Assembly (NCBI GenBank): GCA_950295325.1
Contig: OX485807.1
Location: forward strand, 35,248,440 to 35,312,439
Reading direction: 5' to 3'
Source: Polytrichum commune
Lineage: Eukaryota; Streptophyta; Polytrichopsida; Polytrichales; Polytrichaceae
DNA: 64,000 nt
Each line of letters begins with the position of its first letter. The stretch's first letter is position 1. A model generated the notes under the pieces. That model did no database searches. It was given only the letters and a program-made list of their open reading frames with translations, and was not told the DNA's origin. Made by a program: the position numbers and the translations under genes. This document shows, piece by piece, positions 1 through 64,000 of this stretch.

Positions 1-1510
1 GGCTTGTCCGGGCGGGGACAAGGTGATGGCGCGTGCTCATAAAAGTGCTACCCGCGAGCTAACGAGAGTTGGCGCATGGGAGTCATGAACCCATGTCTCG
101 AAAGAGCAAAGTGGGAACCGAGTCGGGCGGGACTTGGCATCACCCCCGTGCGATCGAGGCGTGGCTTAACAATGGAAAGCCATCTCGGAGTTGCAACCGA
201 GACAACTTAGTGGAAGCGTTGAGGTCTCGCCTAGATGTGTCATGTTAGGCTAGTGGAGCCTAATGGGGGAGGCCCCAAAGGAGGGGCAACCCAAGTGAGT
301 CCCAAAGTAGGTGGGTCTAGTATAGGTTAGGTCCTTGGATGAGAGATCGAAGGTCGCTAACGGACCACCTAGGAACGACACCTTTAGGACTAATATGCCA
401 AATTTGAAGATGCATTGTGGGGGTCGCGCCCTAAGGTAAACACAATGCCGCACCATAGAGGATGGCAACTTGAGAATTGGTGTGCCGACTACGAGTATAG
501 TCGATGAGGGCATCGACTCCGTTTGGTGGGGGTGAGTGTCGCGCACCTCTCCATGAGGAGTGCCCGAAACACCATGGGCACAAGGGGGACCCCGGAGTGA
601 CACCCGGGACTTGTGGCGCCGATGGTGAGAGGGCCCAAATGATCCTAGTGTGGGTGAGGGCCCCGGGCGTTGGGAACGCCTCCCACCCACGGAGACTAGG
701 AGGCATGAGGGTGAGGCCATGAGCTATGCGTAGCTCATGGCGTGGTGATTCTAGAATGCTCAAGATCACCTCAATCGGAGGGGTGAGCTAGGAGTTATGG
801 CCATTTGAGTGGGGTGCTGTCCCGGGACAGCGCCCTGGTACAGCAGTGCCTGGGAGTGATTCCCGGGACTGCCAAGGTTCAAACAGGCATAACTTCCTCA
901 AGACTTGCCTGAATGGGGCAAGTGAGGAGTCCATCGGCATCTACGTGAAACGTAGATGAAGATGGAGTGGTTGGTGGTTATGATCAGACATCATACAAGG
1001 AAGTTATGATGGTCTGAAGCTGCAGGGTGGGTTCTAGGCCCAGCAGCTAAGGGAAAATGTCCACTTGGCCCCAACTCTTGGTAGAGAGACAAGAGGTTGG
1101 TTGACGGTGGGGTAGGGGCCCCGCGTGAAGTCCTAGAGGCTTATATGGGTGAGGTGGTGTGGCCTCACCCACCCGAGGCCGAACGGCAAGGCCTCCATGG
1201 GCATTGGCCCATTGTGAGGCCATAGTTGCCTAGTATGGTTCGGGTTGTTGTAGTGTTGCTCCGGCAATGCGATGATCAACATGGGATTGGACTTCCATGG
1301 ATGGAAGTCCACATCTAGGAATGGGTTACCGATTAAGGGGTGAGTCCCGAAAGCAAAGTAGGAGGGTTGGTTCCCTCCTATGAACTATAAGGTCCGGGGT
1401 AGGAGGAGCTAATCATTAGCATGGCGGAATGCGAATGGTTAGCGCTCGTAACCTTTGCTAGAATTGAAAATTGGCAAGATTGTCAAGGGGGGCTAGCAAG
1501 GGTTGCGACA
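1..1510 (+). repeat. 5' LTR of chromovirus E1 (first 4 bases outside window)
   Basis: Aligns end to end with 3691-5203 with scattered substitutions and small indels (for example an extra three bases near 391). It ends GGTTGCGACA at 1510. It carries a near-palindrome around 812-836 that is perfect in the other copies. The open frames within it are antisense or overlapping and show no protein family. Confidence 0.9.
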
Positions 1511-3413
1511 ATACGGGGGCGAGTAACTTTGCCAATGGTGGATTGTTAATGTAAGATGGATGGGCATTGCATATGGGGGCTTGAGGCTCGATGGTTGTCA
1601 AAGAGGACAACCAACTCATGACAAAGAATTTCTTTGCCGTAGTGCATTGCTTGAAGATGTGGCGACATTATTTGAGGTCGCACAAAGCAAAGGTCTACAT
1701 GGACAATGTGTCCTAAAAGTATTTTGACATACAAGCGCAAGTGAGCGCCAAGTCATTGCGGTGGCATGATATATAGTTTGGCGCTTATGAAGGTGGATTT
1801 GGTCCATAAACCGGACCGTGGAAATGTGGTGCCGGATGCGCTAAGTAGATGGGAAGAGTTCCAAGCAATGAGAACCATCCAAACCTTGTGGCTAATGTGT
1901 GCCGGTGAGGGAAACTTGTGATGCAAGATACGGGAGGGGTAAATTAACTACCCCGAAGCACAAATGCTTTTAGGTAAGCTTCGCAAGAGCAAGGTGCTCT
2001 AAGAGGTTAAGTTGGTGGACGGATTGTTCAAGTGCAAGCAAAGTCGGGTGTATGTGCCACAAGGCAAGTTGAGGCTATCCATTTAGAAGGAAGAATGTGA
2101 TTGTCCTATTGCCGGCCATAGAGGAGAAAGAAAAAACCGCCATAGAATGGTGTCAAAGAGGTACCATTGGCGGTACATAAAGGAGGATATAACCCACTTT
2201 GTGAAGGCTTGAATTAAAGTGCCAAGTGAACCGAACCTCTTACCAAAAGCAAGGCGGCTTCTTGCAACCGTTGCCTATCCCGTTGGAGCCATGGCATAGT
2301 ATGTGTATGGACTTGATTACAAGTTTGCCGGAGTCACATGGGTATGATGCCATCTTGTTGATGGTAGGGCGGTTTGCCAAGTTGGCACACATGGTGCCGA
2401 TTGTGGGAACCGCCACCGCGTTGGAGACCGCATAGCCTTTTCTCAAAGGATGGTTGAGGCACCACGGGTTGCCAAAAGTGATTGTGTGGGATCAAGATCC
2501 AAAGTTCACAAGTGCATTTTCAATGCATTTCTCTAAGGAGGTCGGAATGAAACTAAGGTTTAGCACGGCCTTGCATTCCCAAATGGATGGGAAAGCGGAG
2601 CGTGTGAATGGAGTCTTGAAGCAATACTTGAGGAACTTGGTGGGGGCGGACCAAAGAGATTGGGTGGACTATGTGGGTCGAGCGGAGTGTAATTGCAATG
2701 TAGCCACGCACTTGGCTACCAAGGGGTCGTCTTTCGTGGTGGCTTATGGAGTGGATGCGCTCCAACCTATTAACCTAGCTCTCGAGGGGGCACATTCAAC
2801 ACTAGAGTTCAACCAAGATGGTGAGGACTTGGCCAAGGATGGTAAACAAGTCTTGGAGATGACCAAGTTGTTGGTGGAGAAAGCCCGAAGGTGCTACGAG
2901 GTGCAAGTCAATGCCGGAAGACGCAAAGTGGAGAATGAGGTGGGCCAATAAGGTGTTGTTGAATGTGGACAACTTCATTTCCCCAAAAGGCCTCATTCCA
3001 AAAGTTCATGTCCAAAATTGGAGCTTCGTTTTCCATTGTGGAACAAGTGTTCAAGGACATGTATAAGTTGGAATTACCGCCGGAGATCAAAGTGCATCCG
3101 ACATTTTATGTCTCATTACGAAAGTCATTTTAGGACGACACCTTGTGGCCCGAACACAAGCAAGTGGTTAGGCCACGTCCCGACCTTGTGGAGGTCATTT
3201 GGAACATGAGGTAGGAGGGCATCCTCAAGTGTAGGAAGCCCAAGTGAAAATGAAAGAAAATGTACAAAGGAGTACTTGGTGAAATGGTGAGGATACCATG
3301 AGAAAGAAACCGCTTGGGTGGCGGCAAGAGACATGGTGAACACCAATGAATTGGTGAAGCACTTTGAAGAAACTAAGGCTAAGGATTCCAATAAAATGAA
3401 GCATAGGCATTGA
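1511..3413 (+). pseudogene. pol: Chromovirus pol remnant: RNase H end, integrase, chromodomain
   Basis: Reading the plus strand and tolerating stops, 1511-1860 gives the end of a Ty3-type RNase H (KNFFAVVHCLKMWRHYL, then a decayed DALSRW-like end). 2090-2440 carries the zinc-finger side of integrase and the first catalytic Asp (CMDLITSLPESHGYDAI). 2454-2951 carries the second Asp (WDQDPKFTSAF) and the catalytic Glu (GKAERVNG). 3000-3410 matches the integrase C-terminus (PEIKVHPTF) and a chromodomain, visible as EYLVKW and ETAWVAARDMV in alternating frames. The DDE residues are present, but a TAG at 2433-2435 separates the first from the second, and there are further stops and frameshifts. The same TAG is in E2, so it predates both insertions. 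Not able to make a working enzyme. Confidence 0.88.
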
Positions 3414-3690
3414 TGAGGACATCAATCTCCTTTAGTGGGGGAGAGACGCTAGTAGCACACTTAGCTTCGAGGTTAATTACTCCACAACATGAACTTGTTC
3501 TTTGGCTTGAGGGAATAAAGTCCAAACTTTAGTGGTGCAAAGAGAAAAGTATGAGATGAGGTCCTAGTCTTGTACTTGTGCTTGGTTAGTGGAAGAGGGG
3601 GAATAGACATGCCAAACTAGGTTGGGTAAGCCGAGTAATTGGGGGCCATGGCTTGGAGGGGCCTTGGATAAAACCAAGAAACTTCTTAGT

Positions 3691-5203
3691 TGTGGGCTTG
3701 TCCGGGCGGGGACAAGGTGATGGCGTGTGCTCATAAAAGTGCTACCCGCGAGCTAACGAGAGTTGGCGCATGGGAGTCATGAACCCATGTCTCGAAAGAG
3801 CAAAGTGGGAACCGAGTCGGGCGGGACTTGGCATCACCCCCGTGCGATCGAGGCGTGGCTTAACAATGGAAAGCCATCTCGGAGTTGCAACCGAGACAAC
3901 TTAGTGGAAGCGTTGAGGTCTCGCCTAGATGTGTCACGTTAGGCTAGTGGAGCCTAACGGGGGAGGCCCCAAAGGAGGGGCAACCCAAGTGAGTCCCAAA
4001 GTAGGTTGGTCTAGTATAGGTTAGGTCCTTGGATGAAAGATCCAAGGTCGCTAACGGACCACCTAGGAACGACACCTTTGGGACTATGCCAAATTTGAAG
4101 AAGTATTGTGGGGGTCGCGCCCTAAGGTAAACACAATGCGGCACCATAGAGGATGGCAACTTGAGAATTGGTGTGCCGACTACGAGTATAGTCGATGAGG
4201 GCATCGACTCCGTTTGGTGGGGGTGAGTGTCGCGCACCTCTCCATGAGGAGTGCCCGAAACACCATGGGCACAAGGGGGACCCCGGAGTGACACCCGGGA
4301 CTTGTGGCGCCGTTGGTGAGAGGGCCCAAGTGATCCTAGTGTGGATGAGGTCCCCGGGCGTTGGGAACGCCTCCCATCCACGAAGACTAGGAGGCACAAG
4401 GGTAAGGCCATGAGCTATGCGTAGCTCATGGCGTAGTGATTCTAGAATGCTCAAGAACACCTCAATCGGAGGTGTGAGCTAGGAGTTATGGCCATTTGAG
4501 TGGGGCGCTGTCCCGGGACAGCGCCCTGCTACAGCAGTGCCTGGGAGTGATTCCCGGGACTGCCAAGGTTCAAACAGGCATAACTTCCTCACCACTTGCC
4601 CGAATGGGGCAAGTGAGGAGTCCATCGGCATCTACGTGAAGCGTAGATGAAGATGGAGTGGTTGGTTTCTGGAATCAGACATCATACAAGGAAGTTATGA
4701 TGGTCTGAAGCCGCTGGGGGCTTCTAGGCCCAGCGGCTAAGGGAAAATGTCCACTTGGCCCCAACTCTTGGTAGAGAGACAAGAGGTTGGTTGACGGTGG
4801 GGTAGGGGCCCCGCGTAGAGTCCTAGAGGCTTATATGGGTGAGGTGGTGTGGCCTCACCCACCCGAGGCCGAACGGCACGGCCTCCATGGGCTTTGGCCC
4901 ATTGTGAGGCCATAGTTGCCTAGTATGGTTCGGGTTGTTGTAGTGTTGCTCCGGCAACGCGATGATCAACATAAGATTGGACTTCCATGGATGGAAGTCC
5001 ACATCTAAGGAGTGGTTACCGATTAAAGGGGTGAGTCCCGAAATCAAAGTAGGAGGGTTGGTTCCCCTCCTATGAACTAATGGTCCGGGGTTAGAGGAGC
5101 TAACCATTAGCATGGCGGTATGCGAAGGGTTAGCGACTCGTAACCTTTGCTAGAATTGAAAATTGGCAAGATGGTCAAGGGGGGGCTAGCAAGGGTTGCG
5201 ACA
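3691..5203 (+). repeat. 3' LTR of chromovirus E1
   Basis: Full-length 1513-bp LTR, TGTGGGCTTG...GGTTGCGACA. It contains a perfect 24-bp palindrome at 4503-4526 (half-site GGGCGCTGTCCC), followed closely by a second, looser CCCGGGA inverted repeat. The base after it (5204) starts the host exon. Confidence 0.93.
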
Positions 5204-5650
5204 TCTAGGGAAGTCTCGTTTCTCAATTCCATTGTGTCGGTTGCGGACTCTTCCTCTTGTTCGGCCAATCAACGACGTTGATGTTTCTCGTTTGGAGAAT
5301 GAGTTTGTGATGGGGTATCGTGATGGTGACCGAGCTATGTACGTCTCAGCATACAACAACCTCGATGAGCCTCTTGATGTCTCCGATGACATCAAGTCCT
5401 CCAGGAGTCCATTATAGCAGGAGGCCAATGCAGAGTTTGATGCCATACTCCAAAAAGACTCCGACCTTGCTTACTTTGTTGGCAAAATGTTCTTCGTGTG
5501 GGAAGGGAACCATCGATTGACAGCTTGGTGGAGGCATATCAACAATCATCACCCGTTGGACAAAAATTGGCATATATGGGCTGATTGTATTGTGGTGGAT
5601 GCAAGAAATTGCACCGCTCTCTTTCTTAATGCTATGAATGACATCAACTG
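5204..5650 (+). other. Exon encoding the ParB-like domain
   Basis: The frame begins at 5205 and is open apart from one TAG at 5416-5418. The key box GNHR is at 5505-5516 (about residue 101 of the visible part), preceded by hydrophobic FFVW and followed by LTAWW, as in ParB/sulfiredoxin-fold proteins where a G-x-H-R box binds nucleotide. The domain continues into exon 2, where DNLPAKLLRIRTFGKM follows. The upstream part, including the start codon, lies beyond the chromovirus insertion. Confidence 0.55.
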
Positions 5651-6524
5651 GTGAGTTCAACATTTAATGTTGTTGATCGTCTCTTTTGTTTGTTCGCATT
5701 TTTTCCTCTAACATTTTATTTGTCTAGGTCCACGGAGTATGACCATGTTAAGGACAACCTCCCCGCCAAGTTACTTCGCATTCGCACGTTTGGAAAGATG
5801 AGGCTAGAGGAGTTCAAAGACCTCCTTTCCGTTTCGGACTACAAGATGTGTGAGTCCAAGATGGAGAAGAGTCTTACTTGGTATCCCCTGACATTAGATG
5901 TCTTCGTCAAGTTCTTATACAAGGTAAAATTTGTGTACATTTTCCACTCCCATCCTTCTCCCACGTCTATGTGCGCTTCTTATCCTTATTTTTGTTTTTT
6001 TCAGAGGGAGATATCCAACGCGGCTGATACCGCGGCAAGGTTATATCGTGAGGCTACTCCGGAGGCTCAGAGAACTGCTACCGATATTTGGAATGCTATG
6101 ACAAAAGCCCAAGATAGGTTGATCAAAACCATTCGTTCTCGGAACTTTGAGAAGTTCATTTCCGTTGCCCACAAGGACAATGATGATGATTTCTTCAACG
6201 AGGTGTCTCTCCTATCTTTGTTTTTTGGTTTAGTTTTTCATCCTCCTATGAATTTTGCCGTGCTTGTTTTATCTTTATTTTACTTATCTTTCTTCTATGT
6301 GGCAGATTGACCGTCATTTCTCCGCTTTCCTGGTCATTGATATGACAATTGAGAAACTTCAAAAGGTGGCCACCACACATGTAGATTCCCACTTCAAGGC
6401 CAAGTGGCTACGTTGGTGGAACTCTCCTCCCGAGGTCAAGGATAAGAATAGATTTCCCTCCGATCTCCCTCTTAGGGAGAAAGTCCTCGACAACTGGCTC
6501 AACAAAGCTTCTTTCTGGGCTCAG

Positions 6525-8718
6525 GTGCATCCTCAGTATTTTGACTCCGTTTCTTCCTTTCCATTCTACATGTGGGATTCGAGTGGGTCATGCCAAGGTT
6601 TCGGATTTCAAGGGGATAGTGGGGTATTAGTGGGCCATGTTGAGGTTTCGGATTTGAATTAGATAAGCTAAATTCAGATCATGAGTCGAATAAGTGGCCA
6701 GGTTGATGTCTCAGATTTCTAGTTAATAAACTAAGTTCAGATTCTCAGCCGAATAACTGGCCTGGTTAAGGTTTCAGTTTTCTAGAATATAAGCTAAGTT
6801 CTGATTTTGAGTCGTATAAGTGACCATGTTTGAGGTTTCAGACTTCTAGTTGATAAGCAAGGTTCAGATTATGAGTCTCATAAGTGGCCAGTTTGAGGTT
6901 TCAGATTTGTAGTTGATAAGCAAGGTTCTGATTATGAGCCTAATAAGTGGCCAAGTTAGAGGTTTCAGATTTGTACTTGATAAGCTATGTTCAGATTTTG
7001 AGCCTAATATGTGGCCATATTAGAGGGTTCAGATTTCTAGTATGTAATCTAATTCCAGATTTTCAGTCTAGTTTTGAGGTCCACTAAATACTTGGCCAAG
7101 GGGGGGGGACCCTCTCGATTCCGAGAGGGTGGGGATATTGGGGTTTTTGTGGGCCATGTGTAAGGTCTCAGATTTGTAGTTCATAAGGAAGGTTCAGATT
7201 ATGAGCCTAATAAGTGGCCATGTTAGTGGTTTCAGATTACTCGTTAATAAGCTAGGTTCAGATTATGAGCCTAATAAGTGGCCAAGTTAGAGGTTTCAGA
7301 TTTGTACTTGATAAGCTAGGTTCAGTTTTTGAGCCTAATATGTGGCCATATTAAAGGGTTCAGATTTCTAGTATGTAATCTAATTCCAGATTTTTAGTCT
7401 AGTTTTGAGGTCCACTAAATATTTGGACAGGGGGGGGGACCCTCTCGATTCCGAGAGGATTAGGTAAGTGGGGTTTTAGCGGGCCATGTTTAAGGTTTCA
7501 GCTTTGTATTTGATAATCAATGTTTTGATTATGAGCCTAATAAGTGGCCATGTTAGAGGGTTCAGATTTCTAGTATGTAAGCTAATTCCAGATTTTCAGT
7601 CTAATTTTGAGGTCAAAGAAATATTTGGACAGGGGGGGGGGGCCTCTCGTTTCCGAGAGGGTGGGGTAAGTGGGGTTTTAGTTGGCCATGTTAAGGTATC
7701 AGATTTGTAGTTAATGCCCGTAGTTAATGAGCTAGGTTCAGATTATGAGGCTAATATGTGGCCATGTTAGAGGGTTCAGAATTCTAGTATGTAAGCTAAT
7801 TCCAGATTCTCTGTCTAGTTTTGAGGTCCACTAAATATTTGGCCAAGGGGGGGGGGACCCTCTCGATTCCGAGAGGGTGGGGATAGTGGGGTTTTAGTGG
7901 GCCATGTGTAAGGTCTCAGATTTGTAGTTAATGAGCTAGGTTCAGATTATGAGCCTAATAAGTGGCCAAGTTTGAGGTTCCAGATTTTTGGTTGATAAGC
8001 TAGGTTCAGATTATGAGGGAAAGAAGTGGCCATGTTAGAGGTTTCAGATTTGTAGTTGATAAGCAAGGTTCAGATTATGAGGCTAATAAGTGGCCAAGTT
8101 AGAGGTTTCATATTTGTACTTGATAAGCTAGGTTCAGATTATGAGGGAAATAAGTGGCCATGTTAGTGGTTTCAGATTTGTAGTTAATAAGCTAGGTCCA
8201 GATTATGAGCCTAATAAGTGGCCAAGTTAGAGGTTTCAGATTTTTAGTTGATAAGCTAGGTTCAGATTATGAGGGAAAGAAGTGGCCATGTTAGAGGTTT
8301 TAGATTTGTAGTTGATAAGCAAGGTTCAGATTATGAGGCTAATAAGTGGCCAAGTTAGAGGTTTCAGATTTGTACTTGATAAGCTAGGTTCAGATTATGA
8401 GGGAAATAAGTGGCCATGTTTGCGGTTTCAGATTTGTAGTTGATAAGCTAGGTTTAGATTATGAGTCTAATATGTGGCCATGTTTGAGGTTTCAGATTTG
8501 TAGTTGATAAGCTAAATTCAAATTTTCAGCCTAATAAGTGGCCAGGTTAAGGTTTCAGAGTTCTAGTTAATAAGCTAAGTTCAAATTTCTAATGTCTTAA
8601 GGGGCCATGTTAGAGGTCTATGTTGTCAAAATTGAATTTTGTTTTTCATATATGGTTCAAGTTAGAGTGGAGTATGTTATCAAGTACCATCCCCTTACTA
8701 TTTTCTTTGTTGTCATAG
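6525..8718 (+). other. Large intron of the ParB-methyltransferase-like gene
   Basis: Donor CAG|GTGCAT at 6524/6525 and acceptor CATAG|TTGGAG at 8718/8719 are both in phase 0 and restore an open frame on both sides. The other introns of the gene are 77-103 bp; this one is 2194 bp, almost entirely because of the tandem array inside it. A donor slightly downstream would also keep part of the frame, so the exact donor is inferred. Confidence 0.6.
6590..8620 (+). repeat. 64-bp tandem repeat array (about 30 units) inside an intron
   Basis: Successive units share TTCAGATTATGAGCC, TAATAAGTGGCCA, GAGGTTTCAGATTTG and GTTGATAAGCTAGG. The period is 64 bp with point differences and occasional partial units. 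Four interspersed longer segments at about 7100-7140, 7428-7465, 7630-7668 and 7846-7882 carry a run of G followed by an inverted repeat (CCCTCTCG / CGAGAGG), so the array has a second-order structure. No coding potential. Not a CRISPR array: there are no unique spacers. Confidence 0.93.
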
Positions 8719-9834
8719 TTGGAGAAGGGGGTTGAGGGTGAGATAGCTTCATTTGAAAATGAGTGTTCCGTTGAAATCGATTGGAGTTCCGCGGAGGATA
8801 TTTATCAACCGGCCAATTATGTTGAGCATTGGAGGCTGAATCTTTGGGACAAGGCATTTCTGGTTTATTTTGACGACAAGGGAGATTTGAAATTTATCAA
8901 AGGCCTTGATCTCATGGATTTTGAGGAAGGCCCCATAGCAATCAAACGCGTCGCTTACCGGTAATATTTTGAGTTTTCTTTTATTTCATATAGTTTTTGT
9001 TTCATTTCAATCCCGCCACCTTTTTTGTTTATGATGTTCTTCATTTTACAGGTTCATCCACCGTGAGCTCGTTGTGAAGAATGCTTTGCCTTCTTCGTGC
9101 TTGCCAACTTTCCTTGTAGATTGGGTCGATGTCAACTCCGATCTTTGTGTGTACACGCCCGTGCAAGTTTCCAAGTTTTCGGAGTCTCACTTGCTGGCTG
9201 GGGGATGGTACTTGGATTGTTCTGGAGGATTTGTGCCTGAGGTAAAGAAGCCTCTTTTTTCCACCCTTGTGAGTAGTGCTCCCAAGTTGACCTTTGTCCC
9301 CTTTGAGGAGCCCGACATTGTTGAGCTTCCTCCTCCACCGCCCAAGGCACCAAAGGGAAAGGGAAGAGCTAGGAATACCGGCACTCAATCAACTCGGTCT
9401 GCCTCAAAGACCCTTGTTCAACCACCCACCCTTTTACAGAGTCCACCTAGTACTCCATCCATTGCTCCATCAGTTGCTCCATCAGCTGCCCTCTCTATCA
9501 CTCCATCCGCATCTCGTCCACAAACTATTGCTACTCCTTCACACAGTGGCACTTCTCTACTCTCCTTGCCTCGCAAGAGGAAGGCCGCCCTCTTGGATAC
9601 GAGTGCCACCTCTTCGGATTCCCCTACCACGCTTGCCCTCATCGAAAATGTGGACATGGTACAACTCATGCTCGATTCCGACCTTGCAGGAGGTCCCCTC
9701 CCGGCATATACGCGCATACAAAAGTTCATTGCCAAGGTTTGTATGTTTTCTTTTGGCATTCATCAGACTCCTTTCCGTTTGGTTTGCTTTTGTTTTTCCT
9801 TCTCAATTTTTTCTCATGAATTTTTCATTGCAAG

Positions 9835-10716
9835 CCGGGGAAGGTCGCTCCCGTGTGAACACCTCCTCTACATTTCACAAGGGCCTCGATTTACTCTTCG
9901 CGGACATTCCTGAAAATTTGCCGGTGCCCAACATCTCCACGGATGTTCCTGAATGGAACAAGCTCCATGATTCTTACTATGAGTGTCTTTTTACATTTGC
10001 AAAATCTAACCTCTATGATCATGGCGTCCTTGTCCTTGTCCATTGTGCGAGTGCAAGTGTTTCTAGGATGGTTTTCGATTGGATACACACTTACGACTTC
10101 TACGTCGCCGAAGATTGGTTCGGAATGGCTGATTTGGACCTCCAATCTCCGGTGGACCCCTCTGGAGTGGTAAGCAACTATCCATCTCCTAGTCCATTTT
10201 TGTTTTGTTTTTCATTTTACTTATTCCGATTCTTATGAAATCGTTGTCATTTTTTCAGACTCGCAAATTCAATATCAAGGTTCTTGTTCGTGCTAACTCC
10301 GTTCTGAAAGTGCGACCGGAGGCCGCCCAGGAGTATGGCTACTACCTCCAGCGAGATGGATGGTTGAATGCTTTCACCGATGAGAAGAGCCAGACAATGC
10401 GCAGTGATGGGATACCCTGGAGAGGTGCTCGCGAAAAGCATCAAGTTTTTTTTTCTATCATTTTTGCTACTCTTACCGATAAGAATGATGTTATTATGGA
10501 CTGGCAATGTGGTGTAGGTGGTTCGATTACAGCGTGTCGCTCCATTGAGCGGCATATTGTGGCCCTTAAGAGTGACCCAGTGATTTTCAATGCGATACTA
10601 CTCCCCATGCGTGAAAACCAACCTTCGCGACCTCCCCGCTCAAATGCCACACCGTCCACCTCTATGTTTGATCCTCCTAAGAAGATGACCAAACGCGCAT
10701 TCGGTTTTCTTTGTGC
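9835..10716 (+). other. Exons 7-8 encoding the methyltransferase-like fold
   Basis: ADIPEN is encoded at 9900-9917, in a segment like the DPPY motif IV neighbourhood (hydrophobic strand, D-x-P, Asn-Leu). DWQCGVGG at 10499-10522 matches the glycine-rich SAM loop (usually DxFxGxG) and is followed by an alpha-helix-like stretch and IVALKSD, in place of the acidic end of motif II. The intron at 10170-10258 lies between the two motifs. Loss of one Pro and of the aromatic residue in motif IV suggests an inactive or repurposed domain. Confidence 0.55.
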
Positions 10717-11024
10717 GTAAGTTTTATTTCTATGTTTTCTCATATTTACGTTCTTGTCATTTTCCCATCTTTGTGTGTTATTTTGTTTCTAATCTTATTG
10801 CTTATTGGTTCAGAGCGCCAAGGGAGAACGCATGTATGAGTTCGAGTCCTTCCAAGACGTTCAAGCTCCCAACCTATGCTGCTAGTTTTGCCAATCTTTT
10901 AGCGGAAGCTCCGTCTCCACCTCCTAGTCGCATCCGGCCTTTCAACAAACTAATAGAGGATTTTCTAGACATAGAGGCCGAGGAGGGTGAGGATAGTGAT
11001 AGACATGGTAGTCCTAGTTCTTGA

Positions 11025-11681
11025 CTACGCCTCGGACCTCCATTTTGTTTGTATTGATTTTACTTTATAAGTTTATTTCTTCAATTTTTATGTGGCTATT
11101 GCAAACCTCATTCAATCCCTTATTGAAGTTGGTTGGTGTTTGATTTCAATTCTCTAGATAGGTTGGGTGGACGGGTTGAGTATACTTTGAAGGTTGTCTA
11201 CTTTAGTTGTATTTGAGAGATGCTAAGGTTGTGAGTGACTTTGAATGTTTGTGTAAGGCTTAACTCATATGTTCAATTGATGACGTAAGCCCTAATTTAA
11301 TATAAACGTATTCGAAACCTAGACTATAAGATGTTTGATAACAAACACTATCTTCCACGCCTATAGGTTCGGTTGGTTCACCGACCAAGGTTCGGTTATT
11401 ATTTACACGGGAATGGGGTGGCTTTTTCGACAAATTGAAGACAAACTATCACTAAATTCCACGGAAATAGGCACGACTTCCCCTAAAATATTCCAACAAA
11501 TTTGAAAATCTCCGCTCTCCAATCTCCGCTCTCCGCTCTCCGAGCTATGCTCACATACTTGAGTTTCCCCTGCACCCACTTCTCATAGTGTGAGACAGTG
11601 AAACAACCACTTATGTGGGATGATAAGCAAATCCACATTGTGCTCATAGCCATTTGTTTCTTGATTTTTGAGCTCACATGA
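11025..11681. other. 3' flank of the ParB-methyltransferase-like gene
   Basis: No ORF of interest. T-rich sequence to about 11100 is compatible with a 3' UTR. At 11513-11545 there is a short CTCCGCTCTC direct repeat. The stretch around 11563-11610 (TCTCATAGTGTGAGACAGTG) recurs at about 48060-48108, so it is part of a dispersed repeat. Confidence 0.5.
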
Positions 11682-12795
11682 TGTCAGCCCTAAACTCCCA
11701 CCCCTATGCATAGTAGTCCGGGTGAGAGCCTATGGCTCACATGCGATTTATAACTCCCTTGGTGTTATGTCCCAGCGCTCATGTGCATATACCAAGAGGT
11801 TCACACCAATCTTTTATTCAAATAAGGAAAAAGGCCAAAAGTATTAAGAAATGCTCTTTCCCCTCATACACATTTTCCTCTCACACTTGCTAATTAAGTC
11901 GACACCTCACACATGACCCTAGATATTTCACTGAGCTATCCTAAATGTGAATCATCGGACAAGCCAATGCTGCTAATTTGGCTTGCCAAAATACAATCCT
12001 CCTTAACTACTAAATCCGTACCAATTGAGGGCCTCTTACCACCCCGCTCTATCACATTGGTAGAATTACTTAGGCCCCTGGCCTCACAGCTGCTGCCCCT
12101 CAGTTCGCACCAGTATCCAACCTAGCTCTATCACGTTGGCAGAGTCACCTAGGCCCCTGGCCTCCGAAGTGTTGCCCTTCAGTTCGCACCAGTACCCAAC
12201 CGAAGCAGTCCAGCCGCTGCCGGCTCCCCACAGCACGGTGAGCAACTAACCCCTACTGATCTCCTCCCTCCTACGCCGTTAGGCTCCAATGTCACAGCAA
12301 TGCGATCGACCCAGGGCCACAACCATTCTACTGCCACAACCTCTTGCCGCCACCCCCACACTGAGAGTTTTTGGCCGTCGTCGCAACCCTCCTTCCCCTA
12401 GCCGCACACATTTTGCATCCAAGAGAGAAAACCCGAGCCTGCCGCAACCCCCTAACTGCCATGTGTTCCCCGGGCCGGGATTTCCTAGGGTACAGTGATA
12501 CCCACCCCCAAATAACTAATGGCCAAGCATTAAACGAACACTAATAAGCCTTACTCGGCCAAAAAACCCAGCTTGCAACCTAAGCTCCAACCCCCGAACC
12601 CCCTAACTAATTCTAATTAATCCCAACCGATTCCCAAACCATAAAGCAATACCCTTTGAGCTTCAAACTTAATTCTAACACAAGCTCAAAGTTTACACTC
12701 TGTTTATGTTTTATAATAATTGATGAAAAATCAAAGTCTAGATTCTAACAACTTTAAAGGTTAACAACAAATGTGGGCTCAACTTTGGGCTCACA
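11682..12795 (-). mobile_element. Solo LTR A of the GGACTAGGACGCTTAAGGG family
   Basis: Minus-strand solo LTR, 1114 bp. Its plus-strand start TGTCAGCCC...CCCACCC and its end GGGCTCACA align with copies B, C, D and E. The flanks are CATGA and AATGA, a target duplication with one mismatch, so this is one of the older copies. It shares the internal block CCTAGGGTACAG (about 12486) with B. Confidence 0.8.
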
Positions 12796-13404
12796 AATGA
12801 ATATCTTGTTCATTATGAAAGTGAAGATCCTCATGTACATCAAATGGTCATGGAGGTTCCCCCAATCATGTTGACTATTGAGCCTAGAATGGTTATAGGA
12901 GTACGTAGTCCAATCTCTTAAGCACATGTTTTCTAGTTGTTCATTCTTAGATTTAAACCTAACCACATTCCACTAAAATAGGTGCCCAAATTACTACTAT
13001 GTTGGATTTAGGTACTTTTATCTTTAAGCATGCAGCCGAAAGTGTTGCAAATTATCTTTGATGTTTTTTCATTCCCAATGACAATAAGGCATTTAATCAC
13101 TTTGTCCACATTTCTGGTGTGCACGACGTTTCTTGGTGAATTATCGACCCAAAGTTAAAGGTAGACGTAAGGTAGATGAGCCTAAAGTAACACTTGCCTT
13201 TTGGCAATACCTAAACTTCATCTCTAAACCATCAACAAGTGAATGCAACGGTGTCAGTAGGAAAGCCATTGTTAACCCCTAATGTCCTATGTGACCATAA
13301 TTTGGACATGAACAATTCGCTTCAATCCCTTGGACACGTGTTTGAATGGTTTCTGGATTATGTGAACTACTCCTCTTGTTCATGTTCAAGTATGCTATGT
13401 CTTG
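12796..13404. other. Inter-LTR spacer with a fragment of dispersed repeat R1
   Basis: 12855-13000 (minus) resembles the R1 family: TTGACTATTGAGCCTAGAATG and CACTAAAATAGGTGCCC. No gene recognised in the rest. Confidence 0.45.
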
Positions 13405-14869
13405 TGTCAGCCACAAACCCCCACCCTCATGCGTCGTAGTTCGGGTGACAGCCCATGACCATTATGTGTTTGACTAACTCCCCCCAGCCTTTAGAATCAC
13501 ATTTCCACTGCTTCCCCAATTGAATATGAAGCGTGCAACCTTTTTATTCAAACAACACGAAGTTCAAGTATTTAGAAATACTCTTCTTATTTGCTATGAT
13601 TGCCAACCTCTATAGCCTAATAAATCTCAGCACATCACTCCTCACTCCAAACTATTAACTACTCTACCACTATGTTAATTTATCCTTAATGCCTCAACCT
13701 TTACTATCACCGATCACTAAATATTGTGCCAAGCTGCTAACAACCTTCATCATTACAGTTCCACAGAGCCTTATCACTGCCCTGGACCAGCTTACCCAAG
13801 GCCTAAGCCTCTGAGTGCAAATCCTTCCTTATCGGGAGCTCCAGTCATCACCCTGCCTCTCACCCCATTGCTCGGTGGATGCCCTATCCGACCCAGCAGT
13901 GACCTCTTTGCCAACCGGCAGCAACTCCCAATCCACTGCAGCTGCCTTCCTTACAACCACCTCCTCTGTGTGGGAACCTTGACTTGAGCAGTGCGGAGTG
14001 CAGATGGCCGAAATTCTGATAAAACTCAGCTCTTGGCTGTTCTCCTCGCAGCTCAACACTAGCTGAGTTCTTACTGCTGCTGCCAAGCACAATTTCGCCT
14101 TCCTCTTCACCACTCAAATTCTAACCCCTGGTTCGCATCCAGTCCCCTTAGGCCTAGCAGCTTAATGCCGCAAAATGATGGTCGCAAGGAGTCCCAGTAA
14201 TCTTGGCCAAGCACTCGAGGTGTCTTCGGTTGAGGGTTGTCACTGCTTTCTCCACCCTTGCTGTTTCTCCCACTCCCCGCAGCTTTGTTGGCCTCACATT
14301 CTTAGCACCCTGAAGCTACACCTTACTCTTGTCCTGCCTCTTTTCATTCAAACCCCCAGCAGTTGAAGCTCATCCATGGATTCCCCGCTCTGAACTCTCT
14401 TCCGCGGCCGAGAATCGACCGGCATCTCCACATCCTTCCTTCCTGGAAGGAAATTCCGGCACCTATGGACCGAACCGAGCACCCTGTTCCGCCACACCTC
14501 CTCTGTGTTGAGAGAGAGTGAGCAGCGAGGACCCTGCCTTCCAACCGCCTCCAAACCCGATCCAGGGGCCCGGAAATCCCTAGGGTACAGGGCACCCCCC
14601 TTAAAATGGACACAGTTGATCCCAATTCAAACATTTAAACCCAGCCTTCAACCCCCACGACTTAGGACTCTCACTTAGCTACCTCTCCTACAATAATTCA
14701 AATCAAGTTTAAAAGCATCACGCCCTATCTAACACTCCTAAATGTAAATCAAACCCAAGCCTGAAGCTCGCACTCTTTTTATGTTTTAACAAAGTAATGA
14801 AACCTCAAATCTTAAATTCTACAACCACTTAGGCCTAAGGCACAATGGGCACATCATTTTGGGCTCATA
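13405..14869 (-). mobile_element. Solo LTR B, target duplication TCTTG
   Basis: 1465-bp minus-strand copy. Exact 5-bp duplication TCTTG at 13400-13404 and 14870-14874. In sense orientation it starts TATGAGCCC and ends CTGACA, so its first two bases are TA instead of TG. The middle is pyrimidine-rich and carries the shared CCTAGGGTACAGG block near 14580. The ORFs seen in it (for example 14344-14634 minus) have no family features. Confidence 0.9.
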
Positions 14870-15120
14870 TCTTGCCATGTGGGTAATTTTGATTCAGAAG
14901 AGTTAGTTAATTTTGGATTAATTTAAATATGGGAGTGTGCTCTCAACTGTTTTACAATGGGACCATTTCATGAATGCTTGCTTGGCATTTTCCACCTCCA
15001 CAGTTTAAGGGCAAGTAACCGTTCAAGAGGGCAACATATCCTAAATATGTTCTTTTGTTAATCCCTATGTGCAAATGATTCCCAATTGGTCTAAAATTTT
15101 GCATGACACTCAAACGCAAC
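14870..15120. other. Spacer between solo LTRs B and C
   Basis: AT-rich. It contains GCAACATATCCTAAATAT near 15035, close to GCAACATATCCTAAAGATAT just after LTR C at 16724; this could be a duplicated target region. No gene. Confidence 0.5.
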
Positions 15121-16723
15121 TGTGAGGCCTAAAACTCCCACCCTTAAGCGTCCAAGTCCGGGTGAGAGCCTCAGGTTCACATGTGACCAATTACTTCCCT
15201 TTAGCACATGTGATTCGACTTCCAATGCTTCACAATGTAAACATCAAGACACACATCTTTATTTAATTTGGAAGCGGTTGAAGTATTGAGAAATACTTCC
15301 CCCTCCTCCTTGTCATCAACACTCCACAATATCACTCACAACACCTTCACTTCTGCCCCTAGCCCTAGTTACTCACTAAAATGCCCCTTAAAAGCCCTAC
15401 TCTCTAATTCTACCCATCTAACCTACTAATTATGCAACCCCCCCCAGCACTCTGTTTCCTTCACATCGTTGGAAGTCCCAAACCCCTTCTGGCCGCGCCA
15501 CCATTTCCAGATTTCCAGAGCTTGCCCAGCGGCCCATAGGAACACAACACTTCCCTCGAGGCTGCTAACTTCCCCCAACAGCTTCCCAGTCACCCCCATC
15601 GCCTAGTCTGCCACCTGGCAGATCCGTTCTCGCCCCCAACAGAAGCAATTAGCCTGCCAGCCATCGACATTCTACCTCGTCTCCTCTCCTAGCAGGGTCC
15701 AGAGCCCAGCAATGCCGTCTGTCATTCAACCCAATGCGACTGAAATGAATGCAGCATTGAATTCTCAAATTAGCGCGTTCTCCCTGGGATCCTCACACCC
15801 TTCCCCCAACCTGAATTCATAGTTTCAAGGCAACAGTCTGAAATTCACCCTGACTGGCCTTCAACCCCGGTTCATTCCTCAATCCTCTTTGGCAATGCCG
15901 CAGCTGACTGAAACATGTGGAAGTTTGTGCAGAGTTCCCCTGCCCTTGATCTTTGCTGGCCGAGCCGTCTCCTTGGCTCAGTCGCAGTGGGCAATCCAAC
16001 TCCTTTCGCCCAGCCATCCCTTGATCTTTGTTGGCCGAGCCGTCTCCTTGGCTTAGTCGCAGTGGGCAATCCAACTCCTTTCGCCCAGCCATCCCTCAGC
16101 TACGCTCAAAGATTGGCAGGGGCGCCTTGGTTGATGAAGGTTGTGCCTCAGAGAAGCTCGGCCGTTCCATCCTCTCCCCTGTTTCGATGTCTTGGCCACT
16201 GCAGTTGTAGCTACCCGCTGACCATCGGCCGTGGTATTATTCCCGCTCCAGTATTGGTTCCCAGTAGCAATCCCGGGAGGGATCTCAATTACAGCTGAGC
16301 CCTCTGCCATTCAGCAGCTGCAAGGCTGCCCTCCTTAGCCAGCCGCAGTCCGCACCCGGTGTTGCAAGAGAGAGAGAGAAGTGAGGCAGCTGAGTGGCTA
16401 ATTGCTCCCGATCCGCAACCCCGGAAATTCCTAGGGTGAGCAGGGCCTCGAGCCCAAAACGGACAGTAGGCTAACTCAATTCAGCTCGCCGCAATCCCAC
16501 TCGTGACCCTAAGCTCTAAATCCCCACCCACTAACTAACTTCTAATCAAGTCTAATCTAATTGCAACAATCAAATGCCATCATCTAAAACTTAAGCTTAA
16601 TTCTAACTCAGCGTGTGGCTGGCACTCTGTTTATGTTTTATCATAAGTGATAAAAATTCAAAGCCTAAAGTCTAACAGTTTTTAGGGATAACAACACATG
16701 TGAGCACACAATTTGTGCTCATA
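15121..16723 (-). mobile_element. Solo LTR C, target duplication GCAAC
   Basis: 1603-bp copy flanked by GCAAC on both sides (15116-15120, 16724-16728). Sense start TATGAGCAC, end CCTCACA. It contains a nearly perfect 75-bp tandem duplication at about 15944-16093 (unit starting CCTTGATCTTTG), which explains part of its extra length over A, D and E. An AGAGAGAG tract is at 16370. No protein-coding content recognised. Confidence 0.9.
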
Positions 16724-17525
16724 GCAACATATCCTAAAGATATATTGTTGGGCTTTATAGTTGGACATGTGTTAGTGGGTGTAAATCCATGTGGAAGGTG
16801 TGTTGTTGTGGCATTTTTGCCTCAAATTGCAAAGCTTTCCAAAAACTAAAATTAATGGTTTCAAGATTTGTGAGCTAATTTGAGTAGGTATATTGCCCCT
16901 CTTTGTAACGAGGTTAACATTTTTCCTTTGGAGATGATTTGAGTAGAGGTTCAATCCAAAAACCAACCCCAATTTAATTTCTAAATTGTTGCCCCTCAAG
17001 GCCACTATTGACAATCCTTTTATAATCTCCTACACAACAAAACTTCAACGTTTAGAATTCGGATTGTGACCTGCAAACATCTATATGGTTGGATATATAT
17101 ATATAAAAACTAAAAACTCTAGATCTTCAGTTACGGTTGTTGAAATTGAGGTCATAGTTTTGGGCATATTTCAAGGAAATTGGTCGTGGGAAGTTAGGGG
17201 TTGAAAGCAACCAATCATTTGTGTGGCACTAAGTACAAAGTAGTATAAGTTTGGCCTATCATGGTGGCAATGCAAGAAGAATGTAAGAATGCTTTACAAA
17301 GAGAATCAATTTTGGCTAATCATAATGGCTAATCTAAGATTTATCTGCTCAACGAGGCAATGAAAGAAGTGTTCCACAAAAAAACAACAATGTCTTCTTT
17401 TAATAGAAGACTCTCACTTGTAATAAGCTTGATTTTGTGATGATATTCACCTAAGTCCTCGCAATCCAACATTAATGGACCCACCTAGTAGATAGTAAAA
17501 GGCTCATTTTTTGACACAACTTTGC
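16724..17525. other. Non-coding spacer
   Basis: AT-rich, with a short (TA)n at 17095. No ORF with protein-family features and no recognisable repeat. Confidence 0.5.
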
Positions 17526-17890
17526 AAATTTGGTAGGAAAAAAGCAGGGGCCCATGGCATAGAAATGGTGTTATAATGAATTTTTAATGAATTTTTTGTT
17601 GGGAAAGAGAAGATGAAGACAAGAGAAGACAAAATAATGGTCAAACTTGATTTCTTTTTCTAAAACTGCCATTTTAAAACATATATTAAAAAAATCAACA
17701 CATTCACTTTTTGATGCATGGTCATTCCTCGTGATCCACATTCGGTTTACACCTAGTGAGGGGCCTAAAGACTTTGTAAATTGATTTTTCTAAGAAATCG
17801 GACCATTGATGGAAGTTGGACCATTTATGGGACCATTAAAAATGCCATCTTCCATTGTCTGAGTTCATGGCCCATGGTGTAAAACAGCCC
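17526..17890 (-). mobile_element. MITE, PIF/Harbinger-like, partial copy
   Basis: Reverse-oriented, 5'-complete copy of the element at 25995-26568. The right end reads GTAAAACAGCCC followed by TAA, and the body shares the stretch around CCATGG/TATAATGAATTTTTAATG and GGTTTACACCTAGTGAGGGGCC. The other end is truncated. Non-coding. Confidence 0.7.
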
Positions 17891-17912
17891 TAAGGTATTT
17901 GAGACCCATCTC

Positions 17913-19006
17913 TGTGAGCCCAAAATGGTGCTCACATGTGTTCTTAACTCTTCGAAACCATTAGAAGTTATATTTTGATGTTTTGTAATTATTCACAAAA
18001 ATATAAAAAGAGTGAAGCTTGAATGAAGTTATGTTTAGACCTTAGGCTCGTGTAGAGTAGTTGATTAAAAGTTTAGGGGTGTGAAGAAAATTCCTTAGTT
18101 AGGTGAGCGTAGTGCATGGTGAACCAAGGGTGGTTCCTTGAGTTAAATGTTTGAATAAGGATCTATGTTGTTGGTTTAAGAGTTGAAGGCTTAAATGATA
18201 GGATGAGAGCCTACAAAGTAGGAAATGATCAAAAGGTTTATCTTGAGCCTTTGGGTACTCACCTACTCCCTTGAAGGCTTAAAAGATAGGATGAGAACCT
18301 ACAAAGTAGCAAAGGATCAAAAGACTTATCTTGAGCCTTGGGGGTGCTTACCTATTCCCTCTCAACTCACTATATAAACCCTCACTTTTTCCTCTCTCAT
18401 CATCTCTTTCCTTCGTGCTCATTGGCACCTCACGTGTTATAAGTGTGGGTGTGGGAAGCAAGAACGGAGCATATATGCGTGCAAGGTCTCAAGGTGAAGA
18501 ACCAAGACTAATTCACCTTGAAAATAGTTTAACATTGGTTGGGAATAATCTTTGGTTGAGACATTTAGAGCTTAGCTTGTTGTATGTGACTTATAGAATT
18601 TAGATTCATGATATTTAGATTTATAGTGTTGGAATCATGGCATTTAGAATTGTAGCATCCACATTCATGTTGAGTTTAAAGCTCTCTCACCTCTCACACT
18701 TGGAACTCAACTCATTAGTGAATTAGTGGATTTGGGTTCACATAAATTAGAGGGTGGCATGAGGGGATAAGCTTAGTAAGGATTTGAGTGTGGGGGTTGT
18801 GAATTAATGTAGGAGGAAGAAAATAAATATAGAAAAACATTTTTCAATGCTTGTACTCGTATCATGGAATAAATTGGTGTACCATTATTGATGGGAGATG
18901 TAAGAGACTCTCAAGAATTTGGTCGAATGGAGTTGTGAAAAATGAATGTGATCTCCATTCCCTCACCCGGACTAGGACGCTTAAGGGTGGGCGGTTTGGC
19001 CTCACA
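17913..19006 (+). mobile_element. Solo LTR E, target duplication ATCTC
   Basis: 1094-bp plus-strand copy with canonical TGTGAGCCC...GGCCTCACA ends and exact ATCTC duplications at 17908-17912 and 19007-19011. A TATA-type element (CACTATATAAACC, about 18369) is followed by a pyrimidine-rich tract, as in LTR promoters. A segment of about 88 bp (GAAGGCTTAAATGATAGG...) is tandemly duplicated at about 18186-18362. Confidence 0.92.
18368..18381 (+). promoter_or_regulatory. Putative TATA box of LTR E
   Basis: ACTATATAAACCC inside the LTR, repeated at the equivalent place in LTR F (about 38103). Its conserved position and orientation support the sense strand chosen for this LTR family. Confidence 0.5.
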
Positions 19007-19011
19007 ATCTC

Positions 19012-21368
19012 CCTCAAAATTAACCGAGCACACACTAAGGGCATGACACAACCCAAGTGTATTCTCTGATCACAAACCCTCATGTTTCCAGATTCGGCAT
19101 GGATTTGCATAGTAAATCATATGTACCACCTACTTCAAACCTACTTTTGCCCACCTTTTCTCACATCACTAACAATGGCATTTCTAAATAGGAAGACGTG
19201 GACTATTCTTGAACCAAAGCTATAGCTTTCTTGAGCACAACGGAACTCGGGTTTCATGGGTTGAATAAAAATGGCAACGTTCTAGGAAATGTGAATAGCA
19301 CATGTGATGCATTTGAATAAAAATAAAGAATTATGCATCATGGTATGTATGATGTAGCAAATAGTTTTCAACCATGTGCATTGAGATACATTAGCGTTTA
19401 AGACAATGAAACAAATTGCATACACGTATCTTTTAAGTGTCTTTCCACAATTTTAAGAGACCTCACATTGTATGACAAGTTAGTAATGAGGTGCTTAGCC
19501 TCAAATCATCATCCCATTGAAGAGGTGTAATTACTTGGGAGGGGTGGGGGGAGAGGGGGATAGGCTTTTCTTACCACATAGTACTTGGGTATTGAAAATA
19601 TTGTTATTGAGCACTCATCCATCTAGGTGATTAAGGGCATTGCAAAATGAAAGTTAGGAGCATTGTGGCAATTCAAGGCCCATGCAATAATATGGCGACT
19701 AAGCCAAGAAAGGTTGCAATGAAAATGGCGAGGAAGGACATGAAGGCATTCCCTACCAAGGCGATGAACAAAGGCGAGGTGGCGCTATTTGGCAAGTTAG
19801 CTCTTGTTTCATCACCCACGATGTCGATTGGTGGTGCCCGCAACCCACAAACTTCGCATTCCACACATAGCTAGGTAGTAGTGACATTGCATTGATGGCA
19901 TGTTGTGAGCTACAATTCACTTGTATGGGTGGCTAGGTTGGCTAATTATGCAGTGGAAAAGGGGTATTTTCAAGCAAGACATTTTGTGGGGCATGTTTAC
20001 ATTTCATTATTGGGCTATTATTCACCCTAAAAAAAGGTTGGTGGGGAATACTTGGTGTTGGTGCAAGCTCTCTTCAACACAATGAAGTAGTTGGATTTGG
20101 TGAGGCGGAGAGTGCTTGGGTTGCTTCCGGATATCTATGATGGGGCAGGTGTGGTTGTTTTCCAGGTCATACTTTGGTTGCGGTGGAGTGTGGTTTAGGA
20201 TTAGTGTAAGCAGTATATTTGTATGTTTGGGGCTGTAACTCATTTATAATGAAGAATTTTGCCATTGTTGAGAAAATATTTGCGCCCTCCTCGATAGTTT
20301 TGGAGTTGTACCAATGTGGAGTTGTTAGTATTGAGGATCCATGTGCTTTGGGGGTGTATAGTGTTTTGATGGTATCCTCGTTTTCCGTTCCTTCTCACCA
20401 TGTTGGTCTTTGCTAGGGCCTAGATTTGTTGCGCCAACCGATATGCTTATGACTTGAGCATTAGTTGGCCTTCGTGGGTTGGATACCTTCAATCTATTGC
20501 TTGCGTGATTTCCTTTGTATTTTGGTTGTTTCAATCTGATGCTATGGGCCTTTAACATATTGTTGTTTCGATCTTCAAAGCTCACTATTGTTGCTAGCTA
20601 GGCTACATGTTCATAGGTAGCAAGATTCTTCAGAAAGCGGAAGCGCAATGGTAAATTATTGTGAGAGACTCATAACTTTTTCTTTTTAAAAAAAAACAAA
20701 ACGAGGCGCTCCACACCTTTAAGTCAAAGGGTGCAGCAAAAACCAAAAAACAAAATCCTACAGCTTGGACTCGTTGTGCCCCACCAAAGGCCGAAGGGTT
20801 TGGGTTCAAATTACAATCCATGATTTATAAAGCTTTGTGGTAGAATAACCATGGTTGTGTCATCATTACGATACTCTCCTTATGTCTGTTATATTAACTC
20901 ATATTCTTAACATATGTATACAAAGAAGTCCTTAAAAATCATAGGAGTTTCAAAAGGTAGATTAAACAATTATTGCAAGCACGAATTTAACACTATATTC
21001 GGTAATTGGAGACTTTTTGATGATATTGAGACTATTTAAGGACATACTTTTCAAATTTGGACCAGTAATGACAACCTAAAAATCCCATATGTATAATTTT
21101 GGATACAATTATCAGACATAAAGCCATCAAAATGAACAAAAATGTGAAGTATACATGAAAATATTTGCGTATGAAATGAGAAATCATTATCAATGGAAGG
21201 GAATATGCGGAGAATGATTGGAAATTGAATGAATTCAATGGGATTGAAATACAAATATGATGGAAATACCATCAATGTCTTGAAGAACTTGAAATAAAAT
21301 AGAAAGTAAGCAATAATATGTTCTACCCCTAAACGCATTTAGGGGGTCCGTATATGTTTCTAGTCCCA
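19012..21368. other. Non-coding region, nothing firmly identified
   Basis: No ORF with family features. A Lys/Met-rich frame at 19647-19874 has no recognisable domain. A GGGTTCAAATTAC near 20803 resembles a tRNA B box, but no A box or oriented tail supports a SINE. Confidence 0.4.
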
Positions 21369-24143
21369 CTAGTCTGTCCCACTATTTTTTTTCGCGGCCG
21401 TGTCCTTGCTTTTGGCAGCCTCCATGGCTCTCAAAATCTCCGGGGCGGCTGTAACCATTTTGTTGACGGGCCCGGAATATGTGTCGTTCTTCCATATATC
21501 TAGACGCACTCCCGAATTGTACAAAGTGGTATTGTGAGTGGAATACGAGTGAGTTTGCGAGAGGGAATGTCTTGCGCTTCGCCGGAGGGCCAAACAACGA
21601 TCGGACTCAGAAGATGCGGCCTTGAGGGCGTGCCTATCCAAGGAAGACGTTGAGGAGGGCTGCCTGGGCCGGCCACCCATTGAGCGCGGAGCCACTTTCG
21701 AAAGAATGTCATATTACTAGGAGTAAAACAAGAGTAGGAATGGAGTGGGGGAAACAAGGAGGGCGGTTTGGGATGGCTTTCGTAAAGTTACCGGCACGCA
21801 CATGCAAGACAAGGAAAGCAACGGCGGGAAAGGGGTTTAGGGTTTAAAAGGGCACCTTGGCTTTGGGGACGTCCATGCCGGGGACGATGGGCACGAGGGG
21901 GGCGTCGACGGGAGCATCCGGAGCCGATCAAACTATGGCACTGTTGAATAACGGGGGGGAATCAAGGCAGGGAGGGCCGACGACCGCGGAGGAGGTTGCG
22001 GGGGGAGGAACGGAGTCGGCGGGGAAGGTGTTGCACCAGGGGGTTTCCATGCGGAGACGCTGGCTCGGCCCGTGACGAGCGACGCCGTCGTCCCTCGAGG
22101 GTGACAAGTGTCCCAACCGAATGAGCGTTTGTTTCTCCTTGGAGAGGGGAGAGGGTGACAGGGCGTACGTGCGGGCGACAAGTCTAGGGGGCGGGTTGTT
22201 CACAACGCCGTCGTCGATCCCGACGTCCTGGGAGTAATCCACGATCAAGGTTGCGTTCACCGCCGAGAACTGGTAGAGGGATGGCATTTGGAAGTCCGTC
22301 ACATCACGGGAAGGGGAACCAAGGGTCGAGTGGGGACGAGAAGGGCCGTCGAGGACAGGTCCGTCACATAGGGGGGCAGACTATGGGCAACAACAACAAT
22401 AACAACACATCAAAAAATGAAGCAAGCATTAGATATGTGAACCACATGATAACAAACACAAACACGGAGGTATTTCAAATCAATATATTGAATTTCGCGA
22501 GCCGCACGATGCTCTTATATAAATTATTGCGGGGGCTGAGTGCCGCATTGCTGATGGGGTTGGACCTAACAAAATCCGGGATGCCTCCGGGGTGGAGCAC
22601 AAGCCTTCTAAGGTAGGGGGCTAGCCTATCAACCAAAAATGTGTCCTTCCTATCGCTGGTCCACGGGTCGGGGAAGATGACGTTGCCCGGGGGGTTCAAA
22701 ACGCTTTTGGTGGGGTTGTCGCCAATGAGGATGGTGTTCTCCGGAGTCGGCCAATTGCCGTGGGGGACCCCCTCGAGCGGGGGGATGCCTCACCACAATT
22801 TGGACCTGAGGATCTTGAGGAACTGTTGTCCTCTGCCTCGACCGCCAAACTTGGGCACCGGCAGACCCTTCTCGTCGAGCAGCTCGTCGCACGCCTCTTG
22901 GCCGAGGACGAGGCAGGGGCTCGAGAGGTCACGGAATAGGAAGTCGATGATGGGCTCTGTGTTCTCCATGACCATGGAGCTCTGCGCGACGACGTGAGCG
23001 AGGTCAAGCACCTCGCAAAGGAACTCCCGCAAGCCGGGATGGGCGCAAGTGTCGAGCTCGTCATCGTAGTCTGTGAGGATAAACCACCCACCCTTAAGCG
23101 TCCTAGTCCGGGTGAGGGAATGGATATCACATTCATGTTTCCACAACTCCAATTGACCAAACTCATGAGAACCCATTACGTCTTCCATCAATCATTGCAC
23201 ACCAATCCATTCCACGATAATATTACAAGCGTTGACAAACGCTCTTCTCTATTATCCCAATCATAACAACCCTTATTACTACCCCAATATCATTCACACC
23301 CAAATTCAACCGCTAATTCTACCCTCCATTACTTATTATTTTCCTAGCTCCCTAACGAACTAATTATTAAGCTAATATTAAGTGCCCACCTAATTAACTA
23401 TCCATGACTAAATCCAATGTGGCACCACGGCACCCCAATGTAAGGCCGGCAGCTGCCCCTTAAACCAGTTGCCTTCGAATTCAGTCCTAATGTCTCGGAG
23501 CCTCCTAAACCAGCTGCCTATTCAAATCTATTTAACCACACTAATCCCTACTTGACCTCACTAATTCCCACAATGTCCTATTACTAATCTTCCTACCTAA
23601 TCACCATAAATCCCCTAATAACCCCCTCCTAATTCACACATTTTCCTAACTCTAAGAGCCCAAAATCCTAGAGGGGAGGGGAAGAGAAAGAGAGAAGAAG
23701 AAGAATGAAGAGAGGAGAGGAGGAGGAGGAGAGGGCACCCAAGACCACAAGCCCCTTAGCCTTCTCCTACTTAGTAGGACCTTATCCTATCCACTAAATC
23801 CTCACCCTCTAAACCAACAAGAGCATGTTCTAATTCAAACATTTAAATCCAAGGACCTTCCTCTTGCTTCATCAACCACTACTCACTTAACCACAACACT
23901 CCCTAATATCACTAAGCTTCTACTTAACCACACAAAATAGGCTTAAAGCCTAAAACATAAACCACACCAAGCCTCACTTTTTTTATACTTTTGATCGTTT
24001 CAATAACACTCCAAATGCAATTCTAAATAAATTCTAAACATAAAACCAATATGAGCACTCATTTTGGGCTCATATAGTCCCTCTCGTCGAGATGACAGAA
24101 GGGACGCGTGGGAACCTTGGGGATGTGTTTCGTGTGACACAAC
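21369..24143 (-). pseudogene. FCP1/NIF-like (HAD-fold) phosphatase pseudogene, split by solo LTR D
   Basis: Minus strand. One exon runs from about 24143 to 24075 and continues at 23071 down to about 22490 once the LTR is skipped; the frame stays open over that join. It reads HPGLREFLCEV, then NTILIGDNPTKSVLNPPGN (22715-22738 for NTILIGDN), then DTFLVDRLAPYLRRL, which matches the C-terminal half of NLI-interacting-factor/FCP1 phosphatase domains, where (D/N)TLLIDDSP and a LxxYLxxL end are typical. The second Asp of IDD is Gly here. The DxDxT nucleophile motif is not visible. A TGA lies at 22790-22792. Further probable exons follow at about 22380-21930 (acceptor CCATAG) and 21695-21369, with no recognised domain. 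A very weak acidic frame at 24840-25190 might be an upstream exon. Likely dead. Confidence 0.6.
23072..24074 (-). mobile_element. Solo LTR D, target duplication TAGTC, inside an exon
   Basis: 1003-bp minus-strand copy with exact TAGTC duplications (23067-23071, 24075-24079). Sense start TATGAGCCC, end CCTCACA. It is the shortest full copy. Removing it with one duplication reconnects the FCP1-like frame, which independently confirms both ends. Confidence 0.93.
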
Positions 24144-25365
24144 ACCCTATTGAGGTCAAAAACTAGGAACGGTTAGTCTCGGGTTTCAAGTCCACTAGCC
24201 GAGGGGTTGCGATCTATCTCTAGGGGGTCCTGTGATTAACAATTTGATTAGTTTAATGCTAGGATCCAGTAAATAAGCTTGTGTGAAACATGAAGACGAT
24301 GCAATATGTAAAAAGACGAGGAGCGAGAACAAGAGTGCAAGGGAAATGTGCTAAGGGGTACACTTGCAAACATGCAGTCATGAATGAAGGCTGCAGGTGG
24401 CAGTGCGCATCTTTACGAGCGGTCGTTCGTGAAGGAGGTGGACACGGGGTCGCACCCTTTTACGAACGAGCGTTTGTGAATGTGGTGGGTATGTAGGAGT
24501 GAATAGACGCGCATGAACATACACATTAAAAGAGATGGGAGACGATACAAAGTTTGGGTGATCCGATGCAGAGATCATGTGCTTATATATGAATTAGATC
24601 AATAATTATGTACAAATTGTCTCAGGTGATAATCTATCATACGGGTTCCTAAGGCAACATGATGTTGTGTCCTACAAAATTGATCGGCCTAAGGGAGCAT
24701 GCAGAAAAGGGCCCTCGCAGGCCTCGGGATGCTGATGGAGAGAATGCGCCAAGACAACATCGCGGGGGTTAGTGATGTTACGAACGTGCGTTCGTGAATG
24801 CATGTGGTATTCTCAGAGATGAGTTACCTCGTCATCGGGGGGAGGGGCACCGACGCTGGACCCAGCAGCAGCTCCGTCCTCAGCTCCGTCTCCATGACGT
24901 CATCGGCACGCTCCGCCTGAGACGCATGGGTCTGCTAGATGCGCTCCGCGTCGTTGTCTTCGCCGCCCAAGTCGAGTGTCTCCATGCGGACATCCTCCAT
25001 CCACGCGGAGGCCTGCTGGTCCTGTGTAGGGTCCTCTTCGACGTCCATCCTTTGGACACTTGCCGCGTCAATGGGGCTCCCCTACGTGTCCTCCACAATG
25101 ACCACGTCAATGTGTTGCACAGTATCATCGCCCTACCTATCTACTACCTTGGGGACGACGGTGAAAGAGGCCGTGTCTGTGTCTAAGGGTGGTCCTACCC
25201 TTGAAGGGGGTGGGGTGAGGACTGCCGGACTTGAAGATTCACAAACGTGCATTCGTAAACCCTCATCCTCTCTGATGGCCGCCGAGATCGCATTGTGGAA
25301 GTGGCAGTGGTTGCCGGCACTTCAGGGGGCGGAGGAGTGCCCACCGGCGTTGGGTGGGGTCCAAA
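24144..25365. other. Probable intron and upstream part of the FCP1-like pseudogene
   Basis: Four copies of an imperfect palindrome ACGAACG-nn-CGTTCGT followed by GAA lie at about 24416, 24463, 24780 and 25240. A GC-rich stretch at 24840-25380 reads as an acidic/Pro-rich frame on the minus strand with at least two stops; whether it was coding is uncertain. Confidence 0.35.
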
Positions 25366-25610
25366 CTCAATAGTCAACATCATTTAGGAATCTTAAATGT
25401 TCACATTTTGAGCACGGGAACCTTGACTTTGACAATGAATAAGATACACATACGAGCTCCAAAAATTATGAGGAAAACTCATACGCCTTCAATTGAGATT
25501 TGTTAACCATCGTATGCTAACCCCGTGTTTCATATCCTAGGAGAAGTAGGCTAGTTGAAAAATGTAACCATTTGCGACCCATTTACCTTCAGTTCATAAT
25601 TTAACAATCA
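25366..25610 (+). repeat. Dispersed repeat R1, copy
   Basis: Shares CTCAATAGTCAACAT, GAATAAGATACACATACGAG and GTTTCATATCCTAGGAGAAG with 29905-30240 and 35640-36040. Non-coding; class unknown. Confidence 0.65.
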
Positions 25611-25650
25611 ACTCCTTCCTTGAAGTGGGAGCAACCCAACCCCTTCGCCA

Positions 25651-25873
25651 ATGATCGGGGAGATTTTTGGGCATAATCAGTTGAGATCCTAGTGTTTACA
25701 AGTCCAACTGGTTACATGTTAACATCCTTCGGTTTTCCTTTATTAAATTGGGGTAAATTCTATAGATTCCTCTAAAATGATTGGTAATTTTCATGCAGTC
25801 TTGAACTTCAGCCGGTTATTTCTCAAAGTCAACAGGTTTATTTGTAACTTACTACCGGTTCTCCCCGATCATA
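25651..25873 (+). mobile_element. Small MITE with ATGATCGGGGAGA terminal inverted repeats
   Basis: 223 bp. The left end ATGATCGGGGAGA is the reverse complement of the right end TCTCCCCGATCAT. A diverged inverted copy lies at 47508-47692. No ORF. Confidence 0.75.
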
Positions 25874-25994
25874 GCCCTTCACCCCGGAGCTTGGGAGTTG
25901 TTGGCCACCTTTGGGGGCCCACAACACCGGAATTTGCCCCCTGCCCGGACCGGCTCCTTGAAGACCGTATGGTTGGGTCAAAGTTGCTTACTTA

Positions 25995-26568
25995 GGGCCG
26001 GTTTAAACCATGGACCATGAAGTCGGACCATGGAAGATGGCCCTTTTCCATGGTCCGACTTGATGGTCCAACTTCCATGGTCTGATTCTTTAAAAAGTCC
26101 ACTTACAAAGACTTTGGACTCCTCACTAGGTGTAAACCAAATGTGGACTAAGAGGAATGACCATCCACCAAAAAGTGAATGTGTTGATTTTTCTCAATAT
26201 ATATCCAAGAAAGGCAATTTTGGAAAAAAATAAAATAAAATAAATTTCGACCATTCTCTTGTCTTTATCTTCTCTATCCCATAAAAAAATTCATTAAAAT
26301 TTTATTATAACATCATTTCTCTACCATGGACCCCTACCTTTTTCTACCAGAGCACCTCTTTTGCCTCTCCCACCCCAAAACTTGTTGGACCATGTTAATG
26401 AATAATGTTGACCTTAAAATATGTCTTTTGGGGACCTAGAACTTCATGGTCACTTTGACATTTTTTCCTTGATGTAAACTGAAGTCATCCTGGAACGAGT
26501 TCAACAACCAATCACAAATTTTACAGGGCCTTGGGACCCACTTCATGGTCCATGGTGGAAACAACCCC
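25995..26568 (+). mobile_element. MITE, PIF/Harbinger-like, complete, TTA duplication
   Basis: 574 bp. Terminal repeats GGGCCGGTTTAAACCATGG and (reverse complement) GGGGTTGTTTCCACCATGG, continuing for about 30 bases through GACCATGAAGT. It is flanked by TTA on both sides, the target length of PIF/Harbinger. Subterminal CCATGGTCCGACTT motifs repeat as an internal palindrome. Non-coding. Confidence 0.8.
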
Positions 26569-26571
26569 TTA

Positions 26572-28164
26572 GGGTGGATGGTGGGCAAATAATGTAATGT
26601 AGAATTTCCTTTTTGAGGTCTTATGATGTTTTCCTAATATATACATGAGATGGTGAGAAGCTTGAAATACTTCAAATTAAAGTACAGGGGGCTATAACAA
26701 ACACACCCAGCAGTTTGCACCCTTTCATGAATGACAAAAGCATGAGAGTCTTGACCCCTTGCTAGCATGTGAATGACGATCTTGGAAGAAAAAACTCTCA
26801 AGATTGAAACCAAGGACTGTATGGATTTCTAGCAAATTCCTACTTAAGTCTTGAGGTATCACACCTATAGTTGTATCACGGAAGACCGTGATCATCAATA
26901 GGCTAACGGGCTCTCAGGCATGCATGTACCTGGCTACATGCATTATTATTTTATTTTAAAATTTTATTTATTCTTGAATATTTAATTAATTTGTAGGACC
27001 TCTCATATTGCAGTGGCTAGGGAAAGGTCACTGTGATGGAACATGGTGGGTATCATTAGGATAACAAAATTCTATTTCGTGTCAAAATTTGACATATATT
27101 ATTCAGACTGAATGTGGGGAATGTTCCATGGAACACTGTCAATCCCACATAACATTGTTATGGATCTGAATAATGTTATGAAATCATATACTCATTTGGA
27201 TCTAATAGGTGTTGATGTGGATTTTTCAAACTTCAAACTACAACCTCACTTCAATGACACACCTACAACATGTCCGTTAAAGGTGGGCAAGGCATTTATA
27301 TTCATACAAAGATCTACACTAAATTTGGAGTTTAGTGTGTCACCAATTCTATTTGTCTTGCTCAATAGTAATCGTAAACCGCCCATGCAGTACTACCAAC
27401 ACTAAATGTAAACCTAACATGATTCGTCATTCCTTGCAAAAAAAAAAAACTTTAGGCATTATAGATTGGAATCGTTAAATCGACCATGTAAGTTGGTTAA
27501 AATGACCATAGAGATGCGCCGCGTGGTCACATGACTTGTCGAACTTTGATTTTTCATCGTTCACATGAAGAGAAGCAAGGTATTGTCGTGCTTCCTCTTT
27601 CTTTACATTTCAACTTACAATTAGAATTGGGTCAAAATTTGACAGGTCATGTGACCGCGGACACATCTTTATGGTCGTGTAATCATGTGAGTGGCCGATT
27701 TAGCAATCTCATACACATTTACAATGTTGCAAATAGTATCACTTACTAAGTGATTTTTCATCGGAATTTCAATAATTCATGATAACATTTCATTACAAAA
27801 ATATTAGGATGCAAGATAAACCAAACTTTGTTTCAGTAATTGGCATGTGGATGAACTAGCAGTAAGTTGAAATGACAATACTAGTAAACTTATTCATAAG
27901 AAGTGTCAAAAAATGCTTTTACCAAGGTGACAGAGAATACCATATAACATCAAATTCATAATTTAGTGTAGTAAACTTGAGCACCATTGGGTCATTCATA
28001 GCAGAAAATGAGCCCGACTTAGTCCATTACTTGTTGGTCCCACACTTGCTAACCATGGAACTCAGTCTCGCAAATGCCATGACTAAGTCCACACTTGGGA
28101 CTTAGTCTTGGAAGTTGAGGCCATTGAAGCATGAGCTCTAGACAAGCTATAATGTAGATGGGTC
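26572..28164. other. Non-coding region
   Basis: AT-rich. Small frames at 27112-27405 and 27531-27749 show no family. No terminal repeats found. Confidence 0.4.
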
Positions 28165-28360
28165 TTAAGTGGCTTGTTTTCTTAATCGGACCTTTAGATT
28201 TGATTGGTATGTGGTTCGGTGAGGATCAAAGAGCAAACGTTATAAAGACACATGTTTGAAAGAGATTGGATTACGTCTTCAAATATTAATAACTACACTA
28301 CACTCAATAATGAACACGATTGGGGAGCTTGTTGTATGTATCCAATTAAGAAATCAACAA
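28165..28360 (+). repeat. Dispersed repeat R1, copy
   Basis: TTCTTAATCGGACC, TTGATTGGTATGTGGTT, GATCAAAGAGCAAAC and GAAAGAGATTGGATTACGTC align with 35655-35835 and, reverse-complemented, with 32010-32190. Confidence 0.65.
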
Positions 28361-28639
28361 ACACGCCATTCTGATAAGCATAACTAAATAAGGGGAGGTT
28401 TGATTTCTAAATTTGGTTTTTGTAGATATTGCATCACCAATGTGCTAATGCCACACAAGTTTTGTCGTGTAAATCTAATTGGTAGAAGGTGGAGGACATG
28501 AACCAAATTACACCCACATACCTCACAATATTATACTCCTTCTCCTTAGTGTGCGTACTCACATAATGTGCCATCTAATTAGGGTGGGTTGGTCTACTTT
28601 GATTGAAGATGTTTAGTAAAATAAGTGGCCTCTTAAAAG

Positions 28640-29532
28640 ACTTGTTGTCTGCATGTGTTCTTTGGTCCAACTTCAATGGTATGATTTCTTAAAAAATCAA
28701 TTCATAAAGCCTTTAGGCCCCTCACTAGGTGTAAACCAAATGTGGACCAAGAGGAATGACCATGCACCAAAAGTGAATGTGTTGATTTTTGTAACATATG
28801 CCCAAAAGGGTAGTTTTGAAAAAAATTCAAGTTTGATCATTCTCTTGTCTTCTCTTGGGCTTCACTTGTCTTCACTTGTTAAATGTGTTGAAGATGTGGC
28901 TTGCAAATCCTCTCAAAACAATTTTTACAATAAAAATTGAGCGATTTAATTTGTACATGTTCAATGTAATTTACATGTGACATGTACCTTGTGTTTTACA
29001 TTGAGCATTCTTTGCAACCCGCTTCACCATGTGTACTCGAATTCTTGAGTTCTAGATGTCCCAAGTTGTTTGGTGGGAGCCAATTTAAGGGTAGGGTAGG
29101 GAAGAAATGGTATGTCTCATGGGCTATGATATGATCAAGGCACATAGAGGGCAAACTTGTCTCTCAAGATTCATTACAACACATAGATGTTGAAAGTGTG
29201 CCTTGTGAGCCTTACCTAGTGGGAAGAATTGTAAATAAATCCCCGACAAGAAAATTCATTAAAAATTCATTGTAATAGCATTTCTCTGCCATGGGCCTCT
29301 GCCATTTTCTACCAAACCACCTCTTTTGCCTCTTTCACCGCAAAACCCGTTGTACCACGTCAATGGATTATGTAGGCCTTAAAATATGTCTTTTGGGGAC
29401 CTCAACCTCCATGATCACTTTGACATTTTTTTCTTGGTGTAAACCGAAGTGGTCCTCGGACGAGTTCAACAACCAATCAATACTCTTACATGGCCTTGGG
29501 ACGACTTCACGGTCCATGGTGTAAACAACCCC
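28640..29532 (+). mobile_element. MITE, PIF/Harbinger-like, copy with internal insertion
   Basis: 28655-28880 and 29245-29532 align with the two halves of the element at 25995-26568. About 365 bp of unrelated sequence between them is absent from that copy. The left terminus is lost; the right end is GGTCCATGGTGTAAACAACCCC followed by TAA. Confidence 0.65.
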
Positions 29533-29904
29533 TAAGTAATGTATTCTCCTTGTGCATTGGCCGAAAATGCCAAATTGGATTTGATGTGCAAATAAGTTTT
29601 TTGGTTGGACTGGGGGGTGGGGCGTGGGAGATAGATTGTATGTTGTTGTGGAGTGGGCCACACTAGATGGTTGATGCTGGTTTGCAACATTTCGAGGAGG
29701 CGATTGCTGGCAAACTGGAAGGTGGTGGCAAGAGAAGTTGTAAATTTCTTTGTGGGACAAAAGGAGCTCCCTTTACATTTTCTCTTTTAGATTGCGGTGC
29801 TAGAGTTGGACTATGATTGTGGATTTGCCGAATAAAGCTTTCTTATTGAGGGCATTGTTTTTTCTGGTACATGTTGTAAGCTCCTGCTAATCTAATAGAA
29901 ATCC

Positions 29905-30240
29905 CAATAAACCAAAGTATCATAAGACATATGTTTTTAAAGAGCTTGCATTACGTGTTCAAAATATGATAATTATTTTAAACTCAAAATACTAGTCAAC
30001 ATTTATTGAGGGACCTCAATGAACGTTTAAGATCCACAAAAATCTTTGCTTTGATAATGACTAAAATATTCATATGAGCTCTGAAAATGACTAGAAAAAG
30101 TGGTTACGGCATCGATTTGGATATGTGAACCATCTCGTACTTATCTCATGTTTCATATCCAAGGAGAAGTGGCCTGGTAGGGAAAAAGTCACCATTTAAG
30201 ACCCAGTCACCTTAAGTAGGTGAACTGACATCATTAAACC
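29905..30240 (+). repeat. Dispersed repeat R1, copy
   Basis: Aligns with 25366-25610 and 35640-36040 (CATATGAGCTCTGAAAATG, GTTTCATATCCAAGGAGAAG, AAGACCCAGTCACCTTAAG). Confidence 0.65.
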
Positions 30241-32009
30241 CAAATTTTTAAAAGGTAGGGCACCTGGGTTTCGCTTAACCAGCCACTCAGTGACACTTCC
30301 TTCTCTGATACTGTCGGTTTCTCATAGAAAGCTATGGTGGATGTACCAATCTTGCTCCTTTTAGCTAATCTATGCAAGAACTTGAGCTATGGAGGAGTTC
30401 CAGTTTTGGATTCAAGAAACTTGCCAGAATTGCTGACGAATTTTGACGAACTCAGCCCAGAATTCGGTCGGAAGCTGCACAACAATGAGGATTGATAATA
30501 ATCCTGGTTGCAGATTGCCTTGAGCTTTCAATCAGCTTGACTTTGCAAATTGACAAGTTTGGGCATGTCGAGGTACTTCCCAATCCTCAGCTTCTGCCAT
30601 GTAGCATCATGTGTTGTTTTTCATGTTTATTTTTTGTGCCTTGCCGCTGTCTCTCTAGGATTTCAGCAAATCTCTTGGTGAGTGTTGATGAGGAGGATGC
30701 TGTAGGAAGACGCCATAGCCAGCTGAAAAAGGATTTTGGCTGCAGGTGTTGTTTTCCACGTTTAATGGGACCTCTACGTCATTTCTGATACAAACTTCAG
30801 GGTTGCTGCTGTAAGGTATGTATGTGGCCCTATTGTGGGCATTTCCAACTCAGTTCGGAAATCGCTTCATCCAGTTTGCAATTGCAATGAATCACGAAAT
30901 TTGTCTTTTCAAGTTTCAGAATTGCAGGAGAGATGCAAAAGTTACTAGAGCCCAAAGTGAAGATTCTCTTACTCTTTGAAATGATCACATAGGCTCTCCC
31001 ATTTGAGATGTTCACTGTTAGACCTACTCCACATACATGTTTGGCTGGAGGTTCGTCTGGGCGACTGTCTTAGCCAGTTAGCAATTGAAAATCACGAAGA
31101 TTGCGATTTCAAGTTTCACAATCGGAGTAGAGATGCAAAAGTTACAAGAGTCCAAACTAGAGATTCTCTTGCTCTTCAAATGATCACATAGACCCTCCCA
31201 ATTGTGATGATGTTCACTATTGAACCTAGAATGCTGTCCATATTTTGAACATGTAGTCCATTCTCATCCTAAGACATGTATGTCTATTTGGTTTCGGTGT
31301 GCAGTCGTTCTACAAGCCTTGCCATATGCTACTCCAATATAGGCATCCCATTAAGAAAAATGACCACTTAAGTCCCACAGACCTTAATTTTATTGACAGT
31401 CTCCATACCTTAATTCAGGTCACGTGAATGCTCGACAGCAACCTCAATTCCTCTCACCATAACCTAAAAGGCATATGAGATTCTGCTGAGGCTTGTATGG
31501 AAATTACGCTTCATCTTCAAGGTGAAGTTGTATTCTTGACAGATACAGGCCCATGTTGATGTCCATCTTTGGGTCAGATCCGGAATTGGCTCATCCGTTT
31601 AGCAATTGCATTGAATCATGTAGATCGGCATGTCGAGTTTCCGGAATGGAGTTGAGATGCAAAAGTTATAGGAAGGGATCACATAGACCCTTCCAATTGT
31701 GTGCACCACTGAACATAGAATGTGCTACAAAATTAAGTTGTCATATACCACTCAAATATAGGTGTCCAATTTAGAAGAGTACTCCCTTAAGGCCCACATC
31801 CTTTTAGGTATGGTTGAAAAGGGAAGCGCAGATTTCAGTGTGCTCAAATCAACCCTGAAATGCTGATAAAGTGTTGGGACAGAAGCTCAAGGACATTGAG
31901 CATCAACACACAATGAAGCATGAGCAAAAATCAGATTGAAAATTAGACCTCTCCTGATTTAGTTATGGTCATTGGAAGGGCATGTTTGTTGATTCCTTTA
32001 TTGAATACA
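30241..32009. repeat. Three degenerate copies of a roughly 180-bp unit
   Basis: 30850-31025, 31070-31235 and 31565-31735 share GCAATTG...AATCA, AGAGATGCAAAAGTTA and GATCACATAGACCCTCCCAATTG. The unit ends beside R1-like sequence (ACTATTGAACCTAGAATG; TCCAATATAGGCATCCCATT). No gene recognised. Confidence 0.55.
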
Positions 32010-32190
32010 TAGGTCCTTCAAATTGCGTTCACTATTGAGCGTGGAGTAGTTACTAAATTTAAAGACATAACCCAATCTCTTTCAAGTGTGTGTCTTTATG
32101 ATGTTTGTTTCTTTGATCCTCACCTAACCACACACCAATCAAGTATAGGTTTCTGATTAAGAAAAGTGACCAAATAAGACCCGCATAGCT
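32010..32190 (-). repeat. Dispersed repeat R1, inverted copy
   Basis: The reverse complement aligns closely with 28165-28350 (CTTAATCAGAAACC, TTGATTGGTGTGTGGTTAGG, GAGGATCAAAGAAACAAAC). Confidence 0.65.
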
Positions 32191-32689
32191 TAGTACACAT
32201 GCTATACAACGATTTGCTCGAGCCTTCAAGTTTCATGGCTTAAGATGTTGTGAAATTGGCTTCTTCCATTCATACGGTTGTGGATGCCCCCTGGTCAACC
32301 ATTTGGCTATTGCCGCATATACGATAAATGTGATGTTTTCTATTTCATTCTAGTTCTAGGTTGCTTTGAGCTGTTATGTAACACTATTAGCTTTAGATGA
32401 ACTGTGTTTCTTTATTCTTATTTTGTGGTTTGGTGCTTACTGTAATGTCTTAGTAAGTGTCTTCTGAGCCTCAATACTTCCAAGGATATCATCCTCTGGT
32501 CCGTGCTAACGTTCTGACATCTTATCCGAAATAGTCACAGACAAGAATTGGGTTTTCTTGATAGCTCAAGAATATTTATTTGAAGTTGGATAGGCAGCTA
32601 TAAATTCGACTGCAAACCTGAACATGATAAACATTTTCAACTGTAACCATGAGAAAGGCTTACAATTTCCTTCCTACATTAGAGTTATT

Positions 32690-32973
32690 CTTTAAGTCAA
32701 CTAGAGTTTTGGTTGGGAGTTGGTTGATTTGCATACCATACTTTCCATGTTTGGTAAGTTTTCTGTGCATGCTTGAAGCGGGTGTGGAGGTTTGAACAAA
32801 GAATTTTCTATATCGGTTGAGGGAGGGCCAAACTCATTTTGACATGCCAAGAGGTGCTAATATGAGTTTAAACCTTGGCACCCACTCCAAGCGTGCACCA
32901 AAAACTTATTGAACATGGAAAGTATGGCATGCAAAACAACCAACTCCCGACCAAAACTCCAGTTGAAATAAAG
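32690..32973. repeat. Fold-back element, about 110-bp arms
   Basis: The left arm (32690-32806) and right arm (32866-32973) are reverse complements with scattered mismatches: GAGTTTTGGTTGGGAGTTGG pairs with CCAACTCCCGACCAAAACTC, and CCATACTTTCCATGTT pairs with AACATGGAAAGTATGG. The loop is about 60 bp. It could be a fold-back MITE or a hairpin-RNA source. Confidence 0.85.
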
Positions 32974-35639
32974 GATGACCATGTTCCCATATGTTGAACA
33001 TTAACTTGAAGAGTTCCTTCAATGTCTCTCTTATTGCCTTCTTCCTGACCATAATATACTCAAGTATGTAATTTTTGCTATTTCAGGATTACAGAGTAAT
33101 ATATTCCATCACTTAAAGTGAAGAGAGGCCAGTACATATTTACTCAGTACATTATTCCAGCACCGTCATAAATGACATGCCTGGTCCAGAAGGGTCACGG
33201 CTACTATATTGGATTTAAGTGCAATTATCATGATTTCATCAGCAAAGACACTGAAAAACATGCAGACTGATAACACACAAGATTGATATTATCAGCAACA
33301 CTGTGGGTTTCTTCCACTATACTTCAGGAAAAGGTATTCTTGTCAAGTTGTTCATACAACCATGGCAAAGCCAAAGTCTAATGTGGAGACAACCGGAAGG
33401 CTCGCTCAATTCCATGTGGATAACCTCGGGGTTGGCAGCTCTCGTACATCGGATCCTTTTAAAATCGGCCTTTGGAATTGGTATTGCTTCTTCTCACCTA
33501 GTGGCTACGGAGATGTTTCCTCTACAGTTTAATGTCCTAAGATTTATGCTTATTATAAGCTTCTCAATTAATCATCACAGTGGTGATGTCATGATATGAA
33601 TCCAAGCTTGAAGGTAGCATGGGCGCCAGACAAAGACTAGTATTGTTCTTTTGTGTTTTCTTTATAAGTTGTTCTTATAACAGGAATCCTTGGAATCATT
33701 CATGTAGTATGCAGTCGGTAGCTGTCTCATCACTGTTCAGATTTCTAATGATTTATAAAACACAGGCTTAATATCTTTCAGTGCTACCTGAATACTTAGC
33801 GAATGATACACGCAATATTGAGTTGACGCATATTTCAACCTTTTAAGATCTTGCAACTATAAAATATAGAAACAAAAGATGAAAATTGCAACCCTATGTT
33901 TTGATAGGCATTGATTCAATGTTGATGTGGTTTGATGTGGTTGAATCAACATGAAATCAATGATGGTGATCTATGGATTTAGAGGTTCATGATGTATAGA
34001 TGAAACTGTCCCTGATTGCAGGTCCATTAAGCAAAGTTAAAAAAAGTTTGTCAAACTTATTGAAGGCAACTGAAACAGGTACTTGGATGTATTTAACAAG
34101 AGTCTTTGTTGTTGATCAGACATGGTTGTATATGCATGCAGGCATTTTGACATTAAGATGGGGCAATGCCTATTAGTGAATCTTTACCCTGAGAGTTCCA
34201 AAGAGCTAGTTTGCATTGCTAGTTTTACTCTTCGCATGCTAGTCCGGGGGAACGGCTGTCAGCCTTTTACATGCTCAAGTTTGACTGGTACATGACCTTT
34301 CCCCTGTTTCTTGTACATCACAAACTTCCAAGTGTGAAGTTATCATGTAATATTTATATATAATTACACCTAGTAGTGTAAAATGTGATTACGTTACACA
34401 TGAATCATTATAAATGAAATTATGATGATTGCGCACTTGACACAAAGTTAAATGGTAGTTTAAGATGTTATTTCAGTACATGAGTGTTTTAACATGATAA
34501 TTTTGCCTCCGGAAATATTAACCCTGATTTGGCCAGCTGATTTGCATCTCAACTTTTTGTGCCTTCGATTTGGTTTCGAGGTTTTGTGAGATACTCATGT
34601 ATTTTGCTGTTGCGGCGGCGGTGGTGGCTGTGGGACAGTGACTGACAAGTTGCTCCCAAGCAAGCACAATTGTTTTTGGTCTGTAAAATCTACAGCGTAT
34701 GCAAATTTTCTCCTTGAAGTCGAATTCCAAGACTTGAGATCAGTATCAGTGAATGTAAGTGTGCTCCACCTACCATTGCTTGTCATAGGTTGACTGAAAG
34801 AGTAAGTCCATGGACCTTTCACTGCCCACTTCATGAATTCTAATAATTACATCTGTTATTCTCCTTGCATATATGAAAGACTTTTGAGTACGAGCACAAC
34901 TTACTTTTCATCCAACTTCACATTAATGCAATGACATCAAACTTAAAACATTAATCAATGCCTGTGAAACACAGTCTAGAGTTGTAGTTTAATCTCTCCT
35001 TTGTATATCTTATTGTTGGACAACCGAATAGGCTGAATCATGAGCCAAATCAATCAATGTTTAATGAATCATCAGCTAATTGTTCAATCAGCATTGAAAT
35101 GATACTAAACTCTGAAGGATATGTATCAACGCTGATTAAACATTAAATGTTGGTCACTTGCATTTTAAGACGTAGTCCATGCTTCCTTATGAGATCCTTG
35201 GGGCTCAAAAGGAAGAGCTTTCATTTTTTCAAATTCGTCCCCAATGCATCACTTCTTGTAGGACGATTCTTCACGTTGCCAGAGGCAATTTGCTCGGCCC
35301 TCCTGAAACTTTAGGGCCAGCATTTGGGCTTGTGTCCTCGTGCTCAACTCTTCAATTCCGGAAGGGCCGTTAGAGTGGCCCTTGTCACAACATGTAAGCT
35401 CCTTGTAGAAAATATGAACCACCTAAGATAATGGGGTATTTTCAAGGGGCTATGAAGAGTATATTCAAGGTATATTCCTCATTTTGATGGACGTTCTTGA
35501 GATAACCCTAGTGTATTTTCAAGATGCATTTGTAATACCCCAAAATTTCAAATGCTTGCATGATTTCTACCTTATAATATCTAACTGGGTCCTTATCTTT
35601 TATTGCACCGCGTTTCTAGGGGAACATTGGTTACCCCTC
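32974..35639. other. Non-coding region
   Basis: No convincing gene. A minus-strand frame at 34595-34834 (80 codons, Pro-rich end from a GGCGGCGGTGG run) and a plus-strand frame at 33303-33599 have no family features. Confidence 0.35.
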
Positions 35640-36040
35640 TTGGCCTTGTATTAAGGTAGATGTGCCTAATTCGGTTACTTATCTTAATTGGAACACCTAG
35701 ATTTGAGTGGTATGTGATTTGGTGTGGCGCCAAGAACAAATACCAAAAAGACATTCATTTTAAAGAGATCAAACTGCATGCACAAAATATGATCTCCAAT
35801 TTAGGCTCAATAGTCAACATAATTGGGGAGACCTATATGACCATTTAATGAGAATCATAGTCTTCACTTTGATAGTGAATAAGATATCCATACGATCTTC
35901 AAAAATGTTAAGGCAAGTGGGTACCGCTTCCATTTAGATTTGCTAACAATCTTGTACTAATCGCTTGTTTCATATCCTAAGAAAAGTGGGCTGGTTAGAA
36001 AAAGTACCCATACAAGACCCATCTACCTTATAGCCGGTTC
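35640..36040 (+). repeat. Dispersed repeat R1, longest copy
   Basis: It joins the two halves seen separately elsewhere: the 28165-28360 type (35655-35835) and the 25366-25610 type (35810-36035). This copy therefore defines the family as at least 380 bp. It ends about 80 bp before the BTB/POZ start codon. Confidence 0.65.
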
Positions 36041-36122
36041 TGTGGTATGGCCCTTCAGTGGCCCTTATGTTTTAATAGTTTCATTGTTGTTGTCATTGTG
36101 AAAGGGCGATAAGGCGCTCTCA

Positions 36123-36746
36123 ATGTGGTCAGGTGAGGAACACATTCAATCGCAAGCGCAAAACAAGATCACACGGTCCCTTAGTCGAATGCTCAACGAA
36201 GGACTACACACGGACGTGACGATTTTCCCATCAAGTGGAAGCGTGGGAGCCCACAAGGTTGTTCTTGCTTCACGCTCTCCTGTCTTCAACTCCATGTTCG
36301 ACCATGACTTGACGGAGAAACAATCTTCTACAGTGCACATCAACGACATGACCCTGGAGTCATGTCGTGCGTTGTTACACTACTTGTACGGGAGCCCGGA
36401 GCATGAGGAGTTTCAAAAGCACCGGGAGGCCCTCGTCCATGCGTCTCACAAATATGGCATCCCGGACTTGAAGGCTGCGTGCGAACTTAGCTTACTCAAT
36501 GACATTGATGTGCACAATGTGCTCGCAAGATTGCATGACAGCTTGTTGTACGAGCTTGGCCACTTGAAACGCAAGTGTTTGCGCTACTTGTTTGAGTTTG
36601 GCAAAGTCCACGAGTTGCGGGAGGAGTTCGATGCATTTCTTCGCGAGGCCGATAAGGACCTCGTTGTGGAGCTTGTGCAAGAGCAGCTGAATTTCCACAC
36701 AAAGAGATGGCTTCTAGAGCTGGACTTGGTGAACCCCGAGGCCTAG
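36123..36746 (+). CDS. BTB/POZ domain protein, At1g21780-like, N-terminally short
   Basis: 207 residues without an intron. Residues about 24-125 form a BTB fold: LHTDVTIF, GAHKVVLASRSPVFNSMFDHDL, CRALLHYLYGS. This is followed by a BACK-like helical segment (NVLARLHDSLLYELGHLKRKCLRYLFEFG). These domains usually bind Cullin-3 and select substrates for ubiquitination. The family member At1g21780 has, from memory, roughly 120 more residues before the BTB domain; these are missing here. An in-frame TGA eight codons before ATG 36123 means any N-terminal part must come from an upstream exon, and I find none. It may be a complete short protein, the last exon of a gene or a retrocopy. The intact frame and protein-like codon use argue for recent function. 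Just downstream a piece of its end is duplicated. Confidence 0.8.
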   Translation: MWSGEEHIQSQAQNKITRSLSRMLNEGLHTDVTIFPSSGSVGAHKVVLASRSPVFNSMFDHDLTEKQSSTVHINDMTLESCRALLHYLYGSPEHEEFQKHREALVHASHKYGIPDLKAACELSLLNDIDVHNVLARLHDSLLYELGHLKRKCLRYLFEFGKVHELREEFDAFLREADKDLVVELVQEQLNFHTKRWLLELDLVNPEA

Positions 36747-36964
36747 GATGCTCAATGGGATTTACCGGAAACATAAGCATGTGAGGTCATCTCCAGTGAG
36801 CCCTCCGATTATGGAAACGTAAGGCTTAGATTGAGAGGCAAGGGTTATGTTATGTTCGAGGGAAGTTTCTCTCTTCCCCAATCCTGGAACGTCAGCTCAG
36901 GCACCAAATGGCTATGTCATCAGATGACATTGGTCCAACCCATGACACATAGGAGAAATTCAAC

Positions 36965-37025
36965 AAGTTTCTTCTTGCAGTGCAAAGGACCCTGTTGTTG
37001 AGCTTCTGCAAGAGCAGCTGAATCA
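36965..37025 (+). repeat. Duplicated fragment of the BTB gene 3' end
   Basis: GAGCTTCTGCAAGAGCAGCTG (36997-37017) and its surroundings repeat 36655-36700 of the BTB/POZ ORF (GAGCTTGTGCAAGAGCAGCTG) with a few differences, 320 bp downstream of the original. Confidence 0.75.
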
Positions 37026-37887
37026 CCAAGCCATCGGCCTTGGGTTGATCTTGTGGTGTAGAATGGTGGAAAGAAAAAGAGAGGATAAAGGAAAGAAAAA
37101 CGACTCCGATGTCGTGGCCGGCGTGAAGTATGGGGTTGCTTCATTGCCGAGTTCGTCTAAGTCTACGTGATTCTGAAACAAGCATTAGAGAGCCCTTGCA
37201 AACTACTACATCCTTTTTAAGGTGAACACCTTGAACGGAAGCGGACAAGCTGGCTAACCTCGTTAATACAACACCCGTTTATACGACATCCGTTTATACG
37301 ACACCCTCGATATTATGACACTTTTTTGCGAGACCAAACTTTCTAGTTTAAAACTCCCTCTTTTGTACGACTACGACACTCGATAATGCGACATTTAGAA
37401 TCTCCATTTTGTCATACTAAAGAGGTAGTTAGTGCTAAAATTCCTTTCATCTTTGTTATGTACATCTAAAATACATCCATTTTCACTTGGGAACTACTTG
37501 GGAACTTCATTTATCACTGGGCACTTAATTAGGGTTACTAGGGTAGAATGGACATGGTTGGGGTTAGAGTGGCCTCCTGCCTAGTATGTTGTCTTGTACA
37601 CATGTAATATATTATTACCGATAACTCGATACAAAACTTCATGCATCATTGTTGTCTAGTTTCTTAAGAGAACTCTTTATATTTAGGTGTTAATGAAATT
37701 ATTAGTTTTCAAAAGTTAGTTGGGAATTCGGATAAGATGACAGTTGCTAACTTGGGTAGACAACACCAAAGATCTTTGGACTCCTATTTTAAGAGTTCTT
37801 GAAAACATTCGTATTTATTTGGAGTTATAAGTTTTTATTTCATACCATCTATATTGCTTAAACTTGTTGTATATATTTTAAAGCTCA
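37026..37887. other. Non-coding region with a short TTTATACGACA repeat
   Basis: GTTTATACGACA occurs twice at 37277-37303, and related TACGAC/TGCGAC motifs follow to 37402. The rest is AT-rich without genes. Confidence 0.4.
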
Positions 37888-39244
37888 TAGTTGATTAAAA
37901 GTTTTGGGGTGTGAAGAAAATTCCTTAGTTAGGTGAGCGTAGTGAACCAAGGGTAGCTCCTTGATTTAAATGTTTGAATTAGGACCTAAGTTATTGGTTT
38001 AAGAGTTGAAGGCTTAGAGGATAGGATGAGAGCCTACAAAGTAGCAAAGGATCAAAAGGCTTAACTTAAGCCTTGGGGTGCTCACCTACTCCCTTTAAAC
38101 TCACTATATAAACCCTCACTCTTCCCTCTCTCATCCTCTTTCCTTCGTGCTCCGTTGTCACCCTATGTGTTATAAGTGTGGGGGTGTGGGGAGTAAGATA
38201 GGTGCACGTGTGTGTGCAAGGCTTTAAGGTGAAGAGCCAAGACCAATTAGTCTTGAAGTTAGCTTTACATTGTTTAGATGTCGCATTTTGACTTAAGACA
38301 TTTAGAGACAAGTGTTTAGTTCATAGTGGTTAGTTTATAGTATTTAGAATTATAGTAGTTAGATTTATGGTGTTAGATTTATAGTATTTAGATTATAGTG
38401 TTAGATTGGTTAAGTTTAGCATTTGGTAGGAAGTTGGATGTATCCACAGCTGTGATATTAGGGAGCTGGGTGTACCCGCAGCTGTGACATTAGGTGGTCA
38501 GGCTAATCAAGTTAGATTTATGGTGTTAGATTTATAGTATTTAGATTATAGTGTTAGATTAGTTAAGTTTAGCATTTGGTAGGAAGCTGGGTGTATCCAC
38601 AGCTATGATAGTAGAGAGTTGGGTGTATCCACAGCTGTGATATTAGAAACATGTATCCACAGCTGTGATATTAGGGAGCTGGATGTATCCACAGTTGTGA
38701 TATTAGGGAGCTAGGTGTATCCACAGCTGTGATAGTAGAGAATTGGATGTATCCACAGCTGTAATAGTAGAGAGTTGGGTGTATCCACAACTGTGATATT
38801 AGGAAGCTGGGCTAATCAAGTTAGGAACGACATTGACGGATGAACTTGGGAGTAAATGGCGAAGAATTGCGGAAGAGGTTGTAACGCTAAGTGATGAGAG
38901 TGATGAGTGTTTTTTAACATTTGTGTATTCATCACATGGAGTCAACAAGTCACAGCTTCAGCGAGGTGACGAGCACTAGTGAAGAATCAACGGCCAGAAC
39001 TAAGGTTTCAAGAGGGAAGTCCTTAAGAGCATGTGTAGCTAAGGCTATGGGATGGACCCTTGAGGCGGCCAATGCTATACCCACTCAAGAAAATTGCATT
39101 AATAAAACATCATGACTTAAGAGAAGTTGGGGGTTCATTGATATGGGACTTATATCTCATGTTGCTACTTTTGGTGTGACACATGTGAGTCTTAAAATCA
39201 TCACCCGGACTAGGACGCTTAAGGGTGGTGGGTTTGGCCTCACA
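37888..39244 (+). mobile_element. LTR F of the solo-LTR family, 5'-truncated, with internal minisatellite
   Basis: From GTTGATTAAAAG onward it follows LTR E closely, including CCTTAGTTAGGTGAGCGTAG, the TATA box (about 38103) and the end CACCCGGACTAGGACGC...GGCCTCACA at 39244. The first about 140 bp of the LTR are missing, so no target duplication can be checked. It is longer than E because of a tandem array in the middle. Confidence 0.8.
38400..38830 (+). repeat. Minisatellite, unit about 40 bp, inside LTR F
   Basis: About ten imperfect units containing GGATGTATCCACAGCTGTGA and TATTAGGGAGCTGGG, plus a larger repeat of GGTGTTAGATTTATAGTATT (38367 and 38520). GTATCCACAGCTGTGAT includes the palindrome CACAGCTGTG. 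Confidence 0.85.
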
Positions 39245-40660
39245 CCTCCTCACACCCAACTGTAAATTTCAGGTGAAGGAAGCGAATCTGAAGCAAAGTA
39301 AGTAGGCAGACCATTGAGGCAGCAAGAAGATAGGCAGATAGACAGGCAGACAGCGAGGGAGAGCGGGAAGGACTAGCTGATTGCAGCTGTGTGAAGTGTA
39401 AAGAGTTAGTGACCAAAAGCAGTAGCCACAGAAATAGACAAGGCGGGTGACTCCTAGTGAGTTGTAAGAAGATGGCCGCTACAACAAGAAACCACCGAGG
39501 AGTCGGATTCAAAGGAGAGAAGAAAAGGAGAATAGATCTAGATCTAGGAGATGGAGAAGATTGAGCATCAACATCATTATATACCACCAACATTAAAGTT
39601 TCACCCTTCTTTATAACATGGGTGCTCATAAGCACCATTGCCTTGTGTGCCTACACGCACTACAATACTCACCCATCAATGCTAACCCCCACAATACATC
39701 CACCAAGTTGCCATCCTCCAATGCCACCACCCATAATCTATCCACTAAGTTGCTATCACTCACCCACAACACGACGCCCACTAAGGTGTCACTCAAAAAT
39801 GCCACCCCACCCAACCAACTACCACTCCCTAACAATAATAAATCACCACCAAAGACTACCTCCAAGATCGCAATGCGCTCCATGCACAATAAAATAGACG
39901 TCATTACTAGATTCATATTCAAGCGACCGCAATCACTATAACATTCTTGAGCAGCCTATGTAGTCTACTGTAGATAGGTTTTTAGATTGGGTTCCAATTA
40001 AGAAAACCACACAGGGAAGGCCAAATGAGTGTCAGGTGTCACATCTAGGGATCACCATTGAGTTAATTGATAGATTACAAGAGAATTAAGATGTATTTAG
40101 GACAACAAACACAGGGAAAAAGACTTCTAGAGTGAGTTTTAGGATTGATTTAATTAAGGTTGAGGGTCACTCACAGCAGTACATGCAATTGATCAGTCAC
40201 TCCCTCACAACCCACTCTCATCAGTAACATCACTCTTATAATGTGTTTTGCAATTCAGGGAGTCACCGCTCAGCCATAGACATTTGAGTATGCCATAGTC
40301 TCAGAAACCCAAGGCAAAAACTCCTTGAGGTGAACCATAGTCTCTTCAGTAAAGTAGCCAAGTATCAAAAGGCCACACCGTAGTTAGTAAGGATATCATG
40401 TTCACAATTGACTCCTCCTATGGTTAAGTGATGGATTTAATTAAATTAGATATAGACCACAGTAATGAATTATTTCCTTAGTCAGTTTTAGACTTAACAC
40501 TATCTCAGTGGAATTGAATGCATTAAAATAAATTATTAAAATTAACAAAAGTCTAACGTGTGACAGTAACCTAGTGACCGAGGCTAGAACCGAAGCGAAC
40601 TAAACCGGACCGGAACCGTAAGAGTCTAATCGGTAGGACCATAGTCTGCACGGCACGGCC
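39245..40660. other. Non-coding region with CCATAGTCT motifs
   Basis: 39600-39900 is C-rich and loosely repetitive (CCACCAAGTTGCCATC / CCACTAAGTTGCTATC). (A/G)CCATAGTCT recurs at 40291, 40335, 40638 and 40657. No gene recognised. Confidence 0.4.
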
Positions 40661-40862
40661 ATAGTCTAGTCACCAGTAACAGTCACAAGTAACCAGTATC
40701 AAGTCACGTCTCATAGAGAGGGCCATAGTCTTAGTATCCAGTAACCAGTAACAAGTAACCAGTATCAAGTCACGTCTCATAGAGAAGGCCATAGTCTTAG
40801 TATCCAGTAACCAGTAACAAGTAGCCAGTAACTAGTAACCAGTAACCAAGTCAGCGTCTTGT
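40661..40862 (+). repeat. 66-bp tandem repeat, about 2.7 units
   Basis: Unit: GGCCATAGTCTTAGTATCCA, GTAACCAGTAACAAGTAACC, AGTATCAAGTCACGTCTC. The subunit AGTAACCAGTAAC is itself repeated within each unit. Confidence 0.85.
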
Positions 40863-43450
40863 TCTCGGCTAAGGAGTAGGCTGCTCCTCCTTTTATGCTT
40901 GCCTTTGAGTGCTCCCCCTAACGATATGGGTTAAATACCCACGCTTCTCCCGCGACTCCTTCCTTTTCAGTCTTCACTCCCGCGCGCGCGACTTCCTCTC
41001 CGATCGGCCACATCTACGCTTTTCGTTCCCCCTCTTCGCAATTGGCGACAAGTTTATCACAGCAACACTTCTTCCTTTGAATGCATTTGAGCTTATCCAC
41101 ATCATTATGGTGAGTAATCACTACACCGATTCCGTGCATCAGACAAAGTGCTTCGACAGAACAATCTTCGCACTCTCTCTCAAGGTGATAATTGCTACTA
41201 CCACTTAGCAAACTCCATCGCGGCAAACTTTCAGAGCCTCATTACACCTGCTCACTCGACACTTAATTCAGTAGTGATTTCCACCGACGAATCTCTACTC
41301 TGAAAACATAACGTTGTTATCCGTTTGGAGTTACAGACAAACTTTGTGTGGACAGGTATTTTCCTTCACTCAATTAGCACCTTAGTTATCAAATGAGTAT
41401 GTTATCTAAGGATTTGACTTCAAGATATCTTCTATACTGAATTCATCTCGAGTAATCTTCACTACTCTCTTCCCTTTGGCTGATGAGTTTTCGACACTGG
41501 ATTTTCATTCTGATCGAGAGTTCGACTTCAATCATTCACGGTAAGTTAACCACGACCATCACAACCATGAAAGGAAGGGGGTTTGCTCACTGAAATAAGT
41601 TCTTGCATTCAATTAAGACACTTATCACCTCAGGCGTCTAGACACACTTACTTATTTGGCTTGGAGTCTCCTGATTAAATTTACATAATTAAGACATAAA
41701 GTGGCTCTCAAGGAATTTCACATTCCTCATTCCACTCATGCACATAGATAAGCCCAAAGGATATAATATGATTAAACTGCTTCGCACAGTTTCACCTCAG
41801 ACAATCACAAGACAAAGGTAAATAGAATTCACTTCTTTCACCGATGTTTGATTTCAACTTGCACCTGTATAGGAATTTCCAAAGAGAAGACAGGATGTTT
41901 CTCAAACTTCTACCATGAATTCACATCAGATAGAGTGGGATTAATCCAATCAATTCTCATGGCCGAATACACACTGAAGGGACAAATTTCACATTCACCC
42001 TATGACGACATGATGAGTTCACAATGCGAACTTACATTTCCATTACCGGGAGTGAATCATAAGACACGATTTACAATCTTCAATAGGCTTCACGCCAAGA
42101 GTAATTAAACAAGGTAGACTCCAGCAACTGTAGAGAGATTGTCTCTCCCTTCCCGAGAGGACCACTACCAATCAGTCACGTTGGAATTTCACATTCAAAC
42201 CCGGTGACTGATAGACTTTCACCATTGAAATCACACGACAATTAATTTACTTCTTTCACAGAAGTAAGACGTCGCAACTTCACTCTGGATTCTTCCCGAA
42301 ACCAGGAAATATACTCTGACTCAATTAATTCACAACGTATACCCACACAACAAATTCAATCTTCCCACATAGAATTGACAAAATAGCTTCACGCTTATAT
42401 TATGTAGAGTAAAATGTACATTCAAAAGGGCTTCACACCCAAGCTAGACTTGTTCAAAAACTGCCAGACGAGGGAGGCTCTCTTCTCGAGAGGAACTAAC
42501 TTCTCCTCCCCCTCTTCTCCTCTATATCCCCTGAACTAGCTTCCTTGCCTCTTGGGGCCAGATTTCATAAGTCTCTTCGACTTGGTCACATGTCTATTGC
42601 CCTGCCCAAAAGACTCTTCCTCTTGGAACTGTTTCATATGAACTAAATGTCTCACCCTTAGCTCATTTCGGATAATTAATCACTAATAACTTACTTTAGT
42701 GTCCATTTCACATTGCAAGTGTCGATATGAATTCACATCCTATCAAAATCCTAAAATGACTATTCTGAGACCAAAAAGTTGTACCACATCTACCAATGCA
42801 AATGGAAAAATTATTAGATTATCTGGAAACCCACGAATGATTATTTCCATTTGGGACACAACGATGGGTAGTTATACCCAATGGTCGGGGAAAACCGACG
42901 GCTAGTTCATTATCAACCGATGGATTTCCCCTCATGGCCGGTCCAAATTTCCAACCATCGGATGGCAATCCGACTGTAATTTCAATCCTCTGGCAATTAG
43001 CCGATGGACCAAAAAATGTCCCAGAAATGTAGCCGATTCTTCTTGTGACTTACTGGATTTCAGTCGAAAGAAGTATTCAAATACTGGCCGATACCTGGGA
43101 AATGGTAACCGATACCCTCCGGGTCATGAGCATTGGTATTTGAGTGCAGGCAGGTATCGAGGGATGCAGGTCAGGGCTTCGAAGATGAACGGCAACTTGC
43201 TCCGCGGCGTCGCCTCCATCCTCCACTACTCCGCAGAGTGCTCTGCCTCCGTCCTCCGCCCAATGCGCGTTTCGCCTCCGCCTCCATCCTCCGCAACCTG
43301 TACAGTGCTCCGCGCCTCCGCCTCTGTCCTTCGCCATAGTGTGAACCCTTTGAGTGGTCCACCACTCTGCGGGATCACTTTTAGTTAGAATGTTAGTATT
43401 AAAAGTTAGAATTGATAGGGAATTTAGGGAAAAATTAGTTCATTTAGCAT
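40863..43450. other. Non-coding region, possible decayed element
   Basis: Donor-like ATG|GTGAGT at 41108 and CAAG|GTGATA at 41181 occur, but no supported protein. AATTTCACATTC recurs at 41723, 41985 and 42184, suggesting an old tandem structure. 43165-43335 is GC-rich with CTCCGCCTC repeats and open in several frames, as expected from composition alone. Confidence 0.35.
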
Positions 43451-43519
43451 TTAGCCTAGAAGAAGGAATGTCAAAATGAAACTAAGTAGTGCTAGAAGAT
43501 AGCAAAGTAGAAAAAATAT

Positions 43520-43622
43520 GCTAGCTAGTAAAAACAACTAGCTAAGCAAATATTAGTAGATGCTAGCTATTAAGCAAATGTTAGTAAATGCTAGCTAAGC
43601 AAGTGTTAGTTTATTAGTTAGT
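43520..43622 (+). repeat. GCTAGCTAAGCAAATGTTAG tandem repeats
   Basis: Three to four units of 24-29 bp with GCTAGCT and AAGCAAATGTTAGTA. It lies in sequence that could be an LTR: TTTAAAAACCCCTCC and a CT-rich tract follow at about 43905, though no boundaries were found. Confidence 0.65.
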
Positions 43623-44389
43623 GTGAGGCACACAAGACTATTGGAGGTGTTTTACGTAAGAAGACAAAATCGGCTTGAAGACTTTTGAAGACAAAAAAAA
43701 AAAAAAACAAGGGGGCTACTTGCCCACTTGCCCCCTTGCCAACTCGATGGCGAAAAATTAGAAAGATTTCTAGGTTCCCCGTCGGAGCCACCTCGGCGAG
43801 AGGGTGGCAACCTCAACCGGGGAAACCCCCGAGCCAAAATTTCAGGAAAGGGTTTGAAAAATGGATCCGGTGGAGAAGGGGTCCAACCATTTTGTGAGAG
43901 GGTTTAAAAACCCCTCCTTCCACCTTGTAGCTCTCTCTCTTCCTCTAATGCTTGGGCGAAGCCCTGCTTCAATGTAGTTAGGAAAAAATCCTTTAGCATG
44001 CATTCTCAATGGCCTAAAAGAAAGGCTTGAGAACCTCCTCTACTCTCTCTCCTAGTTATAACGTGTGTTTATTAAAACACCAAAAAAATTATTCCTTCTT
44101 TTGTAGAGGTAGGTTGGATGGTAGAATTTTGAGTGGAGGCATTGTAGACCTCATCTGCCAATGCCCTGAAGGCTTAGTTCAGAAGCTAGAAAAAGATACT
44201 TATCATTTTTCTCTTAGAGAGATTTCCTAAAGCTATCCATAGCCATTTCCCATTTGTGATTTGGTTAAGATGACAATTAGTTATGGATTTTCAAAGATGG
44301 AGTAGAAAAATCTGGGTGGTCTTGTGGGTAGCGGCTGCTGGATCAGACTTGCAAGCCCAATAGGAATTTTAATTCCAAGAAGTTATATT
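43623..44389. other. Non-coding, possibly part of an LTR
   Basis: A promoter-like stretch TTTAAAAACCCC (43903) followed by a pyrimidine-rich leader. An A15 run at 43692. No gene. Confidence 0.3.
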
Positions 44390-44945
44390 TTTTCCAAGTA
44401 GAACTTTTGTGTAACTTTCCAAAATGGCTTAGAACATTTGATTTGAGCATGATTTGAATTAGATATGAATTGTGCAAGATGGGACACATAGTTTGAGAAC
44501 TTTTGGTTGACTGCTGCATTACAAAGGATCTGCTAGGTTCACTTCGGCTTACCTTTCTAATCACATATTTTTGTTAAATACATCTTTTTAATATCTCTCC
44601 AGGGTCATATAGAACGTTTGATTTGAGTAAGATTTAAATTAGATATGAATTGTTGAAGGCGAGATACATAGTTTAAGCCTTCTTTATTGACTGTTGTGTT
44701 ACAAGGAGTCTGCTAAATTTCTATTAGCTTAACCTGCTGATGTTATAATTTTCTTAGTTAGAACATATTCATAGCTTTCCAATGGTATAAAGAAAGCCTA
44801 GACCCAAGTAGTAAGGAATGTGATATGAATTTTTGAAGTTAGAAGTTAGATAGGTGGGTTGGAAGGGTCAGTTGAATCGACCTCACACTTCCAACCCTCA
44901 TAACTTTTGCATTTCTTATCCGATTCAAGTGATTTTTAGATCATT
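44390..44945 (+). repeat. Three degenerate units of about 185 bp
   Basis: Units start near 44395, 44590 and 44765. The first two share GAAC(A/G)TTTGATTTGAG, ATTAGATATGAATTGT and GACTG(C/T)TG(C/T)(A/G)TTACAA. The third is more diverged and ends with CATAACTTTTGCATTTCTTA. Confidence 0.65.
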
Positions 44946-46780
44946 GGAAAGATAATTAGGTGCACTAAGTATAAATATTATTCTTAGAATTAAATTACAA
45001 TGCAGAATAAATACTTTATATTTTAATTGTTAACTAAGGTACCCTTACTACCAAACTAGTTACAAAGAAGTAGGCAAGGTCGACGCTAGGGAAGTGGAGT
45101 AAGGAAGGAGGTAGCAGCTCGGCCTACATCGAGTCCAAATCAACCGAGGAGAATTGAGGTAAATTTACTAACATTAGCCTTCCATTTAGGGTTGGAGGGA
45201 GCGCGGCTAAGGTACGTATTTATAAATCCACTCACCTATCTCGTAAGGTCAAATGGCTTGACCACTTGACCGCCAATGGAATATCCAACTCTATTGTTTT
45301 CGGGGTCCTTGGTATGTTTTGTGGTAGTAGCTTCATTTATTAGCAAGTTTCGTGTGTGGTAAGTCGGATTAATCACCGACACCAGCACTCTGAATGTTGT
45401 TGGTGAAAAGGTGGGGTTAATGACCCGCGAATCCACTATTATGTTGTTGGCCCCATAGATTGGGAGTAATGGCCCCAATTTATGAAGATTGCGCTACAGG
45501 TTGCCCGTCACCTTGGTCCCATTGAATTGCATTTCGTGGTCTATCTAGTGTAAACACATTTAACAATCAAAACATACAAAATAAATCGTAAACCTTTGTT
45601 GGCAAGAGACCCGAATCGGAAACTTAACTCGGTAGAGTGACACCACCCTTCGAACCATTGATGTCCGAAGGGTTTGAGATGTTACTCGACCTTCAAAGGA
45701 CCTGCACGAGGCCTTAGAAGGTTCCGAGGTAAGGGGTGCACCAACTAGGTAAGGGGTGATGCCTAATATGTTAATGTAGTGAGTTAGGACGTGCAAACAA
45801 AAGTAAGTAATTAAGAAGGAATTTGTGTGAAGGGTGGGACTTAGGCCAAGTTTCTCCGCTTAGAAAAATAAATAGAACTAAATAAAGAAATTGGAAGAAT
45901 TGAATGGTCCATCAAATTGTCGTTATTCCGTTCGTTGAATTAGGGTGGTATGAGTCACACCCGGTTGGGTGTATCAGAACCATCCCAATTCACAAATTAG
46001 GATTGCCTTGGTTTCAAGGTTGATATGTCTGTGCGTAGAATAGGTTGTAGGTTAAGGTTAGAACTAGATATGAAATTGGTTAGTGGAGTTTAAAGCCACA
46101 CTAGTAAAAAACTAAGGCCCAACCTCCGGAAGTACTACGACGCATATTTAATCTCCCTTAAAAATCTAACTACTCACGTTATACACCTATCATCCGGGTT
46201 CGGCTTAGGCGCCTGCAAATGCAAGCCACCTTCACCGAAGGGCTTGTGTGATATTTTTAGGCTCCCTCGAAAGGGGGTGGCCCAAAAGTACCACACATAG
46301 TGCTCCAACTGCTCCCCGGCTTCTGACCTTCACATTTTGCTCGTCCTATTTAGTGTGAAGAACGGACTGCATCCACAAAGCTGCATCCTTCTGCTCACAA
46401 AACTGCATCGGAGTATCAGATATGATCATTCGTTCACCTACTTGCATCGCATTGGATCTCGTCACTTGCTCCTCGTCGTGCTATGCACCTTCTCCAAAGC
46501 GGAGACCTCCTAAAGAACCTTTTCATCATTCTTGCTCAGAAATCTGCATTTTGATTGTGCACCACATCTGGTAATGCCTCTGTCTACCTGATTGCCTCAA
46601 TTGTTTTCCGCTTTTCCGCTTGATCTCTTATTGCGATCACACTCTCACAGACACCTAATACAGTAGGCTAAAAGCCACGATATTGAAAATGAGCAAACCA
46701 CTGAGGTAGGTTATACCGCGAGCAATGACCTGCTCTTGATACTGTAAAACGCGAACCTATTCTCATTGTCGAAACCAGTG
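44946..46780. other. Non-coding region, unclassified
   Basis: No protein family or paired terminal repeats found. Composition shifts at 46190-46330 (GC-rich, GGCTCCCTCGAAAGG) hint at an old element edge. Confidence 0.3.
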
Positions 46781-46781
46781 G

Positions 46782-46973
46782 TACAGAATCATGACTCAAC
46801 ACAGGAACGTGTATGATACGTGTTGCTATGGAAGGCCCAAACAATGATTTTGATGACATTCTAACAAATACTCTAGATCTTTGGAAGGATGCTGCTAAGT
46901 TTCGCAATTTGTATAGCAATCCACAACGCTATTTGTCTGGGGCATCTTATGATGCACTTGAGGAAGTACCCTA
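46782..46973 (+). CDS. Short unrecognised ORF, possible exon remnant
   Basis: Open from just after a TGA to TAA at 46971-46973. From the ATG at 46827 it encodes 48 residues, with NNDFDDILTNTLDLWKDAAK and RNLYSNPQRYLSGASYDAL. The amino-acid mix is protein-like (amphipathic helix, few low-complexity runs), unlike neighbouring chance ORFs. I do not recognise it, and there is no nearby exon to join it to. Confidence 0.2.
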
Positions 46974-47507
46974 AACCTTAAACTTTTTGAATTATGCAAC
47001 CTTTCCATGACCAAATCCAATTGCTTCTATGAAGAATTGGGGGACCCTTGGCCTTCAAGCGGTGAAGGCATTGCTAGGTTCAATTCCTGTCAAGGATATT
47101 AACTCTTCAGATTTAAAGTTTTGAACATGCCTTTCTTTTCACTTATTCAAGATTTTGTACTAAGAAATGATTTCTAATAACTTTTCATACATTTTTTAAA
47201 CAATTAGTGCCGATATGAATTCCATTTAATCGGATATTGGCCAATGAAAATATGAAAATATAGGCAATTGGCCGATTGATTTTACAAAAGACCGGCTGTT
47301 GCCGATGTAAATTGGAAAAAATCCAACCCTTCGTAGCAACTACCGGCAATTAGCCACTAAAGCTTCAAAAACTTCCCGAACTCTGGTTATACCAGCTTGG
47401 TTGGCTAAAGCTGGAGTATCCATCCTATGCGCTCAGAGTTTGGAGAAATTCACAATCTGTGGGAGGAACTCAACGATTTTTTTGGGGGGGAACCTGCGAT
47501 AAGCAAA

Positions 47508-47692
47508 GATCGGGGAGAACCAGCGGTTAGTTACAAATGAACCGGTTGAAGTTCAAGACTGTAGGAGAATTACCGCTCATTTTAGAGGAATTTATAGAAT
47601 TTAGTAAAGGAAAACCGGAGGATGTCAACATGCAACCGGTTGGACTTGCAAACACTAGGATCTCAACTGATTATGCCCAAAAATCGCCCTGA
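47508..47692 (-). mobile_element. GATCGGGGAGA MITE, inverted diverged copy
   Basis: The reverse complement aligns with 25651-25873 (AACCGGTTGAAGTTCAAGAC, GGTTGGACTTGCAAACACTA, TGATTATGCCCAAAAATC). One end is eroded to ATCGCCCTGA. Confidence 0.7.
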
Positions 47693-47717
47693 GTACTGTC
47701 GATAAGGAACTTGCTAG

Positions 47718-47908
47718 AGGTCCGAGATGACCCTAAACTACTGGATGATGGTGGAGAGATACCCAAATCTCAAGAGGTTGGCGGTTCGAATCCCGATTGT
47801 CAAATCCCTTCTCTACTTGATGGAAAACTTGTTAGATGGTCAATGCTTCCTGTGCTTTGGCGGTGGCCTGTTAGCCTTCTGTCTCAAAAAAAAAAAAAAA
47901 AAAAAAAA
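47718..47908 (+). mobile_element. tRNA-derived SINE with A23 tail
   Basis: Perfect pol III B box GGTTCGAATCC at 47783-47793, and an A-box-like stretch upstream near 47745-47760. A body of about 100 bp follows, then 23 A at 47886-47908. Probable target duplication AACTTGCTAG (47708-47717) / AACTTGGTAG (47907-47916), one mismatch. Non-coding. Confidence 0.75.
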
Positions 47909-47916
47909 CTTGGTAG

Positions 47917-48684
47917 TGATCTTTGTGCAAGAGCATCTTAATTTCCTCACAATACGTGGTTTTTAGCACTGCCATTGGCATTTCAAGACCCATATTAATG
48001 TGACCACAATCTCTACACCATTAAATATAAGGTAGAAGTGTGTTATTCGGATACATTTCTCTCTACACCCACTTCTCATAGTGTGAGACAGTGAAACAAT
48101 CACTTTATGCCCGGGGAGGGCACTCATACATGTATTTAATAACCCAACTGCGACGGAAGGGTATTTATCATGGGGCTATTTATCTAAGAAATTGGAATTC
48201 TTTACACCCTATTAGTACAGATAAATCTAAATTTTTTCATTTTAGATGACCCTATTTGTATTTATAAAGTCGCAACTCAACTATTTTCTAGTACCCTATG
48301 TTCCTTATAATTTTTATGTTTGACCCCATGAATGACAACTCATAGGACTCTTGAAAGTTTGTAGTGAAAATTCAATAAGCCATGTCTAGACTGAAGACAT
48401 CAAACAATGTACCAAAACATAAAAACTTGAAGCATTATTAGGACGGTCTTCCTATTGTTCCAAAACATACATCAAACAATGTTCAAATCAAACAAACTTG
48501 AAGCAAACAAACTTGAGAGAAGCACCAAAATAAAAAAATATGAACATCTAAGCTCAATTCGATTCTCAACTCTCGTGTTTCAGAACACATTGGATAGCAA
48601 CAAAATTCATTTTTGTGTTTAGGAACACATTGGATAGCAACATAACTTAGAAGTATTATACCTTGAACAACATTTACAAGACAT
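47917..48684. other. 3' region of the LINE and flank
   Basis: 48060-48108 repeats a segment from about 11563. 48581-48645 has two copies of AACACATTGGATAGCAACA 44 bp apart. I see no LINE poly(A) or microsatellite tail, so the LINE 3' end is not located. Confidence 0.4.
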
Positions 48685-49800
48685 TTACAAGGTGTTCATC
48701 CATGTGCCGGCAAAGTTTAGCAATTTTGCAACTTTGAGGTCTTCGAGAGCCGTGAGTTGAGCCGTGAATAGCCAATTGGGAACGGTGTTTTCCTGGGATG
48801 TATTATTGAAGGTGCCAGCGTTCATGAGAATATAACATCTAGATTTTTCAGATGAGATCAGTAATTTCCTAATTTCCCATACAGCTTTGTTGTGTCTTTT
48901 GACGTGAAGTGAATGTATATGTTGTTGTTTACACGTAAGTAGTACATGTAACCTCGTGTCCGGTTCGTATGAGTTGCAAATGGGGCATGTGATAGAGGGA
49001 TATGATGGTCTACCGAAGAACAATTGCTTTCGAGCATTGCCCATATAGGTTCCTGTTCGGAATTTGATGAGGCATGATTTTTGTTTATCCGTGATTTCCG
49101 GGTTTTCCCATAATTCATTAGAAAGTTCTTTGTCTATATCTGCATTTCCTGTCCATTTGTAAGTGTTGGGGGTTTGTGTGGCCATGTTTTCCAAGTTGTT
49201 TTCCCTGTCGTATTTACTAATTTGTTTTTCTAGGAATCTAACAGGGCCTTTATCAGGAACGTCCATCATTGAGGCCCAGACGTCCTTTTGGTAGTAGTAT
49301 GGGGTGGCATGGGCATGTTCATATGGGTGAATAGCAATTCTGTGCTCTAGTTCTAGCCCTTCTTTTGCCAATTTGTCTGCTTGTTCGTTGCCGTTAATGT
49401 TGACGTGTGCTCTGACTTTGTATAGTGTGGTTGGTTGTGTACGGTTTTGAAGTAGTTGTACCATGGTGGCGAGGGTGATTTGGTCAGGGTGACTATTGTG
49501 AAGTGTGGGGTGTTTAATTTGTGTGTTGAGTAGGTATAATACATTGAGACTGTCGGTAAATATGTAGGCGGGTTCATTTGGATATAGTGTATTAATGATT
49601 GTTAGTGTTTCATGTATGGCTATCATTTCTGCTCGTAGTATGTTTTGGAGTCCATGTAGTCTTTTGGAGATGTTAAGGCCTTTTGGGCTATAGATTCCAT
49701 AGCCAGCCCTTTCTCTTCTCCATACTCTAGGGTTAATTTCTTTGGGTTTCATAAAAGAACCGTCTGTATAGTAGCTTAATTGTGGATGGAATTTTAATGG
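48685..49800 (-). pseudogene. LINE RNase H domain and C-terminal zinc-like tail
   Basis: The four catalytic acids are all present: TDGS (49757-49768), the Glu of RAEMIAIHET, the Asp of FTDSLNV and the Asp of NEQADKLAKE. The tail has CPICNSYEPDTRLHVLLTC, a CCHC-like arrangement seen at the end of several RNase H LINE proteins. 355 codons are open from an internal ATG at 49752; the domain itself starts about 10 codons earlier. This is the best preserved part of the element. Confidence 0.88.
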
Positions 49801-50088
49801 TAAGTTGGTTTGTTAATTAGGGAATTGTGGAATAAGTATGTTATTATTATTGGGGGTGTTTGGATAGTTAGATTTAGCCCATTTTTTGCTAGGGTTAACG
49901 GCGGTATTTAAGGGGGTGGGTGGTACAATTTGTGTGTGAATTTGTAATATTTGGAGATTATTTGCTATGTTGACGAGTTGATTCATTTGTTTGTAGGTAC
50001 CGATGTGATTGTTTTGGTGGTGGATACAAAATATTCGCAGTGTTGATAATTCTTTTCTCGTGGTATTGAGTTTGGGGGGAATTGTGGG

Positions 50089-51363
50089 TTATTCGTATAT
50101 GATGGTGTCTGCTGCAAAGTGGGCAATGATGTGTGTATCCAAGAATGGGCCAGTGTATGGGTTAAAGTTATGGTACCAATCCATATCTTTTGAGATAAGT
50201 ATAGTGATTGTATTTGGGTCGTTTTTGGCCGCAATGCGGGCCCAATGGATGGCTTGTTGTACGTCTGTTGCGTTAGGGGGGTGGGCGTAACCAATTCCCT
50301 TCCATTTTTGGTCAAATGCTTTTCCTAGGGATCCAAATATTCTATCCCTAGAGAATGGTGAGTGGAATTGGGTGAATTGTGTGGGACAAGTAACTGGGGA
50401 TGAGAAGTATGAATGGTTGATATTAAATGACTTTATTAGGAAATCTAGTATTGGAGTTGGTATAGTATATTGGGCGTGTTTAAGTGGGTCATTTTTTGGA
50501 ATACGGTATTTATACCTTTGGTATAGCCACACGATTTCAGTTTCAAATGATTGGGTAGGTGGTTCTAGACTATGTGGGGTATCTTTAGCTTGATGGTATT
50601 GTTTCCATAGCCACAATAATCTAGTTTTTGGGATGGTAATGAGGTGCCGGCCGTTGTCTTCATATATGTGAGCGACGTCAAATTGTATTTGGATAGTGTT
50701 AGTATTTGTTTCGATGTCACTCTCTGGGTTGCATTCATTTATGGAGATATGTGCCAATGGGATTATTATGGCAGGGGTAACGTATCTGGTATCTCTTAGT
50801 TGTTCCGTGGAGAAGTATGCGTTGACGATATTTGTGAAGAATTTGTGTTGCCTTTTCGTATAATATTGGGTAAGTAGTTCGGTGTTGTGGCAACTAGTAT
50901 AGGCATCACAGTAGGAAAATAACTCTCTTTGGGTGCGCCATTTGTTGTATCTAGTATTATTTGTTGTAGTCCATTGGCAAAGGTATGATGTGTCATTTCT
51001 TTTAATCCCGTTAGAATCTATGAGTTGTCTTTGTTTGTGATCTAGTATTGTGTGTATAGGAAATTGACGGGGGTTGTTAAGCATATTGTTGGGAGGCAGG
51101 GGTAGGTGGGGGATAGGGGGGTTTGGGGGGTGTACAGGGGGGGTTGGGTGTTGAGGGAGGATGGTATGATTTATTATTGTGTAATCATTCTTTAAGGTTC
51201 GTAGGGGGTAATGGTGTGGGCATGGTAGGTGGCATTCTTGGTGGCAGGAAGGGTGGCAAAATAGTTGATTCGCGATGTTTAATGCACTTTTGATGAGTTT
51301 TGTAGGATTGGAGTGGTATATTTTAAAGTCGTCTGGGTTCATTAAGGTTATGCCATTGGGCAT
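50089..51363 (-). pseudogene. LINE extra region between RT and RNase H, methyltransferase-like PP motif
   Basis: 424 open codons in the same frame as the RT end. Near the N-terminus is a Cys/His cluster (CHPSCHQECHLPCPHH, about 51215-51262). In the C-terminal quarter is FGSLGKAFDQKWKG, then YAHPPNATDVQQA (HPPN at 50272-50283), then ITILISKDMDWY. That order (F-x-S, YAxPP, hydrophobic strand, WY) resembles the degenerate methyltransferase-like domain in the C-terminal part of DIRS/Ngaro-type retroelements. The resemblance is from memory of the motif pattern only. It could also be an unrelated accessory domain. Confidence 0.5.
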
Positions 51364-51450
51364 GATTATTTGTTCTAATTTTATTATATTGTGCGATAGA
51401 AATTTTTGTAATAATTTAAGTGAAGTGTTGGGGTTTAGGTCTTGTAGGTT

Positions 51451-51950
51451 TTAAGCTTCTTTCAACCATGCAGTTTCAAGTGTGGATGGGTTTAATAATA
51501 AACAATTTATTGTACTTTTTAGGTGAACTCCTGCTTCATGTTTAAGTAGGAATAGCGTTCTAGTGATAGGTGATCTAACACAATGATGGTATTTAATGCG
51601 GGTTATTTCTCTGGAACCTCCAAATTTTGCAAGTATAAATTGTGTTAAGCCATGATAAATTTTTCCAAGTCTACCTTTGTCATTAAAGGCATTTTGTAGT
51701 TGTTCTCCGATACACCGCAAGTAGGCATTCTGTAGAGAGAATGCTTCAATTCCGAATAGATCGTGTGGGAGTTGTGTAGCGATATTAGATGTGTTTTTTG
51801 GTAATCCGTATATTATTTTATGAAGTGCTATAATCTTCTTATCGAGTTTTTTGATAGCCGGAATAGAGTATGGTACTGTGTAAAAGCTGTATGCTATACC
51901 ACCACGTATGACTGTGTCTGCCATGTTGATTTTTTGTTTCATGTTGGCTG
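51451..51950 (-). pseudogene. LINE reverse transcriptase, thumb side (downstream of E2)
   Basis: Reads NMKQKINMADTVIRGGIAYSF and onward through LHKIIYGLPKNTSN, continuous in frame with 59242 upward once E2 and one GGCTG are removed. It ends at TAA 51451-51453, which lies in frame 90 bp before the next ATG, so the stop is a mutation in a longer frame. Confidence 0.8.
51946..51950. repeat. Target site duplication of E2 (left), GGCTG
   Basis: GGCTG immediately precedes TGTCGCAACC. The identical pentamer follows the shortened LTR at 59242-59246. Confidence 0.85.
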
Positions 51951-53461
51951 TGTCGCAACCCTTGCTAGGTCCCTTAATAATCTTGCCAATTTTCAATTCT
52001 AGCAAAGGTTACGAGTCGCTAACCCTTCGCATTCCGCCATGCTAATGGATAGCTCCTCTTACCCCGGACCAATAGTTCATAGGAGGGAACCAACCCTCCT
52101 ACTTTGCTTTCGGGACTCACCCCTTAATCGGTAACCCATTTCCCCAATGTGGACTTCCATTCATGGAAGTCCAATCCTATGTTGATCATCGCATTGCCGG
52201 AGCAACACTACAACAACCCGAACCATACTAGGCAACTATGGCCTCACAATAGGCCAAAGCCCATGGAGGCCTTGCCGTTCGGCCTCGGGTGGGTGAGGCC
52301 ACACCACCTCACCCATATAAGCCTCTAGGACTTCACGCGGGGCCCCTACCCCACCGTCAACCAACCTCTTGTCTCTCTACCAAGAGTTGGGGCCAAGTGG
52401 ACATTTTCCTTTAGCTGCTGGGCCTAGAACCCCCCCAGCAGCTTCAGACCATCATAACTTCCTTGTATGATGTCTGATCATAACAACCAACCACTCCATG
52501 TTCATCTACGCTTCACGTAGATGCCGATGGACTCCTCAGTTGCTCCATTTGAGCAAGTCTTGAGGAAGTTATGCCTATTTGAACCTTGGCAGTCCCGGGA
52601 ATCACTCCCAGGCACTGCTGTACCAGGGCGCTGTCCCGGGACAGCGCCCCACTCAAATGGCCATAACTCCTAGCTCACACCTCCGATTGAGGTGTTCTTT
52701 AGCTTTCTAGAATCACCACGCCATGAGCTACGCATAACTCATGGCCTTACCCTTGTGCCTCCTAGTCTTCGTGGGTGGGAGGCGTTCCCAACGCCCGGGG
52801 CCCTCACCCACACTAGGATCACTTGGGCCCTCTCACCAACGGCGCCACAAGTCCCGGGTGTCACTCCGGGGTCCCCCTTGTGCCCATGGTGTTTCGGCCA
52901 CTCCTCATGGAGAGGTGCGCGACACTCACCCCCACCAAACGGAGTCGATGCCCTCATCGACTATACTCGTAGTCGGCACACCAATTCTCAAGTTGCCATC
53001 CTCTATGGTGCGGCATTGTGTTTTCCTTAGGGCGCGACCCCCACAATGCATCTTCAAATTTGGCATAGTCCCAAAGGTGTCGTTCCTAGGTGGTCCGTTA
53101 GCGACCTTGGATCTCTCATCCAAGGACCTAACCTACACTAGACCCACCTACTTTGGGACTCACTTGGGTTGCCCCTCCTTTGGGGCCTCCCCCGTTAGGC
53201 TCCACTAGCCTAACGTGACACATCTAGGCGAGACCTCAACGCTTCCACTAAGTTGTCTCGGTTGCAACTCCGAGATGGCTTTCCATTGTTAAGCCACGCC
53301 TCGATCGCACGGGGGTGATGCCAAGTCCCGCCCGACTCGGTTCCCACTTTGCTCTTTCGAGACATGGGTTCATGACTCCCATGCGCCAACTCTCGTTAGC
53401 TCGCGGGTAGCACTTTTATGAGCACGCGCCATCACCTTGCCCCCGCCCGGACAAGCCCACA
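51951..53461 (-). repeat. 3' LTR of E2, full length
   Basis: 1511 bp. The plus-strand form is TGTCGCAACC...AAGCCCACA. Perfect 24-bp palindrome at 52626-52649. An antisense frame of 155 codons (52741-53208) is open here and in E1, but lacks protein features. Confidence 0.95.
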
Positions 53462-56400
53462 ACTAAGAAGTTTCTTGGTTTTATCCAAGGCCCCTCCAAG
53501 CCATGGCCCCCAATTACTCGGCTTACCCAACCTAGTTTGGCATATCTATTCCCCCTCTTCCATTAACCAAGCACAAGTACAAGACTAGGACCTCATCTCA
53601 TACTTTTCTCTTTGCACCACTAAAGTTTGGACTTTATTCCCTCAAGCCAAAGAACAAGTTCATGTTGTGGAGTAATTAACCTCGAAGATAAGTGTGCAAC
53701 TAGCGTCTCTCCCCCACTAAAGGAGATTGATGTCCTCATCAATGCCTACGCTTCATTTTATTGGAATCCTTAGCCTTAGTTTCTTCAAAGTGCTTCACCT
53801 ATTCATTGGTGTTCACCATGTCTCTTGCCGCCACCCAAGCGGTTTCTTTTTCATGGTATCCTCACCATTTCACCAAGTACTTTTTTGTACATTTTTTTCA
53901 TTTTCACTTGGGCTTCCTACACTTGAGGATGCCCTCCTACCTCATGTTCCAAATGACCTCCACAAGGTCGGGAGGTGGCCTAATCACTTGCTTGTGATCG
54001 GGCCACAAGGTGTCGTCCTAAAATGACTTTCGTAATGAGACATGAAATGTCGGATGCACTTTGATCTCCGGCGGTAATTCCAACTTATACATGTCCTTGA
54101 ACACTTGTTCCACAATGGAAAACGAAGCTCCAATTTTGGACATGAACTTTGGAGTGAGGCCTTTGGGCAAGGTGAAGTTGTCCACATTCAACAACACCTT
54201 ATTGGCCCACCTCATTCTCCACTTCGCGTCTTCCGGCATTGATTTGCACTCTGTAGCGCCTTCGGGCTTTCTCCACCAACAACTTGGTCATCTCCAAGAC
54301 TTGTTTACCATCCTTGGCCAAGTCCTCACCATCTTGGTTGAACTCTAGTGTTGAATGTGCCCCCTCGAGAGCTAGGTTAATAGGTTGGAGCGCATCCACT
54401 CCATAAGCCACCACCAAAGACCACCCCTTGGTAGCCAAGTGCGTGGCTACATTGCAATTACACTCCGCTCGACCCACATAGTCCGCCCAATCTCCTTGGT
54501 CCGCCCCCACCAAGTTCCTCAAGTATTGCTTCAAGACTCCATTCACATGCTCCGCTTTCCCATTCATTTGGGAATGCAAGGCCGTGCTAAACCTTAGTTT
54601 CATTCCGACCTCCTTAGAGAAATGCATTGAAAATGCACTTGTGAACTTTGGATCTTGATCCCACACAATCACTCTTGGCAACCCGTGGTGCCTCAACCAT
54701 CCTTTGAGAAAAGGCTATGCGGTCTCCAACGCGGTGGCGGTTCCCACAATCGGCACCATGTGTGCCAACTTGGCAAACCGCTCTACCATCAACAAGATGG
54801 CATCATACCCATGTGACTCCGGCAAACTTGTGATCAAGTCCATGCACATACTATGCCATGGCGCCGACGGGATAGGCAACGGTTGCAAGAAACCGCCTTG
54901 CTTTTGGTAAGAGGCTCGGTTCACTTGGCACTTTATTCACGCCTTCACAAAGTGGGTTATATCCTCCTTTATGCACCGCCAATGGTACCTCCATGACACC
55001 ATTCTATGGCGGTTTTTTCTTTCTCCTCTATGGCCGGCAATAGGACTATCACATTTTTCCTTCAAAACCGATAGCCTCAACTTGCCTTGAGGCACATACA
55101 CCCGACTTTGCTTACACTTGAACAATCCGTCCACCAACTTAACCTCTTTGAGCACCTTGCTCTTGCGAAGCTCACCTAAAAGCTTTTGTGCCTCGGGGTA
55201 GTTAATTTACCCCTCCCGTATCTTGCATCACAAGTTTCCTTCGCCGGCACACATTAGCCACAAGGTTTGGATGGTTCTCATTGCTTGGAACTCATCCGGT
55301 CTACTTAGCGCATCCGGCACCACATTTCCATGGTCCGGTTTGTGGACCAAATCCACCTTCATAAGCGCCAAACTATCATGCCACCGCAATGACTTGGCGC
55401 TCACTTGCGCTTGAATGTCAAAATTCTTTTAGGACACATTGTCCATGTAGACCTTTGCTTTGTGCAACCCCAAATAGTGTTGCCACATCTTCAAGCAATG
55501 CACTACGGCAAAGAAATTCTTTGTCATGAGTTGGTTGTCTTCTTTGACAACCATCGAGCTTCATGCTCCCATATGCAATGGCCATCCAATTACACATAAT
55601 CCACCATTGGCAAAGCCACTCACCCCCGTATGCACCTCAAAAGGTTTGTCAAGCTCCGCGAACTTGAGCACGGGCGTCTAAAAACACTTGCTCTCAAGCT
55701 CCCTAAAGACTTGGTGGCAAGGCTCATCCCACTCTTGGGATAGCCATTTCTTTCACAAGTCGGATAAGGTCGGATAACCATCAAGCTTAACGCTCTCATA
55801 TGCAATGGCCATCCATCTTACATTAACCATCCGCCAATGGCAAAGTCACTCGCCACCCCGTATTCACCTCAAAAGGTTTGTCAGGCTCCGCGAACTTGAA
55901 CACGGGTGGCAAAGACGACTTTGTATTAAGCTCCCCAAAGACTTTGGGGGCAAGGCTCATCCCACTCTTAAGATAGCCATTTCTTTCACAAGTCGCACAA
56001 GGTTTGACACCCTTTAAGCTTAATGCTCCCATATGCAATGGGCATCCATCTTGGATCAACATCCGCCAATGGTAAAGTCATTCGCCCCCGTATGCATCTC
56101 AAAAGGTTTGTCAAATTTCGCAAACTTGAGCACGGGCGGCGAAAAGAGCTTGCTCTTAAGCTCCTCAAAAACTTGGTAACAAGGCTCATCCCACTCTTGG
56201 GATAGCCATTTCTTGCACAAGTTGGACAAGGTCGGACAACCATCGAGCTTCATGCTCTTATATGCAATGGCCATCCATTTTACCTCAACATCCGCCAATG
56301 CTAAAGTCACTCGCCCCCGTATGCACCTCAAAAGGTTTGTCAAAGTCCGCGAACTTAAGCACGGGCGGCGAAGAGAACTTGTTTTTGAGCCCCCCAAAGG

Positions 56401-57150
56401 CTTGGTGACAAGGCTCATCCCACTCTTGGGATAGCCATTTTCCTCAATAAGTTGAATAAGGTCCTAGCAACCTTAGAAAACTCTCGAATGAAGTTGTGGT
56501 ACTAATTGGCTAGGCCAACAAATGACCTAAGCCATTTTTGAATGAAGGGCCAATTATCCTTTTGGATTGCCTTGACATTCTTCATGTTCGTCCACCAACT
56601 TCCTTTGTCACCACATACCTCAAGAACTCAATCTCTCGTTGAGCAAAGTTATTTTTCATTCCTTGGCGGTAATTTTTTTTTGGGCAACACATTGGTGAAT
56701 ACATCCTTGTATCTCACCAACATCACACCAATGTTGTTTAGGGGAGGCCCATCTTTCCTAGCCTCCCCATACGTTCCTTGGAGTTGCTCCAATTGAACCA
56801 CGACCATTATGCTTTCTATTTTTCATTTGGTCCATTAAGACCAAATTCAACTTAGATCCTCCTACCACATGAGTCCTTGTCAATTTGAACTTCAATTCTT
56901 TGCCATTATGACACATCATAATGCACCGCAAGCACACCGGCTTGCACCTCACATCTATCATGTGAGTTTCAAAGAAGGCGGCCTTCACAATGACATGCAT
57001 TTCATCTATTTCACATGGTGTGAAATTTTGACAAAATTCCAATGTCCCACATTGAAAGGTTACATGCATCGCGGCCTCCTTTGTCTCATGCGGTTCGCCC
57101 TTTCCAAACCACACCTTGGTGGGCTTCACCACTCTACCAATCGGCAAACC
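53462..57150 (-). pseudogene. pol: E2 pol remnant: protease-like, partial RT, RNase H, integrase, chromodomain
   Basis: From high to low coordinates: a retropepsin-like segment (57147-56758, CEIDEMHVIVKAAFFETHMIDV); RT start (VRYKDVF...LPKKNYRQGM, about 56710-56650) joined directly to the RT connection region (REIEFLRYVVTKE), so the palm with its catalytic Asp pair is gone; a tandemly repeated RT/RNase H boundary (55574-56455); integrase (54924-54199) with DDE residues but TAG at 54715-54717; integrase C-terminus KVHPTFHVSLRKSF; and chromodomain pieces KYLVKW and ETAWVAARDM (about 53800-53900). Many further stops. No function expected. Confidence 0.85.
55574..56455 (-). repeat. 227-233-bp tandem repeat of the RT/RNase H boundary in E2
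   Basis: TGCAATGG recurs at 55574, 55801, 56034 and 56263, giving three full units and a partial fourth. Each unit encodes the end of RT (QVFEELKSKLFSPPVLKFA) and the start of RNase H (KPFEVHTG, WMAIAY) and then begins again. The units have diverged, and several have lost frame. Confidence 0.85.
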
Positions 57151-58253
57151 CCAACTCCCTTGTGAGCTTTGGGGTCATGAAAGAATGCCTTAACTCTTTG
57201 TCAACCCATGAGACAAACCTCCCATTTATTTGAGCCTCAAGGTACAAAATACTTGGCCTCGGCTTAAGGCTACTAGCCTTGGCCACAAAGCCATCGTCCA
57301 ACATTTGGTCCTCGGCAACTTGGCTTGGCTTGGTCCGCAAAGCCAACTTTAAACATTTCGTCCGCGGGACAAATTGGTTTGGTGCCACAAAACCAATTTC
57401 TAATAATTTGTCCGCAAAACAAACATGTTTTGCCTTGGTAGTACAAAGCCACCTTCCCACACTCCGTCCGCGGCACGAACATGAATTGCCTTGGTAGGAC
57501 AAACCCACCTCCCAACATTCCGTCCGTGGCACAAGTATGATTTGCTTTGGAAGCATAAAGCCACCTTTCAACATTCCGTCCGCGGCACCAACATGTTTTG
57601 CCTAAGTAAAATGGACCAAACAATTTGCACTCATTTCTTTGGGACCTACTTTGGCTAAAGCCACTTGTGGTGATGCGCCGTCGAACTTCTCTTTGGGACC
57701 ATTGGCTTCAATGCTCTTGCAAACTTGATGGTCCCCACCGTGTCCTCAAGAAGCCTTGGGGACTTAAACAAGGCATCCACCACCCGCTTTTAAAACCCCA
57801 CCTAAAAGGATTCATTTCTTAGAAAGCTCGTCCGTTTTAGGTGTATCCTTCATTTGTGCGTTTGAATAGCGCACATAGGCCTTAAGAGGCCCCGGGTGCC
57901 TCATTAGCACCAAATTCATTCCAACATCAATACCTTCCAAGCATTTCGAATTGGAATTTCAATCCAACATTAATGCCCTCCAAGGTTTTGGGTGCTTTCG
58001 GTATTCTAGGCCCCAAATGTTTTTTGAGGTTTGCGGGAGCCCTTTTCAAAGCACTCCTCCATTTTCCTTACCAAATCCACCCTCATGCCCACCATTGTCA
58101 TTTGAACCAATGGTATGGTCAAATTCCACTTGCACATGATCCTTGTTCCAATTTGAGCCTCACAACCTTTTGGAAACCCCGGGCTCACCATCATAACCCG
58201 CATTTTTGATACCCATGTTTCCCTCAAAGTGCGAGCTCAAAACTTGGAACCCT
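57151..58253 (-). other. E2 5' internal region (gag position)
   Basis: Between the primer site and the protease-like segment. Short frames only (for example 58006-58227 minus). I recognise no Gag domain and no CCHC box, so either gag is deleted or it is too decayed to read. Confidence 0.5.
57290..57620 (-). repeat. 52-56-bp tandem repeat in E2
   Basis: TCCG(C/T)GGCAC-type boxes recur at 57361, 57411, 57467, 57523 and 57579 (last spacings 56 bp), each followed by a TTGCCTTGG(T)A...AAAGCCACCTT block. In one minus-strand frame each unit gives a variant of GGFVLPRQFMFVPRTEC. Confidence 0.8.
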
Positions 58254-58265
58254 GCTCTGATACCA
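58254..58265 (-). other. Primer binding site, initiator Met-tRNA
   Basis: The minus strand reads TGGTATCAGAGC two bases inside the 5' LTR end. This 12-mer is complementary to the 3' end of plant initiator methionine tRNA, the usual primer for Ty3/gypsy elements. Its presence only in E2 shows that E1 lost the site. Confidence 0.93.
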
Positions 58266-58267
58266 AA

Positions 58268-59241
58268 TGTCGCAACCCTTGCTAGGTCCCTTAATAATCT
58301 TGCCAATTTTCAATTCTAGCAAAGGTTACGAGTCGCTAACCCTTCGCATTCCGCCATGCTAATGGATAGCTCCTCTTACCCCGGACCAATAGTTCATAGG
58401 AGGGAACCAACCCTCCTACTTTGCTTTCGGGACTCACCCCTTAATCGGTAACCCATTTCCCCAATGTGGACTTCCATTCATGGAAGTCCAATCCTATGTT
58501 GATCATCGCATTGCCGGAGCAACACTACAACAACCCGAACCATACTAGGCAACTATGGCCTCACAATAGGCCAAAGCCCATGGAGGCCTTGCCGTTCGGC
58601 CTCGGGTGGGTGAGGCCACACCACCTCACCCATATAAGCCTCTAGGACTTCACGCGGGGCCCCTACCCCACCGTCAACCAACCTCTTGTCTCTCTACCAA
58701 GAGTTGGGGCCAAGTGGACATTTTCCTTTAGCTGCTGGGCCTAGAACCCCCCCAGCAGCTTCAGACCATCATAACTTCCTTGTATGATGTCTGATCATAA
58801 CAACCAACCACTCCATGTTCATCTACGCTTCACGTAGATGCCGATGGACTCCTCAGTTGCTCCATTTGAGCAAGTCTTGAGGAAGTTATGCCTATTTGAA
58901 CCTTGGCAGTCCCGGGAATCACTCCCAGGCACTGCTGTACCAGGGCGCTGTCCCGGGACAGCGCCCCACTCAAATGGCCATAACTCCTAGCTCACACCTC
59001 CGATTGAGGTGTTCTTTAGCTTTCTAGAATCACCACGCCATGAGCTACGCATAACTCATGGCCTTACCCTTGTGCCTCCTAGTCTTCGTGGGTGGGAGGC
59101 GTTCCCAACGCCCGGGGCCCTCACCCACACTAGGATCACTTGGGCCCTCTCACCAACGGCGCCACAAGTCCCGGGTGTCACTCCGGGGTCCCCCTTGTGC
59201 CCATGGTGTTTCGGGCACTCCTCATGGAGAGGTGCGCGACA
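58268..59241 (-). repeat. 5' LTR of E2, shortened at its outer end
   Basis: 974 bp, identical by eye to 51951-52925 except about one base, then cut at GCGCGACA where the other LTR continues for 537 bp more. The GGCTG duplication directly abuts the cut. The palindrome is at 58943-58966. Confidence 0.92.
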
Positions 59242-59246
59242 GGCTG

Positions 59247-60300
59247 GGCATGCTACAAGGGCTTGGCATTGTTTAATAACTTTAGCTGTAGTGGTATTAA
59301 TTTGTGCTTTCTATTTAAGAGAAGGTGCGAGATTGATTCCCAAGTATGTGTATGGTTCGTGTTGATCTAAGACTGGTAATGGTTGGTTTCTATAGTTTAT
59401 ATTAGTGGATTGAATCAGGGCTTTGAATGTTATGGGGTTCATTTTGGATTTATTAGGGCATCCAGTAACTGCACACTTGGGTATTCCAAGGTCCATTCCC
59501 GCCCATTCGCAGAATTTGTTTAGTTGTGTTTGTAATAATTTTAATTTATTGGCAATCGCTGCTAGATCATCGGCATATTATGCGGATGTGGTTTTAATTT
59601 TGAAGGTTCCAAAGGTATATCCGTTGTCACCTTGTTGTAACCATCTAACGAGAGGTTTTAAGAATATTAAGAATAAGTAAGGGTTGAGAGTGTCTCCTTG
59701 TATTGTACCTCTTTGAATGGGGATGGGTAGGGTTTTGCCGAAGTATTCTCCAAGATATATAGTAGTGGATTGTGAGTATATATTACCGATGAGGTTTATT
59801 GCATCTATTGGACATCCAAGGTCTTTCATTATGGCTAAGAGTCTTACATGATCAATGGAACCGAAAGCGTTTTTGAAATCAATGTAGAGGATATATATAT
59901 CTTGGTTCGTAAATCTTGCGTCTTCTAATGCTGCAATGAGGAGTTGAAGTTGTCTAGATGTTCCTCTTTCTGCTCTGAATCCTTCTTGGCTATCATGCAG
60001 TATTTGGTATCTTTCACCATAAGCTGAGAGAATAGATGTTAATGTGTTTGTGTATAGTTTGTATCTGGTGTTAGCTAGTGCAATGGGTCTATGGTTAGTA
60101 AGTAGTGATGGATCACCTTTTTGTATAGTAAAACCGTTAGACTAGTTTTCCAAGATGCGGGGATTTGTTTTTGTTTGTAGCAGTGTTTAAATAATAGAAA
60201 GAATAGCTTGTGAAAACGTGGAGGCATATTCTTTAGGATTGAATTAGGAATTTTGTCTGGTCCTGGGGCTTTATTATTTGCTAGGTTTTTGAGGCAGAAG
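59247..60300 (-). pseudogene. LINE reverse transcriptase, fingers and palm
   Basis: APGPDKIPNSI (about 60250), YIDFKNAF (about 59870-59890, first catalytic Asp), GTIQGDTLNPYLF (about 59690-59730) and YADD (59566-59577) are all visible. The frame is broken by a missing base near 60117, TAA at 59578-59580 next to YADD, and TAG at 59311-59313. Confidence 0.9.
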
Positions 60301-62000
60301 TCGTATGTTTCTTGGTCAAAGTATGTGTGCAGGGGGGTTTGGGGTTCTCCCCACTGTTCAATCGTAAATCCTTCTAAGTCATGCCATGGATATTGCCTAA
60401 CGCCACATGTGCAGTGTGGTGGATGAATGTTATGATAGTAGCATGTGGGTACTGTTGGACGATTACTGATAGATTGTTGAATGTGTATTTCTTTTGCAAT
60501 ATCTTCAGGATTGGTTAGTATGTTATTTTGTCTATCCGTGATGGAGTCGAGGGGTGAGGTTTCGGAGTGCTTAAAGACTTTCCTATTTATTTTTTTGGGA
60601 CTTTTTTCATACATTTGGCGGTATTTTGATACGGCTTTAAGAATACAGTGTTTGGTGTATTTTGTGGTGATTTTTCTGGCTTCTTTATTGGAGGTTTTTG
60701 CGATAGCGGCTATGGTGTCAATCCATTCATTTGGGGGAGTGCTTGTTGTAGGTGGATGTGAAATTTGCACATGTTGGTGGTTACTGATTTCATTTAAAAT
60801 GGGATGAGTTTGCCAGTGTGGGTTGTTTCTTGCGATGTATATCGTTTTTCTAATAAGATGGTATGTGTCTAGGTGTCGTTTCCATTCTTTGGATAGTTTC
60901 CGTGGTAGGAAGCCACCTTGCTGAGCTGTTCTGTTTGTAAGGGTTGGTATTGGGGTAGCTTTGTAGGTTTTTTCAATGGTTACTGAAATTTTTTCTACAA
61001 TGTCGTCTAATGCTGTACAAGCTTCTTGCCATTGGTCCGGGGTGAGGTTGTTGTGGTTTTCTAGTAGGATGGTTAGTTCGTTGACTTGCGTGGTATTTGT
61101 TTCAAAATATTCTATATTAAATTTCTCTAAGTTTTCCGGCGGGATTGGATTTAGTATTCTAGTTGGTGTAGTATTTGCGGGGGGAGGTGGTCTAGCTATA
61201 AGTAGGTTTTGAGGTATGTGTAAGGCGACTGGATAGTGGTCTGAGTTTAGGTTTATGATTGTATTAGTTGTAGAGGCGAATCTGTTGTTATCTGGTGAGT
61301 TGATATAGAAACCGTCTATAAGGCTGGTTGACGTGTAATTATAACCTCCTTGTCTTGAAAAGTTAGTGTTTGTTGGAATATATTCTAGGTTTAGGGTTGT
61401 AGTGAAGTTTTTCCATTGGATGTCGTCCTCTTGTGGTAGCGTGTGATTGTTGTTATTTTGTCTTCCGGTGAGTGCAATATCTTTATTAAAATTTCCACAT
61501 AAAATGTGCGTGTGGTTAGAGTGCGCAGTTATTTGGTTGGTAATTGTGGTTTTGAGGTAGGGAATGAGGTGGGTGTCATCTACATGTGTGGGCATATACA
61601 TATGTATGATTAGCCATGGCAGGAGTGGATAGTTGTGTATTTTTATTATTTGTAGATAAGGGGAGATATTTGCTGGTGTGGGTATCTTGATAACATTTCC
61701 AGGAAATGCGTATTTGTTATGAATAAGTGTAAGAAGACCACCTCTACCGGGGGTGTAAGGCATTCTTTGTTGTATGCATCTTGTGAGGGCGTGTGTGTTG
61801 TTAAAAATGAGCTTGTATTCAGGGAATTGGTTCTGAATGTATTTTGTGGATTTAGTTGCTGTGAGCTTGGTTTCTTGGATATGTATAATCGCTATGTTGT
61901 TAAATGAATGGTTTATTAAGCTTTGTAGGTTTGGTAAGGCTGTGTTAAGTTATGAGGCATTCCATGTTATTATATTTGTTTCGTGGTTAGTGTTTGTAAT
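60301..62000 (-). pseudogene. LINE AP endonuclease and linker to RT
   Basis: 562 open codons from 61763 plus an upstream part. Motifs: NIITWNAS (about 61950-61975), IQETK, CGNFNKDI (the usual Asp of GDFN is Asn), SLIDGFYIN and SDHYPV (catalytic Asp-His). A Cys/His segment CYYHNIHPPHCTCG lies before the RT. A TAA follows WNAS at about 61950. The Asn change alone would be expected to impair nicking. Confidence 0.85.
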
Positions 62001-64000
62001 TGTTCTTGGGGCTGGTGTGGGGATGTTTGGGAGTGCAGGTGGGTGTGAGTATTCATCTATGTTTTCTAAGCACCGGAGTGACTCGGTAATCAGTTTTACA
62101 GGGAGAAAGGGGAATTTCCTTTGGAGTGTGGTTAGTGTAGGTGGAGTCTTTTGGTTGTGGATAAATTTATATAACTCGGTATGTATAGAGTTTTTGGGGT
62201 GTATTATATCTTGGTTATTTTCGACAAATATTGTGTATGGGTGTTGTGTAAGAATGTGTCGCTCGGGAGGGTTGTTAAGGTTGGCTAGTCTAATGATTAG
62301 GGTATTGGTCCATATGTCGTTAAAGTGGTAAATGCGGGGTTGGGCCAATATGTTATTGCATGTGTCTATTGAGGGGTTTATCGTAATGACTAAAAGTATA
62401 TAGTATATGAGTTGATTGGGAATGACTTTGTGTTAGAATGTATTGATGTAGGTATGGATACATGATGGTTGTTTGGTGATGTAGTGGGTGATTCCGTGTT
62501 AGTATGGGAGCGAACATGTTTGCTATGTGTTGGTACTCAGGTTGTAGTTTTATCGTGTTTGGGATAAAATATGTTTTGGCTCTCTTTTTATGTGTGGCGG
62601 GATGTGTGCGTAGGATATCAGGCATTGGGCCGGGGTTAGGTTCTATATCTCCACATTGTAATAATGTTAATTTATTGATGAAGAAGTATCCGTGAACTTT
62701 AAGTAATTTTGGTTTTTCTTATGTGTTTTTTGATATTTATTGAGTATGAACTTAGTTGTAGTGAATATGTTAGGTAAGGCGGGTATTGTGCTTTCTAGTT
62801 GTTTAGTTGAAAAATGTGTACTTGTGTTGTTTTTAGGTTCGTGATTTGTTATTGTGTTGGGTGTCCAGATGTTTGTCAATTGGTATTTGTTTTTAGTTTT
62901 GTGGCGAGGCCGGGAGGCCGAGGCCGTTTTATTCTTTGTAAGAGTGGGCAATCCGCTTTTCCCAGGTGTATAGGGCACTTGTTTGTGGTATTTTGTAGGT
63001 TTATTACTAGTTGTTTGGTTATTACTTTTGACGTGTTTGGTAAGTGATTTTGTTTTGGTTTTTGTTTTAGTTGGAGTATTATTGAATGTTGTGTTTATAT
63101 GTATCTTTTGTATGGTATTTAGTATTAGTTTGTAATATTTTATTATAGCTTTGTTGTTGATGAAGTAGTGTTCGTGATATTGTTTAACTTTTGAGTCGGT
63201 CGTTTGGTGATTTTGTATGAGTGTGTATTTGCTTGTGAAAAATGAGTTAGGTGATATTGGATGGTAGTTGTGTGGCACAGGGAATTTGTTGTTAGTTTTG
63301 GGTTTTGGGTTTGGTGTTGTTTTTTATATTGGTTTTGGTGTTGGTGGTGGTTTTGATGTTGGTATAGTTGTGGGTGATGGTGGTTGTATTGATATCTGGT
63401 TGGGTATTGGTTTAGATGTTGGTATTGGGTTTGGTATTTAGTTTGGTATATGTTTTGGTTTTTGTTTTGGTGTAGGTACTTGTTTTTGTATTTGATTTGG
63501 AGTAGGTATTTGATTTGGTATTGGTATTTGGTTTGGTTTTGGTGTTTGATTTGCTATTTTATTTGGTATTGGTCTTTGAATAGATGTAGGTATTTGGGTT
63601 GGTATTTGATTTGGTGTTGTTGTTTGGTTGGATTTTGGTATTTGATTTGGTATTCGGTTTGGTATATAGTTGTTTTGGTATATAGTATTAAGGGGTTTTG
63701 TTCAAGGGTTGAGATAAATAGTTTAATAAGGTTAGGGGTAAGAATTTTATACGTTGTGATATGTATTGGTTTTATATATTTATGTGTGTGATTAGTTTTC
63801 TTTCTATTTTTGGATTTATTGATAAATGTTTCTTGTTTGAGGGGGGTATTTATAAATACCTTTTTATTTTTATTTTGTTAGTATCTTTTTGGTATTGAAG
63901 TGTTGAGCTTATTTAGTTTATCGCCATTAGGTCTTCCTTGTCGCTTGATGAATCTTCTTTGTCGAGCATTTCCGAGGAGTCCAAGGCTGCCATGGTTTTG
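62001..64000 (-). pseudogene. LINE ORF1 region, Asn/Thr/Pro-rich, fragmented
   Basis: Frames 62348-61950, 62625-62353 and 63278-62667 are rich in Asn, Thr, Lys and His, with no recognised RNA-binding fold. PYTPGKSGLPTL at about 62960 resembles PYTPGRGGLLTL at the start of the endonuclease frame (61763), perhaps an internal duplication. At 63993-63916 a short frame starts MAALDSSEMLDKEDSSSDKE and ends at TAA; it could be the original N-terminus. Confidence 0.5.
63300..63700 (+). repeat. TTTGGTATT-rich low-complexity tract
   Basis: Irregular repetition of TTTGGTATT and GGTATTGG with no A-only or C-only runs. On the minus strand it encodes Pro/Asn/Thr/Lys stretches, so it looks like a degenerate coding minisatellite of LINE ORF1. 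Confidence 0.75.

Follow-up and report, generated by a model that had tools for sequence, protein, structure and literature searches.

A probably broken copy of a dispersed gene family joining a ParB-like domain to a degenerate methyltransferase-like domain in Polytrichum commune

The window, by which we mean the whole stretch of 64,000 nucleotides of Polytrichum commune DNA that we analyzed (contig OX485807.1, positions 35,248,440 to 35,312,439), carries a spliced gene on the plus strand that adjoins a long terminal repeat (LTR). Translation of the window gave nine exons comprising 997 codons in one frame from position 5205. The features of the locus are as follows.

3695..5203, plus strand: LTR, separate from the gene and ending inside exon 1; its partner LTR lies at 1-1510
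5205..5650, plus strand: exon 1 remnant, encoding the ParB/sulfiredoxin-fold domain, with its 5' end lost to the LTR insertion and a TAG inside
5505..5516, plus strand: GNHR box of the ParB-like domain; G, N and H are invariant in a 72-row alignment
5728..5923, plus strand: exon 2, from the spliced frame; similar pieces occur in relatives P0133 and P0155
6005..6202, plus strand: exon 3, from the spliced frame
6306..6524, plus strand: exon 4, from the spliced frame
6525..8718, plus strand: intron 4, mainly 63/64-base and 202-base tandem repeats, from repeat analysis
8719..8960, plus strand: exon 5, from the spliced frame
9052..9740, plus strand: exon 6, a Pro/Ser/Thr-rich linker, from the spliced frame and relative P0011
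9835..10169, plus strand: exon 7, methyltransferase-like domain with FADIPENL, from relatives and profile comparison
10259..10716, plus strand: exon 8, with motif-X-like AREK, motif I DWQCGVGG and the acidic motif RHIVALKSDP, from relatives and profile comparison
10814..11024, plus strand: exon 9, including the final stop codon, from the spliced frame

All eight introns begin with GT and end with AG. Seven of them span 77-103 bases and contain 68-74% pyrimidine, and the remaining one, intron 4, spans 2194 bases; its repeat region (6633-8587) consists of tandem 63/64- and 202-base units with G runs. Exon 1 is 93.3% identical to its counterpart in relative P0081, exons 6 and 7 are 86.5% and 93.7% identical to those of P0011, and exon 8 is 95.4% identical to that of P0004. 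Because relatives match exons 1, 6, 7 and 8, the exon pattern is more than chance. Exon 2 was matched only as the similar pieces listed above, and exons 3-5 and 9 had no match among the relatives. An earlier note, made from the sequence alone, had described nine exons that keep one frame over 997 codons. The exons and their GT..AG introns held up, but the frame is not open, since one of the 997 codons is a stop (TAG, 5415-5417). The motifs named in that note are all present: GNHR, DIPENL within FADIPENL (9897-9920), AREK (10427-10438) and DWQCGVGG (10499-10522).

The in-frame TAG falls at a highly conserved position. In the core alignment, for which 88 of 121 rows were kept, the aligned residue is Trp in all 87 relatives covering the core. 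The window copy also has Arg in place of another Trp, one that 84 of these 87 retain. Near the other end of the gene, codon 10568-10570 in the acidic SAM-site motif RHIVALKSDP (10550-10579) encodes Lys, compared with Glu in 13 of 13 aligned relatives. We also considered an intron hidden over the TAG; the only GT..AG interval seen by eye was about 39 bases long and was judged too short.

Base 5204 is the first base past the LTR and not the start of the gene, and the frame of exon 1 extends upstream as far as 5190. The two LTRs, at 1-1510 and 3695-5203, are 95.8% alike (K80 of 0.039 over 1505 sites). Relatives P0081 and P0087 extend upstream of the LTR junction, and P0081 crosses it unbroken. 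Since the LTR ends at 5203 and P0081 is unbroken at that point, a retrotransposon has interrupted exon 1 of the window copy; we infer that the missing 5' part of exon 1 should sit just before the window start. The earlier note mentioned neither this interruption nor the in-frame TAG. Despite eight intact splice-site pairs and an otherwise intact frame, the window copy is probably a pseudogene.

Other repeats and open reading frames (ORFs) occupy the rest of the window. LTR retrotransposon copies lie at 1-5203 (plus strand) and 51951-55631 (minus strand), with a further LTR piece at 58268-59241 that is 99.9% alike to the piece at 51951-52924. In the plus-strand element, ORF 2436-2951 resembles integrase only weakly (rve, E = 0.18), and this match ranked below another weak one. 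Minus-strand ORFs between 48685 and 62432 flank the minus-strand LTR copy, and RNase H was found in 48685-49812 (E = 3.9e-14); to our eye these ORFs belong to a single non-LTR element that the LTR copy divides. ORF 60075-61949 had no Pfam match. A BTB/POZ domain is encoded at 36102-36746 (Pfam BTB, E = 3.8e-21), in a protein that presumably resembles a plant type. Tandem arrays occur at 55546-56440 (period 229) and 63295-63665 (periods 12-48), GC skew is strong from 60000 to 64000, and Rfam gave no match within the window.

Searches with the two ends of the protein revealed many relatives. The methyltransferase part retrieved 80 clusters (weakest E = 5.3e-5), and the N-terminal part retrieved 201 clusters (E up to 10; 120 listed). 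A 979-residue query found no relatives, probably because the predicted relatives are short pieces. These relatives read straight through introns, as is expected of bacterial-type gene callers applied to eukaryotic DNA. P0081, P0011 and P0004 share a longest-contig value of 53,305 bases, and P0063 and P0123 share one of 5,004, which suggests that both domains lie on one contig in each case. Among the 120 listed N-terminal clusters, 19 have a longest contig of more than 80 kb and no two of these share a length, indicating that the copies are dispersed. Single linkage at 75% on the 88 core rows placed the window copy with 46 others and gave further groups of 14, 8, 5 and 3.

As a proxy for selection, albeit a weak one in which the intron is taken from read-through stretches, we compared intron 6 with exon 7. 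In the 18 pairs whose likeness in exon 7 was 80-97%, median likeness was 46% for intron 6 versus 91% for exon 7, and in the remaining 10 of 28 pairs, which fall among five near-identical clusters, intron 6 was not less alike than exon 7.

The number and dispersal of the clusters would also be expected if the family belonged to a mobile DNA element, as its cargo or as one of its own genes, with copies arising by transposition rather than kept for a host function. The read-through introns show that introns were kept and thus point to copying at the DNA level, and 16 of the 120 listed N-terminal clusters miss the GN-box pattern, some of them being incomplete. Against this, no transposase, integrase or terminal repeat is tied to the gene within the window, the 5' side of the gene lying outside it, and the LTR element next to it is an insertion of its own, which recurs elsewhere in the window. 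We regard a mobile-element origin of the copies as a serious though unlikely alternative.

The earlier note had proposed a ParB-like N-terminal domain and a methyltransferase domain, to be given up if profile searches recovered neither. Our Pfam search with the window protein recovered neither a ParB nor a methyltransferase match, so support for the domains comes from the relatives and from fold instead. A structure model of the N-terminal domain of a relative (pLDDT 84) matched ParB/sulfiredoxin-fold chains at ranks 1-43 of the 50 PDB matches listed, with a best E of 0.023, bearing out the proposed fold on that relative. At the sequence level, the Pfam ParBc profile matched none of the 72 relatives at an E of 1 or below, and the N-terminal part gave no PDB match in one search and one unrelated match (E = 1.3) in another. 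The 72 relatives are those aligned among the 120 listed matches; 81 further matches lie outside the list.

The G-x-x-R box, GNHR in the window copy, has Arg in 78 of the 88 core rows, the window included. In the other 10 rows the Arg is substituted, by His, Gln, Cys or Trp in seven. These seven replacements fit C-to-T changes at CpG and possibly reflect decay of methylated copies.

The C-terminal part resembles beta-class DNA methyltransferases. The best PHROG match among the relatives had an E of 3.1e-5, and the profile-profile score was 50, compared with at most 19.5 in 100 shuffles. The alignment of this part included 50 of 80 matches, and a smaller alignment comprised the window copy and 16 relatives. 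The beta-class profile PF01555 matched 5 of these 17 members, below the Pfam cut-off (best E = 0.019), and the window protein had no PF01555 match in the Pfam search. A PDB search with an alignment containing read-through intron residues returned no methyltransferase and a single match (E = 1.5); repeated with these residues removed, the profile search returned methyltransferases, with M1.HpyAVI and CcrM as best matches. In 15 of 17 recognized cases motif I is DWQCGVG, and the Gly-x-Gly of motif I and the acidic motif that follows it are kept in the relatives.

The putative motifs stand in the order IV, X, I, as in the beta class; among nine methylases compared, not all verified as beta-class, one had another motif order and three lacked DPPY by pattern. 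Phage Vincenzo gp1 was dropped as a beta-class reference, its SAM-site match preceding its catalytic match. The beta-class assignment in the earlier note thus stands in part: kinship is seen through motifs X and I, and the motif-IV-like stretch is rightly placed before them but aligns weakly to known enzymes. This weak alignment would fit a different Rossmann-type methyltransferase whose motif IV has been misidentified, as would the poor, low-confidence structure model of the domain, for which Foldseek ranked a precorrin methyltransferase first (E = 0.47). By sequence, the best matches, whether in PDB, PHROG, Pfam or NCBIfam, are DNA amino-methyltransferases, and the placement of the motif-IV-like stretch ahead of motifs X and I is that of the beta class; we consider a different Rossmann type quite improbable.

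The motif at the putative catalytic site is degenerate throughout the relatives in which it was recognized, as the earlier note had suspected from one copy. FAD[IV]P[EK]NL or a close variant stood at motif IV in each of the 46 cases recognized (FADIPENL in 28, FADVPENL in 10 and near variants in 8) and DPP[YF​W] in none. The search pattern applied to the 80 proteins was broad enough to have accepted DPPYNL as well, and another comparison of the relatives kept 46 of 80 and skipped 34 by pattern; the relatives were retrieved with the window sequence as query, by which active distant members could be missed. One SPPF string occurs among the 80 proteins, within a proline-rich linker. Of DPPYN, the D, the second P and the N persist, and in the recognized motifs E or K takes the aromatic position.

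In bdelloid rotifer N4CMT, replacing the Ser and Tyr of SPPY (SPPY to APPA) is reported to abolish activity (PMC8885841), and METTL14, which has EPPL and no catalytic aromatic, is described as inactive and as serving RNA binding and complex integrity (PMC5023411). By likeness to the N4CMT mutant and METTL14, the C-terminal domain is probably non-catalytic, which agrees with the non-methylating role suggested in the earlier note, and it may retain SAM binding. The retained D, P and N, together with the conserved DWQCGVG and acidic Glu, through which SAM binding may persist, could instead belong to a methyltransferase that is still active despite an atypical motif IV; given the E or K at the aromatic position and the two precedents, we find this improbable.

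Our preferred explanation, to which we assign a probability of roughly one half (0.52), is that the window carries one broken member of a dispersed family of nuclear ParB-pseudo-methyltransferase genes, whose product would most likely be a scaffold that binds nucleic acid but does not catalyze, much like METTL14. Because motif IV aligns weakly, we hold this explanation slightly less firmly, and the two alternatives that turn on motif IV more firmly, than we otherwise would. The intact protein would have about 1000 residues or somewhat more, with the ParB/sulfiredoxin-fold domain first, then a long middle part, a linker that is probably disordered and likely carries a nuclear signal, and the beta-class amino-methyltransferase domain last. 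The basic stretch PRKRKA in the exon 6 linker (9569-9586) looks like a nuclear localization signal and suggests a nuclear protein; 10 of 80 relatives have a similar stretch, the region being absent from most of the 80 sequences. Judging from the named families, the ParB-like part would bind nucleotide and/or oligomerize on DNA in a clamp-like manner. The pseudo-methyltransferase part, its catalytic aromatic apparently lost family-wide and its SAM-site motifs largely kept, would be a binding or sensing module that engages DNA or RNA, and perhaps SAM, without methyl transfer.

More speculatively, and in our estimation doubtful, the family could be an expanded set of eukaryotic pseudo-DNA-methyltransferases with a ParB fold, acquired from a phage or large DNA virus. 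Selection would have kept them as nuclear chromatin clamps that respond to nucleotide and SAM, and copying at the DNA level, perhaps through an unrecognized element, would have multiplied them. The earlier note had proposed ancient capture of a bacterial or phage module, possibly carried by a mobile element, but no close relative emerged from our scans. Scans of viral contigs gave 3 pattern matches with exon 8 and 30 with the N-terminal alignment, a scan of genome contigs gave 53, and none of these was confirmed as a relative; tblastn of P0087 against phages gave six weak matches (best E = 1). So far, ParB-fold switches have been described chiefly in prokaryotes, in phages and among sulfiredoxin-type proteins. 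A large eukaryotic family coupling this fold to a DNA-methyltransferase domain that is degenerate in all its members would widen the range of ParB-fold proteins, add to the known pseudo-methyltransferases and provide a defined case for testing the idea of phage-type DNA-modification proteins being repurposed in eukaryotic nuclei.

Several known amino-methyltransferases share part of this design. DPPY is intact in CcrM in its alignment with the family profile, as it is in M1.HpyAVI; both are active enzymes that are not known to carry a ParB domain. The Marchantia N4-cytosine methyltransferase DN4MT1 is a plant amino-methyltransferase that is said to be active. METTL14 belongs to the MT-A70 family and is not known to have a ParB domain, and we know of no catalytic partner for the window family, unlike METTL14 with METTL3. 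METTL14 is described as having the amino-methyltransferase fold without the catalytic aromatic (PMC5023411), as the window family appears to. Rotifer N4CMT is likewise a bacterial-type amino-methyltransferase in a eukaryote, but is reported to keep SPPY, to be active and to carry a chromodomain instead of ParB (PMC8885841).

The closest counterparts in architecture are phage proteins. Gordonia phage RedWattleHog gp206 (444 residues) and Curtobacterium phage Elener gp1 (451 residues) have, in one protein and a continuous frame, a ParB-like GNH box first and a methyltransferase second, with an intact DPPY, TMKP and DLFxGSG in beta-class order. In comparison with the phage fusions, the methyltransferase part scored 38.5 (maximum of 60 shuffles, 23.0) and the N-terminal part 19.2 (shuffle maximum, 20.2). 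A survey of the ParB-CTPase fold describes fusions of ParB to N6_N4 methyltransferases as frequent in phages, and a term search of its main text did not find the word 'plant' (PMC12704722). The titles and abstract openings of the literature matches listed contained no description of a ParB-pseudo-methyltransferase family. The earlier note's view that the architecture is known from phages is thus borne out by the two phage proteins and the survey: a ParB-like domain followed by a beta-class-type methyltransferase in one gene is common to the window gene and the phage fusions. We therefore call the window family a variant of a known phage architecture, from which it differs in its size of about 1000 residues, its nine exons and their introns, its long middle part with a likely nuclear signal, and the loss of the catalytic motif to FAD[IV]P[EK]NL.
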